DNA from: a virus
IMG/VR virus record: IMGVR_UViG_3300006735_000089
Location: 1 to 36,363 of that record
DNA: 36,363 bases
Direction: 5' to 3' (one strand)
In this document: positions 1 through 36,363 of the stretch, one piece after another
How the letters are laid out: every line of letters begins with the position of its first letter
How positions within the stretch are numbered: position 1 is the stretch's first letter
Made by a program: the position numbers and the translations under genes
Notes under the pieces: model-generated
Told to the model about the DNA's origin: nothing
The model's input: only the letters and a program-made list of their open reading frames with translations
Databases searched by the model: none

Positions 1-1
1 T

Positions 2-481
2 ACTTATAAGGAAGCTACTTACAACGAGGCTAGTTTTAGTCATAGTGATTATATAAACCAGGGATGGATTCATTTAGCTATGACGTGGACAAGCAGTGGA
101 GAGGGAGATGGAGAGGTGAAAATATATTATAATGGAACACTTAAGGAAACAGTTGCGCAGACAAGTAATTGGGGAAGCGATGTTGTGGACGTAGCTAGAA
201 TAGGATCTAATGATGATGCTAGTGGTGGTTTTGTTGATGGTTTTTTAGATCAAGTAGCTATTTACAATACAGTTAAAACCGATAATGATATAGGAGCGAT
301 GTACAATAGAGGTGTAATACCAGATTTAACAACTACATATTTATATAATAACGAGCATGTTTATACTCCAGCCGGGTTAATAGGTTACTATCAGTTTGAA
401 GGTAATGCTTTAGATAGCAGTGGTAATGGATACCATGCAACCTTACAAGGAACAGCAGGATTTAACACAACACAACCTTAA
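2..481 (+). CDS. LamG-domain phage adhesion/tail-fibre-type protein, 5'-truncated by the window edge
   Basis: The reading frame is open from base 2, so the start lies outside the window and 159 residues are visible. The sequence GWIHLAMTWTS, then KIYYNG, RIGSN and FVDGFLDQVAIYN follows the classic LamG/concanavalin-A-like jelly-roll pattern (strand 'W.hla.t', 'ly.nG', 'G.iDev.iyn'). After it comes a block beginning AGLIGYYQFEGNALDSSGNG, the typical opening of another LamG-like unit, but the protein stops about 25 residues later; such short tails are common in marine phage adhesins. LamG folds usually bind glycans, so a virion surface or receptor-binding role is inferred from the family and from the phage setting. 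The stop TAA is one base from the ATG of the next gene (TAATATG). The product is confident as LamG-like; the exact virion location is not. Confidence 0.8.
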   Translation, partial: TYKEATYNEASFSHSDYINQGWIHLAMTWTSSGEGDGEVKIYYNGTLKETVAQTSNWGSDVVDVARIGSNDDASGGFVDGFLDQVAIYNTVKTDNDIGAMYNRGVIPDLTTTYLYNNEHVYTPAGLIGYYQFEGNALDSSGNGYHATLQGTAGFNTTQP

Positions 482-482
482 T

Positions 483-1196
483 ATGTTAGGATTAGGAAAT
501 ACAATTACAGGAGGAGCAGCATTAGAAGATACGTTTTCACCATCTCAAGTTAGCGATCTAAGTCTTTGGCTTGATAATGGAGTGGGAGTCACGAGCGCTC
601 AATGGGACGATTCTTCTGGCAACGACAATCACATCACGCAGAGCACAGGTGGAGATCAAGCAACTGTAGCAGATGGTGGGTTGCAATTTGAGGGAGATAA
701 CAATGATCATTACGATATAACCACAGGTATAGATATAGGTGGTAGTAACCCATGGACAGTATTTATAGTGTTAAATATGCAGAGTTATGATACGCAAAAC
801 TGTATATTAGGTTTTTCTTCATCTTCTAATGATAGATTTTTAGAAATGCAAAGCGCTGATCAAATTAGATATAGACAAACAGGTACAACGGCTGTGTTAA
901 AATTTGCAAGTAGCGGTAACTTTCCTTTAAGTACAAAGTACCTAATTACTATAACAAAAGATAGTAGTAGAAACCTAGTAGTAAGAAAAAACGGAAGTGT
1001 ATTAACTCAGGCTAGTTCTTCTGGAAACCCTGTTGCTAGTGGAGTTTTTGTAGCAAATCAGTTTGGTGGAAGATCTAGTGGTCCTGATAGAGATTTTGAT
1101 GGGACAATATATGAGTTTTTATTGTATGAAAAACTATGTAGCTCAACTGAACTCACTAATATAGAAAACCACTTAATAAGTGAACACGGGTTATAA
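483..1196 (+). CDS. Concanavalin-A-like lectin/glucanase-fold protein (putative virion adhesin)
   Basis: The ORF is open in frame from further upstream, but the ATG at 483 directly after the previous stop (TAATATG) is preferred because the same junction recurs in this window. The product is 237 aa. Visible hallmarks are DLSLWLDNGVGV, then WDDSSGNDNHIT, then PWTVFIVLNM, and near the C-terminus FDGTIYEFLLYEKLCSSTELTNIE followed by HLISEHGL. This is the usual 'lWLdA.....W.DkSGNgn...E.iiYnr.Ls..Er..ie.YL..KyGL' pattern of phage and marine ConA-like domains. No catalytic residues can be assigned, so glycan binding rather than hydrolysis is the reasonable inference. It forms a pair with the upstream LamG gene, and together they are probably fibre or head-decoration proteins. 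Confidence 0.78.
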   Translation: MLGLGNTITGGAALEDTFSPSQVSDLSLWLDNGVGVTSAQWDDSSGNDNHITQSTGGDQATVADGGLQFEGDNNDHYDITTGIDIGGSNPWTVFIVLNMQSYDTQNCILGFSSSSNDRFLEMQSADQIRYRQTGTTAVLKFASSGNFPLSTKYLITITKDSSRNLVVRKNGSVLTQASSSGNPVASGVFVANQFGGRSSGPDRDFDGTIYEFLLYEKLCSSTELTNIENHLISEHGL

Positions 1197-1219
1197 ATAA
1201 TTAATTAAAATTAAATAAA

Positions 1220-1498
1220 ATGGCAAAAAACACAAGTAAAAAAATTAAAGAATTAAGAGGTGAAAAACCTTCAAAAGTTACAAACGAAGAATTAAATAAA
1301 ATACAAAGTATCATTAAAGATATTAACCAAGCTCAATTAGAAATAGGTTCTTTAGAGGTTAAAAAAAATCAATTAATACGTTACGTTGATAATTTTCATA
1401 ATCAAATGGCTTTGTTAAGAGATGATATAGAAAAAACTTACGGAACGAGTGATGTTAATATTAAAGATGGTACTATAAATTACAATAGAAATGAGTAA
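1220..1498 (+). CDS. Small coiled-coil phage protein, unknown function
   Basis: A 92-aa charged protein whose residues about 20-70 form a long predicted coiled coil (NEELNKIQSIIKDINQAQLE continuing through LEVKKNQLIRYVDNFHN). It ends with YGTSDVNIKDGTINY. A short coiled coil followed by a 'YG..NiniqDGtI' ending is a pattern I associate with small proteins in marine phages, with no known function. The start ATG at 1220 lies in a pure A/T leader. Its last 8 bases overlap the start of the next gene, so the two are likely translationally coupled. No domain of known function is recognised. Confidence 0.7.
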   Translation: MAKNTSKKIKELRGEKPSKVTNEELNKIQSIIKDINQAQLEIGSLEVKKNQLIRYVDNFHNQMALLRDDIEKTYGTSDVNIKDGTINYNRNE

Positions 1499-1712
1499 GT
1501 TAATTAGAAAAATTACTGTAGGTAAAGATTATAAAAATGATGCTATGCATTATTCTGTAGGTCAAGAGGTTTACGGTGGTCATACTATATCAGACATTAT
1601 AGAGGAAGACGATAAATACTCTATATATATTAGAAAAAACAATGATGTATTACCATGGAAAGATTTTAATAAGAACATGGCAATATCTATAGAGTATAAT
1701 TTAGAATACTAA
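1491..1712 (+). CDS. Small conserved phage protein, unknown function
   Basis: A 73-aa protein starting MSKLIRKITVGKDYKN and ending ISIEYNLEY, with a beta-rich middle (SVGQEVYGGHTISDII, KYSIYIRKNN, LPWKDF). The arrangement 'kitiG.d.k.am.y.vGq.v...i..I.......y.Iyi......pwk....m...ieYnl.y' looks like a small beta-barrel protein, but I cannot assign a function. It overlaps the preceding coiled-coil gene by 8 bases, and its TAA shares one base with the ATG of the next gene (TAATG), placing it in the same translation-coupled string that leads to the terminase. Confidence 0.65.
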   Translation: MSKLIRKITVGKDYKNDAMHYSVGQEVYGGHTISDIIEEDDKYSIYIRKNNDVLPWKDFNKNMAISIEYNLEY

Positions 1713-2293
1713 TGAGAGCGCCTTTTGACTTTGTTATAGAGCCAAAAGGTAATAGATACAATAACGCTAAAAAAGTTGGTGAAAAAAATCTTATACTTAA
1801 CACGGAGATATATAACCATCAGTTTGTAAATAGAGAAGCTATTGTTAAATCTATTCCTACAGCTTTTAAAACAGATATAAAACCTGGAGACACTATTGTA
1901 ACGCATCACAACGTATTTAGACGTTGGCACGATATAAAAGGTAAAGAAAAGAATAGTAGAAGTTTTTTTAACGAGAATACTTATCTTGTAAAAGAAGATC
2001 AAATATTTTTATACAAAAGAAACAAGGATTGGCAAGCGTTAAAAGGTTATTGTTTTGTACAACCGTTAAAATCTAAAGACAAATTTAACGTAGAGCAAGA
2101 AAGACCTTTAGTAGGTATTATTAAATACACAGATGGTTCTTACGAAAAGGAAGAACTAATAGGTTTTACACCAAACTCTGAATATGAGTTTGTGATTGAT
2201 GGGCAAAGACTATATAGAGTTATGACAAAATTTATTACAATTAAATATGAATACGAAGGAAACGAAGAAACTTATAATCCAAGCTGGGCATAA
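1712..2293 (+). CDS. GroES-like co-chaperonin-fold protein (putative)
   Basis: A 193-aa protein. The N-terminal half has a co-chaperonin-like layout: FDFVIEP at residues 5-11 (cf. the GroES opening 'l.drVlvk'), IVKSIPTAF at 44-52, KPGD at 57-60 (cf. 'vkvGD.V'), HHNVFRRW at 65-72 where GroES has its loop, and YLVKEDQIFLYKR at 91-103 (cf. 'ylil.e.DIlavi'). After that the sequence repeats a similar beta pattern (GYCFVQPL, then EFVIDGQRLYRV), suggesting a second half-barrel. Phages such as T4 (gp31) encode co-chaperonins for folding capsid protein, so a capsid-folding helper is a reasonable inference in this packaging/head operon. The similarity is by eye only, and a general beta-barrel protein is the alternative. 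The next gene starts within its last 47 bases. Confidence 0.45.
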   Translation: MRAPFDFVIEPKGNRYNNAKKVGEKNLILNTEIYNHQFVNREAIVKSIPTAFKTDIKPGDTIVTHHNVFRRWHDIKGKEKNSRSFFNENTYLVKEDQIFLYKRNKDWQALKGYCFVQPLKSKDKFNVEQERPLVGIIKYTDGSYEKEELIGFTPNSEYEFVIDGQRLYRVMTKFITIKYEYEGNEETYNPSWA

Positions 2294-2525
2294 AGCAGTT
2301 GAAGAATTGATTAATGTTGCTAAAGAAAAAATAATTACAAATACAGAAGATGATGTTAGTGCTGACAGGTTAAAAAACGCTGCGGCTACAAAAAAACTAG
2401 CAATATTCGATGCGTTTGAAATACTCAATAGAATCCAAGAAGAAGAAAACTTACTTGAAGGCAAGGCGCCTGAAGAGAAAAAACAAACTACTTTTAAAGG
2501 ATTCGCAGAAGGTAGATCGAAATAA
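2247..2525 (+). CDS. Small helical protein before TerL; positional candidate for small terminase subunit
   Basis: A 92-aa, mostly helical, charged protein. Its core is DDVSADRLKNAAATKKLAIF followed by DAFEILNRIQEEENLL, and it ends KGFAEGRSK. The start at 2247 overlaps the GroES-like gene by 47 bases in another frame. A later ATG is not obvious, and the helical content fits this start. The TAA overlaps the TerL ATG by one base (TAATG), so it is directly coupled to the large terminase. That position is where tailed phages often encode TerS. No helix-turn-helix DNA-binding segment is apparent, so the TerS assignment is by position only. Confidence 0.5.
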   Translation: MNTKETKKLIIQAGHKAVEELINVAKEKIITNTEDDVSADRLKNAAATKKLAIFDAFEILNRIQEEENLLEGKAPEEKKQTTFKGFAEGRSK

Positions 2526-4741
2526 TGCACGAGCAAAAGTTAGTTAAAACTATAGAGCCCATTAAAAGAACCACGATTACTAGAATGAATCGAGGTAAAA
2601 AATGGAAGTATGGGTATAATAAGGAACATGATTTAATCGTACTATCTCGTAATGGTGTGATAGGTGAGATTATAGAAATACAAAATTTAGTCATAGCTTT
2701 ACCTAAAGCGCCTAAAGAAATATATAAGCACCCTAAAAATAAATGGGTAAAGCAAGAGTATCCTAAAGAGCTTGAAAGGATTAAAAATATCTTTGATTGG
2801 AGGGGTTATCCAGATGAACAAAAAGAACAGTGGTACGACTATATTGATAGTGAGTTTAAATATAGAGAAGAAGGTTTTTGGTTTGTAAATAAAAACAAAC
2901 CAACTTGGATAACAGGTACACACTACATGTATCTACAGTGGAGTAAAATTGACGTTGGTGCCCCTGATTTTAGAGAAGCAAATAGATTGTTTTTTATATT
3001 TTGGGAGGCTTGTAAGGCAGATAAAAGATGTTATGGAATGTGTTATCTTAAAAATAGACGTTCTGGATTTTCTTTTATGTCAAGTGCAGAAACAGTTAAT
3101 TTAGCCACAATATCAAGTGATAGTAGATATGGTATATTATCAAAAACAGGTGCTGATGCTAAAAAAATGTTTACAGATAAAGTTGTTCCTATATCAATTA
3201 ATTATCCGTTCTTTTTTAAACCTATACAAGATGGAATGGATCGTCCAAAATCCGAGTTGGCTTATCGTGTTCCCGCTAGTAAGTTTACGAGAAAGAAAAT
3301 TACGGCGAATGAGCGACTCGAAGATATTAAAGGATTAGACACAACTATTGATTGGAAAAATACAGGAGACAATAGCTATGACGGTGAAAAACTTAATTTA
3401 TTAGTTCACGATGAAAGCGGCAAGTGGGAAAGACCAGATAATATATTAAACAACTGGAGAGTTACAAAAACCTGTTTAAGACTAGGTAGTAGAATAGTTG
3501 GTAAATGCATGATGGGATCAACATCTAATGCTTTAGATAAAGGAGGGGATAACTTTAAAAAGCTTTATAATGATTCAGATGTCACTAAAAGAAATAGAAA
3601 TGGACAGACAAAGTCTGGTTTATATTCTCTCTTTATCCCAATGGAGTGGAACTACGAGGGATTTATTGATGAATACGGACATCCAGTTTTTGATAATCCA
3701 AGTGATGATGTGCTCGACCCAGATGGAGAATTAATAGATATAGGAATTATAGAGCATTGGGAGAACGAAGTAGAGGGTTTAAAGCAAGATCACGATGCGT
3801 TAAATGAGTTTTATAGACAATTTCCAAGAACTACAGAACACGCGTTTAGAGATGAGGCTAAAAATAGTATATTTAACTTAGTTAAAATATACGAACAAAT
3901 AGATTACAACGAAGGTGTAGGGGCTCAAGGTAATATAAGTACTGGTAATTTTCAATGGGTTAACGGTATAAAAGATACACAAGTTATGTTTTATCCAGAC
4001 CCAAAAGGTAGATTTAAAATAAGTTGGGTTCCACAAAGTAACATGCAGAATAGAATATTTGTTAAAAACGGAATAAAATATCCGGCTAATGAGCACATGG
4101 GCGCTTTTGGTTGTGATAGTTATGATATATCAGGAACGGTAGATGGAAGAGGATCCAATGGAGCTTTACACGGTTTAACTAAATTTAGTATGGAAGATGC
4201 TCCACCTAATCACTTCTTTTTAGAATATATAGCTAGACCACAAACCGCTGAGATATTTTTTGAAGACGTGCTAATGTCTTTAGTATTTTACGGAATGCCA
4301 ATATTAGCGGAGAATAACAAACCTAGATTGTTATATTACTTAAGAAGAAGAGGCTATAGAGGTTATTCTATGAATAGACCTGATAAAGTGTGGAACAAAC
4401 TATCAGTAACAGAAAAAGAAATAGGTGGCATACCAAACTCAAGTGAAGATATAAAACAGGCTCATGCCGCGGCAATAGAAATGTATATACAGCAACACGT
4501 AGGAAATATGGGTGATGGTAACTATGGTAATATATATTTTAACAGAACGTTAAACGATTGGGGTAGATTTGATATAACGAAAAGAACTAAGTTTGACGCA
4601 ACAATAAGCTCTGGTCTTGCTATAATGGCGTGTAATAGACATTTATACGTGCCTAACGCAAAAGTAGAGAAACCAAAACTAAATATAAATATCGCTAAAT
4701 ATTCAAATAAAGGTGGTATGTCTAAATTAATTAAAAAATAA
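2525..4741 (+). CDS. terL: Terminase large subunit (TerL)
   Basis: A 738-aa packaging motor: an N-terminal ATPase followed by an RNase H-like nuclease. Near residues 173-183 the sequence CYLKNRRSGFSF is a Walker-A-position element of the deviant 'RRxGxS' type. LLVHDE at residues 292-297 is the Walker B with catalytic E297. CMMGSTSN further on matches the coupling motif III. The nuclease is marked by GAFGCDSYDISG with D531 and D534, then RPQTAEIFFEDVLMS, and PILAEN with acidic E596. Length is within the upper TerL range. The ATG overlaps the preceding stop (TAATG), and the portal gene follows through a TAATATG junction, the standard TerL-portal order. Function is confident from the motifs and neighbours. 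Confidence 0.93.
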   Translation: MHEQKLVKTIEPIKRTTITRMNRGKKWKYGYNKEHDLIVLSRNGVIGEIIEIQNLVIALPKAPKEIYKHPKNKWVKQEYPKELERIKNIFDWRGYPDEQKEQWYDYIDSEFKYREEGFWFVNKNKPTWITGTHYMYLQWSKIDVGAPDFREANRLFFIFWEACKADKRCYGMCYLKNRRSGFSFMSSAETVNLATISSDSRYGILSKTGADAKKMFTDKVVPISINYPFFFKPIQDGMDRPKSELAYRVPASKFTRKKITANERLEDIKGLDTTIDWKNTGDNSYDGEKLNLLVHDESGKWERPDNILNNWRVTKTCLRLGSRIVGKCMMGSTSNALDKGGDNFKKLYNDSDVTKRNRNGQTKSGLYSLFIPMEWNYEGFIDEYGHPVFDNPSDDVLDPDGELIDIGIIEHWENEVEGLKQDHDALNEFYRQFPRTTEHAFRDEAKNSIFNLVKIYEQIDYNEGVGAQGNISTGNFQWVNGIKDTQVMFYPDPKGRFKISWVPQSNMQNRIFVKNGIKYPANEHMGAFGCDSYDISGTVDGRGSNGALHGLTKFSMEDAPPNHFFLEYIARPQTAEIFFEDVLMSLVFYGMPILAENNKPRLLYYLRRRGYRGYSMNRPDKVWNKLSVTEKEIGGIPNSSEDIKQAHAAAIEMYIQQHVGNMGDGNYGNIYFNRTLNDWGRFDITKRTKFDATISSGLAIMACNRHLYVPNAKVEKPKLNINIAKYSNKGGMSKLIKK

Positions 4742-4742
4742 T

Positions 4743-7166
4743 ATGAGAGGTAATCATAATTTTCCAAGTCAAATAGTTAGCGATAAAGAAAAAGCATCTT
4801 ACGAATATGGTTTAGATGTTGCTAAGGCTATACAGGCAGAATGGTTTGACTTAGAGAGAAATGGAAATAATAGATATTCTAATCATTCTAATAATTTTCA
4901 CAGACTAAGATTATACGCTAGAGGTGAACAGTCAATACAGAAATATAAAGATGAATTATCTATAAATGGAGATTTAAGTTATTTAAATTTAGATTGGAAA
5001 CCTGTTCCAATTATACCTAAGTTTGTAGATATAGTTGTTAATGGAATATCAGAAAGACAATATTCTTTAAAAGCTTACTCACAAGATCCTTTTGGTGTTG
5101 AAAAAAGAACTAAATACATGGAGTCTATATTAAATGATATGGCTGCTAAAGAATTTGATCAAATGGCTAAAAATCTATTAAACATGGATTTTACTCAAAA
5201 CGAAGAAGCTGAAATTCCAGACACGCAGGAAGAGTTAGATCTTCATATGAGTATAAGTTACAAGCAAGCTGTTGAAATAGCTCAAGAGCAAGCTTTAGAA
5301 GTTTTATTAGACGGAAATAAGTATGATTTAAATAGAAGAAGAATAATATACGATTTGGCGGTTTGTGGTATTGGCGCGGCTAAAACATCTTTTAATACTG
5401 CAGAAGGCGTAACTGTAGACTATGTTGATCCGGCTAATTTAGTTTATTCTTACACAGATTCCCCTTATTTTGAAGATATATATTACGTTGGAGAAGTAAA
5501 ATCAATACCTATAAACGAATTAATAAAACAGTTTCCAGATATAACAAACGATGAGATAGAAGAAATATCTCAAAGTAATTATAAGTATAATTATAGGTAC
5601 GGTAACCGTAAAACGAATGTAGATGAAGATAAAAACAAAGTAGACATATTATACTTCAACTACAAAACATTTAAAAATGAGGTTTATAAGGTAAAACAAG
5701 TTGGGAGCGGTGGTGAGAAAATTATTGAAAAAGATGATAATTTTAATCCACCAGAAAACGAAGAAAGGTTTAGTAGACTAAGTAGAAAGATAGAGTGTTT
5801 ATATGAAGGTGCTTTAATATTGGGAACTAACAAGCTACTTAAGTGGAACATGTCAAAAAATATGATGCGTCCTAAAAGTGATTTTACTAAAGTTAAAATG
5901 AATTATTCTATAGTTGCACCTAGAATGTATGACGGTCGAATAGAGAGTTTAGTAAGTAGAATAACTGGCTTTGCTGATATGATACAGTTAACACATTTAA
6001 AGTTACAACAAGTTATGTCACGTATGATACCTGATGGTATTTATTTAGATGCTGATGGTTTAGCAGAGATAGATTTAGGTAATGGAACTAATTACAACCC
6101 ACAAGAGGCCTTAAATATGTTCTTCCAAACTGGTAGTATTATTGGTAGATCTTACACGGCTGATGGGGATCAGAATGCCGGTAAAATACCTATTCAAGAA
6201 ATACAATCAGGAGGTGGAGCTAAAATGCAAAGTTTAATTCAAACTTATAATTATTACTTACAGATGATTAGAGATACAACCGGATTAAACGAAGCTACAG
6301 ACGCTAGTACTCCAGATCCTAAATCTTTAGTTGGTATTCAAAAGCTAGCAGCAGCTAATAGTAACACCGCTACAAGACACATATTACAAGGTGGGGCGTT
6401 TATAACACAAAGTATAGCCGAGCAGTTATCTTTAAGAATATCAGATATTGTAGAATATTCACCTACTAAAAGCGCTTTTATACAAGCTATAGGCGCTCAT
6501 AATGTGGCTACACTAGAAGAGATGTCCGATTTACATTTGTATGATTTTGGTATATTTTTAGAATTAGCACCAGACGAAGAAGAAAAGCAATTATTAGAAA
6601 ACAATATACAAACAGCGCTTTCTCAACAAACTATAGATTTAGAAGATGTAATTGATTTAAGAGAAATAAAAAATATAAAACTTGCAAATCAACTTTTAAA
6701 GATTAGAAGAAAGAAGAAAATGGAGAAAGACCAGAAGATGCAGCAAGAGAATATGAAAGCGCAAGCAGAGGCTAACGCTCAACAATCTCAAGCAGCAGCT
6801 CAAGCTGAGATGCAGAAAAATCAAGCAGCTCTACAAAACGAAATTCAATTAGAGATGCAAAAAGGAGAAATAGCAAAAGGTAAACTTCATACAGAAGCAG
6901 AAGTTAAAAAAGCTTTAATGGACCATGAATTCATGTTAAATATGAAAATGAAGGAAATGGAACTACAAATGATACAACAAAGAGAAAATCAAAAAGAAGA
7001 TCGTAAAGACATGAGAGAAGCTGGACAGATGCAACATAAGTCTCAAATGGAAGATCAAAAGTTAGAAAGTGACTTAACTAAACAAATAGCTAAAAAAGGT
7101 TTTGAATCTTCTGGTAACGACGTTATTGGTGGAGGCATGAGGTTAGGCGCTTTTGAACCTAAGTAA
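4743..7166 (+). CDS. Portal protein
   Basis: An 807-aa protein directly after TerL (TAATATG). KPVPIIPKFVDIVVNGISER at about residues 85-105 is a characteristic portal N-terminal block of crAss-like and related marine phages ('p...P.ii..iv..i.g'). The middle contains RRRIIYDLAVCGIGAAKT and DYVDPANLVYSY, typical of the portal clip/wing region. The stretch IRDTTGLNEATDASTPDPKS, followed by VGIQKLAAANSNTA, matches the conserved portal stem/crown segment. The last about 140 residues are Gln/Met/Lys/Ala-rich and strongly helical, fitting a C-terminal barrel or crown extension into the capsid. Twelve copies would form the DNA channel. Position between TerL and the scaffold/capsid genes supports the call. 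Confidence 0.92.
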   Translation: MRGNHNFPSQIVSDKEKASYEYGLDVAKAIQAEWFDLERNGNNRYSNHSNNFHRLRLYARGEQSIQKYKDELSINGDLSYLNLDWKPVPIIPKFVDIVVNGISERQYSLKAYSQDPFGVEKRTKYMESILNDMAAKEFDQMAKNLLNMDFTQNEEAEIPDTQEELDLHMSISYKQAVEIAQEQALEVLLDGNKYDLNRRRIIYDLAVCGIGAAKTSFNTAEGVTVDYVDPANLVYSYTDSPYFEDIYYVGEVKSIPINELIKQFPDITNDEIEEISQSNYKYNYRYGNRKTNVDEDKNKVDILYFNYKTFKNEVYKVKQVGSGGEKIIEKDDNFNPPENEERFSRLSRKIECLYEGALILGTNKLLKWNMSKNMMRPKSDFTKVKMNYSIVAPRMYDGRIESLVSRITGFADMIQLTHLKLQQVMSRMIPDGIYLDADGLAEIDLGNGTNYNPQEALNMFFQTGSIIGRSYTADGDQNAGKIPIQEIQSGGGAKMQSLIQTYNYYLQMIRDTTGLNEATDASTPDPKSLVGIQKLAAANSNTATRHILQGGAFITQSIAEQLSLRISDIVEYSPTKSAFIQAIGAHNVATLEEMSDLHLYDFGIFLELAPDEEEKQLLENNIQTALSQQTIDLEDVIDLREIKNIKLANQLLKIRRKKKMEKDQKMQQENMKAQAEANAQQSQAAAQAEMQKNQAALQNEIQLEMQKGEIAKGKLHTEAEVKKALMDHEFMLNMKMKEMELQMIQQRENQKEDRKDMREAGQMQHKSQMEDQKLESDLTKQIAKKGFESSGNDVIGGGMRLGAFEPK

Positions 7167-7196
7167 AAACAACTAATTATTTAATATTATTTTATT

Positions 7197-8387
7197 ATGG
7201 CAAAAAAAACAAAAGAAACGGTGGCTACACCAGCCCCTGAAAAACCAAAAGTAGACGAAAAAGTCGAAAAGTTAAAGGTTAAAAAACCTAAAATGAAAAA
7301 GTTTGAAAAACCTTCTGATGGTGTCACGAAGGTAGACCTTAAAGAACTTGCTAAAAAAGCAGAAGATATTGTTAAGGTTGATACAACTAAAACAGTTGAA
7401 GAAATTAAAGTTCCTGAAGAACCACAAGAGGAGCAAAAGGAAGTTAAAACAAAAGAGGTTGAAAACCAAGATACACCCGTTTTAGAAGAAGTAACAGAAC
7501 AAACTAAAGTAGAAAAACCTACACCAGCTAAACAAGAAGTTGATACTGCTCCAAAATACCCAGAGGGAATTAACAAGCTTTTAAACTTCATGAACGACAC
7601 GGGTGGAGATATAAATGATTACGTAAAGTTAAACACTGATTACAGTGAAATGGATAACTTAACTTTACTAAAAGAATATTATAAAAACACAAAACCTCAT
7701 TTACAACCAGATGAAATTGAGTTTATGATGGAAGATAGATTTTCTTTCGATGAAGAGGTTGATGAGGAAAAAGATATTAAAAGAAAAAAACTAGCGTTAA
7801 AAGAGCAAGTTGCCAGCGCTAAAACTCAATTGGAAGAGATGAAATCCAAATATTACGAAGAAATTAAAGCTGGAAGTAAATTAACTAGTGAACAACAGAA
7901 GGCGATTGATTTTTTCAATAGATATAACGAAGAGTCTAAAGTTACTGAAAAGACACAAGAACAAGCAAAGGATAGGTTTTTAAACAAAACTAACGAGGTG
8001 TTTAATGATGGATTCAAAGGTTTTGAATATAAAGTCGGAGAAAAAACCTATAGGTTTAATGTTAAAGATCCTAACCAAACAAAAGAATCTCAAAGTGATA
8101 TTAATAACTTTGTCAAAAAGTTTTTGAACAAAGAAAGTCAAATGGAGGATGCTGCTGGTTATCACAAAAGTCTTTTTACCGCTATGAACGCTGATGTTAT
8201 AGCGAATCATTTTTATGAACAAGGTAAAGCTGACGCTTTAAAAGATAGCGTTGCTAAATCTAAAAACATAAGTATGGAACCTAGACAATCTCACGAAGAA
8301 GCTATAAATACTTCTGGAGTAAAGTTTAGAGTAGTAGGTGAAGACAGTAGAACAAACTCAACGTTTAAATTTAAAAAACGAAAATAA
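7197..8387 (+). CDS. Putative capsid scaffolding/assembly protein
   Basis: A 396-aa highly charged protein between portal and major capsid genes. The first about 120 residues are Lys/Glu/Pro/Val-rich and low complexity (many KP, KV and EE steps) and likely disordered. Residues about 125-260 are helical with a coiled-coil stretch (KRKKLALKEQVASAKTQLEE). The C-terminus is basic (NSTFKFKKRK), as in scaffolds that contact capsid protein through a basic tail. Position, charge and helicity are those of scaffold proteins in podoviruses. No protease signature is visible, so whether it is cleaved, ejected or retained is unknown. The start ATG at 7197 sits in an ATTATG A/T leader. Confidence 0.65.
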   Translation: MAKKTKETVATPAPEKPKVDEKVEKLKVKKPKMKKFEKPSDGVTKVDLKELAKKAEDIVKVDTTKTVEEIKVPEEPQEEQKEVKTKEVENQDTPVLEEVTEQTKVEKPTPAKQEVDTAPKYPEGINKLLNFMNDTGGDINDYVKLNTDYSEMDNLTLLKEYYKNTKPHLQPDEIEFMMEDRFSFDEEVDEEKDIKRKKLALKEQVASAKTQLEEMKSKYYEEIKAGSKLTSEQQKAIDFFNRYNEESKVTEKTQEQAKDRFLNKTNEVFNDGFKGFEYKVGEKTYRFNVKDPNQTKESQSDINNFVKKFLNKESQMEDAAGYHKSLFTAMNADVIANHFYEQGKADALKDSVAKSKNISMEPRQSHEEAINTSGVKFRVVGEDSRTNSTFKFKKRK

Positions 8388-8412
8388 ATAACAAATTTAA
8401 AAATTAAAAATT

Positions 8413-9900
8413 ATGGCAATTACAGCAGGAGGTAGTTTGAATAGTGTGCCGGCACCAGTACAGCAAGCACTTACTTCTAACTACATCGATTTTACAGCCA
8501 CTGCTACGGCAGGTTGGGCTCAACAATATCTGCCTGACTTAATGGAAAAGGAAGCTGAAGTTTTTGGAAACAGAACTATTTCAGGATTCTTAGAACAAGT
8601 TGGAGCAGAGGAGTCTATGACTTCAGACCAAGTAGTTTGGTCAGAACAAGGTAGACTACATTTATCATATATCGCAACAATGTCTCACGTTTCACAGAAG
8701 GTAGATACTACTGCCGGTGGTACGATTACTATTGTATCTGATATTGATGGTAACCAAAGTACTAATGTTTATTCTGATAACGATCATGGTATTAGAGTTA
8801 ATGACATCCTTTTAATGGCTGACGCTAACACTACTACTAGAGGCGTTGTAACTGCGGTTGCAGCTGCTACTGGTCGTATCTCTGTTGGTTTCTATGGAGC
8901 TAACACAGCTACAGCTGCTGGTATTACAGCAACAACAGGTTCAGCTCTTAGAGTATTAGTTGTTGGTTCTGAGTACGCAAAAGGAACTAACGGTAGAGAA
9001 GGGCAAAACGAACCTCAATTTACTTCTTTCTCTAACAAACCAATTATCTTAAAAGATAAATACGCTGTATCAGGTTCTGATGCATCTGCAATTGGTTGGG
9101 TTGAAGTTTCTGGAGAAGACGGGCAAAATGGTTACTTATGGTACTTAAAAGCCGAAGGTGACACTAGAGCTCGTTTTACTGATTACGTTGAAATGGCAAT
9201 GATTGAATCTGTTGCTGGTACACCTGGTTCTACACTACTTGATAGTGAATTATATGGAGCTGCTGGTAATACTTTCGGTACAGAAGGTTTATTCTCTGCT
9301 ATTGAAACAAGAGGTAACATGACTTCAGGTATCACGGGAGTTAACGCTGCTACTGATTTAGCTGAATTTGACGCTATCTTAGCTGAGTTTGATAAGCAGG
9401 GTGCTATTGAAGAAAACATGATGTTTGTTGATAGAGCAACTGCTTTAGCTATGGACGATATGTTAGCTTCTATGAATTCTTACGGAGCTGGAGGTACTTC
9501 TTACGGAGTATTCGACAACGAAGAAGACATGGCGCTTAATTTAGGTTTCTCTGGATTTAGAAGAGGTTCTTATGATTTCTATAAATCTGATTGGAAATAC
9601 TTAAATGACTTTGCAACTAGAGGTTCTATAAACGCTATGGATACAGTTAACGCGGTTAGAGGGGTTATTATCCCAGCGGGTGTATCTTCTGTTTATGATC
9701 AAAACTTAGGAAAAAATCTTAAGAGACCATTCCTACACGTTAGATATAGATCTTCTCAATCAGACGATAGAAAAATGAAAACTTGGACTACTGGTTCGGT
9801 TGGAGCGACTACATCTGATTTAGATGCAATGGAGGTACATTACTTATCTGAAAGATGTTTAATTGTACAAGGTGCTAATAACTTCATGTTAATGAACTAA
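8413..9900 (+). CDS. Major capsid protein (HK97-fold type, inferred)
   Basis: A 495-aa protein opening with MAITAGGSLNSVPAPVQQAL and continuing with WAQQYLPDLMEKEAEVFGNR, an N-arm pattern seen in crAss-like and marine phage capsid proteins. It is Ala/Gly/Thr-rich, ends with MEVHYLSERCLIVQGANNFM and has no low-complexity tail. An inserted beta domain is visible around residues 95-200 (GGTITIVSDIDGN, NDILLMAD, RISVGFYG). Codon choice in this gene looks more C-ending than its neighbours (for example ATC, TTC, GGT), as expected for the most highly expressed virion gene. It follows the scaffold-like gene and is closed by a strong hairpin terminator at 9915-9944. The fold assignment is inferred from position and pattern. 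Confidence 0.88.
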   Translation: MAITAGGSLNSVPAPVQQALTSNYIDFTATATAGWAQQYLPDLMEKEAEVFGNRTISGFLEQVGAEESMTSDQVVWSEQGRLHLSYIATMSHVSQKVDTTAGGTITIVSDIDGNQSTNVYSDNDHGIRVNDILLMADANTTTRGVVTAVAAATGRISVGFYGANTATAAGITATTGSALRVLVVGSEYAKGTNGREGQNEPQFTSFSNKPIILKDKYAVSGSDASAIGWVEVSGEDGQNGYLWYLKAEGDTRARFTDYVEMAMIESVAGTPGSTLLDSELYGAAGNTFGTEGLFSAIETRGNMTSGITGVNAATDLAEFDAILAEFDKQGAIEENMMFVDRATALAMDDMLASMNSYGAGGTSYGVFDNEEDMALNLGFSGFRRGSYDFYKSDWKYLNDFATRGSINAMDTVNAVRGVIIPAGVSSVYDQNLGKNLKRPFLHVRYRSSQSDDRKMKTWTTGSVGATTSDLDAMEVHYLSERCLIVQGANNFMLMN

Positions 9901-9914
9901 GCATTTATTATATT

Positions 9915-9950
9915 AAAAGACCGGGGCTTCGGCCTCGGCCTTTTGTTTTA
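9915..9950 (+). terminator. Rho-independent-type terminator after the capsid gene, UUCG loop
   Basis: The 5' arm at 9915-9927 (AAAAGACCGGGGC) pairs with the 3' arm at 9932-9944 (GCCTCGGCCTTTT) around a TTCG loop at 9928-9931. The 13-bp stem has one A-C mismatch and one G-U wobble, and is followed by TTTTGTTTTATT. This is the strongest GC-rich hairpin in an otherwise AT-rich window. It lies 15 bases after the capsid stop codon, so it probably terminates or attenuates a capsid-rich transcript. Confidence 0.85.
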
Positions 9951-9973
9951 TTAATTTTATTATATATTATATT

Positions 9974-10804
9974 ATGGCAAAGAAAAAAGAAACAAAAAAA
10001 GAAACAACCGAAGAGGTTGTAGAGGTTGTAGAACAACCAAAGGTGATTGTTAAAGAAAAACCCTTACCAACACCAAAAAAAAATACTTGGGAAATAAAAG
10101 ATAGAATGTATTATTTAAAAGGAGGTAAAAAACCTTTAAGTAAAATGATTAAGTCTGCAAATATTTATTATTTTGACGAAGAAAAAGGTTACGAAAGAGA
10201 GTTAAAATACTGTGAGAACCAAAGAACGGCTTTTGTTGATGAAATGAAGGGAGATCAAAGATTATCTCATATAATTTTTAGAAATGGAGCGCTAAGTGTT
10301 CCTAGAGAGAAAACAGTTTTACAAAAATTACTTTCTTTATACCACCCTCATAGAGACAAATCTTACGAAGAGTGGAAACCAGTACAGCAAGCAGAGGATC
10401 AATTAGATTGGTTAGAGTTTGAAGTGGCTGCGCTACAAGCGGCAAGCAACTTAGACATAGATATGATGGAAGCTGTTATGAGAGCAGAGATAGGTTCTAG
10501 AGTGTCAGACTTGAGTTCTAAGGAGCTTAAAAGAGATTTGTTACTATTCGCTAAGAAAAACCCAAGATTGTTCTTAGAATTAGTCACTGATGAAAACATT
10601 CAACTTAGAAACTTTGGTATAAAAGCAACTGAAATGGATATAATTAAATTATCTCCAGACCAAAGAACATTTATGTGGGGATCAACTGGAAGAAAGTTAA
10701 TGACAGTTCCATTTGATGAACATCCATACTCAGCTTTAGCCTCTTGGTTTAAAACTGATGAAGGAATGGAAATTTATTCTAATATTGAAAAAAGATTAAA
10801 ATAA
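9974..10804 (+). CDS. Head-associated phage structural protein (putative), unknown function
   Basis: A 276-aa protein with an extremely charged N-terminus (MAKKKETKKETTEEVVEVVE, residues 1-20), then WEIKDRMYYLKGGKKPLSKM, which reads like a small beta domain. Then comes a helical part with EDQLDWLEFEVAALQAASNL and a C-terminal helical part (SSKELKRDLLLFAKKN, PRLFLELVTDENIQLRNFGI). I recognise no enzyme motif. It sits between capsid and connector-like genes and is bracketed by two GC-rich hairpins (9915-9944 and 10811-10849), so its expression may be set separately from the capsid gene. A minor capsid or head-assembly role is inferred from position. Confidence 0.6.
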   Translation: MAKKKETKKETTEEVVEVVEQPKVIVKEKPLPTPKKNTWEIKDRMYYLKGGKKPLSKMIKSANIYYFDEEKGYERELKYCENQRTAFVDEMKGDQRLSHIIFRNGALSVPREKTVLQKLLSLYHPHRDKSYEEWKPVQQAEDQLDWLEFEVAALQAASNLDIDMMEAVMRAEIGSRVSDLSSKELKRDLLLFAKKNPRLFLELVTDENIQLRNFGIKATEMDIIKLSPDQRTFMWGSTGRKLMTVPFDEHPYSALASWFKTDEGMEIYSNIEKRLK

Positions 10805-10810
10805 TCTAAC

Positions 10811-10849
10811 TGTAGGAGCAGTCGCCCTACGGGGCGATTGCAAACTACA
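10811..10849 (+). terminator. GC-rich intergenic hairpin with UACG loop (attenuator or mRNA-stabilising element)
   Basis: GCAGTCGCCC at 10818-10827 pairs with GGGCGATTGC at 10832-10841 (one G-U wobble) around TACG at 10828-10831. An outer TGTAG (10811-10815) pairs with CTACA (10845-10849) across a small internal loop. No T-run follows on the + strand (AATATAAAAAAAT), so it is not a textbook terminator. It lies between the stop at 10804 and the ATG at 10863. UACG belongs to the extra-stable UNCG tetraloop class, as does the UUCG loop after the capsid gene. Confidence 0.6.
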
Positions 10850-10862
10850 AATATAAAAAAAT

Positions 10863-11537
10863 ATGGTAAATATAGATACAGTATATCAAAGAGTTTTGGC
10901 GATAGCCAATAAAGAACAAAGGGGATATATAACGCCTCAAGAATATAATTTACTAGCTAACCAAGCTCAATTAACTATATTTGAAGAGTACTTTATACAA
11001 ATGGCACAAGCGCAAGCGGCCGTTGGTAACGATACTGAATACTCTGATATTATAAAAACATTAAACGAAAAAATAAGTTTATTTAAAACACGGTCTAATT
11101 TAACTAAGGTAGGTTCGTTCTTTTTGTATCCATCAGACATGTATAAATTAGGAACACTTTGGTATTCAAATACTAGTGTATTAGAAGATGGCGTAAAAAT
11201 TCAAGAAATTAACGAAAATGAATTATTAGATTACTACAACTCACCTTTAACAACCCCAACTAATTCTCGACCGTTATATATGCGTAGGACGGAAAATATT
11301 AGAATAATATCTAATCCAAGTATCACCAGTGGAGTCTCTTGTAGTTATGTTAAAAAACCTTCAAAAGCAGAGTGGGGTTATGTGGTTGTTAACGAACAAG
11401 CTTTTTATAATGCAGCTACAGCAAATAATTTTGAACTACATATTTCAGAAGAAACCAATTTGGTTACAAAAATATTACAATTAGCAGGTATAGTTATAAA
11501 CAAACCTGAATTAGTAAACGCAGTACAACAAAAATAA
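10863..11537 (+). CDS. Head-tail connector (ring-like) structural protein, putative
   Basis: A 224-aa protein opening MVNIDTVYQRVLAIANKEQR and continuing GYITPQEYNLLANQAQLTIF. This 'v..iLnkeqrGy.tp.efn..a..aq..if..yf' opening is one I associate with connector or ring proteins of marine and crAss-like podoviruses. The middle has a beta part (VGSFFLYPSDMYKLGTLWY, RRTENIRIISNPS) and the C-terminus ends in a helix (VTKILQLAGIVINKPELVNA), consistent with a gp4-type adaptor fold. It is followed 9 bases later by another connector-size protein and then the muzzle genes, matching a portal-ring-tail assembly order. The ring designation is inferred from position and pattern. Confidence 0.6.
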   Translation: MVNIDTVYQRVLAIANKEQRGYITPQEYNLLANQAQLTIFEEYFIQMAQAQAAVGNDTEYSDIIKTLNEKISLFKTRSNLTKVGSFFLYPSDMYKLGTLWYSNTSVLEDGVKIQEINENELLDYYNSPLTTPTNSRPLYMRRTENIRIISNPSITSGVSCSYVKKPSKAEWGYVVVNEQAFYNAATANNFELHISEETNLVTKILQLAGIVINKPELVNAVQQK

Positions 11538-11546
11538 AAAAAATAA

Positions 11547-12434
11547 ATGGGATTATTAAACGAAACAGCAAAAGATTATTATACTGGTAGTGACTTTGGT
11601 GGTTATCAATTTATATCGCTGAGCAATATAATAAATAACTTTATGATAGCTTACGTCGGAGAAGGTAAAATTATACCTAAAGTAAAAAGAGTTGATGTTT
11701 CTTTTCACGCCCAAAGAGCTATACAAGAATTAAGTTATGACACATTTAAATCTACTAAATCTCAAGAAATAGAACTACCACCTTCTTTAACGATGCAATT
11801 ACCTCAAGATTACGTGAACTATGTTAAGCTAACTTGGGCGGATGGTGCTGGTGTAGAGCATGTGATATACCCTGCTTCTAAAACATCAAATCCGTTTTCT
11901 ATAAAACAAGCTTCTGATGGTAGTTATAGTTTTGACACTGACGATGATGGGACTGATGACACAACTTCTCTAATAGAAAACGATCAATCAACTACTTGGT
12001 CAAGATATAAATCTAACACACCAGCGGAAATAAAAGATGATTATGAAGACGACACTTTTTGGCCTAACATGGGGCAAAGATACGGTTTAGAACCCTCTCA
12101 CGCACAAGCTAACGGTTCTTTTTATATAGATGAATTAAAAGGAAATATACATTTTTCATCTAATATATCAGGAAAAACTGTAATATTAAAATATATAAGC
12201 GATGGATTAGGAACAGATTCAGAAATGATTGTACATAAATTTGCTGAAGAAGCTATGTATAAGTCTATTGCTTACGCTATACTTTCAACAACAATGAACG
12301 GGCAGGCTTTAGCACCTGTTTTTCAAAGACAAAAATCAGCAGAAATAAGAAAAGCTAAATTAAGATTGTCGAATTTAAAAATAGAAGAATTAACTCAAAT
12401 AATGAGGGGTAAATCTAAATTTATAAAACATTAA
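11547..12434 (+). CDS. Second connector/tail-ring structural protein, putative
   Basis: A 295-aa protein. Visible blocks are NFMIAYVGEGKIIPKVKRVD, then FHAQRAIQELSYDTFKS, QEIELPPSLTMQLPQDYVNY with VKLTWADGAG, NGSFYIDELKGNIHFSSNIS, and a C-terminal helical segment VHKFAEEAMYKSIAYAILST. The series 'a.raiqElsyd......k..e..lp.....LP.DyV.yvkl' is a recurring feature of tail-tubular/ring proteins in marine podoviruses. A 'DDDGTDD' acidic loop lies at about residue 131. It lies between the 224-aa connector and the muzzle gene and is separated from the muzzle gene by 3 bases. Its role in closing the head-tail joint is inferred from family pattern and order. Confidence 0.62.
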   Translation: MGLLNETAKDYYTGSDFGGYQFISLSNIINNFMIAYVGEGKIIPKVKRVDVSFHAQRAIQELSYDTFKSTKSQEIELPPSLTMQLPQDYVNYVKLTWADGAGVEHVIYPASKTSNPFSIKQASDGSYSFDTDDDGTDDTTSLIENDQSTTWSRYKSNTPAEIKDDYEDDTFWPNMGQRYGLEPSHAQANGSFYIDELKGNIHFSSNISGKTVILKYISDGLGTDSEMIVHKFAEEAMYKSIAYAILSTTMNGQALAPVFQRQKSAEIRKAKLRLSNLKIEELTQIMRGKSKFIKH

Positions 12435-12437
12435 AAT

Positions 12438-14273
12438 ATGCCAGAGTTAAAACAAGGTTTTGGTTCTTCTAAAATGAACAAAGATTTAGACGAAAGAATC
12501 ATACCAAATGGAGAATATAGAGACGCTTTAAACGTTCAAATTTCTACAACAGATGATAAAGCTGCTGGGACGTTACAAACTATTAAAGGTAACTTAGATA
12601 AAACTTTTAACAACACGTTTACAGATCAACTTGGTGTTAACGCTCAAATAGTTGGTTCTATAGCTGATGAAAAAAACAACAAAATATATTATTTAGTTTA
12701 CGACCCTAGCAATTATTCCGATTATATTTTAGAATATGATTTAGCTATACAAAATGCAAGAGTTGTAGTTGCAGATAAATATCTGGTAAGAAAAACAATA
12801 GCGTCTACAGTTGGTAATCAAGCCGGTCAACCAGCTACTCACCTTGTTATTAGCGACGAAGGCGATACTACAAACATTACAAACGTAAGGCCAGGCATGC
12901 AGATACAAGGTGTTTTTTCAAATATACCAATAAGCTTTTCAGATGGATTATTTGTTCAGTACATGGAAAAAGACACGAATACTTGGAAGGTATACATGGA
13001 TAGTAATTCTTCTTCAAACAGTTTATTTACGGGTGGTTACTCCACTAACGTAGGTCAAGATGTTGTATTTAAATCAGAAAGAACTTTAAATTTTACTACT
13101 TCAAAAATAACTGGTTTGAATATTCTAGATAATCATTTGTTTTATGTGGATGGAAACAAAGAACCTAAAAGAATAAATATTAAAGACATAAAAGAAGGAA
13201 CAGATCCAGGTGGTGCTTATCACTCTACAATACCAGTTAAAAAAGAAGACGGTACAGTTATAACTTATCAAGGTGTTAATAGAATAGACTTCAGAGTTCA
13301 ACCACCTTATTTATCTGAAGAATATATCACTGTAATAAAAAAATCACCTTTATACCCACCGACATTAATACTTAGCAACACATCAGATGGTAGAATAAAA
13401 AGTGACGGAACATTATCTTCTTTACGTAGTCAAGTTTCAACAGTGTTTATTGATCACAATGATGAAACTCTTTCACCTGGAACTATTAAAGAAATTACTT
13501 TTACAGGTACAATACCCGATTATTTACCTGGTGACTTAGTGATATTAAGAAGATTTGAAGATTTTATCGATGGAGATCTTGATAATTATGAGGTTATTAT
13601 AGAAATTATAGAGTACAACACTGGTGCCGCTAAAGTAAAAATAAACTGGATAAATGAAAACCCAAGTGATGGAGCTTTAAACGTTCTTTCAAGCGCTGGA
13701 AATCCAATTCCAGTTTTATTTTATTCTATGTTAAAACAAGAAAAACCTTTGTATGAGTTTAAATTTCCAAGGTTTGCTTATAGATATAAATATGTTAACA
13801 ACCAATATTCAGCTTATTCTCCCTTTTCAGAACCAGCTTTTTTACCAGGTGATTTTAATTATGTGCCTAAAGAAGGCTATAATACAGGTATGGTAAACAC
13901 ATTAAGAAGTTTGTATATAATGGATTTTATTGAAGATTTAGATTCTTTACCTAAAAATATTTTAGAAGTAGATATATTATATAAGGAATCTAACTCTAAT
14001 AATATATACACCGTTAAAAATATTAAGGTAACTGATGACGAATGGGACGCGTACGGATCTCCTTCTACTGTTTCTTCTTTGCCAGCCGGAGCTTATCAAT
14101 ATGCTAGAACCAAAGGGGCTATAAGAATAACATCAGAAATGGTTAGAGCTGCTGTTGCTTCTAATCAATTACTAAGACCATGGGATAATGTTCCTAGAAA
14201 CGCTAAGGCACAAGAAATTGTAGGCAATAGAATTGTCTATGCTAATTATTTACAAAATTACAACTTAATATAA
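12438..14273 (+). CDS. Tail stabilisation/muzzle protein, N-terminal part
   Basis: A 611-aa protein that begins MPELKQGFGSSKMNKDLDER and continues IPNGEYRDALNVQISTTD, then GTLQTIKGN. The 'mNkDlDeR.vpnGeYrdalNvqvs.s...g.vqnikGn' opening is a hallmark of phage stabilisation/muzzle proteins of crAss-like and related marine podoviruses. Near the C-terminus LLRPWDNVPRNAKAQEIVGN and RIVYANYLQNY are also typical, but in homologues as I know them the protein continues into a block that here begins the next ORF. The stop is TAATATG, with the next gene in the +1 frame. The beta-rich middle (KSERTLNFTTSKITGLNILD, NHLFYVDGNKEPKRINI) is propeller-like. The split is discussed as a finding. Confidence 0.78.
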   Translation: MPELKQGFGSSKMNKDLDERIIPNGEYRDALNVQISTTDDKAAGTLQTIKGNLDKTFNNTFTDQLGVNAQIVGSIADEKNNKIYYLVYDPSNYSDYILEYDLAIQNARVVVADKYLVRKTIASTVGNQAGQPATHLVISDEGDTTNITNVRPGMQIQGVFSNIPISFSDGLFVQYMEKDTNTWKVYMDSNSSSNSLFTGGYSTNVGQDVVFKSERTLNFTTSKITGLNILDNHLFYVDGNKEPKRINIKDIKEGTDPGGAYHSTIPVKKEDGTVITYQGVNRIDFRVQPPYLSEEYITVIKKSPLYPPTLILSNTSDGRIKSDGTLSSLRSQVSTVFIDHNDETLSPGTIKEITFTGTIPDYLPGDLVILRRFEDFIDGDLDNYEVIIEIIEYNTGAAKVKINWINENPSDGALNVLSSAGNPIPVLFYSMLKQEKPLYEFKFPRFAYRYKYVNNQYSAYSPFSEPAFLPGDFNYVPKEGYNTGMVNTLRSLYIMDFIEDLDSLPKNILEVDILYKESNSNNIYTVKNIKVTDDEWDAYGSPSTVSSLPAGAYQYARTKGAIRITSEMVRAAVASNQLLRPWDNVPRNAKAQEIVGNRIVYANYLQNYNLI

Positions 14274-14274
14274 T

Positions 14275-17200
14275 ATGGCAACATCTTCAACTTCATCTCC
14301 GGTATTATCATTAGCTACTAAAATAAAAATAGTAGCCAACACACAATCTGAAAGTAAGAGTGGAATTACTGGCGAAAAATCTTTAAAATCATTAAGAAAT
14401 TATGAGGTAGGGGTTGTTTACAGAGATAAGTATGGTAGAGAAACACCTGTTTTTACTTCAACAAATTCTTCTTTTACAATTCCTAAAAAATTAAGTGACC
14501 ACAAAAATTCTATTGTAGCTAACTTACAAAACATAACGCCTAGCTGGGTTCATTCATATAAATACTTTATTAAAGAAACTTCAAATGAGTATTACAATGT
14601 TTGTATGGACAAATGGTATGACGCTGAAGATGGAAATATTTGGTTGTCATTTCCATCAGCTGAAAGAAATAAAATACAAGAAGATACATTTTTAATATTA
14701 AAAAAGAAAGCCGGTAATCAAGATGCTATTTATGAAGATGTAAAATATAAAGTTATAGATATAAGTAATGAAGCTCCTGATTATATAAAAACTGATTATG
14801 AGTTATACGGAACAGAGGCCGATGTAGCCGTGTCAACTGCAACACCTGGTTCGGATAAAATAACTATAGCTTGGAGTAGTACCGCAGGTGATACAGACTG
14901 GACTGAAACAGTATTTTATGATAGTTTACTAGACAATGATGGTGGGGCGACTAGTAGTACTACTGGTTTTATAGGTTGGCCACTTGAAAACGTTGTATTG
15001 GATATATCTACAACTAGTGGTAGAACAGGTTGGTTAGACGTTGCTAATATGTATAAAGATACAAATTTAATAATTAACTTATCAAAACCATTAATAGGGG
15101 CTTCTTCAACTACTAACACTGATGCTTCGGGTACTATAACTTCTATTTTACCGACTGGAGCTGGAACGCCAACTATAAAGTTAGCTAGAAAAGTAGTAAA
15201 GAATAAATCAGAGTTTAATGGTAGGTTTTTTGTAAAAATAAAAAGAGATATTTCTATAGATGATAATATTAGAAGTGTGGCAAACCCTTCTCCTAGTATA
15301 AATATTCAACAAACTATACAGCAGTATTATTTAAATACTACCCAATCAAATTCAGACGATGCTTTTTGGAGCTCAGTTGGCGAAAGATGGCTCATTGACG
15401 GCGCTAGTAGAGGGCAAGTTGGTACGGGTGGTGGAACAGGTTTAAGTGGTCCATATCCAGAAGATGATGGTTATGGAATTATTGGAGATGACATAACAAG
15501 CGGTAGAGGTGCTAATAGCGCTAAAAAGAGTTTAGAATGCACCATGGAGCTAACTCTGCAAAAAATTAAAGACACAAACAAAAATGGTTATGACGTTTCT
15601 AATAACAAGCAGGCTAATCAAGATTTTTTAACCAAGATATCTAATAGCAATACTAAGTTTAGATGGAAAGAAGATCCTCTTCAACATATATACAGAATAT
15701 CGTCTGTCACTAGTTCGGCTAGTGGTAACACTAATGGTGTTGGTATATTAAACTACGGTTCAAAAAACTCACAAAGAAAAGAAAAAAATAACAAGTGTAT
15801 TAGATTATATATAAAATTTAAAACAACTGGATGGAGGTTAAATGACACGCAAGACAACAGTGGTACTTATGAGTTTTTTCCAGAAGAAGAGGGTTTGTAT
15901 CCATTTAACTACCAAAATCAATACACACCAACTGTTGGTTCTTACACTAGCTGGGACCCAACTAAATATGGTTATGGTGACTATGATAATATTAGCTCAG
16001 CTTACACGCCTAGTTACACAGCTAACCATGCAAGTACTGCGTTACACTCCTTAGGGCAAAATGCTACTTTCACAGAATCAGTAGCGTCTGGGCTTATGAG
16101 GTCTAACACTTTAGAAATAGTTGATTTTTCTACTGGAGATGAAGAGCCTGTGTTTACAGAAAATCCAGCAGTATGGGAAACAGAGCCAAAAGAAGATAAA
16201 GGAATAGATATTTATTACGAGGCTAGTCAAGCTTATCCTACTTTTTTAGATAACAAAACAAATGAATTATTTGCGCCTTACGGATCTATAGTTACATGCT
16301 CTGATGTTGTAGGAGATCAAGGTTTGTATCTTCCTGAAAATACTGTTTTATACGATTGGGGTCCAACTGGACACGGTGGTAACACGTTATTGTTAAACAT
16401 TAAAACTGATGAAATAGGTATAATAGATAATACTAGCGCTGTGTCATCAACTAACCCAGTTTTAGGTGATAGCGCATCAACGCCTGGAGGTAGCGCCCCT
16501 ACAGCTTCCGTCTTTCATAATTTAAACTTAGATTTTATAGGCACTGAATTAAAATTTACAAGACACGATGGAAGTTATACAACCGCAAGGATAAATTATT
16601 TTTCAGGATGGAGCACAAGTAATAATTTTCAAGATGGAACAGCTCCGTTTTACGTTGGTAGCAGTAGTGATTTTGTTTTGTTAAAACTAGATAGAAATAT
16701 AACAAACACAAAAGTTAAATTACCTTATTTTAATTGTTATACGTTTGGCAATGGAGTTGAATCAGATAGAATTAGAGATGATTTTAATGCAGTTAGATTA
16801 GATAAAGGTGTGAGAGTGTCAACTGTTTTAGAAACACCTTATAAAGAAGAGTATAGAACGAATGGCTTAATATATTCTGGTATTTATAACTCTAATAGTG
16901 GTGTTAACAATTTAAATCAATTTATAGCCGCGGAAAAAATAACTAAAGATGTAAATCCTGTTTATGGTAGTATACAAAAGCTAAAAACAAGGGATACCAA
17001 TTTAGTTGCTTTTTGTGAAGATAAAGTTTTAAAAATAATAGCTAATAAAGATGCTTTATACAACGCTGATGGCAATCCTCAATTAACCGCTTCTAACGCC
17101 GTGTTGGGTAACGTAACTACTTTTGCTGGAGAGTTTGGTATATCTACAAATCCAGAATCTTATGCGGAGGAGTCTTTTAGAATGTATTTTACAGACAAAC

Positions 17201-18114
17201 AAAGAGGTAAAGTGTTAAGACTATCTGGAGATGGAATAACACCTATATCTGAGGTCGGTATGAGTGATTACTTTAAAAATAATTTAAAAAACAATAGTGT
17301 ATTATTAGGTAGTTTTGACGATAGAAAGTCAGAATATAATTTAACGTTAGTAAACAGTAATAAAACTATTTCTTTTAGTGAAAATGCTAAAGGTTGGGTT
17401 AGTTTTAAATCTTTTATACCTGAAAACGGTGTTAGTATAAATAGTAATTATTATACATTTAAAAACGGTAGGATATGGTTGCATCATAACAACAGTGTAC
17501 ATAATAATTTTTATGGAGATCAGTATGATTCTTATCTAGACATAGTATTTAACGCTGAATCAGACATTGTTAAAAGTTTTGGATCTATGAAGTATGAAGG
17601 TTCTCAAGCTAAAATAACTCAATTTTTAACTCAATCTGTTGTAGATTCTGCTGGTAACACCCTTGTTGTTGATGATGGTGAGTATTATAATTTACAAGAA
17701 AAGAAAGGTTGGTATGTAGAAAGTGGCGAAACTGATTTACAAGAATCCAGCGAGATGGAATTTAAAGAAAAAGAAGGTAAATGGTTTTCAGTTATGAAAG
17801 GTAAATCAACTAGAACTATTAACGATTTAAATAGCTCTGAGTTTAACTTTCAAGGTATAGAAGTGTTGAGCTCTATAAGATCATCAGGACAAACAGATAC
17901 AGCTTCTACCACTACCACTACCACAACAACGACTTCTACAGCTACTACTACAACCGCAAGTAATCCACCTCCACCATCACCGTCACCAGTGCCTGGTTGT
18001 ACAGATGTAAACGCTACAAATTATAATCCAAACGCTGACATTGATGACGGAAGTTGTGTATACACGCCGGTTACTTTCAACATAACAGTACAAGACCTTG
18101 GAGACACAGATTAA
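14275..18114 (+). CDS. Tail stabilisation/muzzle protein, C-terminal part, ending in a Cys-repeat module
   Basis: A 1279-aa protein continuing the muzzle theme. ITGEKSLKSLRNYEVGVVYR followed by DKYGRETPVFTS (about residues 35-65) is the block that normally follows the end of the previous ORF. NQFIAAEKITKDVNPVYGSI, then KLKTRDTNLVAFCEDKVLKI, FGISTNPESYA and RMYFTDKQRGKVLRLSGDGI belong to the C-terminal propeller-like part. The far end has SMKYEGSQAKI and EFKEKEGKWFSVMKGK, then a Thr/Ser linker from residue 1212, PPPPSPSPVP, and a single C-x18-C unit with Cys 1242 and 1261 (GCTDVNATNYNPNADIDDGS). The last unit matches repeats in the secreted protein at 34643 onward. A role as the tail nozzle/muzzle with an exposed C-terminal adhesion module is inferred. 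Confidence 0.75.
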   Translation: MATSSTSSPVLSLATKIKIVANTQSESKSGITGEKSLKSLRNYEVGVVYRDKYGRETPVFTSTNSSFTIPKKLSDHKNSIVANLQNITPSWVHSYKYFIKETSNEYYNVCMDKWYDAEDGNIWLSFPSAERNKIQEDTFLILKKKAGNQDAIYEDVKYKVIDISNEAPDYIKTDYELYGTEADVAVSTATPGSDKITIAWSSTAGDTDWTETVFYDSLLDNDGGATSSTTGFIGWPLENVVLDISTTSGRTGWLDVANMYKDTNLIINLSKPLIGASSTTNTDASGTITSILPTGAGTPTIKLARKVVKNKSEFNGRFFVKIKRDISIDDNIRSVANPSPSINIQQTIQQYYLNTTQSNSDDAFWSSVGERWLIDGASRGQVGTGGGTGLSGPYPEDDGYGIIGDDITSGRGANSAKKSLECTMELTLQKIKDTNKNGYDVSNNKQANQDFLTKISNSNTKFRWKEDPLQHIYRISSVTSSASGNTNGVGILNYGSKNSQRKEKNNKCIRLYIKFKTTGWRLNDTQDNSGTYEFFPEEEGLYPFNYQNQYTPTVGSYTSWDPTKYGYGDYDNISSAYTPSYTANHASTALHSLGQNATFTESVASGLMRSNTLEIVDFSTGDEEPVFTENPAVWETEPKEDKGIDIYYEASQAYPTFLDNKTNELFAPYGSIVTCSDVVGDQGLYLPENTVLYDWGPTGHGGNTLLLNIKTDEIGIIDNTSAVSSTNPVLGDSASTPGGSAPTASVFHNLNLDFIGTELKFTRHDGSYTTARINYFSGWSTSNNFQDGTAPFYVGSSSDFVLLKLDRNITNTKVKLPYFNCYTFGNGVESDRIRDDFNAVRLDKGVRVSTVLETPYKEEYRTNGLIYSGIYNSNSGVNNLNQFIAAEKITKDVNPVYGSIQKLKTRDTNLVAFCEDKVLKIIANKDALYNADGNPQLTASNAVLGNVTTFAGEFGISTNPESYAEESFRMYFTDKQRGKVLRLSGDGITPISEVGMSDYFKNNLKNNSVLLGSFDDRKSEYNLTLVNSNKTISFSENAKGWVSFKSFIPENGVSINSNYYTFKNGRIWLHHNNSVHNNFYGDQYDSYLDIVFNAESDIVKSFGSMKYEGSQAKITQFLTQSVVDSAGNTLVVDDGEYYNLQEKKGWYVESGETDLQESSEMEFKEKEGKWFSVMKGKSTRTINDLNSSEFNFQGIEVLSSIRSSGQTDTASTTTTTTTTTSTATTTTASNPPPPSPSPVPGCTDVNATNYNPNADIDDGSCVYTPVTFNITVQDLGDTD
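17908..17990 (+). repeat. ACN triplet tract encoding a Thr-rich linker, followed by Pro-rich codons
   Basis: The run of ACC/ACT/ACA/ACG codons from 17908 to about 17955 encodes a nearly pure Thr stretch and is followed by CCA/CCT/TCA codons for PPPPSPSPVP. It links the muzzle body to the C-x18-C module. The codons are synonymously varied rather than a perfect triplet repeat, which points to selection on the amino acids rather than recent slippage. Confidence 0.8.
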
Positions 18115-18124
18115 AATATAAAAA

Positions 18125-18703
18125 ATGAATCAATATACTATAACACCAATAACAACAAACTCAATAGGAACTAACGTGGGATTTTTAGATGCCCCCGATG
18201 TATTTCCTCCGTTAAATGGTTTTAAACTAACTGTTGTTCCTGATCCTGGCGTAGATATATTAGCTAGAGAATTTAAAATAGGTAATGCTAATAATCCAAT
18301 TATGGTTTTAAACAGAACTGGAGCTGTTAATTCTCACACGATGTGGCCATCTAGGTTTGAATGGGTACCTACTACTTTAAACCAAAGCTCCACTACAACA
18401 GTTTCAGGTTTTGTAGAATTTGATGGGGTTTATAAGGTTGTTATAGAAGATTCAGACAACACTATTAACGATCCAAACTGGACGCCTTCTGGTGCTACTA
18501 ATTTAGTTTTTATACATGTTTACATGGGTAAGAATCAAACTACACCTATACAGTCTTTAGTTGATTTAATCGTTAAACTTGATATAGACCGTCAAGATGA
18601 CGATCCTTTAACACAGTTAGATACACAAAGCGCTAGAACACCTGGAGGTGTAATTGATACTGGAGTCACAAATAATTTTACTATAACTAATGTAAATATA
18701 TAA
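18125..18703 (+). CDS. Beta-rich tail-associated protein, unknown function
   Basis: A 192-aa protein beginning MNQYTITPITTNSIGTNVGF. It is rich in beta-prone and Asn/Thr residues (FKLTVVPDPGVDILAREFKI, TTTVSGFVEFDGVYKVVIED), with no signal peptide or membrane segment. It follows the muzzle C-terminal ORF by 10 bases. PDPGVDILAREFKIGNANNP reads like an Ig-like or fibre beta-sandwich domain, but I do not recognise a family. It ends VTNNFTITNVNI. A small tail accessory or fibre-attachment role is inferred from neighbours only. Confidence 0.6.
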   Translation: MNQYTITPITTNSIGTNVGFLDAPDVFPPLNGFKLTVVPDPGVDILAREFKIGNANNPIMVLNRTGAVNSHTMWPSRFEWVPTTLNQSSTTTVSGFVEFDGVYKVVIEDSDNTINDPNWTPSGATNLVFIHVYMGKNQTTPIQSLVDLIVKLDIDRQDDDPLTQLDTQSARTPGGVIDTGVTNNFTITNVNI

Positions 18704-18705
18704 CA

Positions 18706-19941
18706 ATGGCATTTACTAAGAGAACAACATCTGAGGCTAGAACAGAAATAATAACAGTAAACGGAGACAATGGGGCTGAGTTTGAATTGTATGTAAAGCA
18801 AGGTACTAAGTATTATAATTTTGATACAAATAACTTTTCGTCTACAGAGTTTATATTAAAAAAGCAATTAATACCTTCTAGCGGAAAATATCAAAAAAAA
18901 ATAAGCATACCAAGTGTTAGTTCTGATACTTCTTATAACTTTTTTATTAGAACAAGTCCTAATACTAATCTTCAAGAAACATTAACTCACGATCAAAAAA
19001 TTGGAACGTTGTTTCAAAAAGCAACAAAAACAGCAACTTTTACTACAACTGATGATACAACGTTGAGTATAGCAAGCGCTTTAACTGGCGGCACTTTAAC
19101 TGTTGTAGATAAAGCCTTACAACAAACAGGCGCTATTACAGAGGCAAGTGGTAATTTAGTATATGTACATTCAATACCTACTTGGGATATTAGAACTGGT
19201 GGCGCTTGGGCGCTGTCTAACTTAGTTGAAGAGACCGTTGTAGATGTTAGAGGTGAGGTTGTGTTTGTGGAAGATGGTACTAATATAGTTTCTGGTTATT
19301 CTGTTGAGGGAGAAAATATTGTAGACGAAATAACTGTATCTGCTATAAGTAGTAATAAAATTACTTTATCAGCGGCACAAAGAATAGAAATTGGCGATGT
19401 TTTAAGATTTTCTAAAAATGGATGGGAATTTAAAAATATATATGCAAAAATTACAACTGGAAGCGGAACAACCTCTGTAACAATGAGAAACGTAACGGAG
19501 GTAGCTAAAGTTGGTATAGCTGATATTACTTGTGAATTAGATATTGACGAGTACGTGAGCATAAAACCAAACGCGTTTCCAGTAAATGTAAATGTTCCAG
19601 CTGGCACAGCCACAACAATTAATCCAATTGAACAATGTACCAATTATCTAGGTCAAACAGGTGATATAGACGAAAACGTAGAAACAAAAACTTATCAAAT
19701 TCATTCAGTGCCTAGCAATAGCACTTCAAGTAGTGGTGTAGATGGCGAGTTTGGCGTGATAAACCTAGCTGCTGACGAAGCTATGGGTAGCGCTGGCGCT
19801 GCATCTGTTGTATATACGCCTAACGATGCAATGGTTGCTGGGCACACAGATTTTTTTTATTATAAAACAACAGACGCTCAATCTCCCACAACGCAAACAA
19901 GCTCGTTAACTCAAGGGAAAATATCAATAACAATAGTATAA
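18706..19941 (+). CDS. Beta-rich tail protein, unknown function
   Basis: A 411-aa Thr/Ser/Val-rich protein. It has an N-terminal beta domain (EIITVNGDNGAEFELYVKQG; KYQKKISIPSVSSDTSYNFF), a middle part with repeated short hairpin-like strands (RGEVVFVEDGTN, ITVSAISSNKITLSAAQRIE, IGDVLRFSKN), and a C-terminal part FPVNVNVPAGTATTINPIEQ ending KISITIV. The C-terminal block, including VYTPNDAMVAGHTDFFYYKT, resembles Ig/cadherin-like repeats common in phage tails and adhesins. No enzymatic motif is visible. It lies two bases after the previous stop and ends three bases before the next ATG, in the same frame as that next gene. Confidence 0.62.
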   Translation: MAFTKRTTSEARTEIITVNGDNGAEFELYVKQGTKYYNFDTNNFSSTEFILKKQLIPSSGKYQKKISIPSVSSDTSYNFFIRTSPNTNLQETLTHDQKIGTLFQKATKTATFTTTDDTTLSIASALTGGTLTVVDKALQQTGAITEASGNLVYVHSIPTWDIRTGGAWALSNLVEETVVDVRGEVVFVEDGTNIVSGYSVEGENIVDEITVSAISSNKITLSAAQRIEIGDVLRFSKNGWEFKNIYAKITTGSGTTSVTMRNVTEVAKVGIADITCELDIDEYVSIKPNAFPVNVNVPAGTATTINPIEQCTNYLGQTGDIDENVETKTYQIHSVPSNSTSSSGVDGEFGVINLAADEAMGSAGAASVVYTPNDAMVAGHTDFFYYKTTDAQSPTTQTSSLTQGKISITIV

Positions 19942-19944
19942 ATT

Positions 19945-20289
19945 ATGCCAACAACTACACTATCATTTAATAACAATATCAATGTGTCAGTACAGATAGG
20001 AGATATAATATATTACTCGCCTACAACTACAACTGGTAATTTTAATACTACTACCAATATAGTGTTATTGGGTGATGTTACAGATATATCTGGAAACACT
20101 ATAACTGTTGAATACACGTCTGGTACAGCACTGCCCTCTGCTGGTGACTTTATTATGTTTGCTAAAGATAGAACTGTTAACATGTCTACCTTGCTTGGTT
20201 ATTTTGCTAAGTTTAGAATAAAAAATAATTCTACAGAAAAATCAGAAATGTACTCTATATCTGTAGATGTTGTACCAAGTAGTAAATAA
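19945..20289 (+). CDS. Small conserved tail-region protein, unknown function
   Basis: A 114-aa protein: MPTTTLSFNNNINVSVQIGD, then IIYYSPTTT, LLGDVTDISGNTITVEYTSG, DFIMFAKDRTVNMSTLLGYF and a C-terminal FRIKNNSTEKSEMYSISVDV. The pattern (beta strands, then 'dfImF.Kd...NmssllGYfa...i.NnSt...E.fsis..v..SSK') is one I associate with tail-module proteins of marine phages, without a known function. The preceding stop is TAA ATT ATG, so start selection at 19945 is clear. Confidence 0.62.
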   Translation: MPTTTLSFNNNINVSVQIGDIIYYSPTTTTGNFNTTTNIVLLGDVTDISGNTITVEYTSGTALPSAGDFIMFAKDRTVNMSTLLGYFAKFRIKNNSTEKSEMYSISVDVVPSSK

Positions 20290-20333
20290 ATAGTAAAAAC
20301 TGTAACTATACTGTTATAGTAAAATTAAATTAA

Positions 20334-20798
20334 ATGAGTGAAAATATAGTTCTTAGTAAAAGAAAAGAAATAAAAAAGCTACAAGATTTATTAATAAAAA
20401 AAGCTGACGGCGTAGATATTGAAGGAGATGGTAAATCTATAGTACACAGCAAGAACTTCCCTTTAAAACACACGTTTGCTGACGGTGTATATATTAGACA
20501 AATGGATATGAAAGCGGAGTCAATGGTTGTAGGAGCTATACATAATCATTTGCACGTGTGGTTTTTATTAACAGGAAAACTAGCTATAGCGACAGAAAAA
20601 ACAATAGAAGAGTTTATATCTCCTTGTTATGTCTTAGCAGAACCAGGTAGCAAAAGAGTTATATATGCTATAGAAGATTCTACATTTGTAAACGTACATA
20701 AAAACCCAAAGAATATAAAAGATATTAAAAAATTAGAAGACGAAATTGTCTCTTTAACATTTGAAGATTATGAAGAATATATTAATAAAAATAAATAG
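20334..20798 (+). CDS. Cupin-fold protein in virion gene cluster
   Basis: A 154-aa protein with a recognisable small cupin core: GAIHNHLHVWFLLTGKLAIA gives H70, H72, H74 and G81, matching cupin motif 1 (HxH ... G), and YVLAEPGSKRVIYAIEDSTF followed by VNVH matches motif 2. Residues 1-40 are basic and helical, and the C-terminus is helical and acidic. Cupins bind a metal in a beta barrel and can be enzymatic or structural; here the neighbours are tail and internal virion genes, so a structural or virion-associated metal-binding role is inferred, with an enzymatic role possible. It ends with the only TAG stop in the window, and the next gene is in the same frame one codon later. A 44-base upstream gap holds a weak ACTATA/TATAGT hairpin (20305-20320). 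Confidence 0.6.
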   Translation: MSENIVLSKRKEIKKLQDLLIKKADGVDIEGDGKSIVHSKNFPLKHTFADGVYIRQMDMKAESMVVGAIHNHLHVWFLLTGKLAIATEKTIEEFISPCYVLAEPGSKRVIYAIEDSTFVNVHKNPKNIKDIKKLEDEIVSLTFEDYEEYINKNK

Positions 20799-20801
20799 AT
20801 T

Positions 20802-21488
20802 ATGAGTTTTGTAATAGCAGGAGCGGCGGTAGGAATTGGTACAGGCGTTACTAAGTTAGTAATGGGTGCTAATCAAAAAAGAAAGGCAAAGGCAGCGCAG
20901 GCTGAAGCTAAATCTAAACTTACAACTCAAATGAACGAGTATATGAGCCAGGAAATTAAAAATCCTTATGCTAACATGGAAAACACTATGGAAGACCTAA
21001 CTGTAAATACCCAAGCGGCGGATTTTGCCGCTCAAAAATCTGAACAAGCTAGAGCTGACATTATGCAAAATATGAGTGGCGCGGCTGGTAGTAGTGGTAT
21101 AGCTGCGTTAGCACAAACAATGGCTAACCAAGCCAGTCAAGAAGCTCAAATGGCTTCGGCTAATATAGCTACTCAAGAAGCGGCTAATCAAAAAGCTGAA
21201 AGAGCAGAAGCTGGAAACATACAGGAGCTACAAAGACAGGGTGATGCTCAGGTTGAAAATTTAAAGAGAGATAGAATGATGACTCAAATAGGTATGACAC
21301 AGGGTGAACTAGCTGCTGAAAACCAAAATGTAGCAGATGCTCAAGCGGCTATGATGTCTGGGGTTGGAGATATAGGATCTGGATTAGGTAGCTTAGGTGG
21401 GCATGCTTCTTCAATGATGGATGAAGGTAAGACATTTGGTGGGAAAACAAGAAAAGAGGGTATGGGCTTTTTTGGAGGAACCTCATAA
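20802..21488 (+). CDS. Internal (ejected) virion protein, Ala-rich
   Basis: A 228-aa protein with a hydrophobic N-terminus (MSFVIAGAAVGIGTGVTKLV) and a long Ala/Gln/Met-rich helical body (ADFAAQKSEQARADIMQNMS, GAAGSSGIAALAQTMANQAS). The C-terminus is Gly/Ser-rich (VGDIGSGLGSLGGHASSMM). The 'GaAGSSGiAaLAQ..aNqasq' block is typical of small internal proteins of podoviruses, as in T7-like and crAss-like phages, that are ejected into the host envelope to help form a DNA channel. It precedes two larger internal-type genes, the usual T7-like order. The membrane-seeking N-terminus supports an envelope-penetrating role. Start 20802 is preferred since it directly follows the previous stop. Confidence 0.72.
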   Translation: MSFVIAGAAVGIGTGVTKLVMGANQKRKAKAAQAEAKSKLTTQMNEYMSQEIKNPYANMENTMEDLTVNTQAADFAAQKSEQARADIMQNMSGAAGSSGIAALAQTMANQASQEAQMASANIATQEAANQKAERAEAGNIQELQRQGDAQVENLKRDRMMTQIGMTQGELAAENQNVADAQAAMMSGVGDIGSGLGSLGGHASSMMDEGKTFGGKTRKEGMGFFGGTS

Positions 21489-21500
21489 TAATAATATAAT

Positions 21501-22997
21501 ATGGCAGAAAATATATACGACACACAAAACACAGACGATAAGAAAAATATAGTTCAATTAAGGGTTGGTACAGCTGAACAATCAATGATCAACGCTGCAT
21601 ATATGGGAGCGAGATCTAAGCCTAATATGATGGAGCACATGAATCTACTTGATCATTTTTTGACTAAAACTAAAGAAGGTTACACTGCTACAAAAGCTGT
21701 ATATGAAGCTAAAAAAGAAGCTGAAAAAGCAGAGCTAGAGGCTCTAATGGAAGATATAGAAATAGATGCTACTAATGTAATTAACATGTCTGGTAGTTTA
21801 CCTAAAGGTTATTTTAATAAAGTTTATAGCCACGTAGAAAGTCTTAGAAACCAATACGCGGAAGCTAAAAGATCTGGAGAAGAACAAAAGGCGGCTGAAT
21901 TAAGAATGCAATTAAATACTTTATCTACTAATATAGGTTCGTTTAAAGAAGGTGTTTTAAACAACGCTCAAGTAATTACTGGTAACGAAGGGATTAGCGA
22001 TTTATCAGTGTTGTCTTTAAGTCAACAAAGAATCGTGGCCGCTTGTAAAGAAGAAAACGCAGAGTTTGTAGATGGTGAAATTGTGTGGAATAACCCTAGA
22101 TACAAACCTCAATATTTAGAAACTGATGACGGTGAGCAAATAGAAAACCCGGAGTATGATCCAAATGAAAAACAATATTTTACATTAGATGATTATAATA
22201 AATCTGTAGTTTCTAAAGACTATGTATTTAAAGAGTCTTATTTAACTTTAGAAAAAGAAACAGCTCAAAATGGAGAGATGTTTAGAAACGGTGAGAGTAA
22301 AGAAGATTTTAATGAAGATAATCAATACAAGTTAAACTTAGATAAGGTTACTAAAGAAAATATTCAGTATTTACTAAGAGATGATTTTAACGGAGATATG
22401 ACTTTTGAACAATCTTTAGATCAACATCCAGACATGATGAAGTTTTTTGATTTTAACGAGCTTTCTATTGGAGATGGATTAAGCGCTGAGTACGGTGACG
22501 AAGATGTAGACGGAGATGGCATATTAGATTTTACAGGAGACGTTAGTGAAATACATGACGAAAATACTATTTTTTCAGAAACTTATTTAAACTCTCCGTC
22601 GAATATTGTTAAGTACGACACAGATGGAAATAAAATTGTAACTTGGGAAGACTTTGGGTCAACACCAGAAGAAGCTAGAACAAAACTTATAGAAACAATA
22701 ACACAGCCTGATGCGCGTAATTTTGATTTTAATCTTAGTAGAGGTTTAGTTGCAGATTTTATGACTAAACGACAAAAACAATTGTTTTACAAAAATACTA
22801 AATCTTTTACTTTAAAAGAGATGGTTGCTTATAATAAAAAAGATGTACAGGATTTTATTGACGATGGAGGAAATATAGGTCAATTAAGAGCTTTAGATGG
22901 TGTAACAATAGATGATAAGGAGAGAATAAGAATTGATCTGGCAAAATTTAATAGCAGCTACTATGGATTTACAACATCAACCGGTAATAGCCGATAA
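21501..22997 (+). CDS. Internal virion protein with EF-hand-like calcium loops
   Basis: A 498-aa protein. Residues 1-170 are strongly helical (YEAKKEAEKAELEALMEDIE, EEQKAAELRMQLNTLSTNIG). The middle is acidic. DVDGDGILD at residues 335-343 and DTDGNKIVTWED at 373-384 look like two calcium-binding EF-hand-type loops 38 residues apart; the second has a near-ideal 12-residue pattern with D1, D3, N5 and D12, and the first lacks an acidic residue at position 12. The C-terminus has RGLVADFMTKRQKQLFYKNT. No lysozyme or transglycosylase motif is visible. It sits between the small Ala-rich internal protein and the giant protein, which fits the second internal/cargo protein of podoviruses. Role inferred from context. 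Confidence 0.65.
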   Translation: MAENIYDTQNTDDKKNIVQLRVGTAEQSMINAAYMGARSKPNMMEHMNLLDHFLTKTKEGYTATKAVYEAKKEAEKAELEALMEDIEIDATNVINMSGSLPKGYFNKVYSHVESLRNQYAEAKRSGEEQKAAELRMQLNTLSTNIGSFKEGVLNNAQVITGNEGISDLSVLSLSQQRIVAACKEENAEFVDGEIVWNNPRYKPQYLETDDGEQIENPEYDPNEKQYFTLDDYNKSVVSKDYVFKESYLTLEKETAQNGEMFRNGESKEDFNEDNQYKLNLDKVTKENIQYLLRDDFNGDMTFEQSLDQHPDMMKFFDFNELSIGDGLSAEYGDEDVDGDGILDFTGDVSEIHDENTIFSETYLNSPSNIVKYDTDGNKIVTWEDFGSTPEEARTKLIETITQPDARNFDFNLSRGLVADFMTKRQKQLFYKNTKSFTLKEMVAYNKKDVQDFIDDGGNIGQLRALDGVTIDDKERIRIDLAKFNSSYYGFTTSTGNSR

Positions 22998-23015
22998 TAA
23001 TTTAATAGTATAATT

Positions 23016-26000
23016 ATGAGTGATTTAACGACTGTATTAAAAGACTACGTACAAACAGCTAACAATCCTGAATACGGAGGTGATTGGAATATTATTAACA
23101 GTAAATTTCCGGAGTTAGCCAACTTTGATAAACAAGTCTTAAAAGATTATGTTTCTACTGCTAACAATTTTTATTATGGTGGTAATTGGAATATAATTAA
23201 TGGTAAGTTTCCAGAGTTATTTAAACCTCAAAATACTTCAACTAAAATTAACAATTCTGTTAATAAAAAATCAAAAACAACACCAATAAACACAGATCAA
23301 ACATATAGTTATGAAGATTTATATGGAGATGGTTGGGAAACAACTATTGACGAAATAAACAAAAAAGGCCCTAAGGGAGATTTAAAACCTTGGGAGAATA
23401 GACATAAAAGCGAAAACGGGTACGATAAAAGATATTGGAATGAAGATGGTAGTTTAAAAACTGCTGACCAAATGCATGATTATAAAAACAATGAAGACGG
23501 CAGTGGGTTTGGGTTTATCAACTTCAAGAAAATAGAAGAAGAAAACAAAGAAAAAAGAAAGAAACAAGAAGTAAAAGAGGAGTTTGAAAATAAAATCATT
23601 ACCGACGAAGGGGTTGTTGATGAAAAGGAAGATGTTGAGGAAAAGAAATACGATGGTGGTTATATAATATCAGACGAAGAAGAGGCTAAAATACTAAATA
23701 TACAAGACGGCTCGCTTAATCAAAACGCTGAAAAAAGTAGTACATACGCTTACAATAGACAAAAAGAAAACGAGTTGTACGGCTGGAGCGTTGGTGATTA
23801 TAAAGAGTCAGAAAACGTTGTTTCTAATCAAAAAAAATATAAAGAATACAAATACGGAAACGTAATTAAAAGAGTAGAGTACTCTTTAGGTTCTGGAAAA
23901 TATAATAATACTTGGAAAGAAACAGGTAATGTAGATTATAGATATGTTACTGATGACGGTGTTGAAAGAGCGGCTACAGACGAAGAAAAACAAAGTTGGA
24001 TAAATAGAGATTATGTTACTAAAACACATAAAAAAATTCAAAATAAAATATCGTCAGAAAGTTTAAATGAAGATAATTTAAAGTTATTGTATAAAAACCC
24101 AGAGGAATACCTTAAAAATCCTTACTACCATGCTGGTTCTCCTGACGTTGACGTATCAGAACTTAGTGAGCAAGATTTTCTAACGCAAGGCCAAGACATA
24201 GAAGCGGAGGGTGTAGATAAAGAATATGTTATAGAGCAAAAAGATATTGGTAACAAAATTTTTAAGTTTAGGCAAAAAGAAGGTGAGCAAGTTAATATAG
24301 TATATGAAGATTACAAAGGTAAATATAGACTTGGTACAGACGAAGAAGGTAATACAGCTAAGGTTTATTTAGACTGGGAAAACGATACGCCTGCACAAAT
24401 AAGATTAGAGTGGAATCTTTACAGTAAAATAAAGCTAAACCATATTAACAATGAATTAGCTAAAAAATTAATAAAAGAAGGTAAGGAACCTACTGTAGAA
24501 AATTTAATGGAAGAGTTCAAAAAATCTGAATTTTATAATGAAAAGCTTGAAAAGGCTAGAGAACAATGGACAACGGAGTATAAGTACCAGGATCAACAAC
24601 AATATTTAGATTTTAACCAAACAACTTTTCAAAAAGAATTTGAAATAGTAAATGAAGATATACTAGAGAATACTAATAAGTATTTTCAAGAGCAAACAGA
24701 ATCTATTAAAAATGAAATAACAGAAGATTTAACTGTAGAGTTAACAAGTTTATTTGAGCGAGATCAGAGCGGTGACATAGTTGTTTTACAGGATTTAAAT
24801 TGGAATAGTTATAAAGCTGGTGACAATATATCTAAAAAAGATTTAAATAAATATTTTCAATTTAGATTTGAAAACGCATTTTCTAAAAACGAAAATGTAA
24901 AAGACATAAGAAGAGAAACAGAGCAATTATATGAAAATACAGTAAAAAACTTTCAAGAAAAATATAAACCTAGTTATAATTTAATAGGTAACGAACGTTT
25001 AAACAGTATTGGTAATGCCTTTGTATCTACATTAAAAAGATTAGGACACACAGAAGAAAATGCAAAATTATCTGGAACAGAACAGTTAGGTATAATAAAT
25101 TCTATGTGGAAGAAGTTTGAGAAAAAGTTAACTGAAGAGTACAGAGACTCAGATCAAGATGAGTATGGATTGGCAGATTTTCTAGATCAAAGAAAACACG
25201 AGTTTTATACTTACATGTACGACAAGTCTGGTTTAGGTCTTTCGCACAATAAAGACGGTAGCATGTCCGACTATCAAAGACAGTTGATTTTATCTACCAT
25301 ATCGGATAATAACGAGGAGATAATGGAAAAAATATTGCTAGCTGGGTCTGAAGGTGATAATATTTTTGACGCTGGAGATTATACGGGCACTGTGTTTATG
25401 ACCTATGAAGATGGTAGCTCAGAAAACGTAGAGGGTTATTTTGACGCTGGAAAAGTTTATGATGGTGCCGATAGAGTTTTTGAAACTGCTGAAAAAATAA
25501 TAAAACAAGAGCAGTTAGAAGAAGGAGATGTAGATAGTTTTTGGGAGGGTTTTAAATCTAAACCAGCGCATGAATATTTTCCAATACTTGGTAACTTTGG
25601 TGATATAGCTAATAAAAGACAGTTGTTAGAAATTACTGATAAATTAAATAGAGATGGCTGGGAAAGTTTGTCAGATCAAGAAAAAGATATTTTAGTACTG
25701 TATAATATAAAAGCTGACTCAGATCAAAAAATAAAAGATATGTCTAGCTGGACTTATGGCGCGGGTAGATTAACTTCTGACATGATACCTTACGTTGGTG
25801 AGTTTATTTTAACGAGTGGCGCCTTTACGTTAGCTAGAGCATCCGCTTTAAAGGGACTCACCAAGGCTGTTGTCGGATCAGGTTTTTCTGTAGCAAAATC
25901 TCCAGCTACTAAAAACGCTGTTAAATTCGCATCTTGGTTAACTGGTACGTTAGCTCATACTTCTGCTAATCCAAACCATTATATATCTAAGATGTATGAC

Positions 26001-29000
26001 AACATGACTCCAGAAATGCAGTTGATGATGAGTGACGAGGGTGACGAGTTGATTGCCGCTATAACTGAAGAAGGTGATGATGTATTAAAAGCTTTCGCAA
26101 AAGCATACGGTACAACGTGGGCAGAATTTGCTACTGAAAGAATGGGTGAAGCTGTTCCTTTGTTTGGTAAGTATTTAAAAGGAAAATTACCAGATGGTGG
26201 TAAGCAGTTTTTAGAAAGACTTGTTGTGAGTAGATATATTAAAAAAGCTATGGATAAAATGGGTCTTAGCTTTAACGAAGCAGCAGAGCACTTTTTAAAA
26301 AGAACAAAAGACGGTATAGGTTGGAACGGGTTTATGGGTGAGGTTTTTGAAGAAGTTGTAAACCAACCAATATCAAACTTAATAGACGGTAATGATATAT
26401 TTGAAGGTATGGATGATAGGTTCTTTGGCGAGCTATCTATATCTATGGGTACTACCTCTCTAGCCTTTGGTGGTATTGGTATGTTAGCGTCTAAAAGAAA
26501 TAAAAAGAAAGCTGGATACTCAATCACTGAAAATGGTACAACTTTAAATTACAAAACATCTAAAGAGTTTAATGCTGCTTTGAATAAACTAGAAGAGCAA
26601 GGTAAGTTAAACAATGAAAATTATACTATTGAAATAGATATAAATAATGATGTTAATACATTTACAACTACTGAAAATTTATTAAATAAATACAAAGATA
26701 GAAATAACAAAGTTAACAACGTTAAAAAAGATTTCTTTGATTTAGGTTTAGCATCAGAAGTTGAACTTACAGAAGAAGTTGCTCAAGACCAAAATGACTA
26801 CGGTAACTTAACGACCATAGAAGAACAATTAGAAGAAGCGCACCAAGAAAGACAAGATATATTAAGTAGTGATATGTCTGGTAAGGACAAAAATAAAGCT
26901 TTAAGAAACAATCAAAAGAAACTTAAAAACTTAGAACAATCAAAGATGGACATAATAAGTCCATATTTAGAAAGAGTAGAAAAAAAGAAAAGATTTAAGG
27001 CTTACAAAAAGATAACTGAAAATGTAAAAGATCTTAACGAAAAAATGAAGTTTGACACCCAGATAATAGAGAAGTCAACTGGCGAAGGAACTAAAAGAGC
27101 TATATTAGAAGATATAAAAAGACAAATTGAAGAAAACCAAGTAATTATAGATACTCATTCAGACAAGAGAACTCAAGACTATAAAGACCTAGTAAAAAGA
27201 CAACAGGAATTAAAAAGCGATTTAAATGGAGAAGATGTTATGGGTATAAATCCTGAAACTGGCAAACCTTCAAAAAATCCAGAACATGGTTATATACCAA
27301 GCTTTAAATCTCAATTAAACGAAAATCCACATGGTTTTATTAGTAAAGATGGTAAAAATATTTTTATAAATAAATCTAGTGCATTAGCTAAAAATGGAGG
27401 AAATATAAATGTTGCCGCTCACGAGTTTTTACATAGAGCTTTAAAAACTATGGTTGAAAATAATCCTCATACGCAGCTAGCTCTAGGTAGTGCTTTACAT
27501 AAATATGTTATGGCATTAGATCCTAAGGGATACGCTGGAGACTTTAATCGTAGATTACAAGCCTATCAAGATAATAGCACTAACTCTGAAATGGGTAGAA
27601 TTGAACAGGCTTGGATGATGCTACAACAAAACATAGACCCAACAACAGGTAAGCCATTAACAGCTTCTCAAATTAAAAATAAAGAAGTTGAAATGAAAAA
27701 ATTATCTGATAGATATGTTGAGCTTCAAAACTCTTATAATAATGTAATGGCTGAAGAGGCTTTAACTTTACTGTCTGATGCTTTTGCTATGGGTAATTTG
27801 AATTTAAGTAATGGTAGATTAAATGTATTAGGTAAAATATTTGAAAGATTATTAGGTGCTATTGGTGTTAGAGCTAAGTTTTCAACAGGTGAAGATGTTT
27901 ATAACTTTGTAGCTGATTTTTCAGATAGTATACAAAAAGGTGAAGTTAGTAGAAGATTAAGAAAACAATTATCTCAAAGAGCTGAATTAAAAGGACAGTT
28001 AAAAGAAGATAAAACAACACTACAAAAAAGAAAAATAAAACGTTATCAAAACGTACAGTTTTCTAAAGCTGTAAATAAAGATCAAAACGAATTAGGTAGA
28101 GCTGCTAATACTCCAGCTATAATAAAGAGAAATGAAAAATTACAGCAAGATATATTAGATGCGTACGAAAGAGGTGAAACTAAAAGAGATGGTAACGGTA
28201 AAATAATAGTACCTCAAGATATTCAAGATCAATTAGTAGAAAACAATTTACCAAGAGTTACATCTTTAGCAGCACAAGCAGCTAACGTTGGAAAAAATAT
28301 AGAGTTAGAACAAGACAAGAAAAAATTATTTGATGACTTTTTTCCTGAGTATTATATAAAATTAGCTGACTTAGCTAGAACTTACAATGCAGAAAAGGTA
28401 CCGTTCGGTGCTTACATGAACACTTTACTTCCTTTAAAATACTCTGGTATATTAGAAGATTTAAAGAGAGGAGAAATTGAAGCCACGTCTGGGTTAGAAA
28501 AAGCCGCTACGGTAGCCGCTGAAAATGAAAATATAGAAAAAGCTGGGAAATTAATTAAGTTATATAAAAAGTTTGGTAAGTACGCTGAAGCGTATAACTT
28601 AAAAGTTAAAGAAGCTATTAAAGATGGTAAGTTTGATCCAGCAAAAGAAAACATAGGTAGAATAGGTGTTAATACTGTTGATATGTTTCCTAGTATGACA
28701 CAAACTATGTTTGGTGTAATACCTAAGCCAGGCAACCTTACTAAAGGAGATCTTCTTGAGTCTCAAATGTTTGTGAATAAACATATTGAAACTATTAGAT
28801 TAATGCTTCCTCAAACGTCTCATATAGTTGAAAAAATAAATGAAAAAACAGGTAAGCCTTCAATAATAAAATCTATTGGTATACCTAGAAAAGTATTAAA
28901 AAAGTTTTATAATAAAGGTCCTCGTGTCGGTAACGACTATATGTGGATGTTAAAAACTGATATATCTAATAAAGATATACTTGATTTTGCTGGTGTAACA

Positions 29001-32000
29001 GAAAGAGGTAAGCCTAATCTATATAAAAAAGATACTAACACTAGTCAAAACCACAAAGCTATACATGATTTAACTGGAAGAATGATGACTAACCAAGCCG
29101 CTAGAGAATACTTTGTAGAAAACAATATGCCTCTAGAAAACATGGGTACGTTACAAGATTCTATGTCTCAAAATATGTTTAGTAAGACTGTTAATGAAGC
29201 ACCTGTAGGTGATAGAGCTTTATTTTTTGCTGGGCTACCTAAGTTAGGTGAAAATTACAGAAAGCATGGTAACAGTATGAGAAAAGCTTTTAACATGACT
29301 TACGGAAAAGATTTGTTTGGTGATAAGAGAGGAGATGTTATAGAAGATTTAGAGACGTACATAGAGACTTACGAGCAATACGTAGTCGAATCTACTCTTG
29401 CTGGAGAACAAATGTTGACTTTAGAAAACTATATCAACGAGCAAACAATGTCTTTAACTTTTGAAGAAAATTTAAGAAAGATTATAAGGTTACCTAAGGA
29501 TCAGCTTAATTTTAAAGATAAAGATCAAATAGAAAGCACTAGAAAAGCAGTGTCAACTCTTTTAACAGAGAGCAATATAACACCTAACGAAGCAAAAAGG
29601 TTTTTAAGTTTCATGTATAATACTGGTAATATAGGAGGGACAACTTTAATTAAAAATGAAAAAGGAGAACTAGTATATAACGAGCAGCATTGGCAGCAAA
29701 AAATATTAGAAGCTACAGAAAAATTAGAAGTAGCTAAAGCTCAAAAAGACAAAAAGAAAATATCAAAACTTGAAGATAAAATATCTGGTTATGAAAAGAA
29801 AATAGAAGAAGGTGTAACTACTTTAGATAGCCACATATACGGTTTGTTTAAAAACGCTGAAGATTTTAATACGTTTGTTTTAGAAGGAGTAGAAGAAACT
29901 GGTGGGGTTATAGCTCCAAATACAAAACAAGATGTTACTGTTAAGCTAAAAACACAAAAAGATATACAGGCTCAAGAAGATTCTTCTATGAGAAACAAAA
30001 TGTTTTTACGAAAACTTAGTAGTGAGTTAGGAAGGTTAATGAACGAGGGTAAAATAAATAGAAATGATGTTGGTATGATAATGTTGTCGATAGGTAATGC
30101 TGGCATGAACACACCTATAGCCGCTGCTGCTCCAGTACTATACACCACTACTAATCCAACTAAAGAAAGTCATAGATACGAGCATTTAATACCTAGAAAA
30201 ATTATTACTTTATACTTTGCTAACTCTGTGTTAGATGGGAGCGCACAAAGCCAGTTAGAGTTTAATAATATATTAGATCAATTTGGTGTAGCTATAATCC
30301 CTAAAGAACAAGACAAGTTAATAAATGACGTAGGTTATCAATCCGCTATGCCTAATACTTGGATGATAGGCATGGACCCACTAATGAGATATTTTAACCT
30401 AAGAACATTTGGAAAAATAAATTTAGATTTAATAGACGTAAAGACTGGCAAGCCAATAACTAAATATCAAAACTTTAAAAAGGTACACGAGGTACTTGGA
30501 GAAAACCACGACAAAGTAGTTATGTATAATAAAGCTATATTAGCTTCACGTGTAGTTGCTCCATCAAGAGGTATGAGTACTTTTGATTTTGACGAAACAT
30601 TAATAGACAAAGGTGAAAACTTTATTATAGCTATAGACCCTAAAACAGGAGATAGAGTAAAAATATCTTCAGGTAACTGGCCTTTAGAGGGGCCTAATTT
30701 TGCCGCTCAAGGATATGAGTTTGATTTTACAGACTTTGTTAACGTAAGAGGAGGTGTTAAAGGTCCTTTATTTAAAAAGCTTCAAAATCAATTAAAAAAA
30801 TATGGATCTGAAAATGTGTATGTATTAACAGCTAGACCAGCGGAAAGCGCGCCAGCTATATATGAATGGTTAAAATCTAACAACGTTGAGATACCATTAG
30901 AAAATATTACGGGACTAGGTAATAGTACTGGAGAAGCTAAAGCAGAATGGATGCTTGGAAAATTCGCAGAAGGGTATAATGACATGTACTTTGTTGATGA
31001 CGCTCTGCCTAATGTTAAAGCTGTTAAAGATGTTTTAGATCAATTAGATATCAAATCAAGCGTTCAACAAGCTAGACATAACTTTAGTAAAAACTCTAAA
31101 AGAGAGTTTAGTGAGATAATGGAAAACGCTTCTTTAGATTTAAACAGAATATTAGAACAAACAAAAGGTATAAAAGCAGAAGCTAGATTTTCAGCTGCTC
31201 AAGCAAAAATTAGAGGAGGTAAAATAGGTAGATATAAATTCTTTTTACCACCATCAGCGCAAGACTTCAAAGGTTTGTTATATTACTTTGTGGGCAAAGG
31301 TAGAGTTGGAGAAAGACAAATGGCTTTCTTTGACAAAGCTTTAATAGCTCCTTTTGCAAAAGCTATAAGTGAAATTAATTCGTTTAAACAAAACTTAAAT
31401 AATAAATACAAGACAGCGTTAAAAGAGTTTAATGTTAAAGGTTTGTTAAAAGAAAAAGTTGGTGACACAAACTTTACAACTGAACAAGCTGTAAGAGTTT
31501 ATTTGTGGAACAAAGGTGGTTTTGATGTTCCAGGTTTATCTAAAAGAGATTTAAACACATTGATAAGTTTTGTAGAAAGTAATGAAAACTTAGTGGGGTT
31601 TGCTGAAACAATAGGTAGAGCTACAGAACAAGAGGCTGGTTACGTAGAACCGTCTGAATACTGGACAGTAGAGTCTATACTAAGTGACTTGCATGGTCTA
31701 GCTAACGAGATGAAAAGATCGGACTTTTTAGCTGAATGGAAACAAAATGTAGATAATATTTTTTCTGCAGATAATATGAATAAAATTCAAGCCCTATACG
31801 GTAGTAGATTTAAAGAAGCTTTAGAGGACATGTTGTACGCTATGGAATTTGGTACTAGCAAAGAGGGTCGTGGTAGTAGAATTGTAAATGCGTTTAACAA
31901 TTGGGCTAATCAATCTGTTGGTGCTATTATGTTCTTTAATATGAGATCTGCGTTACTTCAAACTATATCTGCAATTAACTTTATAAACTGGTCTGACAAC

Positions 32001-33431
32001 AACCCTTTGAAAGCTGCTATAGCATTTGGTAACCAACCACAGTTTTGGAAAGACTTTGCTATGATATTTAATTCTGACATGCTTAAACAAAGACGTGGTG
32101 GGCAACAACGTGGAGTTAACGAAACAGAGCTTGCGAATGCTGTTGCTGGTAGTAAAAACAAAGCTAAAGCTGCTTTGAGCTGGTTGTTAGAAAAAGGATT
32201 TTTACCTACCCAAATCGCCGATAGTTTTGCTATTGCTTCGGGTGGAGCTTCTTTTTATAGAAACAGATTTAATAGTTATATAAAACAAGGTTATTCTAAA
32301 GAGCAGGCACACGATATGGCTTTCCAAGATTTTCAAGAAAACGCAGAGGCTAGTCAACAGTCTGCAAGGCCAGACATGATTTCACAACAACAAAGAAGTC
32401 CACTTGGTAGATATATACTTGCGTTTAAAAACACGCCAATGCAGTACGCTAGATTGATACAAAAATCTTATAAAGATTTAATCAACCGTAGAGGTGATAC
32501 TAAAACAAATATAAGTAAAATACTATACTATGGCGTAGTGCAAAATTTATTATTTACAGCTCTTCAGTCAGCATTAGGATCAATGATAGGCGACGATGAC
32601 GAAGATGACGCTTTTGATTGGGAAAGAGTTACTAACAGCATGCTAGACAACTACTTGGGTGGTCTTGGTTTAGGTGGCCAAGCGACAGTTACTTTAAAAA
32701 ATACAGTACAAGAATTTTTAAAACAAGAAGAAAAGGAATGGAATTCTGATCACGCTTACACTTTGTTAAGGTTGTTTGGATTGTCCCCAACTATAGGCTC
32801 TAAGGGTAGAAAAATATATTCAGCTATACAAACGAATAGGTTTAATAAAGAAATCATGCAAGAGATGAGTTTGTTGAATGTTGACAACCCTGCTTACTCT
32901 ATATTTGGTAATATTGTATCTGCTTTATTTAACGTTCCTTTAGATAGACTTGTTAAAAAAGTAGATAATATAGATGTTGCTATAACACAAGATATAAGCA
33001 ACTGGCAAAGAATGGCTTTAATGATGGGTTGGAGTACTTGGGATTTAGGTATTAAAGATCAAGATATATTAGAAATAAAGGAAGACATAAAAGAAAGAAA
33101 AAAACTAGAGAATAAAGAAAAGCAAAAAAAGAAGAAAAAAGAAAAAGAAAAAGAAAAAGAAAAAGAAAACCTACAACTAGAGAAACAAAATTTTGAACTA
33201 CAAGATAAAGAAAAAGACAAAGGTGATAAAGTTTTATGTGCTGCTATTAGCAAGAAAGGCAACAGATGTAAACGGGAAGTTCTTGAGGGGAAAAGATACT
33301 GTACAGTACATGAAAAAGTAGAAAAAAATAAAACTGGAGAAAAAGTACAGTGTAAAAAAATAAAGTCTGACGGTGATAGATGTAAGATGAAAACTAGTAA
33401 CACAAGCGGTTTATGTTACTATCATGATTAA
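23016..33431 (+). CDS. Giant multi-domain virion (polyvalent/cargo) protein
   Basis: A 3471-aa protein, over a quarter of the window, with no stop interruption. Domains in order: two LKDYV.TANN..YGG.WNIIN.KFPEL repeats at 8-34 and 42-68; a long acidic/helical N-terminal third; hydrophobic stretches around 930-960 and 1139-1158; HEFLH at 1469-1473 (zincin metallopeptidase motif) with EE at 1580-1581 as candidate third ligands; a sigma-70-region-2-like stretch at about 1704-1835; FDFDETL at 2523-2529, LTARP near 2605 and VDD at 2660-2662 (HAD-like phosphatase); an LPD38-like block (IMFFNMRSALLQTISAINFI) at about 2950-3230; a Lys/Glu-rich coiled coil; and two C-x9-C-x10-C-x2-H modules at 3408-3432 and 3446-3470. 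Domain mixing like this matches large polyvalent phage proteins ejected into the host with the genome. Individual activities are predicted, not shown. Confidence 0.78.
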   Translation: MSDLTTVLKDYVQTANNPEYGGDWNIINSKFPELANFDKQVLKDYVSTANNFYYGGNWNIINGKFPELFKPQNTSTKINNSVNKKSKTTPINTDQTYSYEDLYGDGWETTIDEINKKGPKGDLKPWENRHKSENGYDKRYWNEDGSLKTADQMHDYKNNEDGSGFGFINFKKIEEENKEKRKKQEVKEEFENKIITDEGVVDEKEDVEEKKYDGGYIISDEEEAKILNIQDGSLNQNAEKSSTYAYNRQKENELYGWSVGDYKESENVVSNQKKYKEYKYGNVIKRVEYSLGSGKYNNTWKETGNVDYRYVTDDGVERAATDEEKQSWINRDYVTKTHKKIQNKISSESLNEDNLKLLYKNPEEYLKNPYYHAGSPDVDVSELSEQDFLTQGQDIEAEGVDKEYVIEQKDIGNKIFKFRQKEGEQVNIVYEDYKGKYRLGTDEEGNTAKVYLDWENDTPAQIRLEWNLYSKIKLNHINNELAKKLIKEGKEPTVENLMEEFKKSEFYNEKLEKAREQWTTEYKYQDQQQYLDFNQTTFQKEFEIVNEDILENTNKYFQEQTESIKNEITEDLTVELTSLFERDQSGDIVVLQDLNWNSYKAGDNISKKDLNKYFQFRFENAFSKNENVKDIRRETEQLYENTVKNFQEKYKPSYNLIGNERLNSIGNAFVSTLKRLGHTEENAKLSGTEQLGIINSMWKKFEKKLTEEYRDSDQDEYGLADFLDQRKHEFYTYMYDKSGLGLSHNKDGSMSDYQRQLILSTISDNNEEIMEKILLAGSEGDNIFDAGDYTGTVFMTYEDGSSENVEGYFDAGKVYDGADRVFETAEKIIKQEQLEEGDVDSFWEGFKSKPAHEYFPILGNFGDIANKRQLLEITDKLNRDGWESLSDQEKDILVLYNIKADSDQKIKDMSSWTYGAGRLTSDMIPYVGEFILTSGAFTLARASALKGLTKAVVGSGFSVAKSPATKNAVKFASWLTGTLAHTSANPNHYISKMYDNMTPEMQLMMSDEGDELIAAITEEGDDVLKAFAKAYGTTWAEFATERMGEAVPLFGKYLKGKLPDGGKQFLERLVVSRYIKKAMDKMGLSFNEAAEHFLKRTKDGIGWNGFMGEVFEEVVNQPISNLIDGNDIFEGMDDRFFGELSISMGTTSLAFGGIGMLASKRNKKKAGYSITENGTTLNYKTSKEFNAALNKLEEQGKLNNENYTIEIDINNDVNTFTTTENLLNKYKDRNNKVNNVKKDFFDLGLASEVELTEEVAQDQNDYGNLTTIEEQLEEAHQERQDILSSDMSGKDKNKALRNNQKKLKNLEQSKMDIISPYLERVEKKKRFKAYKKITENVKDLNEKMKFDTQIIEKSTGEGTKRAILEDIKRQIEENQVIIDTHSDKRTQDYKDLVKRQQELKSDLNGEDVMGINPETGKPSKNPEHGYIPSFKSQLNENPHGFISKDGKNIFINKSSALAKNGGNINVAAHEFLHRALKTMVENNPHTQLALGSALHKYVMALDPKGYAGDFNRRLQAYQDNSTNSEMGRIEQAWMMLQQNIDPTTGKPLTASQIKNKEVEMKKLSDRYVELQNSYNNVMAEEALTLLSDAFAMGNLNLSNGRLNVLGKIFERLLGAIGVRAKFSTGEDVYNFVADFSDSIQKGEVSRRLRKQLSQRAELKGQLKEDKTTLQKRKIKRYQNVQFSKAVNKDQNELGRAANTPAIIKRNEKLQQDILDAYERGETKRDGNGKIIVPQDIQDQLVENNLPRVTSLAAQAANVGKNIELEQDKKKLFDDFFPEYYIKLADLARTYNAEKVPFGAYMNTLLPLKYSGILEDLKRGEIEATSGLEKAATVAAENENIEKAGKLIKLYKKFGKYAEAYNLKVKEAIKDGKFDPAKENIGRIGVNTVDMFPSMTQTMFGVIPKPGNLTKGDLLESQMFVNKHIETIRLMLPQTSHIVEKINEKTGKPSIIKSIGIPRKVLKKFYNKGPRVGNDYMWMLKTDISNKDILDFAGVTERGKPNLYKKDTNTSQNHKAIHDLTGRMMTNQAAREYFVENNMPLENMGTLQDSMSQNMFSKTVNEAPVGDRALFFAGLPKLGENYRKHGNSMRKAFNMTYGKDLFGDKRGDVIEDLETYIETYEQYVVESTLAGEQMLTLENYINEQTMSLTFEENLRKIIRLPKDQLNFKDKDQIESTRKAVSTLLTESNITPNEAKRFLSFMYNTGNIGGTTLIKNEKGELVYNEQHWQQKILEATEKLEVAKAQKDKKKISKLEDKISGYEKKIEEGVTTLDSHIYGLFKNAEDFNTFVLEGVEETGGVIAPNTKQDVTVKLKTQKDIQAQEDSSMRNKMFLRKLSSELGRLMNEGKINRNDVGMIMLSIGNAGMNTPIAAAAPVLYTTTNPTKESHRYEHLIPRKIITLYFANSVLDGSAQSQLEFNNILDQFGVAIIPKEQDKLINDVGYQSAMPNTWMIGMDPLMRYFNLRTFGKINLDLIDVKTGKPITKYQNFKKVHEVLGENHDKVVMYNKAILASRVVAPSRGMSTFDFDETLIDKGENFIIAIDPKTGDRVKISSGNWPLEGPNFAAQGYEFDFTDFVNVRGGVKGPLFKKLQNQLKKYGSENVYVLTARPAESAPAIYEWLKSNNVEIPLENITGLGNSTGEAKAEWMLGKFAEGYNDMYFVDDALPNVKAVKDVLDQLDIKSSVQQARHNFSKNSKREFSEIMENASLDLNRILEQTKGIKAEARFSAAQAKIRGGKIGRYKFFLPPSAQDFKGLLYYFVGKGRVGERQMAFFDKALIAPFAKAISEINSFKQNLNNKYKTALKEFNVKGLLKEKVGDTNFTTEQAVRVYLWNKGGFDVPGLSKRDLNTLISFVESNENLVGFAETIGRATEQEAGYVEPSEYWTVESILSDLHGLANEMKRSDFLAEWKQNVDNIFSADNMNKIQALYGSRFKEALEDMLYAMEFGTSKEGRGSRIVNAFNNWANQSVGAIMFFNMRSALLQTISAINFINWSDNNPLKAAIAFGNQPQFWKDFAMIFNSDMLKQRRGGQQRGVNETELANAVAGSKNKAKAALSWLLEKGFLPTQIADSFAIASGGASFYRNRFNSYIKQGYSKEQAHDMAFQDFQENAEASQQSARPDMISQQQRSPLGRYILAFKNTPMQYARLIQKSYKDLINRRGDTKTNISKILYYGVVQNLLFTALQSALGSMIGDDDEDDAFDWERVTNSMLDNYLGGLGLGGQATVTLKNTVQEFLKQEEKEWNSDHAYTLLRLFGLSPTIGSKGRKIYSAIQTNRFNKEIMQEMSLLNVDNPAYSIFGNIVSALFNVPLDRLVKKVDNIDVAITQDISNWQRMALMMGWSTWDLGIKDQDILEIKEDIKERKKLENKEKQKKKKKEKEKEKEKENLQLEKQNFELQDKEKDKGDKVLCAAISKKGNRCKREVLEGKRYCTVHEKVEKNKTGEKVQCKKIKSDGDRCKMKTSNTSGLCYYHD
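23037..23219 (+). repeat. Two-copy protein repeat at the N-terminus of the giant protein
   Basis: Residues 8-34 and 42-68 share the pattern LKDYV.TANN..YGG.WNIIN.KFPEL, 27 residues each, with a 7-residue spacer. The underlying DNA has diverged, so the repeat is old and kept at the protein level. It could be a virion-docking or packaging tag; this is inferred from its terminal position only. Confidence 0.85.
33141..33169 (+). repeat. GAAAAA hexamer tract encoding a Lys-Glu coiled-coil stretch
   Basis: About five near-perfect GAAAAA units lie inside the giant gene and encode alternating Lys-Glu, just ahead of the C-terminal zinc modules. Since the unit is six bases long, slippage would change length without shifting frame, so linker length may vary between relatives. 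Confidence 0.8.
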
Positions 33432-33479
33432 AAAAAATAAAAAACAAGTGATTCTATAATAATAAAGTAAACTATAAAA

Positions 33480-33764
33480 ATGGCAAAAGAATTAAATGAA
33501 GACACAGGTTTCGTGTTAAGTATAAAAACAATTATAGGATTAGGTTTTGGAGTAGCTACATTAGCTGGCATGTGGTTTACGCTACAAGCTGATATAGCTG
33601 ACGCAAAAGAACTTCCGGTTATACCACCAGATGAAGTAACTAGAATGGAATTTGATATGAAAGATCAAATGATTCGCCAAACTATTATGACAACTCAAGA
33701 AGACGTTACTGAAATCAAGGAAGATATGAAACGTATTGAAGAGAAAATTGATAAATTAAGATGA
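33480..33764 (+). CDS. Holin-like single-span membrane protein (putative)
   Basis: A 94-aa protein with one hydrophobic segment at about residues 17-35 (TIIGLGFGVATLAGMWFTLQ) and a charged helical C-terminus (TQEDVTEIKEDMKRIEEKID) that forms a coiled coil. The N-terminus is short and acidic/polar (MAKELNEDTGFVLSIK). This single-TM plus coiled-coil layout, just after the virion gene block, is common for small holin or spanin-like proteins, but no endolysin is adjacent, so lysis is only one possibility. Its stop overlaps the next start (ATGA), so it is coupled to the thioredoxin-fold gene. A 48-base A/T-rich gap separates it from the giant gene, a possible promoter location with no clear consensus. 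Confidence 0.62.
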   Translation: MAKELNEDTGFVLSIKTIIGLGFGVATLAGMWFTLQADIADAKELPVIPPDEVTRMEFDMKDQMIRQTIMTTQEDVTEIKEDMKRIEEKIDKLR

Positions 33765-34123
33765 AAGATTCAGAGGTTACGTGGGAAATATTTAGCGTAT
33801 ATATGTTAGTTTTAATTTTTATGTTATTTACTGGCGGCGCGTTTGGTCAAATAACGGTTAAGCACTTTAACGCTGGGTGGAATGAAGCTAATGGTGTTGA
33901 TTGGTTGATGGATTTAAAAGACTGTAACACTAAAGGATATATTGATATAGCTAAAGATACAGAAGCGCAGAAAAAATATAAAATAGCAGTTGTACCTACA
34001 ATTATAATATTTAAAGACGGTGAAGAAGTTGCAAGGTTTCAAGCTGACTTAAGTTTTAAGTTGTTGGCAACTAGAGAAGAAGTACAAGAAGAAATTGATA
34101 ATCAATTAATGAGTGATTTTTAA
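33761..34123 (+). CDS. Membrane-anchored or exported thioredoxin-fold protein lacking CxxC
   Basis: A 120-aa protein. Residues about 10-29 are a hydrophobic signal peptide or anchor (IFSVYMLVLIFMLFTGGAFG) followed by Q30, a common +1 residue in Bacteroidota. The rest reads as a thioredoxin fold: VKHFNAGWNEANGVDWLMDL where thioredoxins have 'f.a.WC.pC', KGYIDIAKDTEAQKKYKI, then AVVPTIIIFKDGEEVARFQA containing the cis-proline P79. The active-site CxxC is replaced by residues around WNEANG, and the only cysteine is C55. So the fold is preserved but dithiol redox chemistry is not expected. It may act as a binding or chaperone-type module in the periplasm. The start is coupled to the holin-like gene by ATGA. 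Confidence 0.6.
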   Translation: MKDSEVTWEIFSVYMLVLIFMLFTGGAFGQITVKHFNAGWNEANGVDWLMDLKDCNTKGYIDIAKDTEAQKKYKIAVVPTIIIFKDGEEVARFQADLSFKLLATREEVQEEIDNQLMSDF

Positions 34124-34124
34124 T

Positions 34125-34379
34125 ATGGCCTATATACAACACAACAACCCTTTTTTACAAACAAACAAAAGAACCAAACCGCATACTAGTTGGACACAAA
34201 AGGATAGAGATAAATACAATAGAGAAAACCCTGGTAAGAAAGTAAGACCACCTCAACCTGAAGGTGGGCCACGTAAAGATGCTTATTGCGCTAGATCTGC
34301 TGGTATACCAAAATGTAAAAACCCAGATAAAAATGGGGATTGTCCTAATGATATAGCTAGAAGAAAATGGAAATGTTAA
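34125..34379 (+). CDS. Small basic Cys-containing phage protein (DUF6321-like ending, tentative)
   Basis: An 84-aa protein; the ATG at 34125 follows the previous TAA by one base (TAATATG) and is preferred over an upstream GTG at 34113. The N-terminus is Asn/Lys/Pro-rich; the C-terminal half has DAYCARSAGIPKCKNPDKNG, then DCPNDIARRKWKC, with four Cys. The 'YCARSaG ... RRKWKC' ending recalls a family I know as DUF6321, found in phages and bacteria with no known function. The Cys pattern could bind zinc. It is followed by another small basic protein, so the pair may be co-functional. Function unknown. Confidence 0.58.
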   Translation: MAYIQHNNPFLQTNKRTKPHTSWTQKDRDKYNRENPGKKVRPPQPEGGPRKDAYCARSAGIPKCKNPDKNGDCPNDIARRKWKC

Positions 34380-34389
34380 AACAATAATT

Positions 34390-34641
34390 ATGAACGAAAA
34401 GAAAATGAAAGAAATATCTAGCCAACTTAAAAAAGCTAGTAACATGCACGCTGGACAAGCTAGAAAAATTGACTCAATGTTAAAAATGAGATCTAGCGCT
34501 TTACCTGGTATGGCTAAATACATGAAAACTCCTTTAGAAAAGAAAAAAGGTATGGATGGTAAGGCTTGTTGGAAGGGATATAAATTACAAGGAACAAAAA
34601 TGAAGGGAGGCAAAAGAGTTGATAACTGCGTTAAAATGTAA
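34390..34641 (+). CDS. Small basic phage protein, unknown function
   Basis: An 83-aa Lys/Met-rich protein. Its N-terminal half is helical (NEKKMKEISSQLKKASNMHA) and the C-terminus ends ACWKGYKLQGTKMKGGKRVD followed by NCVKM. The 'C..Gy...GtKmKgGkrV.NCvk' ending is seen at the ends of various marine phage proteins and may be a short conserved tag-like element; its function is not known to me. The stop is followed by TAATATG into the secreted repeat protein. Confidence 0.58.
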   Translation: MNEKKMKEISSQLKKASNMHAGQARKIDSMLKMRSSALPGMAKYMKTPLEKKKGMDGKACWKGYKLQGTKMKGGKRVDNCVKM

Positions 34642-34642
34642 T

Positions 34643-36363
34643 ATGAAAAAGATATTATTATTACTATTATTACCTTTAATAAGTCTTGCTCAAAAAGAGG
34701 TTGTTATACATATAAAAACAGATAGTTATCCAGGTGAAACTAAATGGACTTTATACAAAGACGCTTATCAAGGAGATACATTAGCACACGTTGATTATGG
34801 TTATTATACTTCTGTTAGCACTATGAATAGTGACACTATTTATATTCCAGACAGTATAACTAATATATCTTTTGTTATGTTTGATAGTTATGGTGACGGT
34901 ATAAATAACGGAGAATATTACGTAACTATATGTGGTGATACAATTATTGATTATCCTGTTAGTACGTTTACTAATGGTTTGATACATAATAGAGTTGTAC
35001 CGCAGTGTATGCCTCAACCACCACCACTACAAATGGTACCTGCAAAAGTTATAATAAATCTAGACCAATATCAAAGTGAAACCAGTTGGGATATAAAAGA
35101 TACAAATGGAACGACTTATGCTTCTGGAGGTGGTTATAATACTCAGCCTGATTACGCTACGGTAGTTGTTCCAGTTCAAATACCAAAAGGGCCTTTAGTG
35201 TTTACTATGTACGATACTTATGGAGATGGATTAAATGGTAGTTTATGGCAAGGACAAGATGGTTCTTATTATTTAAAACAATGTAACGACACGTTGATAT
35301 ACGGGACTGACCCCGCGTTTGGTAACGACACTTCGCATGTGTTTGTTTCTGATTCGTGTCCTCCTATATATGGATGTACAGATAATGATTATATAGAGTG
35401 GAATCCTTTTGCAGATGTAGATGATGGTAGTTGCCAAACATTAAAAATATTCGGATGTGTAGACAGTACTATGTACAATTACGATCCAAATGCTAATACA
35501 ATGGAACTAATAGACACTTGTGTCTACACGTTAATACTACATGATTTAATGGGTAACGGTTGGGTAGGGTCTCATTTAAAGTTAATACATCCTGACACGT
35601 CGTACGAGTTTACTCACACTGGTGGATTTAACGATATATATTATGTAGGATTAACTGCGCCAGACCCTGTTACGTTTAGATTTCATATATCTTCACAAGC
35701 TAGTTTAACAACAATAGAATGTGGTTTTACTTTTATAAATCCAGAAGGTGATACACTTATAAGCATACAACCTCCGTTTATACAACCTTTATTACCATAC
35801 CACATTATAACAAATTGTGGCAACACTTGTGAAGAAAAAGTATTTGGATGTTTAGATTTGTTAGCTATTAATTATGATAGCACAGCAAACACTAGTGATA
35901 GTAGTTGTTATTATACACCTGGGTGTACTAACTCTAGTTACTTAGAGTATTACACACAAGGGTTTGTAGCTGATTATGATGATGGTAGTTGTATTGTAAA
36001 AGCGGTATGGGGATGTATGGATAGTACAGCGTTTAATTATGATTCAACTGCAAACATTGATAATGGTGGATGTGTACCTGTTATATATGGATGTATGGAA
36101 AGTTTAGCCTTTAATTATAACCCGTTAGCAAATACTCCTGACACGTGTATAGCATATCTGTATGGTTGTACTGACCCAACAATGTTTAATTATAATCCAT
36201 TAGCTAACACTGACGACGGAAGCTGTATTGAGTTTGTTTATGGTTGCATGGATTCAACAATGTTTAATTATAACCCTTTAGCAAATGCTCCTAGCAATCT
36301 CGTTCCTTGTATTCCTTATACTTATGGTTGTACTGACCCAAGTATGTCCAACTATAATCCAGA
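34643..36363 (+). CDS. Secreted Cys-rich repeat protein, 3'-truncated by the window edge
   Basis: The frame is open from ATG 34643 to the window end; 573 codons are visible and no stop is reached. MKKILLLLLLPLISLAQ is a clear signal peptide with probable cleavage before Q17, a common Bacteroidota arrangement. Three beta-sandwich-like domains follow, two marked by FDSYGDGINN and YDTYGDGLNG and a weaker one by LHDLMGNGW. From residue 244 there are nine Cys-repeat units (for example GCTDPTMFNYNPLANTDDGS followed by C), the last one cut by the edge. Within most units two Cys are 18 residues apart. Such repeats are frequent in marine flavobacterial exported proteins. It may be a host-surface or virion-exposed adhesion protein, or be acquired from a host; export signal and repeats are seen directly, the role is inferred. 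Confidence 0.82.
   Translation, partial: MKKILLLLLLPLISLAQKEVVIHIKTDSYPGETKWTLYKDAYQGDTLAHVDYGYYTSVSTMNSDTIYIPDSITNISFVMFDSYGDGINNGEYYVTICGDTIIDYPVSTFTNGLIHNRVVPQCMPQPPPLQMVPAKVIINLDQYQSETSWDIKDTNGTTYASGGGYNTQPDYATVVVPVQIPKGPLVFTMYDTYGDGLNGSLWQGQDGSYYLKQCNDTLIYGTDPAFGNDTSHVFVSDSCPPIYGCTDNDYIEWNPFADVDDGSCQTLKIFGCVDSTMYNYDPNANTMELIDTCVYTLILHDLMGNGWVGSHLKLIHPDTSYEFTHTGGFNDIYYVGLTAPDPVTFRFHISSQASLTTIECGFTFINPEGDTLISIQPPFIQPLLPYHIITNCGNTCEEKVFGCLDLLAINYDSTANTSDSSCYYTPGCTNSSYLEYYTQGFVADYDDGSCIVKAVWGCMDSTAFNYDSTANIDNGGCVPVIYGCMESLAFNYNPLANTPDTCIAYLYGCTDPTMFNYNPLANTDDGSCIEFVYGCMDSTMFNYNPLANAPSNLVPCIPYTYGCTDPSMSNYNP
35372..36363 (+). repeat. Tandem C-x18-C repeat array (nine units, last one incomplete)
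   Basis: Units begin with Gly-Cys and contain 'NY[ND]P.AN.DDGSC'. Several, such as those containing MFNYNPLAN, are near-identical also at DNA level (ATGTTTAATTATAA is shared), pointing to recent duplication or gene conversion; others are more diverged (spacing changes in units two, four and eight). One unit is interrupted by the third beta-domain. The same unit is present once at the C-terminus of the muzzle protein (17995-18057). Confidence 0.85.

Follow-up and report, generated by a model that had tools for sequence, protein, structure and literature searches.

Gene organization of the locus

The IMG/VR record IMGVR_UViG_3300006735_000089 comprises 36,363 bases and is referred to here as the window. 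Genes encoding the terminase, the portal and other virion proteins precede a giant open reading frame (ORF). This frame begins with ATG and continues for 3471 residues as a single uninterrupted ORF, as stated in the initial annotation of this DNA. The giant is the third gene of a cassette with the following members.

20802–21488, + strand: 228-residue predicted gp14-like ejection protein, cassette gene 1; homologues in 148 family loci
21501–22997, + strand: 498-residue, fast-evolving gp15-like protein, cassette gene 2, assigned by position; a profile finds homologues in 72 loci
23016–33431, + strand: 3471-residue giant polyvalent protein, cassette gene 3 (gp16-like), defined by its ORF and its relatives

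The window thus contains the T7-type order of gp14-like, gp15-like and gp16-like genes. Ejection cassettes of this type consist of a small conserved gene, a variable middle gene, and a largest gene that is the most variable (PMC8954989). By tblastn, homologues of the 498-residue protein were recovered in only 3 of 80 loci. A profile of the 228-residue protein matches phi38:1 gp99 (E 9.6e-10), phi46:3 gp117 (7.9e-8), elemoC gp22 (4.1e-7) and the elemoE counterpart (1.4e-5), all of which are annotated as structural or virion structural proteins. Within the cassette, virion annotation is confined to homologues of this gp14-like neighbor. In the elemo phages and phi38:1, the gp14-like gene is followed by a protein of 449–549 residues and then by a large ORF annotated as structural (3694 residues in elemoC gp20, 1691 residues in Cellulophaga phi38:1 gp101). 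The gene order supports the earlier placement of the giant in a virion-gene slot, as does the upstream 228-residue protein, whose homologues in cultivated phages carry virion annotations. Direct homology between the window giant and the slot giants of these cultivated relatives was rejected, since BLAST returned nothing and the family module profiles gave no credible match. By sequence comparison, the slot is common to the window and the cultivated phages, while the giant protein itself has no detectable shared sequence. The main text of a virion proteomics study of phi38:1 does not name gp099–gp101 (PMC13288928).

The large terminase subunit (TerL) of the window is 64% identical to that of the Manatee Spring podovirus MW202828, 46% to those of the Flavobacterium elemo phages, 38–39% to those of Cellulophaga phi18:3, phi46:3 and phi38:1, and 32% to that of Tenacibaculum Gundel_1. 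The phi38:1 TerL, used as a query, found a match in all 17 family genomes tested (38–42%). The host of this marine phage probably belongs to the Bacteroidota.

A GroES-like co-chaperonin gene (1712–2293; PHROG 13932, 1e-15) lies directly ahead of the terminase gene, and GroEL and GroES genes also occur in related phages. The 154-residue protein encoded ahead of the ejection cassette (20334–20798) is cupin-like by eye and is kept in 22 related loci. Two small ORFs lie 3′ of the giant (33480–34123), one of 94 residues with a hydrophobic segment, conserved in 45 loci, and one of 120 residues, thioredoxin-like by eye, conserved in 41. Repeated GC-D--A-NY-P-A---DGSC motifs are found in two different proteins, encoded at 34619–36361 and at the end of the ORF at 14275–18114.

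Relatives of the giant protein

Residues 2501–3339 were used as the seed of a first scan against viral contigs, which gave 230 relatives. The best 80 of these were kept; they are 48–87% identical to the window protein in the best segment, with nearly the whole query span aligned. Later searches enlarged the set to 164 giants, or 138 after dereplication. Frames uninterrupted by contig ends range from about 2100 to 4300 residues. HAD-bearing members are over-represented in this set, as the seeds contained the HAD domain; three loci from metagenome-assembled genomes (MAGs; L103, L104 and L106) have retained the C-terminal domain, with no HAD motif seen. A tblastn search of phage records with residues 1401–3471, and with the HAD domain alone, gave no significant cultivated homologue, and the family is known from our searches only from uncultured phages. 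Virion proteomics consequently has no direct bearing on the giant. Many of the MAG contigs bearing a giant are labelled Bacteroidota. Others (L091–L097, L100, L102, L107 and L108) carry labels such as Aliivibrio, Maricaulis, Woesearchaeota and Caldiserica, and are probably mis-binned phage contigs. Another IMG/VR contig (L001) encodes residues 1–1390, with 100% identity in the best segment.

Domain organization

The features recognized within the giant, all on the + strand, are as follows.

23034–23219, + strand: two N-terminal repeats, residues 7–34 and 41–68, with about 80% identity in the translation
26202–26408, + strand: LPD14-like segment, residues 1063–1131; Pfam LPD14 E 3.7e-4, 21 bits (curated cut-off 27)
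27228–28055, + strand: putative zincin-type metallopeptidase domain, residues ~1405–1680, with HEFLH at 1469–1473 and E1581 in invariant columns
28056–28067, + strand: QFSK junction motif, residues 1681–1684, between zincin and sigma modules; enriched at the junctions of relatives
28119–28475, + strand: sigma-70 region 2-like domain, residues 1702–1820, from a 44-homologue profile
28656–29375, + strand: conserved middle domain of unassigned function, residues ~1881–2120; profile match in 44 of 81 proteins
30558–31115, + strand: predicted HAD phosphatase domain, residues ~2515–2700, with D2524, D2526, T2605, K2642, D2661 and D2662
31083–31193, + strand: HAD/C-terminal junction, FSK at 2690–2692 and RFS at 2724–2726, conserved in relatives
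31173–33065, + strand: all-helical C-terminal domain, residues ~2720–3350 (the block initially called LPD38-like), in 81 of 81 compared
33071–33169, + strand: lysine-rich linker, from the translation; an A-rich tandem repeat in the DNA
33237–33311, + strand: zinc module 1, C-x8-C-x10-C-x2-H, residues 3408–3432, from the translation and relatives
33351–33425, + strand: zinc module 2, identical spacing, residues 3446–3470, from the translation and relatives

Several unrelated modules are therefore joined in one chain: a zincin motif, a sigma region 2, a HAD domain and zinc modules. Their chance origin is excluded by conservation in more than 100 divergent relatives. Most of the modules read from the sequence in the initial annotation are upheld, including the N-terminal repeats and the two C-terminal zinc modules. 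The domain order is not unique to the window phage and recurs in a large marine family whose members have gained and lost modules.

The N-terminal half of the giant is poorly conserved among relatives. Conservation is highest in the C-terminal helical domain, with a mean identity of about 48%. Many phage giants in BFVD match the predicted fold of this domain, several of them bearing the name large polyvalent or PolyVal protein; a "structural protein" of Gundel_1 is a weak match. The name LPD38 did not survive: Pfam LPD38 was undetected in the window protein and in 13 relatives, leaving that name unproven, and the region is a very conserved helical domain with a predicted fold of polyvalent type. 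Zinc modules vary in number among the 138 giants (none in 56, one in 31, two in 51), with some of the zeros due to truncated frames. In five relatives (L116, L138, L146, L147 and L148), about 450 additional residues lie between the HAD and C-terminal domains; the extra segment of L116 is bordered by FSK motifs, and a Pfam search with the extra residues gave no match above noise.

Zincin and sigma modules

The HEFLH motif is encoded at 27420–27434. The HExxH signature and the downstream glutamate, a candidate third ligand located 108 residues beyond the last histidine of the signature (window numbering), are invariant in alignments of both 60 and 80 relatives. In the predicted model, HExxH is located on a helix and a later helix bears the glutamate. 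The zincin reading of this motif is thus sustained, and the module has the motif of a zincin-type metallopeptidase, its peptidase activity being putative. A profile of the module matched no solved peptidase in the PDB, and a Foldseek search of the PDB with a 941-residue model of the zincin and sigma modules gave nothing significant, only helical noise.

The sigma assignment proved firmer than could be known from the window sequence. An 18-member profile gave three PDB matches, all sigma factors (E 0.055–0.36), while with a 44-member profile sigma factors account for 29 of 31 matches (best 1.1e-6), identifying the stretch as sigma-70 region 2. Pfam Sigma70_r2 is detected in 3 of the 44 members (best E 0.0081). 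The module is present in 58 of the 138 giants. A whole-protein Pfam scan of the window protein, the only search bearing on this point, gave no promoter-binding region 4. A separate gene of about 250 residues matches Pfam sigma region 2 (E<0.001) in 23 of 27 family genomes tested (e.g. L192–L199). Use of the host RNA polymerase fits the presence of this separate factor in most of these genomes. The phages' own sigma gene was considered as the source of the module and rejected, as the profile similarity is negligible.

HAD phosphatase and nested kinase

The HAD core spans residues 2523–2662, and its six motif residues are near-invariant. Across 113 giants, motif I is found in 112, the T/S motif in 113, the DD motif in 112 and the K motif in 99. 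Pfam assigns DUF2608 to 49 of 57 members and HAD to 9 of 57. In a PDB fold search, HAD structures stand out with probabilities of 0.6–0.8, none with a significant E-value, and a sequence profile of the domain gave no HAD match in the PDB. The assignment is thus supported by Pfam and the fold search, rather than by a PDB sequence profile. These results agree with the HAD-like core proposed initially and indicate a predicted phosphatase that has a Rossmann-like core and intact DxDxT, T/S, K and DD motifs. The window domain also weakly matches PHROG 415, a polynucleotide kinase.

No kinase is found in the window protein, which has the HAD domain alone; the combination of kinase and phosphatase in one chain is therefore restricted to relatives. 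Pfam AAA_33 and Zeta_toxin were detected in 3 of 13 full-length relatives. The kinase P-loop lies about 35 residues past HAD motif I, and an LTARP motif follows the P-loop at a constant distance of 243 residues, indicating that the kinase is nested inside the HAD domain. In the first, window-seeded set, 4 of 80 giants contain the kinase (L068, L077, L085 and L089). The pooled set has 43 of 138, consisting of about 41 nested copies (37 with exact spacing) plus L154 and L155; this count is enriched and is no natural frequency, because the second scan targeted the kinase–HAD segment. In L154 and L155, the kinase is located downstream of the HAD domain, not within it, and that of L154 shares 60% identity with a nested kinase.

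All 37 aligned kinases match both AAA_33 (to 2.2e-17) and Zeta_toxin (to 3.8e-14). In the PDB, the kinase profile is led by bacterial Pnkp (5.3e-4); T4 polynucleotide kinase, zeta toxins, and shikimate and adenylate kinases are also among its matches. It also matches PHROG 505, a polynucleotide kinase (5.9e-10). The matches are thus divided between polynucleotide kinase and zeta toxin.

Pairing of the kinase with an RNA ligase was rejected, as PF09414 matches occur in genomes both with and without the kinase. Three PF09414 ORFs that were inspected (two of 294 and 295 residues and an interrupted one of 198) resemble ATP-dependent DNA ligases. L189 and L190 contain minimal ligase ORFs of about 295 residues that are ATP-dependent DNA-ligase-like by motif. 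Searches with T4 Rnl1 and T7-like RNA polymerase gave no matches, but the controls were likewise silent.

A recurrent motif at module junctions

A short motif recurs between modules. [QKT]FS[KR] occurs 64 times ahead of the HAD domain against 19.3 expected. Of 91 occurrences of the broader form [QKTR][FY]S[KR], 60 fall in two junction windows, one following the zincin and the other just before the HAD domain, against 14.4 expected. The associated probability should be read as indicative, because these windows were selected once the positions had been viewed and the relatives share ancestry; the motif is lineage-correlated, so that its probability overstates independence. The junction between the HAD and C-terminal domains is conserved as VQAK..FSK and GV.A.K.FS.A.A. 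The motif does not mark every module, as it occurs within 60 residues ahead of the sigma start in only 3 of 58 proteins. Its strict form is absent from the non-homologous slot giants elemoC gp20 and phi38:1 gp101.

Proposed function and alternative explanations

The analysis establishes the modules and how well they are conserved, the order of the genes, and the homology of the neighboring protein. We favor, with a probability of roughly 0.6, the joint reading that the window phage is an uncultured podovirus with Flavobacterium and Cellulophaga phages among its relatives, and that the giant is its largest ejection (internal virion) protein, polyvalent in nature and located in the slot of T7 gp16. 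The giant would be packaged in the head and enter the cell along with the DNA. Its conserved helical C-terminus may dock in the virion and pass with the DNA, with exchangeable payload modules ahead of it (the zincin, sigma-70 region 2, HAD and, in some relatives, the kinase); the small zinc modules could be further parts of the payload. Iyer et al. (2017) proposed that zincins process polyvalent proteins, and also that those of phages enter the cell with the DNA (PMC5512222). An ejected polyvalent protein of this kind is perhaps self-processed, the zincin cleaving the chain at the recurrent F-S-K junctions and releasing the modules. The sigma part might then engage the host RNA polymerase ahead of phage gene expression. 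The HAD domain, with the kinase where present, might remove or exchange end phosphates of nucleic acids and so counter a nuclease-type host defense. The full scenario, in which widespread ejected giants redirect host RNA polymerase, heal ends cut by host defenses with the HAD domain and, in some members, a nested kinase, and have their modules released by the zincin at F-S-K sites, is speculative, and we would give it perhaps one chance in four.

The giant could instead stay structural, as an internal scaffold or, in the manner of T7 gp16, a part of the tube for DNA translocation; the zincin would then serve maturation, and no effector would act on the host. The slot and the conserved helical C-terminus suit such a role; T7 gp16 is packaged and also forms a conduit (PMC8954989), and for P1 DdrB zincin processing was proposed by Iyer et al. 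to precede packaging (PMC5512222). Yet the catalytic residues of the HAD and zincin modules are almost perfectly kept while the surroundings of the zincin drift, and the kinase and sigma modules are gained and lost between relatives, as expected of a payload. We regard a purely structural giant as unlikely. Less plausible still is a non-virion polyprotein, made late, cut in the cell and left unpackaged: a zincin with junction motifs would suit a polyprotein, but the giant closes the block of structural genes, in a cassette with homology to those of other phages.

A further alternative touches the phosphatase/kinase module alone and is compatible with the ejected polyvalent protein favored here. 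The substrate of HAD and kinase might be a small molecule, such as UDP-GlcNAc, as in zeta-toxin chemistry, or nucleotides, rather than nucleic-acid ends. The Zeta_toxin scores equal or beat those of AAA_33 in some members, and one BFVD homologue is labelled UDP-N-acetylglucosamine kinase. On the other hand, the kinase domain of bacterial Pnkp is the top PDB profile match, with T4 polynucleotide kinase also listed; PHROG 505 agrees, and pairing with a HAD domain is the polynucleotide kinase/phosphatase combination. A small-molecule substrate is a serious possibility, at about one chance in three, though we lean toward nucleic-acid ends.

Comparison with known systems

The giant resembles the polyvalent proteins described by Iyer et al. 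(2017) in its very large size, the joining of unrelated modules in one chain around a putative zincin hub, its possible LPD-type modules and its virion or transfer gene neighborhood (PMC5512222). The terms "sigma", "phosphatase" and "polynucleotide kinase" do not occur in the main text of that study, nor is a kinase nested in a HAD domain seen there. Two features are new here: the putative kinase, nearly always nested in the HAD domain in the relatives that have it, and the recurrent [QKTR][FY]S[KR] junction motif, which makes the proposed self-processing of polyvalent proteins by zincins directly testable.

The window cassette and T7 gp14/gp15/gp16 are alike in gene order and in the succession of a small conserved, a variable and a largest, most variable protein (PMC8954989). 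The giant is likened to T7 gp16 by position. T7 gp16 has 1318 residues and an N-terminal peptidoglycan-hydrolase domain (PMC8954989), whereas members of the window family are about 2100–4300 residues long and carry other modules. ElemoC gp20 (3694 residues) and phi38:1 gp101 (1691 residues) occupy the same slot after a homologous gp14-like gene, and elemoC gp20 also contains an HExxH motif. However, neither has detectable sequence similarity to the giant or a HAD motif.

The kinase-bearing relatives share with T4 Pnkp, bacterial Pnkp and mammalian PNKP the presence of a P-loop kinase and a phosphatase in one polypeptide. They differ in that the kinase, whose activity is putative, is inserted inside the HAD domain after motif I in nearly all cases, an unusual enzyme layout. 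The N4 virion RNA polymerase, as described by Iyer et al., is likewise a virion protein of very large size that contains a zincin and acts on early transcription (PMC5512222). N4 carries a polymerase, whereas the window giant has a sigma region 2, with no polymerase recognized. If packaged, the giant would equip the host cell with a portion of a transcription factor, and perhaps with chemistry for end repair, ahead of all phage gene expression.

Follow-up and report, generated by a model that had tools for sequence, protein, structure and literature searches.

The phage and its giant gene

The window, that is, the whole stretch of DNA analysed here, is a 36,363-base virus record whose genes include those for a GroES-like protein, a terminase, a portal protein and virion proteins. 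Its gene content groups the phage with podovirus-like Bacteroidota phages. The terminase shares 64% identity with the MW202828 terminase and 32-47% identity with terminases of Flavobacterium, Cellulophaga and Tenacibaculum phages. Two adjacent ORFs of 611 and 1,279 aa (12438-18114) both match phrog_14478 and, in relatives such as MW202828, match one large CDS, which points to a split gene or a frameshift. According to the ORF listing and gene order, the virion module ends with its largest gene, an ORF of 3,471 aa on the plus strand (23016-33431), referred to here as the giant; all features within it are given on this strand.

The giant is multidomain. A zincin-like metallopeptidase region that is common to relatives carries the motif HEFLH (residues 1469-1473; 27420-27434), and a profile of this region was found in 62 ORFs. 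Downstream of the motif lies a sigma region 2-like domain (residues 1733-1835; 28212-28520), delimited by profile register, family homology and the predicted fold of the relative L105. Within it, alignment of the window to sigma profiles with hhalign places the counterpart of region 2.1 (LVENNLPRVTSLAAQAAN) at 28233-28286 and, together with the family alignment A7 described below, the counterpart of regions 2.2-2.3 at residues 1773-1802 (28332-28421). A sequence-only reading of this DNA had proposed a sigma-70 region 2-like stretch at 28128-28520, fused within a larger protein; the peptides on which it relied are all in frame and exact, and they do lie inside the single 3,471-aa ORF. On the 3' side of the domain, BLAST of relatives reveals a conserved block with no match to sigma region 3 or 4 (residues 1895-2060; 28698-29195), and BLAST together with a scan delimits the conserved C-terminal part that defines the family (residues 2350-3471; 30063-33428). 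A HAD-like block containing FDFDETLI (30573-31085), also downstream of the domain, weakly matches the phage polynucleotide kinase family phrog_415 (E 0.0046).

Relatives of the C-terminal block are encoded by 270 stretches of the viral collection, the best 80 of which were used; other queries contributed 12 and 80 loci, with some contigs recurring among them. A second contig (L087, from 9986) encodes residues 1-1390 of the window giant at 100% identity and is probably the same virus from another sample. The sole relative found in bacterial genome contigs, L102, is located in a Sphingobacteriales MAG, consistent either with a host among the Bacteroidota or with a phage contig drawn in by binning. 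No cultured or named phage in the phage collection searched was found to carry the domain.

Sequence similarity to sigma region 2

In the window itself, residues 1740-1819 align with sigma regions 2.1-2.3. The profile used for the window alone consisted of two sequences, the window and its 73%-identical relative L001. With hhalign, residues 1740-1801 of this profile aligned to columns 1-53 of a six-sequence primary-sigma profile (P 0.023), spanning from LVENN in region 2.1 through the Y of FGAYM in region 2.3. LVENNLPRV falls at the beginning of region 2.1, FFPEYY opposite LIQEGN, and YNAEK-VPFGAYM opposite FEYRRGYKFSTYA; this register is identical to the one that had been proposed from the pattern of residues, and the order of sigma-like peptides is thus borne out. 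A 29-sequence sigma profile gave P 0.012, and neither of two further sigma profiles was informative (P 0.067 and 0.37). When the whole giant was divided into 22 overlapping tiles, both the six- and the 29-sequence profiles peaked at the sigma-like stretch. Searches of PHROGs, and of the PDB with phmmer, using the window domain returned no sigma factor. Taken alone, then, the window sequence is suggestive, having the right pattern and order while falling short of proof. A Pfam scan of the window protein yields no Sigma70_r2 (PF04542) match; the significance is supplied by the relatives.

One subfamily of the sigma2-like domain is encoded by 83 stretches of the viral collection. A subfamily that includes sequences such as LLTDEIETGQRGIFDLIREYKPESGVPLAAYINKFLP is far more sigma-like than the window. 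The window matches the profile of this subfamily over residues 1782-1899 (hhalign, Prob 95.1, E 3e-8), and by BLAST its residues 825-2059 match L034 with 28% identity (E 2e-90). The column corresponding to Y430 of sigma holds Y, F or W in 53 of 54 non-redundant middle regions, a count that depends on the alignment. A probability of 90 against the subfamily profile was reached by 23 of these 54 members, several of which are already inside that profile, and the remaining members were placed solely through their MAFFT position and motif. Alignment A7 comprises 70 rows, namely 57 non-redundant sequences of the 96 subfamily members and 13 of 24 others, the other 11 appearing too different for a good alignment.

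A deep alignment of the family, with the window included, matched three sigma profiles with P values of 2.6e-5 to 3.9e-5 (Prob 70-75). Against the same three profiles, reversed controls and 300 shuffles each all scored below 21.7, compared to real scores of 29.9 to 36.9; when columns were shuffled in blocks of four, 1 of 200 shuffles came near the real score (23.2 vs 25.2). Comparison to a sigma profile dominated by ECF factors failed (Prob 0.9). Among 70 members, NCBIfam models for SigI (11 members), SigK (5), FliA/WhiG (4) and ECF factors (3) were matched, with a best E-value of 1.7e-4, and in L049 the Sigma70_r2, FliA/WhiG and ECF matches share one stretch. The best PF04542 scores inside giants were 20.5 bits in the record of L049 (17.3 for its slice) and 12.7 bits in that of L042, and the curated cut-off of 24 bits was not attained wherever giants were scored. 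Searched against PDB sequences, the family profile ranked a SET2 domain at the top (E 0.46), followed by a sigma factor (E 0.65) that aligned in the register expected; a second profile, A4, which covers the entire 540-aa middle region, retrieved no sigma factor among its 4 matches. With small sigma HMMs run on 54 giants, the best site fell in the domain for 7 of 30, 3 of 32 and 1 of 27 of the giants that had a site at all, where 0.4, 0.5 and 0.3 would be expected and reversed HMMs gave 0 of 31 and 0 of 32, an excess that is small. An ECF-heavy sigma HMM run on all ORFs gave top scores at noise level, and among the matches listed none lay in the domain. ClpS models also matched 7 and 3 of the 70 members; in L105 these matches are at slice residues 129-173, outside the domain, and ClpS was set aside as a candidate.

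Profile similarity to sigma region 2 in the correct register, as anticipated by the sequence-only reading, is therefore found for the family (P about 3e-5), while the window's own profile remains weak (P 0.012-0.023).

Predicted fold and retained residues

An AlphaFold2 model of the relative L105, built from 70 aligned rows that include the window, has a pLDDT of 86.5 and exceeds 90 over residues 21-110 when taken in blocks of ten. When this model was compared to the PDB with Foldseek, 47 of the 50 listed matches, including the first 32, were sigma factors or initiation complexes by title, with modest E-values (best 0.033). VIA-align of residues 17-116 gave sigma factors or initiation complexes in all 50 listed matches, the best of which (2.7 A over 90 residues, 9% identity) has a Z of 9.6, a middling value that is often obtained with helical models. 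Among viral models, the top two matches were proteins of uncultured viruses, and phage sigma factors made up most of the named matches that followed. The helical sigma2 fold is found in the L105 model and not in that of the window alone, which was built from two sequences and is unusable (pLDDT 39).

Sequence and structure searches thus map the same part of the protein onto sigma region 2, with the fold being a predicted one. For the family, a sigma2 fold and remote homology to sigma region 2 can be proposed with high confidence on these predictions, and for the window both are very likely. The stretch first recognized from its residue pattern is accordingly upheld by the fold of a relative and by the family profile, and the unrelated fold that would have spoken against it did not appear; the window contributes a weak profile of its own and no Pfam match.

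Residues were numbered as in sigma70, transferred through rpoD, and counted over the 70 rows of A7. In sigma70, D403, Q406 and E407 of region 2.2 bind core polymerase. Of these, D403 remains D in 50 of the 70 rows, Q406 is mostly E and E407 is mostly T. Positions 419, R423, Y425, T429, 430 and W433 recognise the -10 element. An aromatic residue is present at position 419 in 69 of 70 rows and at position 430 in all 70; apart from these two, the recognition residues are mostly lost, most rows differing at R423, Y425, T429 and W433. W433 is mostly K, and position 434, a W in sigma70, is occupied by F or Y in 48 of 70 rows. The window keeps D403, E407, F427 and Y430, and has Y at 419, P at 406, T at 433 and L at 434; its nearest relative L001 has Q at position 403. 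The caution originally attached to the residues that contact the -10 element was thus justified, and the extent of these changes makes classical -10 recognition by the domain unlikely. Binding of core polymerase is possible, as judged from the core-binding residues that are partly kept. No sigma region 4 (PF04545) was found in the giants of 16 records searched, and the part that follows the domain gave no support for region 3 or 4 (P 0.3 and 0.54), the domain's tail compared to full sigma giving P 0.3.

In its predicted fold, helix order and aromatic residues at 419 and 430, the domain resembles sigma-70 region 2 (PF04542). It differs in being buried in a giant protein, in scoring below the cut-off, in having most -10 residues changed and in lacking a region 4.

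Probable virion location and possible roles at entry

The order of genes around the giant matches that of phi18:3, phi38:1 and the elemo phages. In phi18:3, both the positional counterpart of the giant (gp123) and the earlier gp120, a homologue (E 3e-7) of a 228-aa ORF in the window, are marked as detected by MS/MS. Since gp123 and the giant have no detectable sequence similarity, we infer a virion location from gene order. By this analogy the giant is probably carried in the phage particle and delivered with the DNA. Its 3,471 aa, multidomain make-up and HEFLH zincin-like motif are also traits of phage polyvalent proteins, which are very large, multidomain and endowed with a zincin-type HEXXH motif, likely to be processed by the zincin, and proposed to jump-start transcription (Iyer et al., 2017, PMC5512222); the word "sigma" is absent from the main text of that paper. 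An LPD14 match in the window protein (E 3.7e-4) lies below the LPD14 cut-off.

Free sigma factors are also present in these phages. By Pfam, 16 of 50 related virus records encode one of 243-266 aa, and the window's nearest relative also has one, at 68% identity. These free factors (L209-L221) include a sigma region 2 and occur in phages that also encode a giant; unlike the giant, they are about 250 aa long and have regions 2 and 4. PF04545 was found in 10 of 16 records, always in a separate ORF, 243-262 aa long. Examples of the free sigma70-family factors are G042:C1:2181-2408 and G002:C1:60309-61061, and a tblastn search of the named phage collection with L209-L221 found no match at E 1e-3. 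The possibility that the domain originated by recent duplication of the phage's free sigma was considered; with P 0.036 against the free sigma and 8e-4 against cellular sigma, the domain is no closer to the former, and such a duplication is not evident. An Rpb1-type polymerase was not found in any of 16 records, with search controls positive in 14 of 14 genomes; a search for a T7-type polymerase (PF00940) likewise gave no match, and its controls were silent as well, making that search uninformative.

The reading that best accommodates these observations makes the giant a polyvalent protein that is injected and whose sigma2-derived module docks on the host's RNA polymerase, a proposal that may equally well be right or wrong. 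The giant would travel in the virion and pass into the cell along with the DNA, its central portion being a remote homologue of sigma70 region 2 with the predicted fold of that region. After entry, the module could be released through cleavage by the neighbouring zincin-like peptidase and would dock at the usual sigma region 2 site of the polymerase. There it may either capture the polymerase for the incoming genome or take it from the host sigma factor, acting before phage genes are expressed and before the phage's own full-length sigma factor is made. This docking module draws on the L105 fold, the family profile scores, the homology of window and family, the retention of D403 and of aromatic residues at 419 and 430, the gene order and the existence of a free sigma. 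Against it stand the missing Pfam match for the window, the modest Foldseek E-values, a model that belongs to a relative, the loss of most -10 residues, Q403 in L001, the absence of region 4 from the giants, and the dissimilarity of the giant to the MS/MS-detected protein of phi18:3. The broader proposal that a large group of uncultured Bacteroidota phages inject a sigma2 module in a giant virion protein, and thereby take the host polymerase at entry, is tentative and must be considered doubtful.

An alternative possibility is that the domain acts as a decoy, binding the beta-prime clamp helices only to exclude host sigma and shut down host transcription, with no promoter recognition at all. 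The sigma2 fold, the loss of most -10 residues and the lack of region 4 in the giants would suit such a role, but the core-binding residues are kept only in part, and it is judged unlikely. It is also rather improbable that the fold was exapted for a different role with no contact to RNA polymerase, for instance gripping DNA, single-stranded or duplex, while it is being packaged or ejected. Such a function would fit a domain embedded in a virion-type giant in which both known sigma2 interfaces have changed residues, yet nearly every row retains the aromatic residues at 419 and 430, and 50 of 70 retain D403. That the domain is a helical bundle resembling sigma region 2 by chance is very improbable, for although the window has no significant single-sequence match, a SET2 domain heads the PDB sequence matches of the family profile and middling Z values are common for helical models, fold and register agree between sequence and structure searches, nearly all structural matches listed are sigma factors, and the profile scores exceed all 300 shuffles per sigma profile.

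The extent to which a phage sigma2 domain can diverge is illustrated by the promoter-specificity subunit gp226 of AR9, which is highly diverged and shares about 10% identity with a sigma factor (PMC9209446). Unlike the giant, gp226 is described there as part of a jumbo phage's non-virion RNA polymerase, which has a polymerase core of its own as well as a sigma finger. The crAss-like phages and N4 are described as delivering giant virion RNA polymerases that start phage transcription (PMC10172136, PMC7886860, PMC12633501); these virion proteins carry a polymerase, whereas only a sigma2-like module was found in the window giant. The literature searched, mostly the main texts of open papers and including PMC7824862, showed no sigma domain that is packaged in a virion or injected.

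Complete RNA polymerases are among the proteins that phages inject, as are enzymes modifying the polymerase of the host. If the docking module is real, a virion-borne sigma2 domain would be a third route to seizing transcription at entry and the sigma counterpart of the virion RNA polymerases. It would make testable how a phage with no detected polymerase of its own begins to read its genome, and would provide a candidate function for a conserved part of giants that are otherwise almost devoid of annotation. At the C-terminus of the window giant (33231-33428), two Cys/His-rich repeats resemble small zinc-binding units, the nearest model being DUF5763 at an E-value of only 0.65.
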